Positions 1 to 64,000 of a stretch of 64,000 bases of DNA are shown here, one piece after another. The position numbers and the translations under genes were made by a program. Location of the stretch: NCBI GenBank assembly GCA_946811185.2, contig OX328104.1, positions 46,732,505 to 46,796,504 of the forward strand, read 5' to 3'. The notes under the pieces were generated by a model, which saw only the letters and a list, made by a program, of their open reading frames with translations, had not been told where the DNA came from and did no database searches. The first letter of the stretch is position 1. Each line of letters opens with the position of its first letter. The DNA comes from Hippopus hippopus (taxonomy: Eukaryota > Mollusca > Bivalvia > Cardiida > Cardiidae).

Positions 1-54
1 TTAAATACCATTTTGCCAGAGTATGGCTCCTTTATTTATATATTATATTTCCAG

Positions 55-155
55 TGAATAAACAGATCAATGACAAAGAAAGGATAGCAGCCGCTCTTGA
101 AAATCCCAATCTGAGAGAACTTGTGGACCAATGCATCAGTAACGATTTTGGATAA
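55..155 (+). CDS. Last coding exon of an unidentified gene (5' part outside window)
   Basis: A pyrimidine-rich tract ending in ttccag at 49-54 precedes an open frame entered in phase 1. The 33 codons after it include [20 protein letters not shown] and end in NDFG and a TAA at 153-155. The exon looks helical and charged, but I do not recognise the family. The phrase [10 protein letters not shown] loosely recalls the helix after the zinc finger in HIT-type zinc-finger proteins, which is not enough to name it. An AATAAA at 404-409 lies 249 bp past the stop and could end the transcript. It converges with the minus-strand MEK gene, whose stop is 12.6 kb away. Confidence 0.6.
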
Positions 156-600
156 TGGGGCATTGAAAACTACTTTTACCAGATGCAGAAATTTTAGAAT
201 TTCTTTAACCCTTTACAAAACAATTTCACCGCTGAGTTTCAGGAAAAAACTTAAAGTCTCTTAATTTGCTCAAATCTGCTGACAGACGCATTTTCTGACT
301 CAAGTTATGTTTATTATTTGAGACAAGTTTCAGTAACATTCACAAACTTTAGTATTTTTCTCAAATTTTGGGTTGACGCAATGTTGCAGACTCAATTCTG
401 CAAAATAAATGAACATAACATCATTAACAGACTTACGTCCATTTTTTGGCTGAGTTGAGCTTGGAACATGTCAGCTCAAGACTTGAGAGCGTTAGTAAAC
501 TCAGTTAATGTTAGTGAAATACATCTCTAATAACCAACTCAACTTAAGTGAGAGACCGAGTCCATTAGTGGATTTGAGCAAAATTAGAGACTTAAGGTTT
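156..600. other. 3' flank without recognised content
   Basis: AT-rich sequence, probably the 3' UTR and flank of the gene ending at 155. Short phrases such as gactcaa and ttagtaaactc recur, but I see no gene or clear repeat. Confidence 0.4.
404..409 (+). terminator. Candidate polyadenylation signal
   Basis: AATAAA 249 bp downstream of the stop at 155, in unique sequence just before the first recognisable repeat. It is the first such hexamer on the sense strand after the stop. Confidence 0.35.
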
Positions 601-604
601 ATTG

Positions 605-832
605 CAAAACCAGGCTAGGTTTTAACAATCCTTGGGAAGAAGGCTTTTAAATATATGGTGAGAAAAGGATAAAATGCTGGTAACCAGCACTCTATGTTTC
701 TCACAATGTTATCCAGCCTGTTAAAGACAAATCCCATCATAATAAAATTTAGCCACATTTAATTTGTGATCAGTAAACACTTTAAATTTTGACAAGTCTG
801 ATTTGTGTGTGTGTGTGTGTGGTAAAGAGTCA
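605..832 (+). mobile_element. MITE copy, degenerate
   Basis: L arm, diverged core (gtgagaaaaggataaaatgc) and R arm; a (gt)8 tract at 807-822 has grown just inside its right terminus. Confidence 0.75.
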
Positions 833-1018
833 AAGCATTCACAGATGACAGTTTATACATGTCTCAAATGATTGAACTTGTCTTTGAAAGAGAAGAAATC
901 ATTGTCTGAAAATGAGAAAAATGTTGGTGACCAGCACTTTCTCTTTTCCCCACTATGTTTTTGAAAGTATTTTTCATCAAGTTTTGTTCAGATATGTCAT
1001 TGTTTGGAAAAGGGTTAA
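832..1018 (-). mobile_element. MITE copy, left terminus missing
   Basis: Starts inside the R arm, directly abutting the previous copy. Diverged core, ends gtttggaaaagggttaa. Confidence 0.7.
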
Positions 1019-1423
1019 ATGAAAGGTGGGATAACTTTAATACAAGGTGCGCCTCATTCAGCTTGTGATATAATATTTATGGTTTTTAGGTGTGATTTTG
1101 TACTGAAAGCTTATTCAGGTTGATAACTGCACTGATTTGACTGGGCAAAATGTGATGCTTGAATACTCATTCACCATCCATAAAAAAAAAATTTACGTTC
1201 TAAATCAGTAACAAAGAATGTCTGATGATTTTTGCATAAAATTGTCCGTAATTCCAATATTTTGTTATCAAAAATTGTAGGTATATGATAAAAGGAATGT
1301 ATCTGTAGTACAGTAACTTTCCTGGTGCTTATGTTTGCTTCCCACAATAACAAATTTTCTCAAGCAGCTTGAGGCACATACAGGCACGAGGAAAGTTACT
1401 TCAACATTATATTCTCTCAGTAT

Positions 1424-1547
1424 TAACCCTTTACTACACAATCCCGAGTTTTGACAACCCTGGCAGAGAAGACCTTAAAAATTACTATGGGAAAAGGAGA
1501 AAATGCTGACAAGCAGCATTTTCTCCTTTTCCCACAATGTTTTCTTA
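1424..1547 (+). mobile_element. MITE copy, right half missing
   Basis: Begins taaccctttactacacaatcc and breaks off right after the core, where the next copy's TTAA starts: an insertion or recombination inside the element. Confidence 0.8.
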
Positions 1548-3217
1548 ACCCTTTACCAAACAATCCCTGGTTTTTACAACCAAGAGCAAGAAGCCTTCTG
1601 AAAACATTGTGGGAAAAGGAGAAAATGCTGGTAACCAGCATTTTTAGCTCACCTGAGCACAAAGTGCTCAGGATGAGCTATTGTGATCACTCACCGTCCA
1701 TCCGTCGTCCGTCCGTCCATCCATTCACATTTCTTTGTTTACACTCTAGCATCTACAAATATTAACCAATCAGCACCAAACGTGGTCAAAATATATATGA
1801 CCATAAGATCTCGGATGAGTTGGATTATAGGTCTAATCGGACCAGAACAACTGGAGTTATTTGCCCTTGAATAAAAAAATTGCTATATTTGACTTTGTTT
1901 TCACTCTAGCATCTACAAATATCAACCAATCAGCACCAAACTTGGTAAAAATATATATGACCATAAGATCTCGGATGAGTTGGATTATGGATGTAATCGG
2001 ACGAGAACAACTGGAGTTATTTGCCCTTGAATTAGAAAAATTGCTATATTTGACTTTGTTTACACTCTAGCATCTACAAATATCAACCAATCAGCACCAA
2101 ACTTGGTAAAAATATATATGATCATAAGATCTCGGATGAGTTCGATTATTGGTCTAATTGGACCAGAATGACTGGAGTTATTTGCCCTTGAATTGGAAAG
2201 TTCTTAAGAATAGTTTTTTGTCCGGATTGACTTGAAACTTGGCATTTGTGTTTGTTGCAATAATACGGAGTGCTGTGTGAAAGAACCATAACTCTACCTC
2301 ATACTGTCTATGAGTTATTTCCCTTTGATCGTCATTTTTACAACATTTTCTGCTTGTCGGGAATATAACTTTGTCATCTCTAGCCTGAACATCTTCAAAT
2401 TTGGTATGCATGATTGTTGAAAAATTACGGAGTGCAGTGCACAAGAACCATAACTCTTCACGAATTTTGAGTTATTCCCCCTTTGACCTTCATTTTTATA
2501 GCATTTCTTGCTTGTCCGGAGCAAAACTTTGCCATCTTAAGTAGGAATGACTTGAAATATGGTATGCTTATTTGTTGCAATATTTGGAAGTGCAGTGCAC
2601 AAGAATTGTAACTCTACGTCTTGCTGTCTTTGAGTTATTTCCCTTTGATCATCATTTTTACAGCATTTAGTGCTTGTCTGGAATATAACTTTGTCATCTC
2701 AAGTCAGAATGATTTCAAACTTGGTATGCATGTTTGTTGCAATATTACCGAGTACAGTGCGCAAGAACAATAACTGTACCTAGCGAGGATTTTGAGTAAT
2801 TCCACTTTGATCTTCATTTTTACAGTATTTCTTGCTTGTCCGGAACGGAACTTTGAAGTCTCAAGTCAAATTGACTTGAGACTTGGTAAACATGTTTGTT
2901 GCATTACCTGCCCTTTGCGATTATTATACCTCCTTGACAACTGGCAATGGGACGGGCATATCTTGCGACAATTTGCCTCTCTTGTTTCATTATCATTTGG
3001 CCTTGAACCTCGATATATGGTATTTATCTTCATTGTAGACCTTTACTGCTTAGTACTCAGGTGAGCGATATAGGACCATCATGGTCCTCTTGACTCTTTT
3101 TCCCCCACAGTGTTTTCTACTCTTCTTAAGTCAAGTTTCAATTTTTGAGTCACGGTTATTTTGTCATCTGCAAATGCTTTGGACTTGGACAAGTCTAAAA
3201 TGTTGTCATTTGGTAAA
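1545..3217 (+). mobile_element. MITE copy split by a 1.45 kb Helitron-like element
   Basis: The left part, 1545-1645, runs from TTAA into the second half of the core. The rest of the core and the R arm resume at 3093 and end in tttggtaaagagttaa. The intervening DNA is the element at 1646-3092, which therefore inserted later. Confidence 0.85.
1646..3092 (+). mobile_element. Helitron/pearl-like non-autonomous element with tandem core
   Basis: Starts agctcacctgagcacaaagtgctcagg and ends with the hairpin GGACCATcATGGTCC followed by ctcttg. Inside are three tandem units of about 154 bp (1735-2200, each with the catctacaaatat and ccaatcagcaccaaac phrases) and four degenerate units of about 185 bp with cttgtccgga. 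A 3' hairpin with a short tail, no terminal inverted repeats and internal satellite units is the layout of bivalve pearl/Helitron-type elements. The assignment rests on structure only. Confidence 0.7.
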
Positions 3218-3320
3218 GAGTTAATCTTTAACAGAGAAATTTCATCCATGTTGAATATGTTGTCAGCAAATGCTCTCATATTAAACAAGTCCAAAATCGT
3301 TCTTTCTGGAAAAGGGTAAA
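3218..3320 (+). mobile_element. MITE fragment, R arm only
   Basis: Follows the previous copy directly; ends ctggaaaagggtaa. It matches the R arm from the ttgtcrtctgcaaatg phrase on. Confidence 0.65.
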
Positions 3321-3672
3321 AAGTGAAGCATTGGAAGCCATCTTTTTTTCAACCAAGTGTAAGTAAACACAATTCTGTAAACATCCTGAAGAAGGTGTAG
3401 GCCAAAAAAATGATGAAGAATTTCAAAGAAACTCTTTTGTGTGATTATAGATATTTTCATTTAACTGGATGTGCAATATGCAGTCTGTTAATATTGGTGG
3501 AAATACAGAGATAAGTTTCTACCACCAGAATGTTTTCAATAGTTTGATATTCAAATGTGTTTTTTTGACAGAGAGACAAAGAATCATGTAACTGTATATT
3601 TATTAAAGCATAATAGTTGGAAATACTGGATCTCTTTCTTTATCCCGGTCCCTCTATTAGAATACATGAAGA

Positions 3673-3975
3673 ATTGATTGATTGATTGACTGATTGGTAC
3701 ACCTTTTATCATTATATCGTGGTGGCCAGTGCACCTATCCATGCTTTCCTGGACTTTTTTTCCAATACTGAGCACAATATCCTTTCCAAGCTAATGGCTG
3801 CTTTCCCACACAACTATTGTTGAAACAGTGGTCAGCGGTGAGAGAGGAATGAATGCCATCATAGTGACTATTATCAATCCTCCGAAAGATAATTGGCCGA
3901 GTGGGAATCGAACCAGCGACCCCCCTGTTCTCATGTCCTCTATGCTACTGACTGAGCTACAGGGGCTTGGCAGGA
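3673..3975 (-). mobile_element. tRNA-derived SINE
   Basis: (attg)n tail at 3673-3690, body with gccagtgcacctatccatgc and ctgctttcccacacaac, head with gggaatcgaaccagcgac and ctgactgagctacagg. Confidence 0.8.
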
Positions 3976-4397
3976 AACATGAAGAAATACAACAGTGCAC
4001 CATATTCAGTGCTATAAACCTGTACTTCCCATATCTTACTTTTCTACACGCATAGCTTTCTTTTCTGCTCATAGTTGAAGATATTTTATGACTTAAAGCC
4101 CCATTCATGACATCAGTTGCCTTTGACGCAAATGTAGATCAAGATCAGACGGCACAAAACATGCAGTCTGATCTTAGATCTACACTGTGGCCCTTGTTGT
4201 GACATTGTAGACAAGAGCAACCTTGAAATAGCTATTATTTAGGTCTGCATTCTAGACTGAAAATGTTTGATTGGTGCTCTAAGGGGTATCCGATCTAAGG
4301 CTGCTGGCAACTAGTTGGCTCCACTGGCTAAAAGCCAGCTAGCTTATGTCATGGCCCTGTGTCTGTTGTGCATGTGTGTGTGTGCGCACGTGTATCC

Positions 4398-4626
4398 TTA
4401 ACTCATTACCAAACGACAAAATTTTAGGTTTGTCCAAATCGAAAGCATTTGCAGACGACAAAATAAAAGTGACTGAAAATTTGAAATTTGTTTTGTGAAG
4501 GGTAGAAAACATTGTGGGAAAAGGAGAAAATGCTGGTTACCAGCATTTTCTCCTTTTCCCACAATGTTTTCTAAAGGCTTCTTTCTTAGGGTCGTCAAAA
4601 GTAGGGATTGTGTGGTAATGGGTTAA
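4398..4626 (-). mobile_element. MITE copy, near complete
   Basis: TTAA at both ends; core perfect over at least 29 bp per arm (acattgtgggaaaaggag and its complement). Shares its right TTAA with the next copy. Confidence 0.9.
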
Positions 4627-4852
4627 CCCTTTACCAGATGACAAAATTTTAGCCTTGTCCAAATTGAAAGCATTTGCAAATGACAATTTCAGTGTGGCTC
4701 AAATAGTGCAATTGTTCTTGGATAGGGGAGAAAACATTGTAAGAAAAGGAAAAAATGCTGGTTACTAGCATTTTCTGCTTTACCCACAATGTTTTTCAAA
4801 AGGCTTCTTAATCAGGGTCATTGAAAGTCGGCATTGTGCAGTAAAGGGTTAA
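4623..4852 (-). mobile_element. MITE copy, near complete
   Basis: Tandem with 4398-4626, sharing one TTAA; same orientation, independently diverged (core aagaaaaggaaaaaatgc). Confidence 0.9.
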
Positions 4853-5379
4853 GCTTTTATATGAAACATCCGCTTCTCTGAAGCTACCCATCCAGTTTCG
4901 ACTTCACAGAAATGATCCTGCCATGGTCCTATTCAGCATTTCATCAAAGAATTCCATTCCAGTAAAACCTCTGGTTACCATGGCAACGGAAAAAATATGG
5001 AAAATATTTAAAAATCTCGGACATGCACAGCATGATGACAAAAGCTCACCTTGAGCACATCAGCTCAGATGAGCTGCAAAAAAAAAAAGACAAATCACTG
5101 GGTGCTGGATTTTCATGTTGTGGATGGATACCTTGACATATATATCAGGTGACAGAGAGCTAAGTTTGTGAGAAAACAAGAGTGATTGTTGGCCAAACTT
5201 GGATTTTCATTTCTAGGACCCCTTGGTTACAAGCCTTGTATGTTACTGAATGAGGAACTGGGCTCAATCACATGTCATAATGCACTGAAAATGCAGTATG
5301 GAGCTGTCAGACATAATGTGAGAAGTTCTGAACAGAACAACTGAAAATTCTCTCACAATTCAGCTTTGTCAGTTACACT

Positions 5380-5660
5380 GGTAATTTCTGGACCTAAAAG
5401 TTTAGAAATACCAGGAAACTGTTCAAATTGAAAGTAATGTGAAGTTGACAATTCAAGTATGGCTAATAGGATTTGTCTTTGAAAGGATAAAAAGGGTAGA
5501 AAACATTGTGGGAAAAGGAGAAAATGCCGGTTGCCAACATTTTCTTCAAAAGCTTGAAAGGTTTCAGTCTTTATCAAACAATTCTGTGTTTAAGCACCCC
5601 TGAGGAAGGAGGCTCATGAAAACAATTTGGGAAAGAAGAAAATGCTAGTTAATACTGTGA
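5380..5660 (-). mobile_element. Two degenerate MITE pieces
   Basis: A minus-oriented copy with a damaged core (about 5380-5575) followed by a plus-oriented L arm and half core (5572-5660). Confidence 0.6.
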
Positions 5661-5857
5661 GTAAGCGAAAAATCCACACAAAGGAGATTAATTACAAATG
5701 CATATTTTATTAAATGATATTTTTTATACAGAGAAAATAAGTTGAAATCACACTTTATATCTGAAAACATTCATACTGAATCAACATGTATACATGACAA
5801 TCAAACCTTTCCAAAACAACAAATCATAGACAAATCCAAATTCCAAACTGAACACAT

Positions 5858-6022
5858 CTCATTGAATGGTATTTTACACCACTTTCAACATTATTTCAGT
5901 CATATCACGGAGAAAGCTCACATATGTATGTCCTGGGTTTCACCAGAACTAGGCTAGGGCTCTGAAATGTCTTTCCCAAAGGAAACTTCTACGAAAAATC
6001 TTGTGGATCCAGTGAGGCTTTG
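5858..6022 (-). mobile_element. SINE copy, tRNA head truncated
   Basis: gaatggtattttacaccac to gtggatccagtgagg; reverse of 34347-34588. Confidence 0.7.
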
Positions 6023-6049
6023 AATACATCTGCAAATGATAATTTGTCA

Positions 6050-6259
6050 GTAACCATTTACCACACAACTAACGACCCTAAGAAAGAAAGCCTTTGTAAA
6101 CATCGTAGGGAAAAGAGAAAATGCTGGTAATTTTCCTTTTCCCACAATGTTTTCTACCATCCCCCAAAAAATTCAGTTTTTGAGTCACGTTTATCTTGTC
6201 ATCTGAAAATGCTTCCAATTTGAACAAGTCTAATATTTTGTCATTTGGTTAAGAGTTAA
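6050..6259 (+). mobile_element. MITE copy
   Basis: taaccatttaccacacaac to gtttggttaagagttaa-type end; part of the core centre is deleted (ctggtaattttcc). Confidence 0.85.
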
Positions 6260-6389
6260 TACATGTACCCATCAGCTGAAATTCTCTGATTGAATAGAGG
6301 CAATTGTGGAATAAGGAAATTTTGTTATGTTACCAGCAACTTCTTACTTTTTTTTTTTTTTTAAAGCTTCATCTGAAGACTCTTTTTTG

Positions 6390-6575
6390 ACATGAAAAAA
6401 TTTTAACTTATTAAAATCCAAAGGATTTGCAGACACAAATATGCCACATGTAATGAGATTTGACTTTGAAAGGGATGAAAACATTGTTGGAAAAGGAAGA
6501 AAATGCTGGTTACCAACATTTCTTCCTTTTCCAACAATGTTTTCAAAAGCTTCGTACCTCAAGTGTAACCATCCA
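6390..6575 (-). mobile_element. MITE copy without termini
   Basis: Core variant with cattgttggaaaaggaag on both arms; R terminus replaced by unrelated sequence after a poly-T run at 6349-6362. Confidence 0.7.
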
Positions 6576-6578
6576 GTA

Positions 6579-6771
6579 ACTCTTTACCAAACAACAAATT
6601 ATAGACATTCGGACATAGAAAGCTTCTGCTGACCACAAATTTGAAAGTGTTACAAAATGATCAGAATTTTCTTTAATATAAAAGAAAACATTGTTGGAAA
6701 AGAAGAAAATGTTGGTTACCAGCCTTCTCCTGCAGGGTCATTTAAACTCCACATTGTGTGGTGAAGGGCTA
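6579..6771 (-). mobile_element. MITE copy with one core arm deleted
   Basis: Left core arm present, right arm missing, so the palindrome is lost. Ends gtgtggtgaagggct. Confidence 0.75.
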
Positions 6772-6871
6772 GGACGTCAAGTCATAGCTAAACTCACAAT
6801 TCCTCAAAATGATTTCTTTTCCCAAACTTTATCTGCACATCAAAATGGTTCCTTTTGCCGGGCATCTTTTT

Positions 6872-7095
6872 TTAATCCTCCAACATATGACAGAATTTCA
6901 GACTGGTCCTAGTTAAAAGCATTTGTAGGGAACAAATCAATGATTCAAATAATGGAATTTGTGTCTTAAAGGTCAGTAAATATTGTGGGAAGAGAAGAAA
7001 ATGCTGTTACCAGCATTTTCTCCTTTTCCAACAATGTTTTCAAAAGTCTTCTCCATCAGGGTTGTTTAAACTCGGGACTGTGTGATAAAGGTTAA
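6872..7095 (-). mobile_element. MITE copy
   Basis: R arm, core with one arm ggaagagaagaaaatgc, L arm, ends gtgataaaggttaa. Confidence 0.8.
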
Positions 7096-7257
7096 TCCCT
7101 TACTCCAGAGATTAACGGAAGGCTTTTAAGGTGTGCAGAAAAACAGCTTGTCAAAAAGGGAATAGCTCCCATTGAGCAATCCCTGGATGTGTCAGTGTTT
7201 TCAAATGTTTCTAATTCTTCACTATATTTTTCTCCACACACACATACTATTGCAGTT

Positions 7258-7405
7258 CAAATGTTGAAACTTGTCTTTGAAAGAGTAGTAAATATTGTTG
7301 AAATAGGAGAAAATGCTGATTACCAGCATTTTCTCCTTTTCCGAGTATTTACAAAAGCCATCTGCAAGACAGTGATAAATTCTGAAATATTTGGTAAAGG
7401 GATGA
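7258..7405 (-). mobile_element. MITE fragment
   Basis: From the end of the R arm (gaaacttgtctttgaaagagta) through a variant core to a short L arm. Confidence 0.6.
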
Positions 7406-7461
7406 AATTTAATATGTCTAAGAAAAACTTTCATTGTCAAAGCAAATTTATCCATACCAGT

Positions 7462-7530
7462 TTCACTGATGATGATAATAATAATGATAATTGAAATAAT
7501 AATGATAATATTAATAATATTAATTATAGT
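7462..7530. repeat. (gat/aat)n microsatellite
   Basis: Imperfect gatgataataataatgataa run. Confidence 0.8.
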
Positions 7531-7782
7531 AAAAACGTTATCAATGTTCAGATAGAAAACAAGACTTTTATGACCTTCCAACATGACAGGACGTAAGTAT
7601 ACACTGAAATGCAGACAGGACAGGTCATCTAGCACTTGCACTTTTATATATTTACAGATTTATCTCCCTTCTCATAGGATGATCGAGCCTGAACTTTGAT
7701 TCATACAATACATTCATGCGCCATAATTGTAGCTATATCTCATTCCTTCCAAGCCTTTAAACCCTTTCCGATGTTCCCAAAT

Positions 7783-8008
7783 TTAACTCTTTATCAGACA
7801 ACAAAATCTTAGACAGGTCCAAATTGAAAGCATTTGCAGACAACAAACTGAATGTTGCACAAGTTAGGAAATTTGTCAAAAACAATAAAACCACTGTGGG
7901 AAAAGGAGAAATTAATGTTACCAGCATTTCCTCCTATTGACCCGATGTATTTGAAAGTCCTTTTCCTTGGGGATTGTTAAATCCCGGGATTGTGTGGTAA
8001 GGGGTTAA
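7783..8008 (-). mobile_element. MITE copy, near complete
   Basis: TTAA at both ends; one core arm is diverged (cctattgacccgatgtatt). Confidence 0.85.
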
Positions 8009-8061
8009 AAGACTGAAGGAAATGGCTTTTGAAGAAAGGCTATGTTTCAAAGTAACTTTCA

Positions 8062-8242
8062 TTAACCATTTACCAAACAACCCTTGCGAAAAATACTTGA
8101 AAACATTGAGGGTCCCTTTCCCACTGTTTTCTACCCTACCGTTTCAAAGGCAAATTCCAATTTCGAGCAACGTATATTTCATCATCTGCCAGTGCTTTGA
8201 AACTGACCAAGTCCCAAACTCTGTTGTTCGGTAAAGGGTTAA
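8062..8242 (+). mobile_element. MITE copy lacking the palindrome
   Basis: TTAA both ends and both unique arms present, but the core is cut to acattgagggtccctttccc; consistent with deletion of a hairpin during replication. Confidence 0.8.
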
Positions 8243-8459
8243 ACAAGCATCCAACCTTTTTGCTTTGATTTGTATCTTGGATGACTGCTTATATTTTACA
8301 ATCTGATAACAGCAAATGGTTTTGGTTTGTCTTTGAAAGGTTAGAAGACATTATTGGCAAAAGAAATGCTGGTTGCCACATTAAGTTAAATCATTTACTG
8401 ACACCAAATTTAAGATAGTTTGGTAAAGGGTTAACAAAATTTTGACTGTATAACAATCC

Positions 8460-8690
8460 TGTGTATTAACGACCTCTTTTTTTGTTGGAAAAAAGGGCTT
8501 TTGAATACATTAAAGAAAAAGAAAAAAATGCTTGTAACTAGTAATTTTTTCTATTCCTACAAACTTTTCTACCCTTTAAAAGACAATGCTCCATATAAAT
8601 TTTTTTTTTATTATTTTCTATTTATTTCCAGCACATGCTTTGACTTTGGACATGTCCAGAAATCCATCATACTTCAAAAAATTTAAATAT
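8460..8690 (+). mobile_element. Degenerate MITE copy
   Basis: L arm, expanded A-rich core and R arm all recognisable; ends lost. Confidence 0.55.
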
Positions 8691-8865
8691 CAACAATTAC
8701 TCAAAATCACTTTTTGTTTATAATCTATAATTTTAAAGCAACATTTGATCACAAATAAACAGTAAAGCAGCAGCAGCACAGTGCATCATGTACAAACAAG
8801 AGCTAGAGAAGAAAAAAAAAACTTACAATATCTAAATAGTAGAAAAAATAAGTTAGAGAACAAAA

Positions 8866-9099
8866 TTAACCCTTTACCACAACGTTTTCCCCCAAGTTTT
8901 AACAACCTTGAGGAAGATAGCTTTTGAAAACATTGTGGGAAAAAGGAGAAAATGCTGGTAACCAGCATTTTCTCCTTTTCCCACAATGTTTTCAACCATT
9001 TTAAGGAAAGAGCACATCATTTGATCCATTTTTAATATGTGTTCTGACAATTTTTTTCATTTTGACAAGTCTAAATTTTGTTGTTTGGTAAAGAGTTAA
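8866..9099 (+). mobile_element. MITE copy, near complete
   Basis: TTAA at both ends, intact palindrome at about 8929-8993. Confidence 0.9.
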
Positions 9100-9139
9100 G
9101 GCAAAAAAGCAAAACAGGTTTTTAGTAACACAAGATCCT

Positions 9140-9260
9140 TTATGTATCAACCCTTTTCTCACTAAGATATTTATTTTTTTCTCGAAGCTATTTTTTGAAA
9201 ACATTGTGACAAAAGGATAAAATTGCACATGATTTCTTCATTTGCCACAATGTCTTCAAC
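9140..9260 (+). mobile_element. MITE fragment around the core
   Basis: gaaaacattgtgacaaaagg and complementary tail; termini missing. Confidence 0.5.
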
Positions 9261-9636
9261 TTGCGCCCATATAATAAATAAACAGCTATTTTGATTATTC
9301 CACCATTTTAACTCTCCTAGCACTGTAGACAAACATTCAGAACTTTGCGGATGCCATTAGTAAAGATCAGAATGCACAGAATGTGCAATCTGATCTTGGA
9401 TCTATTATACCATCTGCTTGTCTAAGCAGATTTTAGTGGATTGCATCTTCAGCTGTCAAAAGAGGTGATTTTGTACTGAAAGAGTTCAGGATATTTCAAA
9501 AATCCCTCCTCATAGACTGACAGACAGTGGGCAAGCCTATAGTTCCAACCAGTGAAACTGTCCAGGAATTAACAATTTCTGTCCATTTTATAAAGATCTG
9601 TCCTGGTTTTCTTTAGTAATCATGTCCTTTCACAAG

Positions 9637-9866
9637 TTAACCCCTTTACCACTCCATCCTGTGTTTTAACCACCCTGGGAAAGAAGACTTTTGAAAACAT
9701 TGTGGGAAAAGGAGAAAATGCTGGTAACCAGCATTTTCTCCTTTTCACACAATGTTTTCTACCATACCAAGGGCAAATTTTGTCATTTGGGCAACCTTTG
9801 ATTTGTCGTCTGTAAACCCTTTCAATTTGGACCTGTCGAGAATTTTGCCATTTGGAAAAGAGTTAA
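9637..9866 (+). mobile_element. MITE copy, near complete
   Basis: TTAA at both ends; core palindrome almost perfect. Confidence 0.9.
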
Positions 9867-10187
9867 ATAACACTGTAAACTCACTTCACCTTTTCTCTCA
9901 CTGAATAATATTATGTTCTGAATAGACTAAAGATACAAGCACTAACAAGTAATATAACTTTTATAAAATATGATAGCATCATAAATTTTATCATGTCATG
10001 AATAATATCAACTGAATTCAAAGTTCAAAACCAACCTGATTGTTTGACATGTGTTGTCTAACCAATCAGATTACAGGATCAGAAATACTTAAATTGTAAA
10101 TATGATTAGTTATACAATTTTGACTAGCTCAATTTGTCTAAACACAAAACATTCCAATATTCTATCTGTTAACTCTATACCTGGCAT

Positions 10188-10355
10188 CAATTGTCTGATT
10201 TGAAAGCAGTTATAGTTGACAAAACCAACATGGTTCGAATTATATTAGTTTGTATATTAATGGCCTGAAAACATTGTAGGAAAAGTAGAAAATGCTGTTT
10301 ACCAAAAGCTTTCAAAAGCTCTGCAGCTCTGGATTTGGGGTTGCTTGGTAACTGT
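10188..10355 (-). mobile_element. Degenerate MITE copy
   Basis: R arm and half core (acattgtaggaaaagtagaa); second core arm lost; ends gcttggtaactg. Confidence 0.6.
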
Positions 10356-10473
10356 TTGTGGACATTATGAGATGCACCTTTCACTGTTGCTTGAGAGATA
10401 TAGAGATATTGGTAGCAACTTCTCTATTTCCCACAATGTCCCCCCCCCCCATTCCAATGACATTAAAATTGTA

Positions 10474-10652
10474 TTAACTCTTTACGACATATTCCCAAGT
10501 TTTAATGACTAAGCAAGAGAAGACTTTTGACAACAATGTGGGAAAAGGAGAAAATGCTGGTTTCCAGCATTTTCTCCCTTTCCTACAATGTTTTCAAAAG
10601 CCCTCTTCATCAGGGTTATCAAAACTCAGGATTGTGTGGAAAAAGGTCAAGT
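10474..10652. mobile_element. Symmetric MITE variant, L-core-L
   Basis: Both flanks of the core are L-type: cattcccaagttttaatgac on the left and the complement of an L arm (catcagggttatcaaaactc) on the right, so almost the whole element is one palindrome. Confidence 0.75.
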
Positions 10653-10755
10653 TCTATAACTAGCAATCAGATTCGTTGAGACATGCTGTCTTGCAAATCA
10701 TATGGCTAGTCTTAAAATTAACAAGAAGGTATAACTGGAGAGTGATCCCTTATAG

Positions 10756-12287
10756 CAGGGATGCATCTAGAAATTGGCAATTTGGGGGGAATTGCCCCCC
10801 CCATAATTTCTGAATTTGGGGGGCAATGAACATAATTTGGGGGGATGCATATCAAGACTATTTTATGTGCTTTGAGACTGTTTATACTAGATATAGATCT
10901 ACATCAATTTATACACAATGCATATACGTTACCCTTTAAAGAATTACATATCCACTTGATTATTCTGTATCCATAGTTACAAAAGTCTTCGTTGGAAATT
11001 TACTGCCAAATCAAGTGCATGAGAGTAACACAATTCAATCACTTGGTAATTTCTATAGATTTAAATCTACTATAGTCTTGTTTTAGCATTATATTTCACC
11101 TTACATCTATAATATACTCTGTAGATTTACTAAAGTATTTTGAAAGTCACTGTGATATTTGACAAAAATAATAAATCTAGATCTAGCTTCTATAATGAAA
11201 GACATATTTGACTCAGTGAAATACAATGACAAAATGTTTGTTCCAAAGTTCAAAGTTCTGTTAAGATTAAGACATACCTAGCCAATGTTGTCTGAAAGGC
11301 ACGAGTTAGCGCTTCTTATTGTTTATAACGTTTTTGGTTGAAGTCTCCATATCGGTACGTAAAGTTATGTAATGCACGGCTTATTTGTGGGGAGACAATG
11401 TCACATGCCTATCCAATGTTCTGAAGTTACCACATCCAATAGTGAAAGAGTTGTACTTTTTACTCCCTAATACACCAAGCACAAAATATTAGAGTCAACT
11501 TCAAGCCACGGCTGATTTGCCTTCCAGGGCTCCATAATGATAAAAGCAGGTCTCTACCTTTTGCGACTGGAGTCTCCACATCATTGCTAATACAAGAATC
11601 GCTAGAGTCATTTCCGTTTTCTGGCGATTTCCTCTTAGCAATCATGGTGAAATAATGCAACAAAGTCGCCATTTTTCACAGTATCGAACTGTAACATCTG
11701 GCTCGACAATTAAATTTCTATCGGAACTCACATTGTAAAAATGGTATTACCCATATGTAGATATTTATCTCAGAAATAAAATGCCCGAAAATTGCGAATA
11801 AAGATCGCTTTGGATTATTCTATTTGAAAAACCAAGGGGAACAGACAGCCAAATGACCTCACAGATAGGAATCACGTAGGCAAGTCATCGGAATGTAGAG
11901 CTCGTGCTCATGACATCATTCTTTCGCAGGCTTTCTGTATTAATCTTAACCATATTTGGAATACATGTTATCTATATATGGTAAATAGGGGTCATCGAAG
12001 AGGGATCCACTCGTAACAAATCGGCCGATTCCGATCACCAGATCACCAGAGTATTTCAGTAGAATGACAGGTCAAACTTTTTTAATTGATAGTTTTTATT
12101 GCCCTCGTTAGATTTTTTTTGTTTGAATTATCCTCGTTTTATTAGGGATAGACTATGAAATGAAGACTTTGTTAAATGATATTCAGACTCATTTTTGCGG
12201 GATTTGCCCGCAGAAAATTGGAAAATAGGGGGGCAATCACAAAAATTTGCGGCAATCCCGCAAGGCCGCGCTCTAGATGCAACGCTG
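10756..12287. mobile_element. hAT-like element, 1.53 kb, with inverted ends
   Basis: Ends CAGGGATGCATCTAGA and TCTAGATGCAACGCTG are imperfect terminal inverted repeats; both ends continue into ggggggcaat-type subterminal sequence. Flanks ttatag/tcatag may be a decayed target duplication. On the minus strand a 70-codon frame at 11460-11672 contains MIAKRKSPENGNDSSDS, in the style of the N-terminus of a domesticated-type hAT protein, but no catalytic domain remains. CAG-starting ends suggest hAT; not proven. Confidence 0.6.
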
Positions 12288-12333
12288 TCATAGTTAATTC
12301 CTTTCAAAATGCTAGTAATGTAATGGAGAAAAT

Positions 12334-12556
12334 TTAACTCTACCATGCAACAAAATTTTAGACCAGCTCTTAATGAAAGAATTTTCAGACAACAAATTAA
12401 ATGTGCTTTAATTGATGGGATTCCTCTTTGAAAGGGTGAAAAACAATGTTGGAAAAAAAGAGAAAATGCTGGTAACCAGCATTTTCTCTTTCTTTCCCAC
12501 AATGTTTTCAAAAGCCTTCCTTCTCAAGGTTATGACAACATGAGAATGTGTGGTAG
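12334..12556 (-). mobile_element. MITE copy just downstream of MEK
   Basis: Starts TTAACTCTACCATGCAACA; core with extra A residues; ends gaatgtgtggtagtgg without TTAA. Confidence 0.85.
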
Positions 12557-12584
12557 TGGAAAAATACCAAATAAAATTAGTATA

Positions 12585-12590
12585 TTTATT
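12585..12590 (-). terminator. MAP2K1: Candidate MEK polyadenylation signal
   Basis: AATAAA on the minus strand 165 bp past the MEK stop, just before the MITE at 12334-12556. It is the first hexamer seen after the stop. Confidence 0.4.
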
Positions 12591-12754
12591 GTTAAATATG
12601 CTACAAAAATTCATTTTTACAATGATGTATGCCCTCATTTGCTATGAGCTTTGTCCACTTTCATGCAGAATGCAGCATGTTGTAACTGATATTTGTAACT
12701 AGTTGTTCTGTATTTAGAGTCACTACTGTCCTGATTGTGGAATGTGCCTCCATC

Positions 12755-12838
12755 TCAGCTCTGAATACCCATCACTAACTTCACCCATTTGCCCATGTCC
12801 ACATCGGCATTTTCTGAATTTTTCACAAATGCATGACT
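12755..12838 (-). CDS. MAP2K1: MEK exon 11 (terminal)
   Basis: 28 codons, [18 protein letters not shown] then VKLVMGIQS and TGA, after a ttgcag acceptor. [13 protein letters not shown] aligns with HAFIKRSDAEEVD of human MEK1. The usual FAGWLC is MGKWVK here and the tail stops soon after, so the C-terminus is divergent and short. Confidence 0.88.
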   Translation of the reverse strand, partial: SHAFVKNSENADVDMGKWVKLVMGIQS

Positions 12839-15800
12839 CTGCAAAATAAATTGTATCTTTGTACAGTGTGTTGAACTCTGTACGAAACAACCAATTTTAC
12901 ACTAGTCCAAGTTGAAAGTATTTGCTGACAACAAAATAAACTTGACACAGAAATTGAAATTTGTGTTGCTGAAGGGTAGAAATCATTGTGGGAAAAGGAT
13001 TCTAAAAAATGCTAGTTATCAGCATTTTCTCCTTTTCCCACAATGTTTTCGAAAGCTTTCTTTCTCAGGGTCATTAAAAGTTGGGATTGTGTATTAACTC
13101 TTTACCAAACGACAAAATTTTAGACTGGTCCAAACTGAAAGCACTTATAGACGACAAAATATACGTAACTCAAAAATTGAAATTTGTTTCCAGCATGGTA
13201 GAAAACATTGTAGGAAAAGGAGAAAATGCTGGTTATCAGTATTTTCTCCTTTTCCAACAATGTTTTCAAAAGGCTTCTATCTCAGGGTCGTAAAATCCAG
13301 GGATTGTTTGGTAAAGGGTTATGGGGTTGACTCTATACAGAATGACAAAGTTTTACAGAACTGCCCAAACTAAAAGCACTTACAAACTTTCTTTACCGTG
13401 ATTTTCTGCCTCTCACCCCTGTTGCATGTGAGGAAAGTATTCAGAGGCTTAGAAAGGAAGTTGTTTCAGTGCTGGCGTGAGAAAGCCAGGAAACACATGC
13501 ATAGGTGCACTAACCCGTGATAAGACCAAAGCTGTCGGGGTTGTGTGGTAATGAATTTGGTAAAAGCGCTGTATTTCACTTTTCCATCAAAATTTCAAGT
13601 TCCGAAGATATATGACAAGGTTGCAGCAAATATTGCACCTAACAGGACCACAACAAATAAATCATGCCATTCCTTGGCTCAATGAGGGAAAATATATCCC
13701 TAACTCTTTACCAAACAACAATATTTTAGACAAGTCCAATTTGAAAGAACTTGCAATTGACAAAATTTATATGGCCTAAATGATGGGTTTTGTATCTGAT
13801 AGTCTTGAAAACATTGTGGGAAAAGAAGAAAATGCTGGTTACCAGCATTTTCTTCTTTTCTCCCCATGTTTTCAAAAGTCCTACATCTCAGGGTCATCAA
13901 AACCTGGGATTGTATGGTAAAGTGTTAAAAAAGAAAACAATTTTACCATTAATGAATGAAGATCAGCCCTTTCTGATGGATTCTTTTTTAAACTGAAAAA
14001 AAAAAAAGTTCATGTAACAATATGAGAAACATCATAATAAATGTTATAATGCATATTAACTTTTTACCACACAATGCTTAGTTTTAATGAACTTTAGAAA
14101 GCTTTTCAAAACACTGGAAAAGAAGAAAATGCTGGTGACCTTCTTTTCCCACAATATTTCTAATCTTTTGTATAAAAATTCCATTATTTCAAATACATTA
14201 ATTCATCATCTGCAAATGCTTTGAATCTGGGTAAGTCTACAACTCTGTCATGTGGTAAAGGGTTAAATCTTACATGATATAAGTAAACTACGTAATACTC
14301 TAACAGATGTTGACTTAACCCTGTACTACACAACCCCAAGTTTTAACAACCCTGAAGAAGAGGGTATTTGAAAGCATTATGGGAAACGGAGAAAATGCAG
14401 TTAACCAGCATTTTCTCCTTTTCCCACAATGTTTCTATCCTATCAAAGGCAACTTACATCATTTGAGCCACATTAGATTTGTCAACTGCAAATGCCTTTG
14501 ATTTGGACTAGTGTAAAATTTTGTTGTGGTAAAGAGTTAACGCCTTACGTGTTTAATAGACAAGACAGTTGTTCAAAAAGGGGAGATAATTCCTCATACT
14601 GAAAGGTACACTTATAAAAATTGTGTATCTACATTTCACTGTTAAAGGTTGTGCCAAGTTCAAAGCACAGACAGCAAAACTATGGAAGGAGTTCACATCA
14701 CAACTGTAACTATATACATTTACACAAATTTTGTGGTCTTATTAAGACTTTACTCTTTTACCGAACAACAAAATTTCACACTTGTGCAAATTAAAAGCAT
14801 TCACACATGACAATTTAAATGTGGCTCAACTGATGAATTTTCTCTTTGATAGGGTAGAAAACATTGTGGGGAAAAAAGAAGAAAATGCTGGCTACCAGTA
14901 TGTTCTCCTTTTCCCTCACTGTTCTCAAAAGCATTTCCCCTAATAGTCGCTAAAGGGTTAACTCTATACCAAACGATCCGGAGTTTTAACAACCTTGAGA
15001 AAGAATGCTAATGAAAACCGTGTGGGAAAAGAAGAAAATGCTGGTAACTAGCATTTTTACCTTTTCCAACAAGGTTTCTACACTTTCATACACAATAACC
15101 ATCATTTTAGCAACATTTGTTGTCTGCAAATGTTTCAATTTGGACCAATCTGAATTTAATTGTGTGGGAAAGAGTAAACCTTTAGAAAGCTACATTGATC
15201 AGAACCTTTAGAGTGCTACATTACTCTGATAGACCAGGTAAAACAGCCTAAACAATGCAACTCAAGGTTGTTTAACCAGTACATTTTACAAAGTACCAGA
15301 CAAAGTGGATCCAAGATCAGATTGCATGTTGTGTGAACTTTATCTTGATCAAAATTGCCGTAAGTAGTTTTTAGCTCTCTTATGGTTAAGTCAGTATGCT
15401 GCAAATCATAAAGCTTTGTTTATATTTATGATCAACAAGAGCATCGCATGTGGGTACCAAGGCTCTCCTGCAGTTGCTTGATTTTCACTAAAAACTTAAT
15501 GTAAAAAAAAGCATAACTGTGTCAAAAATACTTTGATGGTTACCTGCCCTTATTCTGTGGGCTCCCTTTTTGATACCAAACTTTTCTAAGTTTAACCCTT
15601 TCCCACACAATCCTGACTTTTAACAACCCTGAGAAAGCTTTTCAAAACATTGTGGGAAAAGGAGAAAATGCTGGTTACCAGCATTTTCTCCTTTTCCAAC
15701 AATGTTTTCTACCCTCTCAAAGACAGAAATCATCATTTTAGCAACTTTTAATTTGTTGTCTGCAAATGCTTTCAATTTGGTCCGGTCAAAAATTTTGTCG

Positions 15801-18800
15801 TTTGGTAAAGAGTTACAGTAAATATCTTCAGTACTGACAGAGATATTAATGTATACTGTCAAAGTTTTTGAAAATGACAACTCTAGGGCTACGACAATAC
15901 CTTGACATTTTCTTTGAAAACAGGCAAGCTGATAACTACTGTTCACTTACCATCTGTCCACAAAGTCTATGAATTCATCTGAAAATTTCCCTTTTGGCAA
16001 GGTGGGTGGAGGCTGAAATGATATATAATTTCTGCTATCAAAGCATTATCACTCTAACCATTTGCCACTTATTTTTCCTGTTTACCTTAGATTCAAATAT
16101 GGTTTCTCGCACATTTCTTTAAACCTTTCCCAAACAACAGATTTCAGACTCTTTCAAATTCAAAACATCTGCAGGCGGCAAATTCAAAATTAGTATAAAT
16201 GAGCTTGAGGTCTCTGAAATGGTAGAAAACATTGTGGGAAAAGGAGAAAATGTTGATAACCATTTTCTCCTTTTTCTAAAATGTTTTCAAAATCCATCTT
16301 TCAAAACATGTCTGAAATTCTTGCCAAATCAAAGTGACAAAAAAAATACAAAATTACCTTTAAACTTCCTTCACAGGAAATTTGCAGCAGACAACTTCAA
16401 AAACACGCCTTTATAATATGAATTCTGAACATCAAGCAATATTAAAGACTGAAGATCTAGACCAGACTGCAACGAACCAGTCCTGCACTTTAATTTCTAA
16501 TTCAAATTGCCTGATATGAATTGAGATGGTCTGATTCATTGGTGAATTAATGTTTTCAACATTATTTCAATCACATCAAGCAACTCAAATGTTCTGAACA
16601 AATCAGCTTCAAAACTGCAATACCTGGGGATTTTTGACCAACTAAAATGTCCATTTCACTCTACCAAACCACCCATTTTACACTGGTCCACATTGAAAGC
16701 ATTTGCAGATGACACATTAATAATTAACCCTTTACCAAAACGACAGATTTTAGACTCTTCCAAATTGAAAACACCTGCAGACGACAATTCAAAAACTTTT
16801 TCTAATGAGCAATTTCTTCTTTTCCCACAATGTTTTCAAAAGCCTTCTACACCAGGGTCGTAAAAACAAGGGATTGTTTGGTAAAAGGTTAATCAGGTAT
16901 TGCTCGAATGGTGAGCAATGTCTTTGAAAGGATAAAAAACTTTGTGGGAAAAGTAGAAAATGCTGCATTACCAACATTTTCTCCTTTTCCTAAAATGTTT
17001 TTAGAAAGGTTTATTCCTCAATGTCATTAAAACATAGGATTTTTTGGTAAGCGGTTAAAATATTTAGTAATGTTAAAGAGACCCAAATGTATAAACAATA
17101 CCATATTCTGCATTGAAAACGCCCATACTATTAGTAACATATGAAAGTTAATGAAGCCTCCAGTTACTTTCTTCACCTCATGCAAATAAAAAACATTTAA
17201 ACCTTTAGTTCTGTAATAAGTACCAAAGCCTGACCTGCTGATGAGATATAACTTGTAGCTTGCTGACTTGCAGCTGACAGTTTTAAAGGTTTAAAAAACC
17301 CAAATAAGCAAATAGGTATCCATAATCTTCCACTAGGTGGCATTTTTCATATAAGTACCTACCCCATTGGGGCATTCTGGGTACAGAACTGGAGTACTTT
17401 TCAAGGTGGCATCAAAGAAGGGAATTTCGAAATAAAACAATACCGGTAATGTTTATTCAAAATAAAGCTAGCTGGTACATGGTTAGCTAGCATTAAACCT
17501 ATGCACCAGTCATCACAAACACAGCCTCTATAGGCCTGGGAAACAGCCCTGGTGGGGATTTCTTTATTGTAGTGGAAGTTAGTGAAAAAACCTGCACAAA
17601 ACCTGGTTTTCTCATGTTTATATTTAAAAACCGTATACAAAGATTTGCAGTAAATAATGGGTTTTTTTTTTTAAGTCATTTTTCACATTTGAAATTATTA
17701 TATTTTCAAGAAGTTTGGAACAAAATAGGCTTGATATATTATTTATAGCCATGTTCAATTTGCTACTTTTTAGAGGCACAGTTTTTAGTTTACACATCAC
17801 ATAGCAATATCTATCATGTAGAGGATAGTGATGCTTGATAGCAGACAGGTCAATCTTTGAAAAATATGACATACATGGAGACGCTAGGTATCCCATGTTA
17901 GATATATTTAAATAATGCAACCTAACAGCTGGTTAAAAAATTCTTATTCAGTGTAAAGATGATTTTCTGACTTAGTTTTCAATCAACTTGAGTCAGTAAA
18001 TGCAAGTTCCAACCCTTATACCCCATTTCAAAACTAGGGCTGGATTTCATTCAGGTGAAGAATTATCGCAACTAGAACACATAACCTAAAGTTGTCACCA
18101 CACAACAGTCAAAAACAGAGATCAAAATATAATAGCTAATCTTGAGAATTTCATTGATAGGTGGCATAAAAACCTTACACAATACAAACATCAATACTAC
18201 CTACACTAATACCTACTAACAACAACAGCATTAACCTAAAAAGAGACAGAAATCATTTCTGATAGAAAATAAATCTGGTGTTTGATGCTGTACTTAGATC
18301 CCTAAAATGCAAAGTGTAACTTAAATTCTTTACATGACAAAATTATGATCCCAAGAAAGCAGAGTGTGACTTAAATTCTTTACAAGATGACAGAACTTTG
18401 ATCTCAAGAATGCAGAGTGTGACTTGAATTCTCTATGACATGATAGAATTTGGATCTCAAGAATGCAGAGTGTGACTTGAATTCTTAATGAGATGACAAA
18501 ATTTTAATCCCAAGAATGCAGAGTGTGACTTAAATTCTCTATGATAGAATTTTTATCCCAATAATGTGGAGTGTGACTTGAATTCTTTATTAGATGACAG
18601 AATTTTGATACCAAAAATGCAGAGTGTGACCTAAATTCATTATGAGATGACAAAATTTCAGATCTGTCCATACAGAATTCCAGATCTGTCCAATTTGAGA
18701 GCAATTTTCATACAACAAACTGGACGTGGCTCTAATGATAGGCTTTGTCTTGGAAAAGGTAGAATTTTTGTTTACCCCTTTACCACACAATCCTGAGTTT

Positions 18801-21800
18801 TAATAATCCAGAGGTAGAGGCCTTTTCAAAACATTGCGGGAAATGTTGGTAACCAGCACTTCTCCCTTTCCCACAATGTTTTCTGTACTTTAAATGATAA
18901 TTTTCTGCATTTAATCCACATGTAATTAGCCATCAGCAAATGCTTTGAATTTGGTCCAAAAAGTCCATAATTTTGTTGTTTGGTAAAGGGTTAAAGGAGA
19001 CCTCACCATGCCTAAACCTACTAAAATCCATCTTAACATGAAAAAGTTACTGCCATATCAGACTGACACAAACACAGTTTATCCCAGGGACACCAAACTG
19101 AAACTGTCTATGGGACAAAGCCGCACTCAACTAAAATTAAATCTGGAGGTCTTGACATCTTGTTCAGGAGATAAGGGTCTAGTTGTTGTTTTGGTATCTT
19201 ACACTACTTTCAACAGTATTTCAGTCATATCACAGAAATGGGGCATTTATACTGCCTGTTCTGGATTCACCAGTACTAGAACGGAGCGCAGCAGAGACCA
19301 GCCCCAGGACACCACATGCTTTGCAATGCCAGCTGCAACCAATCTCACGATTTTCTGCTTACAAATCCAACTTTTCACCTGACAACTTTACTGTGAATTC
19401 GATCATATTGAAAGCATTTCAGCTGACATATCAAAATTAACCCTTTACCACACAATCATGACTTTTAACAATACTGAGGAAAGAGGTTTTTGAAAACATT
19501 GTGGGAAAAGAAGAAAATGCTAGTTTCTATCATTTCTAACAATGTCATGTATCCTTTCAAAGATGAATTCCACAAGTTGATAAAGATTTGGGCAGAAATC
19601 GAGCAACAGATGGATGGACAGACTAAGCAGAAACCTGACGTTCCTATCTGGGTGAATTACCATGATTTGAAACCTTTCCAAAGCTAACCAAGCTGAAATG
19701 ACATGTAATCAGCAATACTTCGGCCTTAGCTGAATATTTTATGGATTCAGCTGTCCATGAAATGAGTTCAAGAATTAAAGCATCAAGGAGAAAAAAATAC
19801 AGAAAACAACTGTCAAAGCTTTAACATTAACCTTCAGAGAACCTATCACAAATGTTTAAGTTATGTTGCTTTATGCAGCAACTTTGAAATTAATCTTTGG
19901 GGAACCAATCAAAAACTTTGTTGCTATTTGCAGCAGATGTAAATCAAGATCAGAATGCAAAGAACAAGTGGTCTACTTCAGATCCTACTCTGCCTGTCAC
20001 CTTGAGAGTTTCTGGCAAAAAAAACTTCTTTGAATTTCCATATTTGAGTGTTTCTTGTCCCCTGATCCATTCATTTTCGTGATTGAAATAGTTCATATTG
20101 TTGTTTGGTACTGTAAGTGAAAACACTTTACCAAACAAGATAATTCAGATTTGTCCAAATTGAAAGCATTTGCAGAGGACAAATTAAATGTGGTTCAAAT
20201 GATAAGATTTGTCTCTGAAAATGCTGGTGTCAAGTGTATTTTCCCCTTTTCACACTATCTTTTTAAAAGCCTTTTTCATCAGTGTCATTAAAACTCAGGA
20301 TTGTGTGATAGGTTAAAATTGCATTTGGGGAATCATGTTTTTTACGACCCCCTACTTAACCTTTCACAAAACAATCTCAAGTTTTAACATTCCTGAGAGA
20401 CAATACTTTAAAAAAACGGTTTGAGAAATTGAGAAAATGCTGGTTGTTTTTTACTTTTTCAGAGACAAATTCCATCATTTTAGCAAAACTTAATTGTAGT
20501 CTTCAAACGCTTTAAAATTAGATAAGAACAATTTTGTCCATTGGTAAAAAGTTCTGATACATGTATTGTCCTTTGGTAAAGAGTTACTATGCCTTATCAT
20601 GAATATTGTATGAAACGGGCCAAAAGGCTGGATAACAGCTTTTCAGTCTTCCTCTGTAAGGTTGTTGAAACATTGAATTATTTGGTAAAGGGTTAAATCA
20701 TCAACAATTTTCTATATCAATGAGACAGAAAAAAGTCACACGACAAAATGTCCATTCAGGCTGGCACAAAAAAACACCAAAAGCTAGCAACTACAACACT
20801 ACTATGCTTGTTAGAAGTGACTAAATTAGTGCCAAGATAAAACAAGCCTTGTAACTGTTATTAGCCTGCATTGTATCTCTGCCTCTTTTTCAAAATCTGT
20901 AAGTGCATTCAAGACTTCGAATTCTAGGATGATGGTTAGGGATGGAACATTATTTCTGTTAGCTTAACCCAAAAGGCATCTGACACAAAGTTGTTTTTGT
21001 GTACAATGTAGATTAAGATTTAGCCCATATTCACCATCTACTCATAGAATAACTTTTCTCTTTATTTTCAATGATTTTCTTCAATTCAAATTATCAGAAT
21101 TTCTCATACGCTAAACCAAATGGTTTAGCCAAAGGTTTAGCTAATCAGAAATTATGTTATTTTTCAAATTTAGAGAACGACCAGCATGCATCTGGTGTGT
21201 ATGGTGTTTGATGCTGTTTTCAAAATTATTTCTGTTACTGCCAGTACAACTATCCATGCTTTCCTTGAGTTTTTTATATCAGTACTCTCTTCCCAAGCTA
21301 CTGGCTGCTGTCCCAAACAACCACAGTCAAAACAATGATCAGTGGTGAGAGAAAAATAAACTCTGTTACAAAGACTATCATCAATCCTCCAAATGAAATT
21401 GGCTGAGCTGTGAATTGGAACCAGCAAACCCTGGTTTCAAGCCCTGTACGTCACTGGCTGGCTACTGAGCTCAGTTGACTAGCATACAATTTAGAATGAT
21501 TGGTGAACACAGGCAGAATGTAACACAGTCTCTCATTGGCTAAACCGTTTGATTTAGCCAATCAAAGTTGTGTTACTTTCAAATTTTAAAGTATAAGAGA
21601 GTAAGACTAGAAATGCCCTTAAGAATGGTTGGTGAATACAGACCCAGATTGTAAACTCTGATCAAAATCTACACTGTCACCAATTTGTGAAATAGTGTCA
21701 CAAAAAGTGCCTTGAAACAGCAATATCCAGATAGCTTTTAATTCTTATAGTACATATTCCTTTTTTGGTACTCCAAGGGTTAACATATTGATGGATGGAC

Positions 21801-24800
21801 CATACACAGACCGATGCAAACAACATTCCTGCATACAACCTTGATTGGCTTTCAGCCAGCATTTTCTCCTTTTCTCACAATGTTTATATACCCTTTCAAA
21901 TAGAAATGCCTGCAACAGAACTGGTTGAAATACAACACAATTCCATTAGGTTTTTTTTGTGTAGCCTTTCTCTGCATCAAGTCACAATTATGTTTAAAGG
22001 GACTATGTTAGATTTTTTCGGCTGCAAATTAAATTACCCACTACAAACTATACTTTTCTGAGCTTGGGTGAAGAAATTGCCTTGCAATCCCATCTGTGTT
22101 AATGATCACATGACATTCCCATAAGTTTTTGCAAAATCTTAAAATACATCAGGAGGCCATGTAGCCCATACGGGGAATACCACCGAAAATAATTTTTTTC
22201 TTCGATTTGTCTTTCTTCTTTACTGATGGTTATTTGCCAATTATCCCTTTACTTAATCTTGATCACTTGTTGGAGTTTGCCAAGAAAAATCATCATCTTA
22301 ATAGCCCCTTTAAACATGTCACAACAATAAATGTGAGCTGTACTTTGGGAAATAGGGGTTTAGTGCATCTCCATGACCCATTATACCCAGCAAGTCATCA
22401 AACAAATCTTTATCCATAAAATCCATTTTGTCTAAGAAACATCTGAATCATGCTATGTTGATAACTTTTGCAGATGCATAAAACCCCCTAACAACAACAC
22501 ATGACTCTTGTGTTTTTTGCATCAGTCTATGTACAGGTTGCATTTCAGAGCCATTTTGTTCAGGTCTTAACAGGATGCTAAAGCAAAAATCAGGACGGTC
22601 ATATTACTGTCTTGCTGTTTGACAGGACATCAAAGAAAACATTGCTACAGCAATATCTCTTGCTTATACAAGCATTTAGATTAACTGTTTCAATGTAATT
22701 AACAGCCATAACTAATCAAGAAACAATCATAACATTAACTAAATTAACATGAAGAAAGGTCTCTAAACAGTGAACAGTGCAACTGTTGCTGTGTCTCTCA
22801 AAACATACCTCATTGACAATGAAATCTAAAAGCTCAAAAATGGCCATAGGTCGAGGGCCATCTGAACTGGGACCTACAGAACCGGGAACAGGCGGTGTCG
22901 GAAGGGTTAAATTATTCCGGTTCAATCCTAAAATAAAGCAAAACAAACAAAAATTGCAACACAATTTGATCATGACAATAGAGCATCTGACAGGAGCACT
23001 TGAGGTGATGACCTACAAGACCAACTGTGAAGGGCATACTAAAATCACATGATCAGTCATGTGACATGCCATACTCAGCCATCATCTTAGGGTAATTTTT
23101 AAAAATGCTCATGCACGTGAATGACCTCTGCAAGACAGCAATGAGTTTGGGTTTCCTGAATATATAATGGTTTAGCATTATGGGTATTTGAGCCAATTTT
23201 GATTCCAAACAATTCTGCCTTTCTGCAAGTTTGATTGTATTTGTATCATTTTCAATTCAACTGATTGTTAAAAAGCACTTATTTCAATCCTGCCATTCAG
23301 TGATCCTGAGAAAGAAGGCTTCTTGCAAAAGAAGAAAATGATTGCAACAATCTGTATGTACTCCCCATTAATAATACACACTGTATGTTTTGGGTCTATA
23401 GTAAGCTATTACAAGTTCATGTGAATAAGTTGGCAAACATGAACTTTGTGCACATCAAGTTAGCAAACATTAACTGTGTGCACATCAAGTTTTGCATAAG
23501 TTTTTTCTATTCTTCAACACACAATCGTAACTTAATACGACCCTGAGGAAGAAGCCTTTTGAAAACATTGGGGAAAAAGGAGAAAATGCTCTTTTCCCAA
23601 CAATCTTTTCTACTCTTCCCAAAACAAAGTTCAATATCTGAGTCACATTTATTTTGTTGCATGCAAATGCTTTCAATTTGGACAAGGCTAACATTTTGTT
23701 CTGTGGTAAAGAATAAAATGACTTTGTAGTTTAAGTGCTAATTTACTACAGTACTTTTGACAAAAGCAAAGTTCAAATTAAAACTGCAGCATTATTTGCC
23801 TATCATAATCATTTCTCCAGACAATAAAGTTTGTTTCCACCTTTCCACTTGCAGAAATACAGAATTTTGGCCAAAATCAGCCCACTGCCTGTTCTCATGT
23901 AAGCAGCCATTCTGATAAAGAAGAAATATACACAAAATTAGAATGGAATTTCATGCAGCAATATGGCTGTGCAGCATCATTGTACAAAAAAATTACCTCC
24001 CCTTTCTAATTTCAATACCATACTTTCTACAAAGTGTTTTTTGGTTTTCCTTTTCTGTACAAAGAAACATGCAGTTAGCACTGTACCAACACCTAATACA
24101 ATATTAATTTTATAGTCATAAAAACACAATGATCAAGATTTTGCTAAGTTATTTATATAGATTTGTTTGGTCTGAACATTTTATAGGGAATATTGCATGT
24201 TGCATTGAAAATCTAACAAACAAGATTTTTCAAGCAAAATCCCTACCATGCCCTATTTTCATTATTTACTTAAATTTCCTCCCAAAAAATAGCGAATAGT
24301 CATTTCTTTTTCCTTCAAACTATTCAAAACTTAGCAAAACTGGATAGCATAATATTGCAAGAGTTTGGCCTGTCCAAATTAAATGTAAAGAATTCTTGCA
24401 GATTCAGTACAATATCATATATCATACCAAAATCAAAGGTAAGTACTGTTTTGTTTTACCTTACACGTTGCTAAAACATACAATTTATAGAAAAATGTAC
24501 TAAAATCTAGAATCTCTGTCTTTTAAAATACTTATACAGAACTCAAAACAAATAATTTGGCAAAATTTTACTATCAAGTATTTGTTTTTTCTGAAATAAT
24601 TTCTCATACACATACTTATTGCTCTTACACATATTCATTTCTTTCAAAAGTTTAAAAATATAGACAAGCCATGCCCTTGGAAATATCTAATTATAATAGT
24701 TTACATCATGCAAAACCATACACACACAAATATATATGTAAAATATTACACACCTAGTGCTTCAATTAAAATTTACTATACACAACATACATTCCATGCA

Positions 24801-27800
24801 CACATAATTACTTACACCTGTATCAAACAACCAAATAATTTCTTTTTAAATAAAAAAACAAGAGCACCGCATGAGGGTGCCTATGCTTTGCTGCGGTTGC
24901 TTTTAAGAAATAATTGGTTTTCAGTGAAAATTTTAAGTCAAAAAAGCAGCATGAAAGTGTCAAAACATGTTTTGATAATTACCTACCATACTGGTGTTGG
25001 TAACCCTTTTGACAGTTAACAATTGGTCCGAGTTTTAAGTAAACATCTTTAGTAATGACAGAAATAGAAAATGTTAAAGTTTTTGCATATCGGAAAACTA
25101 GGCAGACCACAACCTTGACCTTTTGGAAAACAGCTGAGCCAAAAATGAAGAAATTCCATTAATTCTACTAAAAAGGTCAGATTACAAAACAAATGATTTA
25201 ACATCATCACTTTACATTTCTGATTTTCAAGAATAATGCTTCTAAACTAGACACTGATAACATGTCTAGGATTTAACTATTAAATTATAACAACAAATTA
25301 CTCAGACATGTGTGTTCATCAATTCTTTTACACTATGTTAAATTCTATACTAGGACAAACATCTATTTATATTCATGTTTAACACAATGTTCAGACTATG
25401 CCACAATGTATTTTTGCTTGTCTTGAATAAAATGAAAAGAAACATTGATTCAAGAACAAGAACAGGAAAGAGAAACATTTACTCTACTAAAAAACACAAA
25501 TTCTGACTTTTCCAAAGTAAAAACATTTGCAGACACCAGATTAAATGTTGCTTACATCCTGAAATTGTCGTTTGAATTTCTACCAAACGACAAAATTTTG
25601 TACAAGTTTAAATTGAAAGCATTTTTAGATGACAAAATAAATCTGACTCAAAACTTGAAACAATTTTTTGGATGGGTAGAAAACATAGTGGGAAAAGGAG
25701 AAAATGCCGGTTAGTAGCATTTTCTCCTTTTCCCACAATGTTTTCAAAACTCTTCTCATCCAGGGTCATTGAAACTCTGGATTGTGTGGTAATGGGTAGA
25801 AATCATTACTGATCGTCTTTGACAGGGTAGAAAGCATTGTGGGGAAAGAAGCTTTTTCTGACAATGTCTTCAAATGCTTTCTTCTTCTTGATGAAACACA
25901 TGATTGCTTGGTAAATAGTTTTATCCTGTCACCTTCTACAATTTTGACCCGATAACAGGGTGCCGTATATTTTTTTTTGTTATCCGTCAGTTGGTCACGT
26001 GACCGATAAGTGCGCACCTGCTAACTGGGACTATTTTCAACCAAGCGTCTTACTGCCGTAATTAATGAATCAATCGCTAGCAAATACTTTTGCTCATTTA
26101 ATTCATAGTATGTTATGGTAAAACTCATTGTCTTCTTCGCCACAATATTTTTCTGTGGATATACGTCACGTTTAATAATAATGACGTAGCCAATATCATT
26201 CATGACGTCATTATTGCAGCTGCATATCCAGAGGGTTTTGTAAACACGGTTCTTCATTTTTTAAAGTTTCTCATAGATTTACTGAGAAAGATGTGAATAT
26301 GTGCCTTATTTCGAGTCGGATTTTGGATTATAATTGAGAAAAAGGATAAATCAAAAAGACGGTTGGTGTCTTGGATTGGGAAAGTCGATCAGGCTCGGCT
26401 CCGGAAATTTATTAAAGTTACGGTCTGTATCAAAGTTTTTTTTTTTTTCGTTTGTTTGTTTTGTTTTGTTCCATTACAGTGAGTGACAGGATAAATAGAA
26501 TAGATGGTTGGTGTCTTGGATGGGTTAAGTTTATCGGGCTCGGCTCCGAAATTTATCCGGTTTGCCTTCAGGTCACCAGATAAATTCCTCCACCTTGCCC
26601 GATAAACTTAACCCATCCAAGACACCAACCATCTATTCTCTATAACCCTTTACAACATAATCCCATCTTGTGACGACCCTGAGAAAGACATCTGAAAATA
26701 AATTTCAACTTTTGAGTCAAATTTATTTTGTTGTTTTGCAAGTGGTTTCAAACTGGATAAGTCTAAAATTTCGTCGTTTGGTAAAAAGTTAAACACAGTT
26801 ATCGGCATGACTGTCTGTAAATAACATCGTAAAGATTTCCCTAAACCAGGATACAAAAGGGAATTGGCTTGTATTACAATTATGCCTATACATACTTATA
26901 TAAAACAAGCTACATTTTATGTCCTTCACTATCAAAGATTTGGCCCATTGTTTTTGAAAGACAAAAAAGTCATTTGTTAAAGTTTATAACTATGCTCAAT
27001 CAAGTAGCTGATAAGCCAGAGCTACCTGCAACTACAATATTCCTATGCAGTCGGCTTTTTTTGGTTGACTTTTGTCTCACTTGTTGGATGAACTTTAGTT
27101 ACGGTAAATATCTGCAGATTTACCTTTTTCACTCAACTAAAATATGCTCTCCCCTCTATGACATACCCGTCAACTCTCTACCAAGCAGTAAAATTTTGCA
27201 CTTGAACATTCTAAAAGCATTAGCAGACAACCAAATAAATGTAGCTCAAATAATGACTTCTCTCTTTGTTACAGTAGAAATATTGTGGAAAAGGAGAACT
27301 TGTGGGTTACCAGCATTTTCTCCTTTTCCAACACTGTTTTCAAAAACCTTCTTTCTTAGGGTCGTTAAAAATTGGGTTTTGTGTGGTAAAGGGTTTATTT
27401 AAAATTTCAAGGAAAATTATGTCTCATTTTCAAGTTTATGGGGTTACTTTTTTTTGGCAAGCAAGTCTGATCATAATTATTTGATAGCAGCAGATAAAGA
27501 CTTAACTTCCCCCTAGAAACAAACCAATCAGCTAAATTTCAGTGAAAACTGCCATTTCAGTAGCTCTGTCTTATATCTACTTGGCTAAAATATAAAGCAC
27601 AATAAATCTGGAGGGATAACTGTTCTTGATGGTTTCTCTTCTAGTTTTCTGTCACAAAAATCTTTGCCACAAGACAAAATGAGACTGGTCCAGATTGAAA
27701 ACATTTGCAGACAATAAATTAAATGTGACTCAAATAATAAACTCTGTCTTAGAGGAGAAAACACTGTGGGAATAAGACAAAATGCTGGTTACCAGGAATT

Positions 27801-30800
27801 TCTCAACCAGCATTTTCTCTTTTTATGTCAATGTTCTCAAAAGCCTTCCTGTTCAGCAGTCCTTAACACTCAGAAATGTGTGACAAAGGGTTAACACTTT
27901 ACCACACAATGACGCCTTTTAACGCCCCTGAAGAAGAGGCATTTTGAAAACATTGTGGGAAAAGGAGAAAATGCTGGTAACCAGCATTTTCTCCTTTTCC
28001 CACAAAGTTTTCTACCCTATCAAAGAAAAGTTGCGTCATTTGAGCCACTATGAAATTGTCGTCTGCAAATGCTTTCAATTTGGATAGGTCTTAAATTTTG
28101 CAATGTGGTAAAGAGTTAAGGAGCTAAAAGGGGCATGTTTCAAGTCCAAAACATACCAAGACTCGAACAATGCCCAAAGTCTGAAAATCTACTGGTTTAT
28201 TTTAAACACAGATTGTCAAAAGTTATAAATAATTAAGTTGTATATAGTATCACTAAATATTTTAATGTGAAGTTGCTTTCTTTGAATTTGGTCTTTCATT
28301 TTGATTACTTTATGGCCTGAGATTTTTTGACAAATGTTCTCATTCTGTATATCTTAGGTTAAGAAACTACATTAAATCTATATCGATTTTCAGCTTGGAT
28401 ATAAAGCTGCACAGTTCAATCTAAAGGAATAAATACTTTAATGGATACAGTGCACTGGTGAAAATGCTTTCCCTATATTCTTGTTTATTTATCCTTGCTT
28501 TGTCTTTTTCTTTGATGGGGGGCTGCTGCCCCACACACCCCTGCTGCAGCCTTAGCAAAGACGCATGGAATGCAAGTCTTGAATAGCAAAGAATGAACTA
28601 AAATGTAGCAGGGTCAGCTAAAGTAGATTCTATCCCTTTTAAATACTGGTTAGCTAGATTTGTGCGAATAAACCCACAAAAGCCTGGACTTTATTTTTTT
28701 CATTTGTTTTTCTAGATCCAATAAAAGTACAACTAGAGCAATATCTTATCAAATTACAACACGGTTTTGTGCCAACATAAAATGCAAAATGTGTACAATA
28801 GATGACCAATTTCTTTCATAGACAAACCTACAGCAGTCCACTAGTCATTTTAATTCTGTCTGTATTTCAAGCACTATAACTGATATATCAATTAATGCAA
28901 GACCACAAATTTTTACAACATCTGTTTAAACACAATAAAAAGATAGCAAAAGAATGCAATTCAGCACTTCAAATATATTGAAAAAAAATGACGAAATTCA
29001 TGACTGGATAAAAATCACCTTGGCACAAAAAAATCAAAATAATTTAAAGAGAGAGATGATATCAAAAACATAATAATACATGTACAAGTTACAGTAAAAG
29101 GGGAGGTAATTCATTCAACACAGATTTTTCGCTGCATGAATATAAGAAAGCCGACTATTAGCTGTTACCTCATTCACTATATATTCTAATAGTTCAAAAA
29201 TGGCCATGGGTAAAGGCCCATCACCGGAAATGACTTGAAAATCACCCAAGCAACCTGAAACAAACAACTCGGTCAAACATATACAGAAACTTTTGAATTA
29301 TAGAAAGGTTGCACACATTAACTGCATAATTATGTAATGGCTCATCAGCTGACTGTAAATGCTTAACCCTTTACCACACAATCCCAAGTTTTAATGAAAT
29401 CGAAAAAGGATTTTAGAAAACATTGTGGGAAAAGGAGAAAGTGCTAGTTACCAGCATTCTCTCCTTTTCACACAGTATTTTCTATAAAAACAAACTGGAT
29501 TATTTTAGCCACATTAAATTTGTCATCTCTAAATGTTGTTGATTTGTACAAGTCTAAAATTTTGTCACATGGTAAAGAGTTAACTAAACAAATGATCCTA
29601 CTACCATCAAAAGCTTTTCAAGGACATTATAGGAAAAGAAGCAAGTGCTTCAATTTCCTAATACATTCCACATGAATTTCCTTTCAGGAAAATACGTGTC
29701 ACTTGATATGTCATAGTGTTCAGCAGGTCATGTCATAACCCAATAGACAATGATCCCCACATTTTTTTGATAAAAGGCACAGTAGTTGTCATATGTAAAC
29801 AAAACAAGTGTCAAAATACATTTGAGCCATGCCCTGGCAAAGGGGGGCTTAATGTATCTCCGTGATGCATTATACCAAGCAAGCAATAACATACTTATGG
29901 ATCTGTGATGGCCACTCTTTTTTTTTTAACAACCGACTTAAAAATCACAAAAGTAAACAAAGTGGGTGTTTAAATGCATTTGAATTTATATCATACCATT
30001 TAAAAGTATGGAAATTATTGTGAAGATGACAATCTGTCATTGTATGGTCTGTCCAAGTGTTAGTTGCTGACAGAGAAATTAATTTCAAAACTAGGTCAAA
30101 CCCGCCTGGTAGCTGTGTCTTTTTTTTACTTTTTGCCCGATTTTAAAATTCTTTTTGTCTGCCAGCGACTAACATATGGCCAGACCACTTGATAACAGAC
30201 TGTCATCTGCACAATATTTTTCATACTTTTACCTGATATGATTTAAATTTAAATGTATTATGACCCCTGCTTTGATATTTTGGCCTTTACTGGGCCTTTA
30301 ATCATGAGGCAGACCAGTCCTTGCAATCAGAGAAAATTGACCAGTAGCGAAAAGTTTCGGCCCAGGTCAACCTGTGCCGACTGCGCAGGCTGAACTGGGT
30401 CAGTACTTTTCACAGATGCATTAAGCCCCCTTTTCACAGAGCATGGCTCATTGACAATTAAATTATACCTTTTAAAAGTATGGAAATTATTGAAATGATG
30501 AAAATCTGTTACTGTAGGGTCAGTCTTAGTCTTAGTCAATGGCAGGAAAATGAATTTTAAAACAAGATCAAAAGTTAATAGGTCACTCTATCTTTTGTTA
30601 ACTTTTAGCCTGGTTTTGACATTCATTTTCCTCCCAGGAACTAGAATTTGGACGGACTGTACAATATGAAATTGTCATCTTCACAATGACTTCTGCTCTT
30701 TTAAATTCAGGTGCATTTAAAAACCTGCATAGTTTACCTTTGGCCATTACTGGGACTTTAATTGAATACATTGTATTACATGTATATATAAACATGAAAG

Positions 30801-33800
30801 TAAAGTTAGAAAAAGGAGCATTTGCTATCTAAACACAATTGCTCCTTTATCACAATTTTTTTCGATGCCATCAACTGTAGGACCATAGATAATAGTAATT
30901 GTTGACAATAAGACCACATCATCATAAAACAACAGCACTGCAAGATTCATGAGACAACCCTTTACAAAATGACAAATTTTCAGACTTGTCAAAATTGAAA
31001 GCTTGGATGAAAATATTAAAGTGTCTCAAAAGCTCAAATTTATTTTTAGAAGAGTAAAACATTGTTGGAAAAGGAGCTGTCTTTTTCCAACAATATTTTC
31101 AAAAGCCTTCTTTATCCTGATCATAAAAGCACAGGACTGTTTAGTAAAGGGTTGATCATTTGGCCTTTGTAGAAATTATTACATCATGTAGTGTATGAAT
31201 ATAACCGAAACAATAACTGATTACTATTACATACCTTTAAATTTTCTGGATCCAAATATGGTTTGCTGATGTTACCTGTATGCCCAGATTTGATTGGTAA
31301 AACAGTTATGCCATAATATTCATACGTCATCCAATAAAAATGAAGTTATTACGCACTGAACCAGTATAAACCTGTTCCCTTTTTCCATTAAACTGTTTTC
31401 AAATATAATTTTGCCATCTTGCTCGCTCGATATCAAATTTTCTCACACAGCTTGAAGCAAATACAAGCAACAGGAAAAATACTACATACAGAATATTATG
31501 TTTAGTGAATTTCATGGTGCTTGTATGTGATTCAAGCAGTGTGAAAATTTGATATTGCACAAGACCCAAGGTTGAGCGAGGTGTCAAAATTTTCCTACGC
31601 AGTGACAAGGAAATACTAGCATAAGGAAAGTTACTACAACATAATTTGCCTTTTATTATAAACCTACAACTTTCAACAACAAAATACTGCAAGTATTGGC
31701 ATTTTATTCCAAAACACTAAACACAATTAAAAAAAAAAAATGGTGTTGTGTGTTTAGACTTTGTTTTATGAACGGCAGATGAATTTTATAGCAGAACACT
31801 TTGACTAATCAAACCGCAAATCAATATGTATGTGTTCTGTGTGCAAGACACATCATCATACCATATTTAAAACCATATTTGATACTATGTAGATATGGGT
31901 TTTTTTTCTGTGGTGTGTGGTATTTTATCCATGTGTGACACATTTATTTGAGCAAAAAGAAATTCAGATTTATAATAAAACAAAATTTTCTGTAAATCTC
32001 TTTCAGTAGATGAACTCTTTAAAATAATAACAAACCTATAAAAAAACTCAACAATACCTTTTAAAGGTTTCCCATGTTTCGCTGCCTCTTCATGTTCTTC
32101 CATGACATTTTCTCCAAATATACTTTCTAAATCTTTGGGGTCTGGGGGAGGAATGGGGTATCGCCCTATTGCCATCTCGACCAATGAGAGCCCAACGCTC
32201 CAGATATCAGATTGCACTGAGTAATGTGTCCCCTGTAATCTCTCAGGCTGCAACACAAACACAACATATTCTATTCTGCAATCCTTGAAATGTATTCATA
32301 AGATTGACTGACTGATAGATTGGTCTCTCATGCCACTTTAAACATTATTTTAGTCAAATCAAAGCAACAATATTCTACAATATAGGTGTTATCTAAAACA
32401 AATACATAACAGACCGGACTGTTTCTGCATCATATATGCACTCTGTGTAGGTTTTTATTTACATACATGTACTATGAGTGCAACTTTTATGTCCTACATG
32501 TTCAGCTCTGAATATGTGCAGCTTTCTGATGGTCTTTTTATCTAATTCATTTTGTGATGTTTTTCACAGTTCTAAAGAGAAGGTATATAATAAAAGGAAC
32601 AGTACAACAGTCTGCATTTCTGTGTGGTCGGATCAGGTCTCGCAGCTTGTGTCAAGAGCTTCACATCAGATCTGATCCTATATTAGCCTTTGTACACGTG
32701 CAACTCGACCTGATCCCACCATTTACAAAAAAAAATGCAGGCTGTAGCAACATTCTATTTTTTTTTTCTGTTTTTGTATAAACCACACTATTTACAGAAT
32801 GTGAACAGTGACAGAAAAGTTTTACAAGGTTCTCTCTTTCACACTGTCAGAATCAATTATCTATGTATTACAGACAGACAACTTGATTCCTGTATACTGC
32901 CCAGACCCTAGCTTTATAGAAGGGGGTGGACAGGGTGTGTAATTAAGTGTGGGCGGTATAAAGGATCCTGAGGAGGCCTGTGATATATCAAATGCAACAG
33001 CCTAGAACCACTTAATGAATGGTGAAATAGAATCTTTTGTCTAAGGTTTGATTAATATTTCCCAGTTAATTATGTAGGAAGAAATATTGTCACAATATGA
33101 CCCATCCATCAACCTCCCCAAAAGCATTACATGCTCAGGTGAGCTTTGCTCCATACTAAATAACAAATTTTAGACTAGTCCAAATTGAAAGCATTTGCAG
33201 AAGAGAAAATTTATATGGCTTAAGAAATGGGACTTGTCTTTGAAAGGGAAAGAAATATTGTGGGAATAGGAGAATATGCTGATAACCAGCATTTTCTCCT
33301 TTTTCCATGATGTTTTCCAAAAGCTTTCCTCATCATGGTTGTTAAAACAACGGACTGTTTGTTAACCCTTTACCACATAATCCTGCCTTCTAACAACCCT
33401 GAGAAGGAAAAGCTTTTAAAAACACTGTGGGAAAAGGAGAAAATGCTGGTTTCCAGCATTTTCTCCTATTCCCAAAATGTTTTCTACTCTTCCGATACCT
33501 AATTCCAATTACTGAGTCACATTTATGTTGTCGTCTGCAAACGCTTTCAATTTGGATGAGTCTAAAATTTTGGCATCTGGAAAAGAATTAAAGGAAAAGA
33601 TACCATCCATTTGAGATCACTATCAGTAAAAATAAACAATCTGTACATTCCCTCCTGTAACTCTTTACCACACAATCCCAAGTTTTCATGACCCTAAAGA
33701 AGAAGGCATTTTAAAACATTGTGGGAAAATAAGAAAATACTGGTAAAGAGTTAAAGCAAAAGATACCATCCATTTGAGATCACTATCAGTATTTGTAAAC

Positions 33801-36800
33801 AATCTGAACATTCCCTTCTATGAGTATGACCCTTTACCATACAATCCAGAGTTTTAATGGTAATGAAGAAGGCTTTTAAAAACATGGTTGGAAAAGGAGA
33901 AAATGCTTGTAACCAGCATTTTCTCCTTATTCCACAATGTTTTCCACCACATCAAAGACAGAAATCATCCTTTAAGCTACACATATTTTGTCGTCTGCAA
34001 ATGCTTTCAATTTGGTCGAGTTCAAAATTTTATTGTTTGGTAAAGAGTTAAACAGAGATATTTCCAATCAGGCCTCATGAATATTTGATAAGCCAGGTAT
34101 TTAACCACAGGTAATTGCTGCTACCTGAACCAATTAATATACACGACGATCAATAATGCTTCATAGCTAGTCCCCTCCCATTTCAACATTTTCTATGAAT
34201 GACATTCTAAACCTTTCCCAAATGATCCCTTGTTTTTATCTTTTTCCACACAATGCAGAGTTCTGATGAACCTGAGCAAGAGGCCTTTGGAAAACATTGT
34301 AGGACAAGGATAAATGCTGGTAACCAACATTTTCTCCTTTTCCCATAAGCAGGGGTCCTGCGTGGCTCAGTGGAAAAGGGTAGGACTCATGACCTGAAGA
34401 TCCCAGGTTCGAGCCTCACTGGATCCACTAGGTTTTTCGTGGGAGTATCCCTGGGTAAGACAATTCAGAGCTCAAGCCTAGCAATGGTGAAACCCAGGAA
34501 ACACATGAATATGTGAGCTGTTGCTGTGATATGACTAAAATATTGTTGACAGTGGTGTAAAACACCATGCAACCAACCAAATCCTTTTTCAGAATGTTTT
34601 CTACACTTCCTAAAACTAGTTTCAACAATAATGTTGACATCTGCAAATGTTTCCAATTTCAGCAAGTCCAAACTTTTGTCTCTTTGGTAAAGACTTTTAA
34701 AAATATTTTCACATTGTAACTAGCATTTTCTCGTTTTCCCCAAATGCTTTCTACCATTATGAGGACGAATCACATTATTCACTTTATTTGTTGCCTGCAG
34801 ATGCTTTCAGTTTGGGCAAGTTGTTACGGGAGACCACTCCTTCATGCATGGATTCGTCCCGATTTAAATACAATACCTAATAACTGCGTTAGGGAGATAT
34901 CTCTTTAGCTCAGTGGTTATGGTATTGGTCTTTTAAACCTCGAAAAACGAGGATCTTGTCCGCCGTGGGTTCGAATCCCGCCAGATGCGGTTTGTATTTC
35001 AGCCATGCATTTGTTCATTTGTTTCTTTGTTACGGACTTTGTTAGTAAGAAAGTATAAATTTTGTAGTTTGGTAAAGATTTGAAACAGTGCCATCAATTT
35101 TTCCTCCTTTATGCATTGTTTTCCACCCTACTCCACCTTTAACCCAACATGCCCATATTTCAGCAACCAGCATTTTCTCCCTTTTCCTGCAATGTTTTCT
35201 ACTTTACCACATCAATCACCAGCATTCTCTCTCTTTTTCTGTAATGTGTTCTACTTGATAAAAAAATAAATCCTACCATTTTAGTATCATATAACATTTT
35301 GTCTGCAAATGCTTTACCAAACGACATAATTATGGGCTTGTCCAAATTGAAAGCATTGGCAAGCAACACATGAAATGTGACTCAAATTATAATTTATGTC
35401 TTTTTTGATGGAATGAAAACATTGTGGGAAAAGGAGAAAATGCTGGTTACCAGCATTTTCTCCTTTTCCCACTATGTTTTCAAAGGCCTTCTACCTCAAG
35501 GTCATAAAAACTTGGAAAAGTGTGGTAAAGGATTAAAGCTGTACTTACAGACATATATGATCTTGTTCCTACAAATGAGTTTGCCATGGAGTCTATCAGC
35601 TGCCCACTAACACCAAAATCACAAATTTTTATTTCACCTCGTGAGTTTACCAGTATATTTGAAGGCTTAACATCTGTACAAACAACAAAATGCAATTAAC
35701 ACTTTTGCACAAAATAAAAAAGTATGACTCCACCAAACTGAAAGCAATTGCATACAAGAAATCATCTCTGGCCAAAATACTGGACTTTGTCCATAAAATG
35801 GCAGAAAACAAGATGGAAAACAGCATTGTCTTCTTTTCCTTACATGTTTTCATAAACCTTCCTCCAACAGGTAGTTACAACACAGGTTGTTTGTTAAACA
35901 GTTAATTTATTTATCTATGAGTTTCAGTAAAAGGACAGAGTAAACACTGTAGAAACAGGATTATCTGGTTGCTAAAAGTAATCGCTCCTTTAATGTTTTT
36001 AAAGCTGTTTTCCACAAGAACACAGAAACATTGTCTTTGTGCTTATATAGTTTATATATTTGTTTCTGAGATGTTTTAGCCCACTTTCAACTGTATTTCA
36101 TTCATGTTACAGTAATAGCTCACTTGTAAGTACATTAACATGGTAATATCATCAGTATTTGCCTGTGAAGAAAAAAGTTTATGCAAAATGCCTTAAGAAA
36201 ATAATCATCAATCATTTAACTCTTTACCACAGAATAAAATTTTACATTTGTCAAAAATCACAGCATTTTATGACCACAAATCAAAGGTGGCTCGAAGATG
36301 AAACTTGCTTTTAATTGAACAAAAAACATTATGGGAAATGGAGAAAATACTGGTTACCAGCATTTTCTCCTTTTCCAACAATGTTTTTTAAAAACTTTCT
36401 CAGGGTTGTTAAAACTTGGAATTGTGTGGTAAACGGTTAACCTTGAAACAAAAGAACAGCAAAATTGAGTAATCAGTGTAATCTAAAATCAGAAAGAATG
36501 TACACACTGAGAAACACAGACTCTTATGATCATGACATGGTAAGTATGTTAAAGGTCATTATGACACTTGACCTTGACACTTTGACCTTTAGACCTATTG
36601 ACCTCAAAATTAATAGGAATCATCCCTAGTTCATGGTAAATATTTGTACATAGGTCAAACCAAAGTCTAACTATTGTCTGGAAAACTTTGGTATCCCAAT
36701 GGACTTACTGAGAGACTGACATGTGCAAAGCAATACCCTCAACTCCTTGAAGGGTTGGAAGGTGTCATAGAACGACAATGCATGTATTTGCCATACTCAC

Positions 36801-39800
36801 AGGCAACATTTGATACATACCTCGATGCATAATTGAATGTTTTTCTCTCAAGTATATCAACCCCTTTAATACCTGAAATATAAACAGGAACAAACAAAAG
36901 TTATGATTTAGTTTCCCTCTGTTGCAAAAGGTAGTTTAGTATTTGGATGATCTTTATTTGTTTGTATTGGAGTTTAACACCTATCTAACAATCATATCAC
37001 TGCAGCTAGTGCATCTATGCTCATGTTTCCTGGCTTTCTCCTCCAAGCACTGACTTTCTTTCCAAGTCATTGACTACTTTTCAGATTGAAGTTACCAAAT
37101 GGCACTATATCTAATTTCTTACCAAACGAAAAATTGAAAGCATTTGCAGACAATTATTCCAATGTTGCCCCAATGATTTGTCTTTGAAAGGGTAGAATGC
37201 ATCATAGAAAAGGAGAAAACGCTGGTTGCCAGCATTTACTCCTATTCCCACCATGCTTTCAAAAGCCTTCTTCCACATGGACTTGGGATTGTGTGGTAAG
37301 GGGTTACATGAAAAGAATTAATTTTCATTAATTACTGCAAAAAAGGAACAGTTACTAAGTGTTTGTTGGTGGGGATCTGTTTTTTCCCAAAGGGGTACAA
37401 GAATGCTAGCCACCAGCACTTTTTCCCTTAACCACAATATTTTCAAATGCCTTTTTATCTGGAAGTGATTAAAATTGTTTGTATTGGAGTTTAACGCTGT
37501 TTTTAACAGCTTCAGTCATATCATGTCAGTCAATGCATCTAAGCATGTGTTTCCTGGCTTTCTCACACCCGTACTGGCACAACTTTCTTTCAAAGTCACT
37601 GACTACCTTTTCCAGACATCAGAGGTGAAAAGCAAAAAGTTGCCATAAAGAAAGTTTGCCTCAACCAGGTATTGAACCTGCGACCACAAGGTCACCCATC
37701 AGAAACTCCAACCACAGAGCTATCAGCCAGGCTGAAGGCACGAAAAATGCAAGACTGTTTGATTACAATTTATGTAAGAATATAGATATCAACAAAATGA
37801 CTTACATCAGCTGTCAATCTACCCAAGATTGGTTCTGGTATTCTACCTACTTTTTTCAGTATTAAATCCAAGGAACCACCATCCTGTAAAAGACACAGAG
37901 AAGAGAGGTCTCAACTGTTTACCACCCAACAAAGTTTCAAGCTAATCCACATCGAAAGCATTTGCTGACGACAAATTAAATGTGGCTCAAACAATGAATT
38001 TGTCTCTCACAGGGAAGAAAACATTATGGGAAAGGAGAAAATGCTGGTTACCAGCACTTCTCCTTTTCCCAAAATGTTTTCTATCGTATCAGACAATTGA
38101 ATTAATTTTAAATTAGTTTATAATTGTTGCTTGTAAAGTGTACTGAAAATAGGAGAGATGTTAAAAAGAAGGGGAGTGTTAATAAGGGGCAACATGGTAT
38201 ATACACAACATGACATTTCAAGCTATGTCAATGAAGAGTAACATTATAAAAGTATCATAGTTAACTGTTCACCAGACAACAAACTTTAGACTCTTCCATA
38301 CTGAAAACATTTGCAGATGATATATCAAATGTGGCTCAAACAACGATATTTTTCTTTGAAAGAGTCGTAAACATGCAGGATAAAAAGAAAATACTGGCAA
38401 CCAAGCACTGTTTTCAAAACACTATCTCATATTCTCATATTCTCACTAGAAAAGGGGATAGTTTGGTCAACAGTTGGTTGACCATGGCACTTACCATATA
38501 TTCCATACATATACTGATTTCTCCATCTGAGTAAAATGCACCGTAAAAGCCCACAATGTATGGAGAATTACATTCATGAAGCACCTTCAATTCACGAATA
38601 ATTTGCGTACGTACTGCTGGCTTTATTTCAAGATGTATCAGCTGGAAAAGAAAATTGATAAACATGCTATGAACAATCAATTAAATGTGATTTATTTTTA
38701 AAAAACTTTCAATTTTTTTTTTAAATTAATTTGTCAAGGGAAGAACATTTATTCCAAACTACAGACCACTTCTGTTGCCTGAAGAACTCAAAAACAAAGT
38801 GATTAAGGGATAGATCTTTAACAATCCATCCTTAGAGAGCATACACCCGAAGAAAGTGATCTGTATATTCTACGATAAATTACCCTGCCAAGGCAGGCTT
38901 TTGAAAATATGCTAGGAAATGTAGAGAGTTGGTAACCACCATACTAAAACCATCATTTAACCCTTTACAACACCAATCCCAACTTTTAACGAACCTTTTG
39001 AAAATATTGTGGGAAAATTGTATTTGAAAACATTGTGGAAAAGGAAGAAAATGCTGGCACCAGCATTTTCTCATTTTCCCATCATGTTTTCTAAACTTTT
39101 GAATACAATTTTCAAATTTTGAGTCACATTTACATTGACATCTGCAAAACCGTCCAATTTGGATGGTTCTAAAATTCTGTTGTTAGGGAAAGAGTTGAGC
39201 CATTCTCTTCAAATCTTCTACATACTCCTTCAGTATAAGATTTTGTCATACTGGGTAAAAAATAACCCTTTACCAAACAATAGAAGTTTAGACCTGTCTG
39301 CAGTAAAAGCACTTGCAGGCCACAAATTAAATATAGCTCTAATTATGGATTTAGTGTCTGAAAGAGTGGAAAACATTGTATTAAAAGGAAGAAATGCCAG
39401 TTACTAGCATTTCCTTCTGTTCCAACCATGTTTTCAAAAGCCCTATGCATCTGCAGTGTTACTAATTCGGAGTGTGTTGTAAAGGGTTCAAGATACATTT
39501 TCACTTATTTTCTGCCAGTTTTTAACCCATTTCATCTTTATTGTAGTAAACTATAATCATTCTTGTATCTTAATGCCAAATGTTGCCAATATGGTTGCAA
39601 GGTTGCACAGATTATGACTGATAGAAAAAATTCATATCATTTTCTGGAGGCCATCAAAGAAATCAATGTTGTCGTTTCCTGTTTCAAATCAGTCAAATCC
39701 CTCGAGTTTCTCTATCCCTTACACCATATATATCTGTGATTTATCTATGTTTAGACTAAATTATTGAACCATTCTACACAATGTCAAGTCTTAATAGCGT

Positions 39801-42800
39801 TTTTTCTTTCTGGCTGTGCGGATGTATCTTTAAGCAAAAGGAGTGTACAGACATTCTTTAATACATGTATTACCTTTCTTGCCATTACCAACTTTGTTGG
39901 TCTGTGAAGTACCTTCATCACAACACCACCATTGCCTGCACCCAGTTCACCAATCCTATCAAACACATCAGCTGTCAGCTCACCAACCTGTTGTTTTCTC
40001 GTTAAAAAAGCTTCCAGTCTTTCTCTTTGCTGTTCGTCTATGTCCAACTCCTTCAACTTTTGCGTAAGAGATTCTATGTTAGGATTTGGCTTCCTGTAAA
40101 TATACAAAATAAAACTGATGAACCATGCTCTAGCAAAAGGGGGTTTAGAGCATCTCCATGATGCATCAAACCAAGCAAGTCATCACATAGATATATATCC
40201 ATATAATCCATTTAGTCTAACAACTGTCCAAATCATGAGGAAGACTGATCCTTTAACATGCAGAAAATTGACAAATAGCAAAAGGTTTTGGCCCAGGTCA
40301 GCCTGCACAGACTGACCTTGGTTGGTACTTTTTGCAGATGCATTAACCCTTTACCAAACAATCCCTGGTTTTTACGGCCCAGAGGAAGAAGCCTTCTGAA
40401 AACATTGTGGAAAAAGAAGAAAATGCTGGTAACCAGCATTTTCTCCTTTTCCCACAATGTTTTCTCCTCATCTGAAGTCAAGTTTCATTTCATGAGTCAT
40501 ATTTATTTTGTCATCTGCAAATGCTTTAAATTTGGACAAGTCTAAAATTTTGTAGTTTGGTAAAGAGTTAAGCCCCTTTTTTCACAGAGAATGGCTCATT
40601 TCTTTATCAAACAACCCCAAGTTTTAATGATCCTGAGAAAGATGCTTCTGAGAACACTGTGGGAAAACGAGAAAATGCTAGTAATCAGCATTTTCTGCAT
40701 TTTCAACAATGTCTTCTACCCTTCCAGAAACGAATTTCACTTTTTGATTCACAATTTGGACAAATCTAAAATTTAGTAATTTTGTAAAAGGTAAAGCATT
40801 TTCAAAAGTAACTTTTCTCAGGGTGGTTAAGAAGGGAGATGATTTGTTGAAGTGTTAATGTCAGTTAAAGGTGTCTAGCATACCAAGCTACATACAGACT
40901 AATCATTTGTAACTAATTGATGCATTAGCATGCTCCAATGCAATATAATTATATAGGTCCTGCCTCTTCTTTGAAAAAAATATCATTCTTCTGAATATCT
41001 CAGCCTTTTCCAATAATCCTGGGGTTTCAAGGACCCTGAGGGAACAGCGGTAATCAGCATTGTCTCCTTTTCCCACAATTTTTTCTACTTTTTGAAAGAA
41101 AATGTTCAGGTTTTGAGTAACTTCTAATTTGTTGTCTGCAAATCCTTTCAATTCCAGCATGACTAAAATTTTGTAGTCTGGTAAAGACTTAAAAGCAATA
41201 TACATGCCCCCCCCCTTTTTTTTAATTTAAAAAAAAAATATCAATCTTATAAATTCTAATCAGTCTAAACCATTGACTCTAAGTAAAACTGGTATACATA
41301 TTTCTAGTTTAGAACATTCTTCAGTTATCACAACTCTTTACCACATGACAAGGTTTGAGACATGCCCAAATTGAAAGCATTTGCAGATGACAATTCAACA
41401 CCTCAAATGACAGGTGTTACCTTGGAATGAAAAGAAAACATTGTGGAAAAAGGAGAAAATGCTGGTTCCCAGCATTTTCTCCTTTTCCCACCATGTACTC
41501 AAAAGCATCTTTCTCAGAGTCTGTAAAAATTAGGATACTCTGGTAAAGGATTAAAACAATACTTATGTCAATCAAATCCAGCAGGGTCCCCCTGATAGAT
41601 ATCTCATAAGCATACGGTCATATATTAACTCTTAACCCTATCCCAAACAATCTCTTGTTTCTACGACCCTGAGATAGAAGCCTTTTGAAAACATAGTGGG
41701 AAAAGGAGAAAATGCTGGTAACCCACAATGTTTCCTACCCTGCTGGAAACAAATTTCAATTTTTGAGTTACGTTTGTCATCTGCAAGTGCTTTCAATTTG
41801 GACCAGTCTAAAGATTTGTCGTTTGGTAAAGAGTTAACAACACAATGCTGTGTTGCAATGACCCTGAAGAAGACGGCTTTTGAAAACATAGTGGGAAAAG
41901 GAGAAAATGCTGGTAACAAGCTTTCTCCTCCACAATGTTTTCTACCCTTATCTAAGAGAGAAACATTATTTGAGTTAAATTCCATTTGTTGTCTGCAAAT
42001 GCTCTTAAGTTGGACCGGTCTAGTATTTGACCATTTGAATTAGATTGCATAAGCGTTTATTGCTATTTTAACAGCTTAGGTCCAATCACAGAGGTCAGTG
42101 CACCTACGCATGTGTTTCCTTGCTTTATCACACCAGTACTAATACTTTCCTTTTGAGTCACTGACTACTTTTCTCACATGCATCATAGGTGAGAGGTGAA
42201 AATTATCCAAAAGGAAAGTTTGCCTCAACCTGGGATCGAATCCACAACCACCAGGTTAGAGTCGGATACGCTAACCACTGAGCTACCCAGGCCACTAAGT
42301 TGTGAAAAACTGGCAAAAAAGGGATATTATGGGGGATGTTTAACCCTTTACCACACAATCCTGACTTTAAACAACCTTCAGGATGAAGGCTTTTTAAAAC
42401 ATTGTAGGGAAAGTAGAAAATACTGATAACCAGCATTTTCTCCTTTTCCCACAATGTTTTCTCCTCTTTCATGCAACAATACCCTTCGAGTCAGATTTTT
42501 TTTTTTTTTTGCCATCTGCAAGTGCTATAACTTAGACCCGTCTTTGATCTTGTCGTCTGTTAATGGGTTAACCATATCTGGGGGAACATAGGGGACGTTC
42601 TAATGAGACAAAAAGGGACGTTTTGACTATGGGACGTTTTGACTGTGGGATGTTTTAACCGGATACCGTTTTCTTTCCATGCAATAAAGAGGTTCAGCAT
42701 ATCTCACTTTGAAATGACAAGCATTACTCCTCTGCAGCGCTCTTCGGTGGAGCTGTCAAATTCCAGTAAACGATTTAATTAAAGATTAAATTTAGCATGC

Positions 42801-42899
42801 GATTAAAATTTTGAGAACTTACTCGCTTCCATCTTGCGCATCCCCGTCGCCTGTCTGGGTTGGCAAGCGTAAATTGAATTTGTTCTTATTCATTGGCAT
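12755..42899 (-). CDS. MAP2K1: MAP kinase kinase 1/2 (MEK), complete spliced gene, 11 exon positions plus one alternative exon
   Basis: Dual-specificity kinase that phosphorylates ERK in the cytosolic RAF-MEK-ERK cascade. Exons join in frame from ATG at 42899 to TGA at 12755. Predicted length is 399 aa with exon 8a or 388 aa with 8b; human MEK1 is 393. Landmarks (8a numbering): basic docking motif KNKFNLRL at 5-12; leucine-rich export signal L35-L39-L42-I44; glycine loop GAGNGG 77-82; catalytic Lys99 in VMARK; HRDVKPSN from 190; DFG at 210-212; activation-loop SMANS with Ser220 and Ser224 (human 218/222); SPERLQG after it; proline-rich insert then [17 protein letters not shown] near 360; C-terminal [17 protein letters not shown]. 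An in-frame TAA 60 bp upstream supports the start. It could be called MEK1 or MEK2; invertebrates usually have one. Introns are packed with MITEs. Confidence 0.96.
12871..13097 (-). mobile_element. MITE copy upstream of MEK exon 11
   Basis: Begins about 32 bp before the exon 11 acceptor; right end TTAA is shared with the next copy. Confidence 0.85.
13094..13321 (-). mobile_element. MITE copy, near complete
   Basis: TTAACTCTTTACCAAACGAC to gtttggtaaagggtta; tandem with 12871-13097. Confidence 0.9.
13390..13540 (+). mobile_element. SINE fragment
   Basis: gcgtgagaaagccaggaaacacatgcat and flanks match the complement of the SINE copies at 37480 and 42050; tRNA head missing. Confidence 0.5.
13701..13928 (-). 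mobile_element. MITE copy 18 nt past the MEK exon 10 donor
   Basis: taactctttaccaaacaaca to gtatggtaaagtgttaa. In gene sense its L end follows the splice donor almost at once. Confidence 0.9.
13947..13992 (-). CDS. MAP2K1: MEK exon 10 (46 bp)
   Basis: One base completing Cys357, then [15 protein letters not shown] and a gtaaaa donor. Phase and the KNPxERADL motif identify it without doubt. A MITE ends 18 nt downstream of the donor. Confidence 0.93.
14056..14266 (+). mobile_element. MITE copy
   Basis: TTAA both ends; second core arm shortened (ggtgaccttcttttccc). Confidence 0.85.
14315..14540 (+). mobile_element. MITE copy, near complete
   Basis: TTAA both ends; L arm caaccccaagttttaacaac. 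Confidence 0.9.
14750..14961 (-). mobile_element. MITE copy
   Basis: Part of the L arm is deleted; right TTAA shared with the next, oppositely oriented copy. Confidence 0.8.
14958..15177 (+). mobile_element. MITE copy
   Basis: TTAACTCTATACCAAACGATCC to gtgtgggaaagagtaa; back to back with 14750-14961. Confidence 0.85.
15435..15935 (+). repeat. Family B dispersed repeat, split by a MITE
   Basis: caagagcatcgcatgtggg...cataactgtgtcaaaaatac up to 15591, then after the MITE agtaaatatcttcagtactgacag to ttgaaaacaggcaagct. Compare the uninterrupted copy at 24861-25140. It is not coding; lengths near 280-300 bp. Confidence 0.8.
15592..15815 (+). mobile_element. MITE inserted in a family B repeat
   Basis: TTAACCCTTTCCCACACAATCC to tttggtaaagagtta. 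The host repeat reads gttttaagtaaacatc in other copies and is interrupted exactly at its TTAA-like site. Confidence 0.9.
15951..16012 (-). CDS. MAP2K1: MEK exon 9
   Basis: 62 bp, [20 protein letters not shown] plus two bases of a Cys codon, between tttcag and gtaagt. Matches the PPPKLPSGVFS...FQDFVNKC segment of MEKs. A family B repeat ends about 16 nt past the donor. Confidence 0.94.
16118..16310 (-). mobile_element. MITE copy, L end truncated
   Basis: R terminus aacctttcccaaacaac, core intact on one side, L arm ends early. Confidence 0.75.
16724..16892 (-). mobile_element. MITE copy with half core
   Basis: TTAA both ends; the first core arm is missing. Confidence 0.8.
16893..17057 (-). 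mobile_element. MITE copy, R terminus missing
   Basis: Directly follows the previous copy; core near perfect; ends ttttggtaagcggttaa. Confidence 0.75.
18309..18655 (+). repeat. 53 bp minisatellite, about seven units
   Basis: Units begin gcagagtgtgact at about 18309 (gcaaag), 18359, 18412, 18465, 18518, 18566 (48 bp unit) and 18619. Each also contains ttctttatgagatgacaaaatttt, which resembles the R terminus of the MITE (ctctttaccaaacgacaaaatttt), and the last unit runs straight into a MITE R arm. It lies in the intron between MEK exons 8a and 9. Confidence 0.85.
18640..18770 (-). mobile_element. MITE R-arm fragment at the end of the minisatellite
   Basis: gagatgacaaaatttcagatctgtcc, with the phrase cagatctgtcc duplicated, then the R arm up to a cut core. 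Confidence 0.65.
18772..18994 (+). mobile_element. MITE copy
   Basis: ttacccctttaccacacaatcc to gtttggtaaagggttaa; core centre partly deleted. Confidence 0.85.
19195..19300 (-). mobile_element. SINE fragment
   Basis: acactactttcaacagtatttc and atcacagaaatg match the 3' half of the SINE at 34347-34588 in reverse. Confidence 0.5.
19437..19575 (+). mobile_element. MITE copy, truncated
   Basis: TTAACCCTTTACCACACAATC through a damaged core; R arm missing. Confidence 0.75.
19576..20121. other. Intronic sequence without recognised gene
   Basis: Only a trace of the family C palindrome (gtaaatcaagatcagaatgc, about 19936). Confidence 0.4.
20122..20316 (-). mobile_element. MITE copy with core deletion
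   Basis: R arm complete; the first core arm is lost after gtctctgaaaatgctgg; ends ataggttaa. Confidence 0.8.
20356..20553 (+). mobile_element. MITE copy, degenerate
   Basis: TTAACCTTTCACAAAACAATC, half core, R arm; end aaaaagttc. A further R-end scrap ends at 20584. Confidence 0.7.
20700..21190. other. Intronic sequence, low repeat content
   Basis: Nothing recognised except ggtttagcc/ggtttagct phrases at 21110-21145 that recur inverted at 21538-21565. Confidence 0.4.
21196..21480 (-). mobile_element. tRNA-derived SINE, old copy
   Basis: Same family as 52282-52585: tgctttcctt...ccaagctactggctgc...ctcctaaatg-type body and a degraded tRNA head near 21410-21475. Confidence 0.6.
22335..22430 (+). 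repeat. Family E fragment
   Basis: gtgcatctccatgacccattatacc to ccataaaatccattttg; compare 49385-49655. Confidence 0.65.
22809..22927 (-). CDS. MAP2K1: MEK alternative exon 8a (long, proline-rich version with TP site)
   Basis: 119 bp, phase 1 in (ttttag acceptor) and phase 0 out (gtatgt). Encodes [20 protein letters not shown], then [20 protein letters not shown] (two adjacent pieces). It fills the position of the mammalian MEK1 proline-rich insert, and Thr307-Pro sits where the ERK feedback site lies in MEK1. If spliced directly after 8b the frame reads GAG GAT TGA, an immediate stop. Confidence 0.92.
22930..23500. other. Intron upstream of MEK exon 8a, no element recognised
   Basis: Unique-looking intronic DNA. 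Together with 23718-24860 it is one of the few stretches almost free of MITEs. Confidence 0.4.
23505..23717 (+). mobile_element. MITE copy
   Basis: L arm, partly deleted core, R arm; ends ctgtggtaaagaataa. Confidence 0.8.
23718..24860. other. Long intronic stretch without repeats of the main families
   Basis: AT-rich, with (ca)-rich patches near 24720. No exon was found on either strand. Confidence 0.4.
24861..25140 (+). repeat. Family B repeat, intact copy
   Basis: caagagcaccgcatgaggg to ttggaaaacagctgagc, with ggttttcagtgaaaa and agtaatgacagaaat landmarks. Confidence 0.8.
25577..25797 (-). mobile_element. MITE copy
   Basis: accaaacgacaaaattttgtac to gtgtggtaatgggta; an extra R-type fragment precedes it at 25500-25560. 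Confidence 0.85.
25960..26640. mobile_element. Family G element with 41 bp foldback arms
   Basis: aatagatggttggtgtcttg from about 26498 is repeated in reverse complement from about 26600 to 26640 around a loop of some 60 bp. The left part carries tgacgtcattattgcagctgcatatcc, also found (diverged) at 54100-54140, so the two regions are one family. Confidence 0.65.
26644..26792 (+). mobile_element. MITE copy without core
   Basis: L arm joined directly to R arm, the palindrome being cleanly absent; ends gtttggtaaaaagttaa. Confidence 0.85.
27172..27395 (-). mobile_element. MITE copy, near complete
   Basis: tcaactctctaccaagcagt to gtgtggtaaagggttt. Confidence 0.85.
27664..27894 (-). mobile_element. 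MITE copy
   Basis: Core centre expanded by an insertion (ggaatttctcaacc); ends tgacaaagggttaa, sharing TTAA with the next copy. Confidence 0.85.
27891..28119 (+). mobile_element. MITE copy, near complete
   Basis: TTAACACTTTACCACACAATG to atgtggtaaagagttaa; back to back with the previous one. Confidence 0.9.
28120..29160. other. MITE-free intron next to MEK exon 8b
   Basis: 1 kb of AT-rich sequence without recognised repeats or genes, directly downstream (in gene sense) of alternative exon 8b; a candidate location for splicing control. Confidence 0.4.
29169..29254 (-). CDS. MAP2K1: MEK alternative exon 8b (short, proline-poor version)
   Basis: 86 bp, entered in phase 1 after tttcag and left in phase 0 at gtaaca. 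Encodes [20 protein letters not shown] then ELLEYIVNE. The last 18 codons match exon 8a closely while the first part is unrelated, has no SP or TP dipeptide and is 11 residues shorter. It lies 6.2 kb upstream of 8a in the gene. Both splice sites are good, the reading frame is intact and PMAIFELL is conserved, so it is unlikely to be a dead copy. Confidence 0.9.
29363..29583 (+). mobile_element. MITE copy
   Basis: TTAA at both ends; 109 bp upstream of exon 8b. Confidence 0.9.
29822..29900 (+). repeat. Family E fragment
   Basis: gagccatgccctggcaaagg to attataccaagcaagc. Confidence 0.65.
29985..30295. repeat. Family H imperfect palindrome, copy 1
   Basis: aaaagtatggaaattattgt at the left is mirrored by caatatttttcatactttta at the right; the middle pairs gttagttgctgacag with ctgccagcgactaac. 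Ends near ttactgggcctttaat. Confidence 0.65.
30296..30460 (+). repeat. Family E fragment with intact TTAA site
   Basis: Contains ttttcacagatgcattaagcc, the uninterrupted form of the target hit by the MITE at 40343. Confidence 0.75.
30465..30770. repeat. Family H imperfect palindrome, copy 2
   Basis: ttaaaagtatggaaattatt to attactgggactttaatt; same fold as 29985-30295, placed on the other side of the family E piece. Confidence 0.65.
30953..31153 (-). mobile_element. MITE copy with shortened core
   Basis: aaccctttacaaaatgac to tttagtaaagggttg; the core keeps only attgttggaaaagg and its complement. Confidence 0.8.
31415..31600. repeat. Family I palindromic repeat
   Basis: gctcgatatcaaattttc...cacagcttgaagcaaatacaag pairs with cttgtatgtgattcaagc...gaaaatttgatattgc. 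A relative lies at about 1310-1400. Confidence 0.6.
32058..32247 (-). CDS. MAP2K1: MEK exon 7 (P+1 loop to start of proline-rich region)
   Basis: 63 codons plus one base: [33 protein letters not shown], then an acidic stretch [18 protein letters not shown]. Exits in phase 1, which both exon 8a and exon 8b accept. Confidence 0.95.
32260..33150. other. Intron 6 stretch, no gene
   Basis: No recognised element apart from a tctgatcca scrap. A trace of the Helitron-like end (tgctcaggtgagc) sits at about 33133. Confidence 0.4.
33157..33365 (-). mobile_element. MITE copy
   Basis: actaaataacaaattttagac to ggactgtttgttaa; right TTAA shared with the next copy. Confidence 0.85.
33362..33591 (+). mobile_element. 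MITE copy, near complete
   Basis: TTAACCCTTTACCACATAATCC to ctggaaaagaattaa. Confidence 0.9.
33590..33830 (+). repeat. Tandem duplication around a shrunken MITE
   Basis: agataccatccatttgagatcactatcag occurs at about 33598 and again at about 33763, flanking a MITE deletion derivative at 33658-33755 in which the L arm and half the core are joined straight to ggtaaagagttaa. Confidence 0.75.
33829..34051 (+). mobile_element. MITE copy
   Basis: gaccctttaccatacaatcc to gtttggtaaagagttaa. Confidence 0.9.
34235..34697 (+). mobile_element. MITE copy split by a SINE
   Basis: L arm and core to 34346 (ttctccttttcccat), R arm from 34589 (cctttttcagaatgttttc) to tttggtaaagact. The SINE lies in the second arm of the palindrome. 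Confidence 0.85.
34347..34588 (+). mobile_element. tRNA-derived SINE, full copy
   Basis: Head GTCCTGCGTGGCTCAGTGG (A box) and CCCAGGTTCGAGCC (B box), spaced as in a tRNA, then a body with acccaggaaacacatg, gctgttgctgtgatatgact and a tail gtgtaaaacaccatgcaaccaacc. The body resembles the conserved core found in many molluscan SINEs. Confidence 0.85.
34700..35080 (+). mobile_element. MITE copy split by a second SINE type
   Basis: Damaged core and R arm up to 34822 (cagtttgggcaagtt), resuming near 35055 with aaattttgtagtttggtaaag. Confidence 0.75.
34823..35045 (+). mobile_element. tRNA-derived element, type 3, full copy
   Basis: gttacgggagaccactcc, then a tRNA-like region with tttagctcagtggttatgg (A box) and gtgggttcgaatcccgcc (B box), ending tttctttgttacgg. 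Both ends carry gttacgg. Two more copies, inverted, lie at 57525-58046. Confidence 0.8.
35310..35536 (-). mobile_element. MITE copy 12 nt past the MEK exon 6 donor
   Basis: gctttaccaaacgacataat to gtgtggtaaaggattaa; core near perfect. Confidence 0.9.
35549..35673 (-). CDS. MAP2K1: MEK exon 6 (catalytic loop, DFG, activation loop)
   Basis: Completes the HRD aspartate, then [20 protein letters not shown] and [18 protein letters not shown]. Both RAF-target serines are here. The exon is an island of about 157 bp between two MITEs: one ends 12 nt past the donor and the other begins 20 nt before the acceptor. Confidence 0.96.
35694..35905 (-). mobile_element. MITE copy abutting the MEK exon 6 acceptor
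   Basis: Diverged: attaacacttttgcacaaaa to gtttgttaaacagttaa. Its R end is 20 nt from the exon, so it probably supplies the branch region of this intron. Confidence 0.75.
36216..36440 (-). mobile_element. MITE copy, near complete
   Basis: TTAACTCTTTACCACAGAATAA to gtgtggtaaacggttaa. Confidence 0.9.
36821..36872 (-). CDS. MAP2K1: MEK exon 5 (HR of the HRD motif)
   Basis: 52 bp, [17 protein letters not shown] plus one base of the catalytic Asp, between tttcag and gtatgt. The catalytic aspartate codon is split across this intron. Confidence 0.94.
36955..37085 (-). mobile_element. SINE fragment
   Basis: tttgtattggagtttaacacc to gtcattgactacttttcag, as in 37478-37740; tRNA head missing. Confidence 0.6.
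37105..37307 (-). mobile_element. MITE copy
   Basis: ttaccaaacgaaaaattgaa to gtgtggtaaggggtta. Confidence 0.8.
37478..37740 (-). mobile_element. tRNA-derived SINE, type 2
   Basis: 3' tail at the left (tattggagtttaacgctgtt), body with gtgtttcctggctttctcac, and a tRNA-like head at the right (B box ggtattgaacctg, A box region agagctatcagccaggc). Confidence 0.75.
37806..37883 (-). CDS. MAP2K1: MEK exon 4
   Basis: 26 codons in phase 0, [20 protein letters not shown] then GRLTAD, with ttacag acceptor and gtaagt donor. Corresponds to the hinge and alphaD/alphaE region. A truncated MITE lies 28 bp upstream of the acceptor. Confidence 0.95.
37912..38092 (-). mobile_element. MITE copy, L arm missing
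   Basis: tcaactgtttaccacccaac through the core to gttttctatc; starts 28 bp upstream of MEK exon 4. Confidence 0.75.
38261..38476 (-). mobile_element. Degenerate MITE copy about 18 nt past the MEK exon 3 donor
   Basis: ttaactgttcaccagacaac at one end, gatagtttggtcaacagttgg at the other; core largely lost. Confidence 0.65.
38495..38641 (-). CDS. MAP2K1: MEK exon 3 (alphaC helix, beta3-5)
   Basis: 49 codons in phase 0, [18 protein letters not shown] through [10 protein letters not shown], followed by gtaagt. Strongly MEK-specific. A degenerate MITE ends about 18 nt downstream of the donor. Confidence 0.96.
38957..39197 (+). mobile_element. MITE copy with internal duplication
   Basis: TTAACCCTTTACAACACCAATCC; gaaaatattgtgggaaaa occurs twice before the core; ends ttagggaaagagttg. 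Confidence 0.8.
39262..39489 (-). mobile_element. MITE copy
   Basis: taaccctttaccaaacaatag to gtgttgtaaagggttc. Confidence 0.85.
39874..40093 (-). CDS. MAP2K1: MEK exon 2 (export signal, glycine loop, catalytic Lys)
   Basis: 73 full codons from KPNPNIESL to VMARK, between a ttacag acceptor and a gtaata donor. Contains the nuclear export helix [10 protein letters not shown], the inhibitory helix [16 protein letters not shown], the loop [11 protein letters not shown] and the ATP-binding lysine. A family E repeat starts about 22 bp upstream of the acceptor. Confidence 0.95.
40115..40598 (+). repeat. Family E repeat carrying a MITE insertion
   Basis: gaaccatgctctagcaaaag to gcagatgcatt (40345), then after the MITE agccccttttttcacagagaatggctc. 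Contains the short palindrome caggtcagcctgcacagactgacc. Confidence 0.85.
40343..40571 (+). mobile_element. TTAA-flanked palindromic-core MITE, reference copy
   Basis: Complete copy used to define the family: TTAA, terminal CCCTTTACCAAACAA, a left unique arm of about 50 bp (L), a palindromic core (ACATTGTGG...GCTGG then its reverse complement, near 40400-40463), a right unique arm of about 95 bp (R), then TTTGGTAAAGAG and TTAA. It sits inside a family E repeat. Uninterrupted E copies (49615-49630, 30418-30435) have a single TTAA there, which demonstrates TTAA target duplication and precise insertion. No coding capacity, so it must rely on a transposase elsewhere; TTAA plus CCCTTT ends point to piggyBac-like enzymes. 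Confidence 0.9.
40601..40796 (+). mobile_element. MITE copy
   Basis: ctttatcaaacaaccccaag to attttgtaaaaggtaa; R arm shortened. Confidence 0.75.
41005..41193 (+). mobile_element. MITE copy, first core arm deleted
   Basis: ccttttccaataatcctgg to gtctggtaaagacttaa. Confidence 0.7.
41333..41552 (-). mobile_element. MITE copy
   Basis: aactctttaccacatgac to actctggtaaaggattaa. Confidence 0.85.
41633..41836 (+). mobile_element. MITE copy, second core arm reduced
   Basis: TTAACCCTATCCCAAACAATC to gtttggtaaagagttaa; TTAA continues into the next copy. Confidence 0.85.
41837..42035 (+). mobile_element. MITE copy, terminus missing
   Basis: caacacaatgctgtgttgc to tatttgaccatttgaa; tandem with the previous copy. 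Confidence 0.75.
42050..42295 (-). mobile_element. tRNA-derived SINE, type 2
   Basis: Best head of this type: minus-strand gggtagctcagtggttagcg (A box) and gtggattcgatccc (B box) at about 42225-42290; body as at 37478-37740. Confidence 0.8.
42340..42571 (+). mobile_element. MITE copy
   Basis: TTAACCCTTTACCACACAATCC to gtctgttaatgggttaa, 250 bp from MEK exon 1. Confidence 0.9.
42823..42899 (-). CDS. MAP2K1: MEK exon 1 (start codon, ERK docking site)
   Basis: Begins [20 protein letters not shown] and ends in phase 2 at a gtaagt donor. The K-x-K-x-x-L-x-L arrangement fits the MAPK docking D-site at the N-terminus of MEKs. A second in-frame ATG two codons on could also start translation. In the upstream reading frame TAA occurs 60 bp before the ATG. 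Confidence 0.88.
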
Positions 42900-43193
42900 T
42901 GGTCTGAAACTATCTGTTACCTCTATTCCAAGATAGTACACATCGTTAAAATGTTAATTGATGAGAGTAACCGAATTTGTTTTCCTGCACAAATTTTATC
43001 ACATTCCCAGAATTCTTAGAAAATGACGACAGAGTACCTGTCCTTGATTGATTGGCTGTGTTCGACATCGACTATGTGTGTATTTACTCGAGTATCGGGA
43101 TTATCCGGCGCAACGGCAGCATACACACACGGATCGTAAAATTGATACACCCCACATCATGATGTCGGCGATAAATTTTATGTACGTTTTGAC

Positions 43194-43530
43194 CACAGGA
43201 ATTTGACATTCTATAATGAAAATATATGATTAAATATGAAAAAAATACCACCCTATATATAAAGAAACACAAGGAATGCAACGCCTCGATTACCAGCGAC
43301 AACACAAACATGCCTTACCCACCCAAAATCACCAACGAAACGAAGAGTGATCACAATTTCCTTTACCCTAGTAACAGATAACACCAAAATGTACCTGTGA
43401 CATTCGGCGATCCTTAAGTAGACACCTTTTCTGCGGAGATATCCGTCATTTTTTACAGCTTTTTTGACAAGTACAATCCTTCAAGGAGGCCATTCGCTGA
43501 CGTCACTACATTAGGCCTGCAGTAAATGCT
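43194..43530 (+). repeat. Left arm of a long inverted duplication upstream of MEK
   Basis: About 337 bp, from cacaggaatttgac to about gcagtaaat, recurs in reverse complement at 44492-44643 plus 46677-46856 with only scattered differences. It lies 300-630 bp upstream of the MEK start codon, so it may hold the MEK promoter or 5' UTR. It includes TATATATAAAG at about 43251 and a full CRE palindrome at 43500-43507. Confidence 0.85.
43500..43507. promoter_or_regulatory. CRE/ATF palindrome TGACGTCA
   Basis: Perfect 8 bp CREB/ATF consensus, 600 bp upstream of the MEK start codon and repeated in the inverted copy at 44517-44524. Eight-base sites also occur by chance, so a role is only a suggestion. 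Confidence 0.3.
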
Positions 43531-44041
43531 GTGGCTGATTTCACGATAAAACTATAGTGTATAATGCAGTGCATGTGCTTTTACCTTGGTTTCCATGAAC
43601 TCGACTCTAGAGTCACAACATAATGAAACAAGGCCTATTTTGCATATTGGAATAATTAGTATAACTTTGCGTAATGGTTTTCTTAAATCAAGGGCTATTT
43701 ATTTACCCTGTCATTGTTTATACAACAAATTTCACACTAACAGGTTGTTGTTCACACCTGTCTCGCCTATAATAGATTTACGTTATACAATGTTTGGTTG
43801 AATTCCGGCCGTTCGATCATGAATATGTTCATTGATTCGATCCCCGTGAGAGTTTTTATTGATTCAGATCCCTAGATTCTGCATTAGTAAACATTTTCTA
43901 GAGATTCCTTTTTCCCAAGTTTTGCAACCTACATCACACTTTTTTCTGACCTTTTAAATTTTCGTAAAGCACAAACCTTACACTCTCAAATCGTAGTAAA
44001 GTTTGTGCAGCACTAAACGAACACCTTAAAGGTAGGCGGAG
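43531..44041. other. Spacer between the inverted arms, no gene recognised
   Basis: Unique-looking sequence between the arms. The rest of the spacer (to 44491) carries one MITE at 44042-44264. Confidence 0.4.
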
Positions 44042-44264
44042 CTTAAGTCTTTATCAAACAAGAAAATTTTAGACTAAACCAAATTGAAAATATTTGCAGA
44101 CGACAAATTCATCAAATGACGGATTATGTCAGTGATAGAACAGAAAAGACTTTGGGAAAAGCATAAAATGCTGGTAACCATCGGTTTATTTTCTTTTCCC
44201 ACTATGTTTTCAAAAGGCTTCTTCCTCATGGTCGTGAAAACCAGGGATTGTTTGTTAAAGGGTT
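44042..44264 (-). mobile_element. MITE copy in the spacer of the inverted duplication
   Basis: cttaagtctttatcaaacaag to gtttgttaaagggttg; one core arm altered. Confidence 0.8.
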
Positions 44265-44491
44265 GATATTTTCATTTCCGTGCTTCACGAAAAATGACCA
44301 GTCGAATAAGGCTAATGTCAACAGTTACGTCCCCTGATGGGTTTTTCCCTATTCACATAAGTGAAATATCTTTTCTTTAAAAAAGAACACTGACAAATAT
44401 TTTTGCTAGTTACGTCTAGAAAAATATTTAGTATCATGCGATGTACATAAATATATTTTAAAACGAAAATAATAATGAAAACGAAAGTAAT

Positions 44492-44643
44492 ATTTTCTGC
44501 GGGCCTTACAAAATAGTGACGTCAGCGAATGGCCTCCTCGATGGTTTGTAATTGTCAACAAAGCTGTAAAAAATGACGGATATCTCCGCAGAAAAGGTGT
44601 CTACTTAAGGATCGCCGAATGTCACAGGTACATTTTGGTGTTA
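44492..44643 (-). repeat. Right arm of the inverted duplication, first part
   Basis: Reverse complement of about 43378-43530, including the CRE palindrome at 44517-44524 and the block ggatatctccgcagaaaagg. It stops at ggtgttat, where the matching left arm continues into ctgttactagg. The rest of the arm resumes at 46677. Confidence 0.85.
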
Positions 44644-46676
44644 TTGGAAGCCGCTCGAAAGCGGCTTCCAGTAGGAATGTACCTAAACTATTTACCATGT
44701 AGATGATCAGTAATTATTCGATAAGTCATAATTTTTGTAAAATTTCTAATAATGTTGTGTTGTTGTAACAGAATTGATCCACATGACTCTTTCTTAAGTA
44801 TTCCAACAGACCTACATGAAATCCAAACCTGATTTTCTTGCAATATATAGTTCATTCCCAAATAACAATAAAAAATACAGAAAGATAAACATCCTTTAAT
44901 TGGCTAGTCCCCCGGAGTTTTCAAACATATAGGATTCCGTCTATTTTCCCAAACGAAGTTGTTATGCTTTCCGTTTATCACAAGCTTTCCCATCTCTCAA
45001 TGGTTTTCGCGTTTGTCTACTTTTTTACAAAACAAAATAATGATGATTATGATGTAGAGAGCATCTTAGAATATGATAATCAGAAGCAATTTTATGCACA
45101 AGTTTTTCGTCCAATTTTAATTTGTAAAGGATAAAACGGCGGTTAACCTTTGATCAAGGTATAGACTGGTTACCTCCCTACACAAGAGGCGTCTACATCA
45201 GCTATTTATAGAATACTTGCGAAAAGATAACCCTTTTTCTTCCCTTCGTCGACACTTTAGCCGAATGGATTTTTGTTACACGGAATATCTACCTTATGAG
45301 ACCTGTAAAATTTAGCATTTACTGTGTTGTGTGTCGAAGCTGTTATGATCAGACTGTACGTGCTGTACGGTATGGTCCTGATCTACAGAACCCTTGAAAC
45401 AAGGCCTGCTTGAATCATGACGTTTGGATCGTGATGTACATTGACTACAGTAATTATCATGGTGGTGCCTGGTGCTCTAAGGGTGGAAGCTGCTCGAAAA
45501 TGACGGAAATAGATGAAGATCAGACAGCACATAGCCCGTGTAATATTTTTTTAATATTCTATAAGATATTTTGTAAACATAAAAGAAAATCTTGTTTGTT
45601 TTCCTTACTCAGTGTATTTATTTCGTTGTGTAGTCAAAGGGTTAAATTTATTACAGAACCTATTACTGTGAATATACAACTTTTTACGTCGCTGCTGGTC
45701 AAAGGTTTAGAATAGCTCTTGAAATTTACATTAGAAGTTTTACACTAGGTATGTACAAGGCCTATGCAGAAAATGGTTCAAACTACTGTTTATTAAACGA
45801 AATATGTATAGTAATAGTTATTATGTTGTGGTTGAATAGATCCAGATCTTTAAAGACTTAAAAAATGTTGGGTTTTTGTGTGTGTGTGTGTGGCTGCCAT
45901 TTTAGGAATAAAAGAAACGTGGTTTGTGCCAACTGTGCAGGCTATGATCAGAATAATTTTGGAGATGCCATGCAAAAGTTTTTGTTTCTAGAGTAGAAAT
46001 GTAAAGATTCACTGTGTTACAAGCATGCTAAGATACTTTTAACAAGCAAGAAGATCATCTTTTAGAAAAAAGTTGTTGAATATTTTCTTTTTTTTTTTCT
46101 TTTTCTTTTTCCTTTTTTGTTGAAAAAAAAAAAAAGAAACACAAAGAAGAGATCACTGATAAAAATTGTAAATACATGTAAACATCATATGTGAATAACG
46201 ATCTTAATATCACTTTGAATAACTGGTAACTTAAATAATTCTGTAGTATTGCCTTTAATGCCGCTATATAGGTTTCCTTTCTAAAATCATTAAATAAATG
46301 GAAAATGCTGTATTTGAATGCGCAATTTCTCCATTTTCAAATTTCGAGTAGAAATTTAAAAATTCCGATGCTTTTACGTGTTTTTTTTTTTTTCCCCAAA
46401 TAAACATCACTTTATAATAATAATATGATAACAAGATTATTTAAGATTCCTCTCTAAACTTCTTTTTTTTTTAAGAATTAGAATACATATACATATTATT
46501 TTCTGTTTCTTTTTTCCTTGCATTTTAGTACCATGTCATGATTTTCCGCTGGCGGGGTGTGGGGGTAAAAACATACAAAAAATGTAATCACAATTTCTCA
46601 AGAGAGTCAATATTTCTGAAATTGTCCACCAAAAGATTGCGGCTTCTATGATGCTATGCATCATAAATTTGTCTTG
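44644..46676. mobile_element. 2.03 kb insertion splitting the right arm; unclassified
   Basis: Defined by comparison with the intact left arm: ggtgttat|ctgttac is contiguous there and separated by 2033 bp here. The left end begins with a perfect hairpin, GGAAGCCGCT-cgaa-AGCGGCTTCC, at 44646-44669. The right end is gtcttg. There are no terminal inverted repeats and at most 1 bp of target duplication. Inside are a (gt)n tract at 45872-45893, poly-T/poly-A tracts near 46085-46135 and 46380, and no convincing gene. The terminal hairpin and lack of target duplication recall Helitron-like elements, but the CTRR end is absent. A deletion from the left arm would give the same alignment. Confidence 0.6.
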
Positions 46677-46856
46677 TCTGTTACTAGGGTAAAGGAAATT
46701 GTGATCACTCTTCATTTCGTTGGTGATTTTGGGTGGGTATGGCATGTTTGTGTTGTCGCTGGTAATCGAGGCGTTCCTTGTGTTTCTTTATATATAGGGT
46801 GGTATTTTTTTCATATTTAATCATATATTTTCATTATAGAATGTCAAATTCCTGTG
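46677..46856 (-). repeat. Right arm of the inverted duplication, second part
   Basis: Reverse complement of 43194-43377, including gggtggtatttttttcat and the tgatcacaatttcc block. One 4-5 bp deletion (ggaatgcaacgcc against ggaacgcc) and a few substitutions separate the arms. Confidence 0.85.
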
Positions 46857-46924
46857 TTTTGATGAATGTAAACTTCTGTTTTGTGCAATGCCACTCATCT
46901 TTTCCAAAAGCCTCCATTCTTAAG

Positions 46925-47110
46925 GTCGTTAACCTTTAGGCTGCTAAGCAAGACTCACTGATCTTTTGCTGACCAGCATAGGTCAAGATCAGATTGCACA
47001 GAACATGCAGTCTGATCTTGAATCTACACTGCCCCATAAGGAGATATTTTTTCTCCAAAAATACCTTTCAAACAGCAACATTTTGGTTTTTACTATTGGC
47101 TTGGAAAGTT
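46925..47110. repeat. Family C repeat with GATCAGACTGCACA-type palindrome
   Basis: gatcagattgcacagaac and atgcagtctgatc form a short stem. Other members: about 4132-4195, 9360-9410, 15305-15365, 48905-48950, 50805-50865, 53445-53480 and 61155-61225. Confidence 0.65.
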
Positions 47111-47828
47111 TCATTGTTTTTATTTAGCAGGATAAGAGTTAAATAAGGGTTGTTCAGTGAAAAGTTGATACAATTGTCTGACAAGGAGCAATAATTGTTG
47201 CTTATAAGAAGCAGTTGCTTCTTCTCTCACCAAGGTTTTTTTTTTTATACAACAAGTTGTTTCTTTCATTTCCTTCATATATTGCGTGTCTGTTTCATAC
47301 TTCATGTTGGTAGGCCTAACATTAGCCATTACAGTCATGGTTTTAAATGCCTATGAGGGAAATTGGAAGACCCAAGTGAGTCCTTCTGTATCTGAAGCTA
47401 TTTTCATTGTTGTTTTCTAAGTAGATAAACATGCTTGCATACATATTATATAACTGAATGCTATTTTAGCCAAGTAATTTTGACTGTACATTTGCATTAT
47501 GAAGTATAAAATATTTCAGTCTAATTTTTCAGCCCAATGTTAAATTCTAGACAGCTTTTCGTACGTAACTTCAAAGAATTTGTTGTTATATACATCATAT
47601 ACATGTAATCTTGAAGCAATATAAATAATACACCATTTACATACTTCCTATTAGTTTCAAATTTAAACTATGACTCTTGCAACTGGCCCTTTTCCAAATG
47701 ACAAATTTTAGACTCTTCCAACCTGCAATGTTTTCAAAAATATGATAAAATAGAACACCATTAAAAGTAATTTTGAAATGTATTCTTCTGTTGATACAAG
47801 GATATGTTAAAGTACATTTTTTTTTTTT
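47111..47828. other. No recognised content
   Basis: AT-rich sequence without a supported gene; an R-arm scrap (caaatgacaaattttagactc) at about 47695. Confidence 0.4.
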
Positions 47829-48041
47829 AAACCCTTTACCAGAAAGTCTTGGGTTTTAGTAACCCTTATGAAGAAGTCTTTTGAAAGCATTGTAGAAGGA
47901 GAAAATAGTGATAACCATTTCCATCAATGTTTTCTACCCTGTGAGAGCACCTTTTTCCTTTGTGTCAGTTTTGATTCTGTTGTCTGCAGATGCTTCTAAA
48001 TTTGAAGACTCTCAGATTTGTCATTTGGAAAAGGGTAAAAG
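47829..48041 (+). mobile_element. MITE copy, core reduced
   Basis: aaaccctttaccagaaagtc to catttggaaaagggtaa. Confidence 0.75.
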
Positions 48042-49020
48042 GTTTAAGGATAGTCATTCAGTTGTCTATTCCTAAATGTGATTAACATATTCCGATGGCA
48101 GAGAGTGACATGGTTTCAGTTTAGACAATTGCATATATACAGTACTTTCTGTTGATGCTGGTCTTGCTGCAAAGGCAAACTCATGCAACACTAATCAAGT
48201 TTGTCTGAAAACTTATCAAATCAAATCGTTTATATGGAGACAAAGATAGTATGAAATGAAAACCAACAAATAGATCAGTATTCATGTACCTATATTCAAA
48301 ACATGGATGTGAAAAAATAGAAAACATAAAAATGTACCATATTATAATGCAGATTAGTTGTGGTTAGCAAAAGAACTTAACACCAATAACAAAAGTTACA
48401 TCCAAAAAGATACACTCTGATTCATTTCAGTTTTAAAAAAAAATAATCATGAAAAGTTACTGCTTTACCAACAATATGTATCAGCTGTACATATTTATAT
48501 GTTATGTAACTGCAGTTCACAACTTTGGAAAACAATATGAGAAAAATTGCAATTGCTTGGGACAAAAAATGCTTATTCACCCTCAATGTTTTGCATGCAA
48601 TTAAAAAGAAATTAGTTCCATCCTCTTGAAATGTTTGAATTTTGCAGAATTACTAATGACTACCAAATAAAAACTTCTACACAAATGGGGTTAAATTCTT
48701 AACTGGCACTAAGCCACTGCAATTAAACTGTCATAAAAATTTTTGTTCTGTTTCATTTCAGCATTAAGCCACTGTTCACCAATCAACTTTATTAGAGCAA
48801 ATCAAAATCTTTGGATTTTGTAACTATACTTCAATAGTTGATGGCAAAAAGTTCTTCATCCTAACTTCTCATATGCCAAAGACTTGTGCTTTTGTAGAAG
48901 AATAGACAAATGATCAGATTGTGCAGCATATACAGTCTGATAATTAATCCACACTATCCTGATATTTGGGTCAAAACAGTCTGGAAATTGCTACAACTGA
49001 GTGATCTCTACTAACAGAAA
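48042..49020. other. No recognised content
   Basis: AT-rich; searched on the minus strand for the missing cytoplasmic-tail exon of the adhesion GPCR without success. One family C trace near 48905. Confidence 0.4.
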
Positions 49021-49024
49021 AGGT

Positions 49025-49255
49025 TTACCCCTTTATCATAACAATCCCATGTTTTCACAACTCTACTGGTGAAAGCTTTTGAAAACTTTGTGGGAAAAGG
49101 AGAAAATACTGGTAAGCAACATTTCCTCCTTTTCCCACAAGGTTGTCTACCCTGTAAAGAACAATTCCCATCATTTGAGACACATTTAATGTGTTGTATG
49201 CTAATGGTTTGAATTTGTTCATGTGTAAAATATTGTTATTTGGTATGGATTTAAG
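49025..49255 (+). mobile_element. MITE copy
   Basis: ttacccctttatcataacaatcc to atttggtatggatttaa. Confidence 0.8.
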
Positions 49256-49384
49256 AGGTAAGAAACACAATTGTCCAATTGCCTGGAAGTTTCTTTACAG
49301 ATGATCTTCATGTGACCTTGAACTCTGTGATGAATGTGCCTGAAGTAAGAAAAATACAAAGTTGTTATCAAGGGTCACAATACA

Positions 49385-49655
49385 TGAATCATGCTCTGGC
49401 AAAAGGGGGCTTAATGCATCTCCGTGATGTGTGATACCAAGCATGTTATCAGATAATCATGGATCCATAAAATCCATTATGTCTCTCACAATCAACCCAA
49501 TCTGGAGCTAAAATGGTCCTTTGACATGCAGAAAATTTACAAATAGCAAAAAGTTTCAATCCATGTCAGCCTGCGCAGTCCAAGCAGGCTGACATGGGTT
49601 GATACTTTTTGCAGATGTATTAAGCCCTCTTTTCACAGAGCATGGCTCAAATCTT
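49385..49655 (+). repeat. Family E repeat, intact copy
   Basis: gaatcatgctctggcaaaag to tcacagagcatggctc, with the stem catgtcagcctgcgcag/tccaagcaggctgacatg and an unoccupied TTAA (gcagatgtattaagcc). It is the empty-site reference for the MITE at 40343. Confidence 0.85.
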
Positions 49656-49976
49656 TTATTGTGCATCACCTTTGGAACAGGAAAATGGAAAATGTGAATA
49701 AAAGCAACAGGCAAACAGCTGCCTCTCTTCCAATGTTTACAAATAGTTATCTCAGATATTAACTATCTCTTCCACTCATTACCTCCTGAAAAAAATTAGA
49801 GAGAACTTTGAAAAAGTCCTTGAAAAATAAACAAGTTTCTGTTTTAGTAAAAATTCTGAGTGAAAAAAGGGGCATAACTGTGTCAAAAATGTTAAGTTTT
49901 ACAGGATGACAGATTTTTAGACTTATCCTTCCTGACATCATTTACAGACAACAAATCAGACATGGCACAAATGGCT

Positions 49977-50233
49977 TGCAACACGCGAAAAGGGGCATTC
50001 GGACATTTGCGTAAAGTGTTGTCTCGGATCAGCCTGCGCAGTCTGCGCAGGCTAATCCGAAATGACACTTTCTGTTTTTATGTAATTTTCTGTTTTGCCC
50101 AAGTCTACTGAAAAACAAAATCTAATGTAGATGTAAAGTGCCGTCTCGGATTAGCCTGTGCAGACTGCGCAGGCTGATCCGAGACGACACTTTACGCAAA
50201 TATCCTAATGCCCCTTTTTGCGTGTTGCAAGCC
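49977..50233. mobile_element. Family D foldback element, arms about 80 bp
   Basis: ggcttgcaacacgcgaaaag at the left pairs with cttttt-gcgtgttgcaagcc at the right. Within each arm sits a second palindrome, cctgcgcag/ctgcgcagg. Flanking AAAT on both sides may be the target duplication. A hairpin within a hairpin; non-coding. Confidence 0.8.
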
Positions 50234-50249
50234 AAATGATGGGGCTGAA

Positions 50250-50480
50250 GTTTGTTTTAGTAAAAATTCTAGGTTTAAAAAAAAGGGGGGGCATTACTGT
50301 GCCAAACATGTTTTGACTTTAGTGGCTCTTCTGGTTTATGTTTCTTTTTTTGTAAGTAAACATCTGGCCCAAGTTTGAAGTAAATGTGTTCAGTAATAAC
50401 AGAGATATTAGAAAATGTAGAAATTCTTTGTACAATCACAGTGATGCAGATGATAGGTCTGTGATAATATCTCTTAAACA
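50250..50480 (+). repeat. Family B repeat, diverged
   Basis: gtaaaaattctaggtttaaa to aataacagagatattag; 5' part missing. Confidence 0.65.
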
Positions 50481-51064
50481 AGAGCTTTGCAGAGTGGCAC
50501 ATATACGCCCGAAGAGGCTTGTCAGTGAAATGGGTTAAAATCAAGAACGCCTAAAAAGATCCAAATTTTAAGAGTCACATGCACAACTACACATCATAGA
50601 GATTAATTGTGGTAAGTTTGAACTTATTCCAATGGAAACTGTAGGAAGAGTTGCGCACACAAAAAATTGCTAACAGATGGACGGACGACCAGGGCCATAA
50701 CATAATACAACCCTTCAGGTGTATAAAAAAGCTGAGCTTAAAATGTGTTTGTGAGTGGAAACATATTAACCACTAAAGCACCTTTTACAATTATATCTGT
50801 GTGTAGATGAAGATCAGACTGCACAAAATGTGTAGTCTGATCTTTGTTTTACACTGTCTGCTTTATTGAGACATTCTGGTCAAGACAACACTGAAACTAC
50901 AGTTACGAGAATTTTGGAATGAAAGTGTCCATTAGCTTTATTTGATGCTCTGAGGGTTAACAAACAAGTATTCACCAGTATATCAGATTGTCCTGTTGAG
51001 AGTTTTGATGAATTATATAAGTATCCATGTTTTTTCCTTGACATTGCAATCCTGACCTGAAAAA

Positions 51065-51535
51065 AAGAACAAGAACATGGCATGCAGATGCCAACACTCA
51101 GCTGCAGTTGTTTGATTTGAGTGAAAATTTCAAGTTGAAAAAGGGGCATAAAGGTGTCAAAATGTTTTGATAGTTAGTTGCACATGTTGTATAGGTTCCC
51201 TGTTTGAAAGTTAACAAACTGTCTGAGTTTGAAGAAAATATCTTCAGTAATAACATAGTTTATTGAAAATGTCAAAGTTTTTGAGAATTCTAAGTAAATT
51301 AAAGGGGGCATAACTGTGTCAAAGATACTTTGATAGTTAAACCTGCCCCTGTTGTAATGGTTCCCCTTTTAATAGTTAACAACTTGTCCCAGTTTAAATG
51401 AATAATTTCAGTAATAACAGAGACATTGTAAAATGTCAAACTCTTTGCATGGCAATGACAAGGACTCAGACGACTACAGGGCTATGGCAATACTTCGATG
51501 TTTTCTTTGAAAACAGCCAAGCTAAAAGTCAATAA
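51065..51535 (+). repeat. Family B repeat, overlapping double copy
   Basis: The block cataactgtgtcaaa...taataacagagac occurs twice, at about 51145-51270 and 51310-51430. Confidence 0.75.
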
Positions 51536-52070
51536 CATCACTCACAGAGCACTTGTACCAAGGGTCTAAATATAGCTATAAGGATAATTCTAGATGCTGT
51601 ATCGGAAGCCCATGATTTGTCCAATCAGAGTCATCACCATAACAAGCGAAAAAGCTTACACAAAATTCAAATGGACCAAGTTGTATGAACTTTTCTGACT
51701 TTTCAGTGTTCAGAGTCGAAAAAAAATGGGACCATTTGGTAAAGCACTGGCAAATTTTTAAGTTTGCATTCTGATGCAAATTATGATGGAGGATATGACT
51801 GGAGGACTTGGAGAGGGAGATATGAGGAAAGAAGGATGGGGGTAATACAATACCCACATACATGTAGTTTGATTCGACTACTCAAAGATTTTGTCATCTG
51901 GAAAAGAATTAAAGGCCCAGTAGCAATGAAATGTAAACAATTCTGTGTATGAAATACAGATAAAGTTTATTCATACCATTTAAAAGTATGGTACAGTAAT
52001 TATTTTAAGTCTGATGATCTATTAAAGTACAGCAGATCAAAGTCACACTCACTGGAAGAACAATGAATAT

Positions 52071-52280
52071 TTAACCCTTTACCACACAATGCCAACTTTA
52101 AACGACCCTGACATAAAAGGCTTTTGAAAAATAGTGGGAAAAGGAGAAAATGCTAGCAACCAGCATTTTCTTCTTTTCCCACATGTTTTCTATCCTATCC
52201 AAGACAAAATTATCTAACCATATGAGCAATAGTTAATTTGCCATCTGCAAATAGTTCCAATTTGGAACAGTCTAAAGGTT
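52071..52280 (+). mobile_element. MITE copy, R terminus replaced by a SINE
   Basis: TTAACCCTTTACCACACAATG to ggaacagtctaaaggttt, where the SINE tail begins. Confidence 0.85.
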
Positions 52281-52281
52281 T

Positions 52282-52585
52282 CGATTGATTGAATGGTGTT
52301 TAATGCCGTTTTCAACATCATTTCAGTTAAGTTGTGGTGGCCAGTGCACCTATCCATGCTTTCCTTGAGTTTCTTCTACCACTACTCCGCACAATGTTCT
52401 TTCCAAGCCACTGGCTGCCTTCCCACATAACCATCATTGAAACAATGGTCAGCAGTGGGAGAGGAATTAATCTTGTCTCAATGACTATCATCAATTCCCG
52501 GAAAGAATTTGGCCAAGCCAGGGATTGAACTAGCGACCTCCTGTTCTCAAGTCCTTGCGCTACCGGCTGGGCTACATAGACGCGG
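52282..52585 (-). mobile_element. tRNA-derived SINE
   Basis: Tail at left (gattgattgaatggtgttta), body with gccagtgcacctatccatgc, head at right (B box gggattgaactagc, A box region accggctgggctac). Same family as 3673-3975 and 21196-21480. Ends close to the adhesion GPCR microexon. Confidence 0.8.
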
Positions 52586-52608
52586 CAGTAAAAACTATTT
52601 CTACTCAC

Positions 52609-52650
52609 TTGCGGATTCCAGATACAATGAAACAGCATAATAACAAAACC
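52609..52650 (-). CDS. Adhesion GPCR 42 bp microexon, end of TM7
   Basis: GFVIMLFHCIWNPQ in phase 0 between tttacag and gtgagt. It completes TM7 at the position where SLxGFxIFxFHC is conserved. A SINE ends 20-30 bp downstream. Confidence 0.88.
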
Positions 52651-55600
52651 CTGTAAAATAAAGTAAAGCATGTAATTGAGATCGATGTTAAGAAGCCCCT
52701 TGTATTTCCCTTTCAGAATGAAAATCTTAATACTAATTGGCCTTCAGAGAACTACATTGTAGGCTCAATTTTGGCTACTTTTGCAGATCCTATAGATCAC
52801 AATTAGACTGCAAAGAAGATGTAATACATTGTAGTATCTTTCCAGTACAAGTAGCTTAACCCTTTACCACACAACAAAATTTAAGACCAGTCTGAATTGA
52901 AAGCATTTGCAGATGACAGTTTCAATGTGGCTCATATCAAATGGTTTTTCTTTGATAGGGTAGAAAACATTGTGGGAAAAGGAGAAAATGCTGGTTACCA
53001 GCATTTTCTTCTTTTCCCACAATGTTTTCAAAAGGCTTCTTTACCAGGGTCGTCAAAAGTCGTCATTGTGTGGTAAAGGGTTAACCCTATACCAAACAAC
53101 CCTGAGGAAAAGGGCTTTGGAAAGGAAAATGCTAGTAACTAGCTTTTTCTCTTTTCTCCACAATGTTTTCTACCCTTTTGGACAAATCCAATAATCTAAT
53201 ATGTATTTTTTGTCATCTTGAAATGCTTTCAATTTGGAAAAGTCCAGAATTCGGCCATCTTGTAAAGGGTAAACATCTAAGCAAGTTGAATACATTAGAT
53301 AAATATTAAATCTCGATTTAACTCTTCACTTGGTGAATACTTATATTAAAAAGAAATTCTCAACTAACATACCCATTAAAATACAAATCATCATAGTATT
53401 AAAACTCTTTTCGATGGAGAAAATCTCAGAGTATCGGAAAGTGTAGATCCAAGATCATACTGCATGTTCTATACTTATAATCAGCAGAATTTTCTGCTTC
53501 AGAAGTCAGTAGTCTTTACCACATGAAAAAATTGTAGGATTGTCCAAACTGCAAGCATTTCCTGACAACATATCAAATATGCTCAAATCAAAATTTTGTC
53601 TTTGATAGCGTATATAACATTCTGGTAAAAGAAGAAAATGCTGGTAACCAGCATCTTCTCATTTTCCCACAATGTTTTCAAAAGCCATTTTTCTCAGGCA
53701 TGTTTACACACAGGATTGTTAGGTAAAGGGTTAAACTGCATAGAAGTTACCTGCAAACTGTTCATTACTGCAAACACATACTGTAACCATGTCATGCTTT
53801 CATCTATATAGAATGCACCAATGATCCAAGACAAACCCATCAGTGGTAACAGAATAAACAGGGAATGAAAACCAGACCTGCAAGGAATATAAATAATATG
53901 TACATAGTGTTGTTGTGTACCAAAAATATCTATGGAGATTGAAATAATTGATAATTGTTGGGCCTTGGCACGACATATCAATTCTCACAACCAAGTTAGA
54001 TGTTTTTGAAATATGACCACACTATGTACGTATTACATAACATTTGATTTATTGATGTGTATTGTTTGTAACAATGAAAAACAAAAATTTAGCAGTTGTT
54101 GCAGATGATATGGATATGGATTAGATGTAATAATGACATCATGAATGATGCTGACTACGTCATAAACATGAATTTTACCTGCAGAAAATTCATTCATGTT
54201 CCATCAATATCTGTGACATACCATAAATATATATTGCATAGGTGTTATTGCATGGATATTCAGTTTATTGAACGATAAAAAAAAAATTATCTCACAACCA
54301 CCCTTGTTTTCAGTGTAATACAGCCATGACAAATTTTCCTACTGTACACACAATTGAGATGATATGTAAATAGAGGTTATTACATGGCTGATGAGGGCCG
54401 GAGAGTGATAACGGTCCGCCACCTTGATATCTGTCCCAAGGGCTTTAGCCCGAGGGCAGATTGCGAGGTGGTGGGCTGATATCACTCTCCGGCCCTCATC
54501 AGCCGTGTAATAACCTGTTTATTACATTCATTGATCATTTGCTCGATACTTTCGTTTTCTAACATGTTTAAACACTTAAAACAGAGAAATTCTTGTCTTC
54601 ATTCGACAAAACTGTTTTTGGCGGGTAAACATCACGTTCGTGACGTAATCATGCATCATACATCTTCACTATCACAGTTGCATATACAGTATAAGGATGT
54701 TTAAAATAACTAGTTCTTTATCTTTATTCATAGTTAAAAAATATGTCGATATTTTTTTTTCCAAGCCAAATATTCAATTTGGTATGTAACAGATTATAAA
54801 TGAGAAACAGGATAAATAGAAAAGATAGTTGGTGCTTTTGTTTGGGAAACTCAATCAGGCTCAGTTCCTCCGGCTCAACGGATAAAATTCGTAGAACTAC
54901 TAGCCTATAGAGAATACCCCTTGCCCGATAAACTTTCCCAATCCAAGACAACAACAATTTATTTTCTACTTATCATGTCGTTGCTGGTTTTACGATTCAA
55001 TCATTGTCTGTATTTCTGAAGATTTGTCCGCTAGCGATCGACGGACTGATTCAGCCATTTTTTTCAAACTGGATTTTTTGAGAACGTTAGTTTACGAACG
55101 AGTATTCTGTTGCTATAGATTTAGAACAAATGTCTTGTCAACGGGTAGGTTATCAGATATCAGCCCGTTGCCCCACCATATCTGCCCTCACGTGACACTG
55201 ATATTACACCATTTTCAGTAGGAAATGTTACTATTATTTGTAACAGAATGTAATAATGTGATATATGACATCATTTTATACATTAAACAATGTACTAGTT
55301 TTAGGGAAGCGTGTCAGCTTTTAACTATACAAAATTCCCATTTGTATAGTTTTGGATTTTCTGACCAATAGGTTTTGAAATATTCTAACGTGATATAGAG
55401 GATTTGATTGAATGGTGTTTTACGCCGCTTTTAATATTATTTCAGTCGTATCACAGCAACAGCTCACATATTCATGTATTTCCTAGGTTTTACCAGAACT
55501 AGGCTAGAGCTCTGAGGTGTCCTGCCCAAGAACACTCCCATGAAGGGCCCAGAGGATCCAGTGCCACTCAAACCACCAGGTAACAAGTCCAACACTTTAC

Positions 55601-58600
55601 CAATGAGCCAAGCAGGATCCCCCCCCCCCCCCCAAAAAAAAAAAGAGGAATCTGACAGTCTTTAGGTTTTGAGATAAAATGTTACTTCACATGTCTACAA
55701 AAATGTTGTTAAGCTTGCCTTAGGCTCCCTTAGAAACATGCTTGTTGTCTTTTTTAAACTGTTTACAAAATGACAACATTTTAGGTTCAACCAAATCGGA
55801 AGCATTTTTAGATAACAAATAAATGTTGCTGAAATGCCCTCCCCCCCCATTCCCTTGTCACTGGATCTGATAAAAACACAATAGTAATAGTGGACCAATC
55901 TAATTAAAATTGCTGATACACAAGCTCCTATGATATGAAGGCTTCTGTTAAAATACATATATTAGCCACTGTATGAAAACTATAGGTGGAAAAGAGGACA
56001 TAAAAATCTTAGACTAGTCCGGATTGAAAGCATTTGCAGATGACAAAATAGACCAGACTCAAAAACCGAAAATTGTTTTTGGGAAGGGTGGGAAACATTG
56101 CCGGAGAAAGAGAGAAAGCTGGTTACCAGCATTTTTTTCTTTTCCCACAATGTTTTTTAAAAGCTTTTTTCTCAGGGTTGTTAGAACTCGTGCTAGTGTG
56201 GTAAAGGTTAAGTTTTGATTACATACTTCACTTTCTCAACATTAGATCTGTCCTTCAGTCTTCTTACAGTGAACATTTTCCTTAATACGATAAGCAACTG
56301 AACAAAGTTGACCTGTAATAGAACAAGAGCACTGCATGCAGGTGCCAACACTTGGCTGCTGTTGCTTGATTTTCAGTGGAAATCCTAGGTCAAAAAAGGG
56401 GTATAACTCTGTAAAAAATACTTCGACGGTAAACTGCGATTGTTGCATAGATTCCCCTTTTGATAGTAAACGACTAGTTTTTGAAAACGTCAGTGTTTCT
56501 GCACGACGACACAGACAACGCCAGAGCTATGACTATACCTTGACATTTTCTTCAAAACAGTCAGGCTAATAAAGTTTGTTATTTCTTTACCAAACGACAA
56601 ATTTTTAGACTTGTCCAAATTGAAAGCATTTGCAAACGACAAATCAAAAAGGACTGAATAATTTAAGCTTGTTTTTGGCAGGGAAAAGGAGAAAACGCTG
56701 GTTACCAGCATTTTCTTATTTTTCAACAATGTTTTCAAAAGGCCTTCTTTCTAGGGGTCATTAAAACTAGGGATTGTGTGGTAAAAGGTTAATACAATCT
56801 TGATGACAGAGTCCTCTTTTTCTTGCAATACAGAGAAAAATAGATGAAATGAAAACAAAAATAAAACACCCTACCGTTTCATAGTTGCCTTTTCTATCAC
56901 TATCTTTACTTAACTCTTTATCAATCGACAAAATTTTAGACTTGTCCAAATTGAAAGCATTTGCAGACGACAAAATAAATGTGATTCAAAAATTGAAACT
57001 TGCCTTTGGAAGAGTAGAAAACATTGTGGGAAAAGGAGAAAATGCTGGTTACCAGCATTTTCTCCTTTTCCCACAATGTTTTCAGAAGGCATCTTTCTCA
57101 GGGTCATTAAAACAAGGGATTGTTTGGTAAAAGGTTAATACAATGTTGATGACAAAGTCCTCTTTTACTTACAATACAGAGAAAAAAAGATGAAATGAAA
57201 ACAAAATTAAAACATCCATCACATTTCATAGTTGCCTTTTCTATCACTATCTTTACTTAACTCTTTATCAAATGACAAAATTTTAGACTTGTCCAAATTG
57301 AAAGCATTTGCTGACGACAAAATAAATGTGATTCAAAAATTGAAACTTGCCTTTGGAAGAGTAGAAAACATTGTGGGAAAATGAGAAAATGCTGGTTACC
57401 AGTATTTTCTCCTTTTCCCACAATGTTTTCAGAAGGCTTCTTTCTCAGGGTTGTTTAAACCAGGGATTGTTTGGTCAAGGGTTAACTGTTTACCCAACAA
57501 CAACACTTGGACTTGTCTTATGAACCAAGTCCGTAACAAAGAAACAAATGAACAAATGCATGGCAGAAATATAGGGACTGGGCAGGATTCGAACCTAGAA
57601 CGCCCGGACGAAAGGCCAATACCATAACCACTGAGCTAAAGAGATATCTCCCTAATGCAGTTGTTAGGTATTGTATTTAAATCGGGAAGAAGCCATGCAT
57701 GAGAGAGTGGTCTCCCTTAACACAACCCCTCTTAAAGTCATCATTTACTCAAAGCCTTATTAGGCAGTAAGTCTATTATTTAGACAACAAATGTCTGTTT
57801 TTGGACAACAAATGGGATTAATGGCTCAATGGCCAATCCCGGACGAACGAAGTCCGTAACAAAGAAACAAATGAACAAATGCATGGCAGAAATATAGGGA
57901 CCGGGCAGGATTCGAACCTAGAACGCCCCGACGAAAGGCCAATACCCTAACCACTGAGCTAAAGAGATATCTCCCTAACGCAGTTGTTAGGTATTGTATT
58001 CAAATTGGGAAGAAGCCATGCATGAGAGAGTGGTCTCCCGTAACACTTGTCCAAATCTAAAACATTCGATGACAAAAAATTAAATACCGGTATGGCTCAA
58101 AGGGAAAGATTTGTCTTTTACAGAGTACAAAACATTGTGGGAAAAGGAGAAAATGCTGGTTATCAGCTTTTTCTCCTTTTTTCCACAATGTTTTCAAAGT
58201 CTTCTGCTTTGGGGTCTTTCAATATGGGACTGTATGGTAAAGAGTTAATGTCTATTTTTGCAAGCCAATACAGATACTCAATTTTTACATTTTCTTGTTT
58301 CAAACTTGGTGTAACAAAATTGACTCATCTCCCCATGAAGCTAATCTGTTGCAGAAATCTTGGAACTCGACCATCTTTGTAAAATATGCTACAAGAACCA
58401 ATTTGAAAACATCCTTGTAAAATATGCTTAAGTCTTCACCAAATGACAAAATTTTAGACTGGTCCAAATTGAAAGCTGTTGCATACAACAAATTAAACAT
58501 GAATCAAAAACTGAAATTTACCAGCATTTTCTCATTTTCACAAAACATTTTCCAAAGCCATCTTTAGCAAGGTCATTAAAACTCCGGACTGTGTGGTACA

Positions 58601-61600
58601 GGTTTAATAAATGTGAAATAATAATACATGAATAGATTTGAAGAGAGAGTGGCAAAAGGAGAAATTATCTACTGCTGGTAAAAAGTATAATATCTGAATT
58701 CTAAGCTTAAAAAGGAGATTTGAAGGCACTTTTTTGGGACAGTATAGATAAACCTTTTACCTTGCAAAGAAATTAAAGACTCATGTACACTGAAAGTACT
58801 TGTAGACTACAAGTCAAATGTGGCTAAAATTATGAGATTTGTCTGTGATAGAGCAGAAAACATTGTGGGGAAAAGGAGAAAATGCTGGTAACCAGCATTT
58901 TCTCCTTCTCCCACAATGATTTCAAGTGTTCTCCATCAGGGTCTATAAAACTAAGGATTGTGTGGTAAAGGGTTAAATCTATACAGGTTACCAAATTTGA
59001 CCACTATCATCATTATCCCATATTTGAAAACAGCTTTGAAATCAACACATGTAGGTTTACTTCTCCCACTACGAAAAAACAAATTTAGCTTTCAATTTCA
59101 CTTTCAATTAGCTCTCTTCCAGACAACAATTTTCTAGACTTGTTGAAACTGAAAGCATTTGCTGGCTACAAATAAAAATTTGCAAAGATGATGAATTTGT
59201 CTTCAAAAGGACAGAAAACATTGTGGGAAGAGGTGAAAATGCTGGATAGCAACATTTTCTCCTTTTCACACAATGTTTACTGCTCCATTAAAGACAGAAT
59301 TCAGTATTTGAGCTACATTCAATTTGTCGTCTGTAAATGTTTTGACTTTGGTAGAGTACACATTTTTGTCGTTTGGTATAGAGTTAAAGTGGATACCTAC
59401 AGCAGCTATTAAAAGTGCTGGGCCCACAAATGCCCAGATCAAGCCATTTTCTGTTGACAACCAACAACTGAAATAAAAGACTTTATAATGAGTTTGATCT
59501 AGAAAAAAACAATTGCTACAAATCTGGTTACCTTATTTTTCACTGCTTAGTTATTTGGGTGGTTAAATATAATTTTTTAACCTTTTAACTAAGGTGTGGG
59601 TGGCTGCATAGTTTCACCAGCTAAACTCTTAACCAGTGATGCATCCAGAAGCTTCAAATTTTGGGGCACATGCTCCCTAATTCTAACAAAAAGGGGGCAC
59701 TCTAATCCGAAAATGGGGCAATTGATTTTTCAGAGAAAATGAAAGGAATAATTGATTAGATAAAGGAGTGCTACAATGCACCTTCTAATGCATCATACAA
59801 TGATACAACCCACACAAACAGATAAATAACTTATATGTTTGACACTCACTACAGCATTTTCATCACTATCCCCAGTTTTCTGGGAATCTGAATATGACGA
59901 TATTATGCACACAGAGTTCATCTCACTTATCACAGATCTGTAAGCTAAGTACTGTCAAAGATCCTGATTTCTTATCAACTACGGTATATTTTGACACAAC
60001 GATGCCATATTTTTGCCATTTCTCATATCTAATTGATGAATAAATTTTCAATTCATGGGATTTTTAGCACCTGTCTAATTTATGACGTAATCGAATAACA
60101 TCATTGCGACTTTCCAGCGTAACCCAGTGATCTCTTTACGAGTAAGAGTTGTTTCCCTTACACTAGCAAAATCGTAGTCTTCAAACGGAATAGTTTTCAA
60201 GACCGTGTTAGAATTTTCGGCACCGCACACTATGCTATTAATAATGCACACATTACAGTAAAAATTAGGCATTTTGCGCGCACAGTTTTAGATTTTGGGG
60301 GCATTCTCAGAAATACAGGGGCAATGCCGCATGCTGGATGCGTTACTGCTTTACCAAAAGACAAAATTTTAGACTTGTGGAATTTAAAGGAATTTGCAGA
60401 AGACAAACTCAGTGTGCACCAAATGATGAAGTTTGTTTTTGGAAGGGTAAAAATAGAGTGAAAAAAAGAGAAAATGCCAGTTACCAGCATTTGGTCCTTT
60501 TCCCACAATGTTTTCAAAAGCATTCTTCCTTAAGGTCATTAAAACCCAGGACTGTTAGGACTGGTAAAGGTTTAATACTTTTTTGGCAATTCAATATCAA
60601 TCTCTGACCAAATGTGGGTGGTTTCAAAAGTTGACTTGCACGCTGTGTGTTTTTGCCTTATTTTTTTTACTTCAAATGTGCACTGGCACCAAGTTTACAC
60701 TTCATCAGATGACAAAATTTTAGACTTAGCCAAATTAAAAGCATTCGCAGACAACAAATAAAAGATAATTGACATGATGAGATATGTCTTCAAAAGGGTT
60801 AAGAACACTGTTGGAAAAGGGAGAAAATGCTGGTTACCAGCATTTTATCCTTTTTCCACAATATTTTAAAAGCCTTTTGCCTCATGTTCACTTTAACCAA
60901 AGGCTTGTTTGGTAAAGGGTAAAGAGGGGTTTCTTACACAAATCTTGTCCCATAACCTCTGAGTTGTGTGGCTCCAGCTGAAATACCCACAATCACTGCT
61001 GGAAGACCTAGATATATAATAATTTATAAATGTGTACATCTCAATCCATTAACTCTTTCACTACTGAATAAAATAAATTTCATTTTCTCAATGGCTACAA
61101 ATATGTGTAGTTCTGCTACAAGATCAAGACATGGTTCGTTCATAATCTAGCATATAGCAGTGGACACTGTAGATCAAAGATCAGACTGCACATTCTGTGC
61201 AGTCTGATCATGATCTACACTGTGCACAAAAGCTTCTGGTGTTGTCTATGGTATGGAAAGAATAAACAGACAACAAAGTTTTGGATTCGTACAAATTGAA
61301 AGCATTAAAATTTTACAGACAATAAATCAAACATGGCCTAAAAATGGAATTTGTCCTTGAAAGGGTAGATCATATAGCAGTTAAAAGGAGGAAGTGGTAG
61401 CTTCCAGCACTGTATTCCTTTTCCCTGGAAAATTTCAAAGCCGTCTTCCTTAGTTTTATTGAAACAAAGGACTGTCTGTTAAATGGTTAAGTTTTTCAAC
61501 TAATTCTGAAAAAAATATTACCCTAATTGAAGTTGATATGTGTTTTATATATCATATAACATAATTGTAATTACAACTTTGTGTAAAATTCTAATCCAAT

Positions 61601-62487
61601 ACAATTATGTATTCCTACAATAACAAACAGAAACTACCATTTTTCAAATATATATTAAGTCTATGTATGACAATAACAAAAACTATATGAATATCTGCAT
61701 TTATGCTTTTCAAGCCTTTCAAGTTTTAAGAGACTTTTTAATGATTACAATACACATCTGTTTCAAATTTCTTGGACCTTTTAAAATTAGAATTATCTAG
61801 AATTTCTTACATAAAACTTAACCATTGTTTACTAAGTTTTCACTCCTGCAGCTCTTACTTTCAAGTTAAAAGAAAATTATGCTGAATGATAGCAAATAAT
61901 TTAAGCAGACCAAAGTCACAAGTTGAAACTGACGACAAAATCATAGTTACCCCATGAGAGTATGAGATACCATTTCAGTCGAGGCCTTGTGTTGAAAACA
62001 TAAACCACAATGATCAGGATTTCTGTCCCTTTAGACAACATCAGAAAGAACACAACCAGGTAGATGTAATGTAGTAACACTGCAAATACTGTACACACAA
62101 CCTACAACAAACCCATTCTTTTACTGACAGTTTTTTCTCCCACTCCAACTCTCCAACTAGATTTGGAAAGGAAGATATACACCTTACACTTTTCCCTAAA
62201 CTAAATCAGGCAAATTTGTCCTTCTTAATCTCACATACAAGAAAACATTAGGAAAGAAAATTAGATGATGAAAGTCATGATGACGGTTAAGAAACAAGTT
62301 CATGAAACAAATGTGACAAATGGAAAAAAATGCCTTTAACCAGCAGATGCCTCTGAACCTGTAAAAGATTCTATCTACATGTACCTTGTTTTCATTTTGA
62401 TCAGATCCGATGAGAAACGTGACATAGGACAACAACAGTGCTGTACAAAGGTTCATCAACAGGATGGCACGATCTGATTTCATGTAC
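52609..62487 (-). CDS. Adhesion G protein-coupled receptor, TM2-TM7 (partial gene)
   Basis: Seven exons join in frame and encode about 215 residues of a family B2 seven-transmembrane domain. Visible in order: TM2 with NLCTALLLSYVTFLIG; the conserved TM3 cysteine in NKVVCTVFAVLLHY; TM4 with SWGLPAVIVGIS; the ECL2 cysteine in VCWLSTENGLIWAFVGPA (partner of the TM3 Cys); TM5 VNFVQLLIVLRK; basic ICL3 FTVRRLKDRSNVEKVK; TM6 LFILLPLMGLSWIIGAFYI; TM7 LQYVFAVMNSLQGFVIMLFH. NKVVCT, LPA, CWLS-x-x-G and SLQGFVI are adhesion-GPCR hallmarks and somewhat recall the BAI/ADGRB group, but I would not fix the subgroup. The GAIN/GPS domain and TM1 must lie upstream, probably beyond 64000. The cytoplasmic tail exons after 52609 were not found. 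It shares orientation with MEK downstream. Confidence 0.92.
52856..53084 (-). mobile_element. MITE copy, near complete
   Basis: TTAA at both ends, core perfect over most of its length; shares TTAA with the next. Confidence 0.9.
53081..53272 (+). mobile_element. MITE copy, L arm shortened
   Basis: TTAACCCTATACCAAACAACC to tcttgtaaagggtaa. Confidence 0.8.
53515..53734 (-). mobile_element. MITE copy 16 nt past the GPCR TM6-7 donor
   Basis: gtctttaccacatgaaaa to gttaggtaaagggttaa. Confidence 0.85.
53751..53877 (-). CDS. Adhesion GPCR exon, TM6-TM7
   Basis: One base plus 42 codons, SGFHSLFILLPLMGLSWIIG to FAVMNSLQ, acceptor ttgcag and donor gtaact. A MITE ends 16 nt past the donor. Confidence 0.93.
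54100..54530. mobile_element. Family G element with long foldback
   Basis: aggttattacatggctgatg...ggagagtgata at about 54374 pairs with tatcactctcc...catcagccgtgtaataacct ending near 54514. The left part has gtaataatgacatcatgaatg, shared with 26150-26240. A further related stretch with gataaatagaaaagatagttgg lies at 54800-54960. Confidence 0.65.
55395..55620 (-). mobile_element. tRNA-derived SINE
   Basis: gattgaatggtgttttacgcc tail at left; tRNA-like head near 55580-55617 (caatgagccaagcaggatcc). Followed by poly-C/poly-A at 55619-55643. Confidence 0.75.
55758..55835 (-). mobile_element. MITE R-arm fragment
   Basis: gtttacaaaatgacaacatttt to aataaatgttgctgaaatg. Confidence 0.6.
55998..56211 (-). 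mobile_element. MITE copy 15 nt past the GPCR ICL3 donor
   Basis: R arm from aaaatcttagactagtcc, core altered (cattgccggagaaag), ends gtgtggtaaaggttaa. Confidence 0.85.
56227..56312 (-). CDS. Adhesion GPCR exon, TM5 end and ICL3
   Basis: 28 codons plus two bases, VNFVQLLIVLRKMFTVRRLK to NVEKV, between ttacag and gtatgt. The basic loop is the expected G-protein contact. A MITE ends 15 nt past the donor and a family B repeat begins about 9 bp upstream of the exon. Confidence 0.9.
56318..56570 (+). repeat. Family B repeat
   Basis: caagagcactgcatgcagg to ttcttcaaaacagtcaggc; begins about 6-9 bp from the ICL3 exon boundary. Confidence 0.75.
56578..56792 (-). mobile_element. MITE copy, first core arm shortened
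   Basis: tttctttaccaaacgacaaa to gtgtggtaaaaggttaa. Confidence 0.85.
56790..57480 (-). repeat. Tandem segmental duplication, two units of about 345 bp
   Basis: Each unit is a 115 bp non-MITE stretch (tgatgacaaagtcctctttt...ctttctatcactatctttac) plus a MITE: 56790-57135 and 57136-57480. Units are nearly identical. Confidence 0.85.
56910..57138 (-). mobile_element. MITE copy, near complete
   Basis: TTAA both ends and a perfect core; in the first unit of the tandem duplication. Confidence 0.9.
57257..57485 (-). mobile_element. MITE copy, near complete
   Basis: TTAA both ends; in the second unit of the tandem duplication; one core base change (ggaaaatgag). Confidence 0.9.
57525..57725 (-). mobile_element. 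tRNA-derived element, type 3
   Basis: Inverse of 34823-35045: aagtccgtaacaaag, B box gggcaggattcgaacctag, A box accactgagctaaagag, ends gagagagtggtctccc. Confidence 0.8.
57848..58046 (-). mobile_element. tRNA-derived element, type 3
   Basis: Second copy in the same orientation, over 90% like the first, 120 bp away; ends agtggtctcccgtaac. Confidence 0.8.
58430..58608 (-). mobile_element. MITE copy, first core arm deleted
   Basis: aagtcttcaccaaatgac to gtgtggtacaggtttaa. Confidence 0.8.
58752..58976 (-). mobile_element. MITE copy
   Basis: aaccttttaccttgcaaag to gtgtggtaaagggttaa; core near perfect. Confidence 0.85.
59107..59387. mobile_element. Symmetric MITE variant, R-core-R, 13 nt past a GPCR donor
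   Basis: Left flank gacaacaattttctagac with ctgaaagcatttgctgg and right flank ctgtaaatgttttgactttg with tttgtcgtttggtatagagttaa are both R type, in mirror orientation. Confidence 0.75.
59401..59467 (-). CDS. Adhesion GPCR exon, ECL2-TM5
   Basis: 67 bp, CWLSTENGLIWAFVGPALLI then AA in phase 0. Phase requires the donor gtaggt rather than the overlapping gtatcc four bases on. An R-core-R MITE ends 13 nt past the donor. Confidence 0.9.
59634..60348. mobile_element. hAT-like element, 715 bp, with inverted ends
   Basis: CAGTGATGCATCCAG at the left mirrors CTGGATGCGTTACTG at the right; subterminal gggggcatt and ggggcaattg sequences resemble those of 10756-12287, so the two are relatives. It appears to sit in the end of the MITE that continues at 60351 (ctttaccaaaagacaaaattt). 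No transposase. Confidence 0.65.
60351..60573 (-). mobile_element. MITE copy next to a hAT-like element
   Basis: ctttaccaaaagacaaaatttt to ctggtaaaggtttaa; its TTAACT lead is displaced by the hAT-like insertion. Confidence 0.8.
60698..60922 (-). mobile_element. MITE copy about 15 nt past the GPCR TM4 donor
   Basis: cttcatcagatgacaaaatttt to gtttggtaaagggtaa. Confidence 0.85.
60938..61007 (-). CDS. Adhesion GPCR exon, TM4
   Basis: 70 bp, completes Gly then LPAVIVGISAGATQLRGYGT and RF, donor gtaaga. A MITE ends about 15 nt past the donor. Confidence 0.9.
61262..61490 (-). mobile_element. MITE copy, core decayed
   Basis: aataaacagacaacaaagtttt to gtctgttaaatggttaa. Confidence 0.75.
61491..61950. 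other. Intron of the adhesion GPCR, no element recognised
   Basis: AT-rich sequence without main-family repeats. Confidence 0.4.
61951..62101 (-). CDS. Adhesion GPCR exon, TM3 to ICL2/TM4 start
   Basis: 50 codons plus one base, VVCTVFAVLLHYIYLVVFFL through RPRLKWYLILSW, acceptor ttgtag and donor gtaact. Holds the TM3 disulfide cysteine. Confidence 0.92.
62385..62487 (-). CDS. Adhesion GPCR exon, TM2
   Basis: One base plus 34 codons, YMKSDRAILLMNLCTALLLS to GSDQNENK, between tttcag and gtacat. The preceding exon should end with two bases of a codon; none was convincing up to 64000. Confidence 0.92.
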
Positions 62488-63156
62488 CTGAAAAAACAGT
62501 CAAATAAATAGTTCTTATACAACCAGCAGGATTCAAACATCAAACTGTGTGACTCTGAAAGTAATATACATTTCATTTAGCATGTAATACCTATGCATAA
62601 GTAGGCCTGTCCAAGCACAGTAAGGTTGGAGAAAAAAGTCAAACTGTATCACAGTCTTGATACATATACGAAATTAGGATATGAACTTAACTGAAGATGA
62701 ATGTGTCACATGCGATTTCTCTTTTTGCCACAATGTTTTGTAACATGCACTGGTTTGGTAACTCATCCAAAGTATAACCATATAGCATGTTGTCTAACCA
62801 TCTTTGGTAACTCTAATCATCTTTGGTTACTCAGTCTAGCAATAACCATATAGCATGTTGCTTAACCATCTAAGACCACAATGCACAAATCCATGCCACT
62901 GTAAAAGCTAGTTCAACAGCATTGTTGATTTTACGTGCTTTATGACAAACCACTCTCCATGACATTACTTCTCACTTCAAGAAAGACAAACCTTGGGACA
63001 TACCTATTACTGAATCTGGGAAATATCACAAGGTAAGGAAACTCAAATCAAAACAGTAACTGTTGTCATATTCTCATTTCTGCCACAAAATGTAATATTC
63101 ATCAGTTTGTTCACCTATTCAAGCACTCATCTAATGGTACTAATGGCACTTTGATT
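62488..63156. other. Intron upstream of the TM2 exon
   Basis: Contains two copies of aaccatatagcatgttg (about 62777 and 62847). No TM1 exon found. Confidence 0.4.
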
Positions 63157-63375
63157 TACTCTTTCCAAAGAACAAAATTTTAGACTTTTCCAAATAAAAA
63201 TCATTTGCAAAAAACAATTTATATGTGGCAGGAGTTATTAGAATTGGCTAAGAAAGGTGGAAAAACAATTGTGGGAAAAGGAGAAATACTGGTTACCAGC
63301 TTTTTCTCATTTTCTCACAATGTTTTCAAAAGCTTTCTTTCTCAGGGTCGTTAAAATACAAGATTGTACGATAAT
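63157..63375 (-). mobile_element. MITE copy
   Basis: ttactctttccaaagaacaaa to gattgtacgataatgag. Confidence 0.8.
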
Positions 63376-63454
63376 GAGATGACGATCACGGACAGACATG
63401 CTCCAAACTATATTACAGTATAGGCTACCATAAGCAGAGCTGGTTATGAGTGCT

Positions 63455-63683
63455 TTAACCCCTTACCAAACAATCACGACTTTTAATAACCCTGAGGAAG
63501 ACGGCTTTTGAAAACACGGTTGGAAAAGGAGAAAATGCTGGAAACCAGCATTTTCTCCTTTTCCCACAATGTTTTCTACCCTATCAAGAACTACTTTTGT
63601 CATATGAGCCACTTTTAGTTTGTCATCTGCACATCCTTTCAATTTGGACATGTCCAAAATTTTGTTGTTTGTTAATGAGTTAA
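63455..63683 (+). mobile_element. MITE copy, near complete
   Basis: TTAACCCCTTACCAAACAATC to tttgttaatgagttaa; core near perfect. Confidence 0.9.
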
Positions 63684-64000
63684 GTACATTATATACACTG
63701 AACCGCAAAACAAACGTCACAATTTTAATAATTCCATATGGTATCAAAAACAAAATATTTTTTTTCTTTTCTTGATAATACAAGTTTTTATACCAACACA
63801 AGGTAAAGGTAAATCACCTTTTGATTCAATTTTCGCTTGATTGATTTTCAAAAGATAGTGCATCACGTTCGTACCTTGGGCTTCTCGTGGGACACACTTG
63901 GCTGCAAACATTGTGAAAATTTAAATGTTCCTGATTTTCGTGCTTTAATAGGGTATAAAAGGATTGAAAATTTTAATCATTGTCAGTATCAATTTTGACA

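Follow-up and report, generated by a model that had tools for sequence, protein, structure and literature searches.

Signalling through ERK1/2 is gated mainly by MEK, and a loop in this kinase helps to set the strength and duration of the ERK signal. In vertebrate MEK1, one study describes this loop as a target of phosphorylation by ERK (at T292) and by PAK (at S298) (PMC5075022), and the helix that follows the insert loop is implicated in ERK docking in another (PMC12871702). The two vertebrate enzymes, MEK1 and MEK2, are encoded by MAP2K1 and MAP2K2 and share the same core, with one carrying and the other lacking the T292 feedback site, according to the first of these studies (PMC5075022). 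Elsewhere in the cascade family, Mapk14, and apparently also Mapk9 and Mapk10, use mutually exclusive exons in the catalytic domain. No description of alternative exons at the exon 8 position of MEK was found in the titles and abstract openings that were searched, and the exon pair described here, 8a and 8b, appears to be an ancient and so far unstudied means by which a single gene yields two forms of MEK.

The gene lies on the minus strand of a 64-kb stretch of DNA from the bivalve Hippopus hippopus, the whole of which was analysed and is referred to below as the window. Its exons are as follows.

42899-42823, minus strand: probable exon 1, encoding a 25-residue peptide that is used in both isoform lengths.
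39874..40093, minus strand: exon 2, part of the continuous MEK frame.
38495..38641, minus strand: exon 3, part of the continuous MEK frame.
37806..37883, minus strand: exon 4, part of the continuous MEK frame.
36821..36872, minus strand: exon 5, part of the continuous MEK frame.
35549..35673, minus strand: exon 6, which holds the activation loop.
32058..32247, minus strand: exon 7, ending in phase 1.
29254-29169, minus strand: exon 8b, 86 nt, 29 residues, entered in phase 1 and left in phase 0.
22927-22809, minus strand: exon 8a, 119 nt, 40 residues, entered in phase 1 and left in phase 0.
15951..16012, minus strand: exon 9, starting in phase 0.
13947..13992, minus strand: exon 10, part of the continuous MEK frame.
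12755..12838, minus strand: exon 11, which carries the stop codon.

Judged by its predicted product, this is a gene of the MEK1/2 type, a MAP2K of the ERK pathway. The protein kinase domain (Pfam PF00069) was detected in both isoforms, at 7.9e-64 and 1.4e-63, and a search of solved structures placed MEK1 entries at the top (4.7e-167), with the best MKK6 entry at 1.8e-63. The activation loop in exon 6 has the MEK-type motif with two serines (SMANS). Both isoforms also have the insert loop ahead of the PMAIFELL helix, the alignment to MEK1 displaying isoform a, and the swapped loop corresponds to the MEK1 stretch with T292 and S298. An Rfam scan of the window gave zero matches at the gathering threshold.

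Exons 8b and 8a are 6,241 nt apart. Their coordinates, phases and GT/AG splice sites proved to be as described in an earlier note on this DNA: the acceptor and donor of 8b read ...tttgtttcag and gag/gtaaca, and those of 8a ...tttattttag and gag/gtatgt. A six-frame scan of the window found just two sites that match a shared 14-residue motif at 13/14, while the best score of 200 shuffled decoys was 8; no third copy of the exon was found in these frames, where the next-best match was 6/14. Over their last 18 codons, the two exons are set apart by 8 synonymous and 3 nonsynonymous substitutions (pS 0.70, pN 0.07; small numbers), and two changes in the helix part, R to L before PMAIF and D to E after ELL, separate the classes. 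The 5' halves have little in common except a short DGP junction. These observations bear out the earlier note's view that the 3' halves are duplicates and the 5' halves unrelated, and its proposal of a tandem exon duplication yielding two MEK isoforms is supported both by the sequence and by relatives. Its further statement that the isoforms differ only in a proline-rich insert was right that the loop is swapped but too narrow, since the swap includes the following helix (PMAIFELL...) and the 8b loop is not proline-rich, with 2 prolines in Hippopus hippopus compared with 7 in 8a.

Either exon alone joins exons 7 and 9 in an uninterrupted MEK frame, giving predicted proteins, with exon 1 included, of 388 aa (8b) and 399 aa (8a), which are the lengths the earlier note had proposed. 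If both exons are included, a TGA stop forms codon 2 of 8a in the frame left by 8b; if both are skipped, a stop is reached 38 nt into exon 9. These premature stops lie 221 and 70 nt, respectively, ahead of the last junction, and both unproductive forms satisfy the 50-nt rule for nonsense-mediated decay. Because the use of both exons or of neither leads to an early stop, a whole kinase would be made only from mRNAs that contain one or the other. One-at-a-time use of 8a and 8b is thus imposed by the reading frame, as can be seen in the genomic sequence, and the frame together with the annotated isoforms of other species points to mutual exclusion at the RNA level.

The signature of 8b was present in 22 of 259 listed homologs, a set that is no census, being drawn from the best 120 of 568, the best 120 of 273 and 111 of 111 matches; the query of the second search, region 246-300 of P0035, ended just ahead of the insert, and clustering at 90% identity may hide one isoform per species. 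The 21 named carriers comprise 16 proteins from molluscs, 3 from annelids, 1 from a brachiopod and 1 from a nemertean, and they include annotated class-b proteins of the close relatives Mercenaria, Mactra, Dreissena and Mya. In Mya (X2/X1) and in Babylonia (X1/X2), the predicted isoforms show no difference other than at exon 8. In the annelid Lamellibrachia, model P0035 contains 8b, then 8a 88 residues further on, then exon-9 sequence. In the Mactra gene model P0057, 8b is spliced to 8a out of frame, with 13 residues of 8a still readable, whereas none of 200 shuffled tails gave more than 6; this double inclusion may be a prediction error. The Mactra and Lamellibrachia models have the same exon order as Hippopus hippopus, 8b then 8a. 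Both exons are seen within one gene in Hippopus hippopus and in the Mactra and Lamellibrachia models, a finding that does not extend to the brachiopod, the nemertean, Capitella or Helobdella, and the a and b proteins of Arion, which differ along their entire length, may come from two genes. The search of other bivalve MEK genes that the earlier note had suggested recovers the pair in the Mya isoforms and the Mactra model, but the pair is older than the bivalves and not specific to them, both exon classes being found in gastropods and annelids as well.

Class-b peptides from several phyla clustered together, also when the two label columns were removed (22 b peptides and one other). Molluscan b peptides grouped with annelid, brachiopod and nemertean b and not with molluscan a, in a comparison that left out P0011, a second Saccostrea b form; this grouping makes independent recent duplications in the individual lineages the less favoured reading for class b. 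Once the two label columns were left out, the classes could not be told apart by their 3' part alone. In the class-b 5' part, compared over 10 residues in 12 of 16 molluscan and all 6 other b peptides, mean identity across phyla was 0.39, a value reached in 0/2000 shuffles. Identity of this part was 39% to b peptides of other phyla and 9% to class a, but 27% to five outgroup proteins, such that the separation of class b in the 5' part is only partial. Since the same classes occur across molluscs and annelids, and in the same order in bivalve and annelid models, these sequence comparisons provide good support for an exon duplication older than the mollusc-annelid split.

The loops of the two classes differ in potential phosphorylation sites. 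SP/TP sites occur in 18/40 class-a loops and 0/21 class-b loops, and R/K-x(1-2)-S/T occurs in 27/40 and 3/21, respectively. The 40 class-a proteins were hand-picked from P0015-P0061, some of them unnamed and assumed to be molluscan or annelid; the class-b set omitted P0011; and, for four class-a proteins, the 19-residue span that was scored excluded the R-N-S or R-H-S. The 8a of Hippopus hippopus has a PTP but, unlike many relatives, no R-x-S. Given this, and the absence of SP/TP from 22/40 class-a loops, including most named gastropod ones, a feedback reading of class a cannot apply everywhere. For Mya, AlphaFold models built from alignments of 19 (isoform b) and 32 (isoform a) proteins had mean pLDDT values of 64 and 73, respectively, with both loops below 50. 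Both loops are probably disordered in these models, and no structural difference between them can be read at such confidence.

The most likely explanation, in our view, is that this single MEK gene has two ancient alternative versions of exon 8, which would act as a splice switch, one setting giving a phospho-regulated MEK and the other a feedback-blind one. The structure and age of the pair are well supported; what the isoforms do, and their expression in Hippopus hippopus, we infer from the gene. Isoforms a and b would have the same catalytic core and the same residues for docking ERK, the difference being in the flexible loop that immediately precedes those residues. Isoform a would carry the type of loop that takes ERK feedback (T292) and PAK (S298) phosphorylation in vertebrate MEK1. 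The loop of isoform b, separately conserved and nearly free of such sites, would be blind to ERK and PAK inputs, and a motif resembling C-P-G-x-F-x-V-[I/L]-[T/S]-G may allow it to bind a partner. Cells would choose between the isoforms through splicing. A fuller version, in which the switch has been kept since before the mollusc-annelid split, with phospho-regulated feedback through a and a phosphosite-poor b with its own binding partner producing signals of differing strength and duration, is plausible but distinctly more tentative.

Double inclusion or skipping could instead be a regulated way of making mRNAs that encode no whole kinase, with nonsense-mediated decay then reducing the amount of MEK and the two productive isoforms being near equivalent. 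While the positions of both premature stops and the double inclusion in the Mactra model are consistent with such dose control, that model may be in error, and the retention of class-specific residues and 5' parts across phyla is unexpected under equivalence; we regard this explanation as unlikely. Slightly less likely still is a neutral or purely structural difference, in which both exons are spliced and the loops have no regulatory consequence. Low AlphaFold confidence, probably reflecting disorder, and the great variation of class-a loops among species would fit such a model. However, conservation of the class-b 5' part across phyla exceeds that in any shuffle, phosphosite content is unequal between the classes, and the loop is regulatory in vertebrates (PMC5075022).

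It is improbable that 8b is a relic out of use in Hippopus hippopus. The splice sites of 8b do look weaker than those of 8a (donor GTAACA and a pyrimidine tract of 59%, compared with GTATGT and 82%), but the exon 7 acceptor is no better than that of 8b, and exons 9 and 11 have poorer ones (53%). Moreover, 8b retains its open frame, its GT/AG sites and a helix that is strongly conserved, and class b is present in annotated proteins of the four close relatives. An assembly artefact or haplotype duplication, in favour of which no evidence emerged, is ruled out for practical purposes by the strong divergence of the copies, the lack of a third copy and the recurrence of both exon classes in other species.

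The preferred reading, a splice switch within one MEK gene, can be set against the known systems. In Mapk14, and apparently in Mapk9 and Mapk10, the alternative exons belong to a vertebrate MAPK and not to a MAP2K, whereas here the regulatory loop and ERK-docking helix of MEK are swapped. Ancient tandem duplicated exon substitutions, such as that in Cacophony of arthropods, are similar in that homologous exons have long been retained and the isoforms are the same except in the homologous region; the searched text of the study describing them does not mention MAPK or MAP2K genes (PMC9741552). In the present comparison, the MEK event appeared in molluscs, annelids, a brachiopod and a nemertean alone. 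Exon 10 of the oyster alternative oxidase (AOX) is likewise a duplicated, alternatively spliced bivalve exon, with a shift under stress, but its copies are terminal exons with their own stops, reported to be perhaps unique to oysters (PMC5589949), while the MEK pair is internal and frame-locked. A link between MAPK activation and the embryonic organizer has been drawn for several molluscs; for the annelids Platynereis and Capitella it has not (PMC7418201). The predicted choice of MEK isoform in molluscs and annelids offers a concrete variable for comparing organizer signalling. The parallel with vertebrate MEK1 and MEK2 differs in that two genes are used there and two exons of one gene here, and the sequence of the class-b loop does not resemble that of MEK2. 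If the proposed switch is correct, splicing of one gene can generate the contrast that MEK1 and MEK2 show at the ERK feedback site, and would yield two MEKs where vertebrates obtained the same split through two genes.

The window carries a MEK1/2-type gene in which position 8 is occupied by two alternative exons:

42899 to 12755, minus strand: MEK1/2-type gene, eleven exon positions, position 8 in two versions
29254-29169, minus strand: exon 8b, 86 nt, fits between exons 7 and 9
22927-22809, minus strand: exon 8a, 119 nt, fits between exons 7 and 9

Of the solved structures, MEK1 was the closest to the encoded protein (4.7e-167), with MKK6 far behind (1.8e-63). Among the proteins listed, the best identity over the constant parts was 80-82%, followed by Sinanodonta (80%), Dreissena, Mya and Ruditapes (79% each) and Mercenaria (81% over 344 residues), which supports placing the gene in a bivalve. 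An EEHxEAAxTGKPL-like stretch lies at the end of exon 7, just before the exon pair (about 32110-32058, minus strand); it is shared by most of the molluscan and annelid MEKs listed, is absent from the listed insect rows, and forms a short helix in both Mya models.

Exon 7 is left in phase 1, exon 9 is entered in phase 0, and either version of exon 8 joins them in frame, giving proteins of 388 aa with 8b and 399 aa with 8a, as an earlier note had claimed. That note also held the 3' halves of the two exons to be duplicates, which is borne out by a shared 14-residue motif: 13 residues are matched at each exon and at most 6 elsewhere in the window, and the best of 200 shuffled decoys reached 8. Over their last 18 codons the two exons are separated by 8 synonymous and 3 nonsynonymous changes, small numbers that agree with the conservation across species. 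An mRNA joining 7-8b-8a-9 would run into TGA at codon 2 of 8a, which lies 221 nt upstream of the last junction; if both exons were skipped, a stop would fall 38 nt into exon 9 and 70 nt upstream of that junction. Since both stops meet the usual 50-nt rule, the reading frames show that only one-or-the-other splicing would give the whole kinase. The 6,241-nt spacing between 8b and 8a makes simple steric blocking unlikely as the basis of exclusion.

Homologous forms of the two exons (class a and class b) were sought among 259 distinct proteins from the matches listed in protein searches. Of these, 22 carry the 8b signature, in which PMAIFELL is preceded by L, M or Q and followed by E or Q, and a further 22 fell outside the pattern used for scoring. 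The 21 named carriers are 16 molluscan (Dreissena, Saccostrea twice, Crassostrea, Ostrea, three Mytilus, Mya, Mercenaria, Mactra, Arion, Aplysia, Babylonia, Gigantopelta and Elysia), three annelid (Lamellibrachia, Capitella and Helobdella), one brachiopod (Lingula) and one nemertean (Lineus). Class a occurs among the listed proteins in bivalves, gastropods, cephalopods and the annelid Arenicola; given its similarity to the form in a priapulid and horseshoe crabs, this class is regarded as the ancestral one.

Class b appears to have one origin. A FastTree analysis of 68 exon peptides (22 of class b and 41 of class a, with the window's own counted in each, and 5 outgroups; 43 columns only) placed the b peptides in one clade with support 1.0. 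With the two labelling columns dropped, the clade comprised the 22 b peptides and one hemichordate (0.985); the 5' part alone gave the 22 and three others (0.996), and the 3' part alone, without the label columns, did not separate the classes. Over 10 residues of the 5' part, mean identity between molluscan b and b from other phyla was 0.39, a level reached in 0 of 2000 shuffles; molluscan b scored 0.09 against class a and 0.27 against the outgroups.

The earlier note proposed seeking the same pair in other bivalve MEK genes, and gene models of Mya and Mactra point to it. Mya isoforms X2 and X1 (P0009 and P0031 in the homolog listing) differ at 15 columns, all within 299-328, corresponding to 8b versus 8a, and Babylonia X1 and X2 (P0012 and P0018) differ at 27 columns within 297-336 only; as the members of each pair lie on equal-sized contigs, each pair is taken as one gene. 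In a Mactra protein (P0057), the tail after 8b reads 13 class-a residues in another frame, against at most 6 in 200 shuffled tails; on its sequence, this is a gene model joining 8b to 8a in the window's order, with the early stop that the frame predicts. The motif occurs twice in three of the 259 proteins. One, from the annelid Lamellibrachia (P0035), has 8b and, 88 residues on, a class-a exon 8 continuing into exon-9 sequence, and the stretch between is probably translated intron. The others, from Papilio (P0013) and Zosterops (P0108), each carry a single class twice and look like model errors. Counting against both classes in one gene, the a and b proteins of Arion diverge along their whole length and may represent two genes, and both Saccostrea rows compared are class b. 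These rows, P0011 (X1) and P0002 (X3), differ by six residues at the 8b start, which suggests that an alternative splice site is used at that point. In Babylonia areolata P0012, the ACPG motif occurs twice in the class-b loop (ACPGGIDVLTS..., then ACPGAPEVVSG..., residues about 298-325), which looks like a duplication or lengthening of the 5' part of 8b in that species.

A class-b protein of 406 aa (P0048) lies on a 1,746-nt contig, and class-a proteins of 397-398 aa (P0019, P0023 and P0028) lie on contigs of 1,359-1,549 nt. These contigs are too short for an intron-bearing MEK gene and are thus probably transcript assemblies, giving indirect support for both classes in mature mRNA.

The exon swap keeps the PMAIFELL helix and exchanges the loop before it. 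According to two papers, the MEK1 loop is phosphorylated at T292 by ERK (negative feedback) and at S298 by PAK, and MEK2 lacks the T292 site (PMC5075022, PMC10605237). A preprint on the MEK1-ERK2 complex describes the loop as flexible and possibly close to the ERK2 activation loop, with the alphaG helix docking on ERK2 and F311 at the interface (PMC12871702). SP/TP sites occur in 18/40 class-a versus 0/21 class-b loops, and R/K-x(1-2)-S/T in 27/40 versus 3/21, although these are related sequences and not independent counts. The motif counts suggest that isoform a would be open to feedback and PAK input and isoform b would not. The window's 8a has PTP and lacks R-x-S, and most named gastropod class-a loops lack SP/TP. 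AlphaFold models gave nothing readable about the loops.

Two further features lie in the window:

4398-4626, 13094-13321, 27891-28120, 40343-40572, 56909-57138, 63455-63684: example copies of a ~230-bp repeat
62196-62576, minus strand: open frame matching part of a secretin-family 7TM domain (PF00002 at 3.5e-05, which passes the Pfam cut-off)

The repeat, probably a MITE, occurs throughout in either orientation, and its two ends are mirror images of each other (about TTAAC-CTTTACCA ... TGGTAAAGGGTTAA); its 76-nt core has 58 copies at at least 60% identity, and inverted pairs reach 89% complementarity. The open frame is perhaps an exon of an adjoining receptor gene.

X1/X2 isoforms are already annotated, so the sequences are public; the papers listed by literature searches include no description of the MEK exon pair. 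Mapk14 is known to have mutually exclusive exons, and such exons are also reported for Mapk9 and Mapk10 (PMC1431701); tandem duplicated exons of great age form an established class (PMC9741552). Set against these, the MEK pair is of the same, already known kind; what is new is this case, in a central kinase and old.
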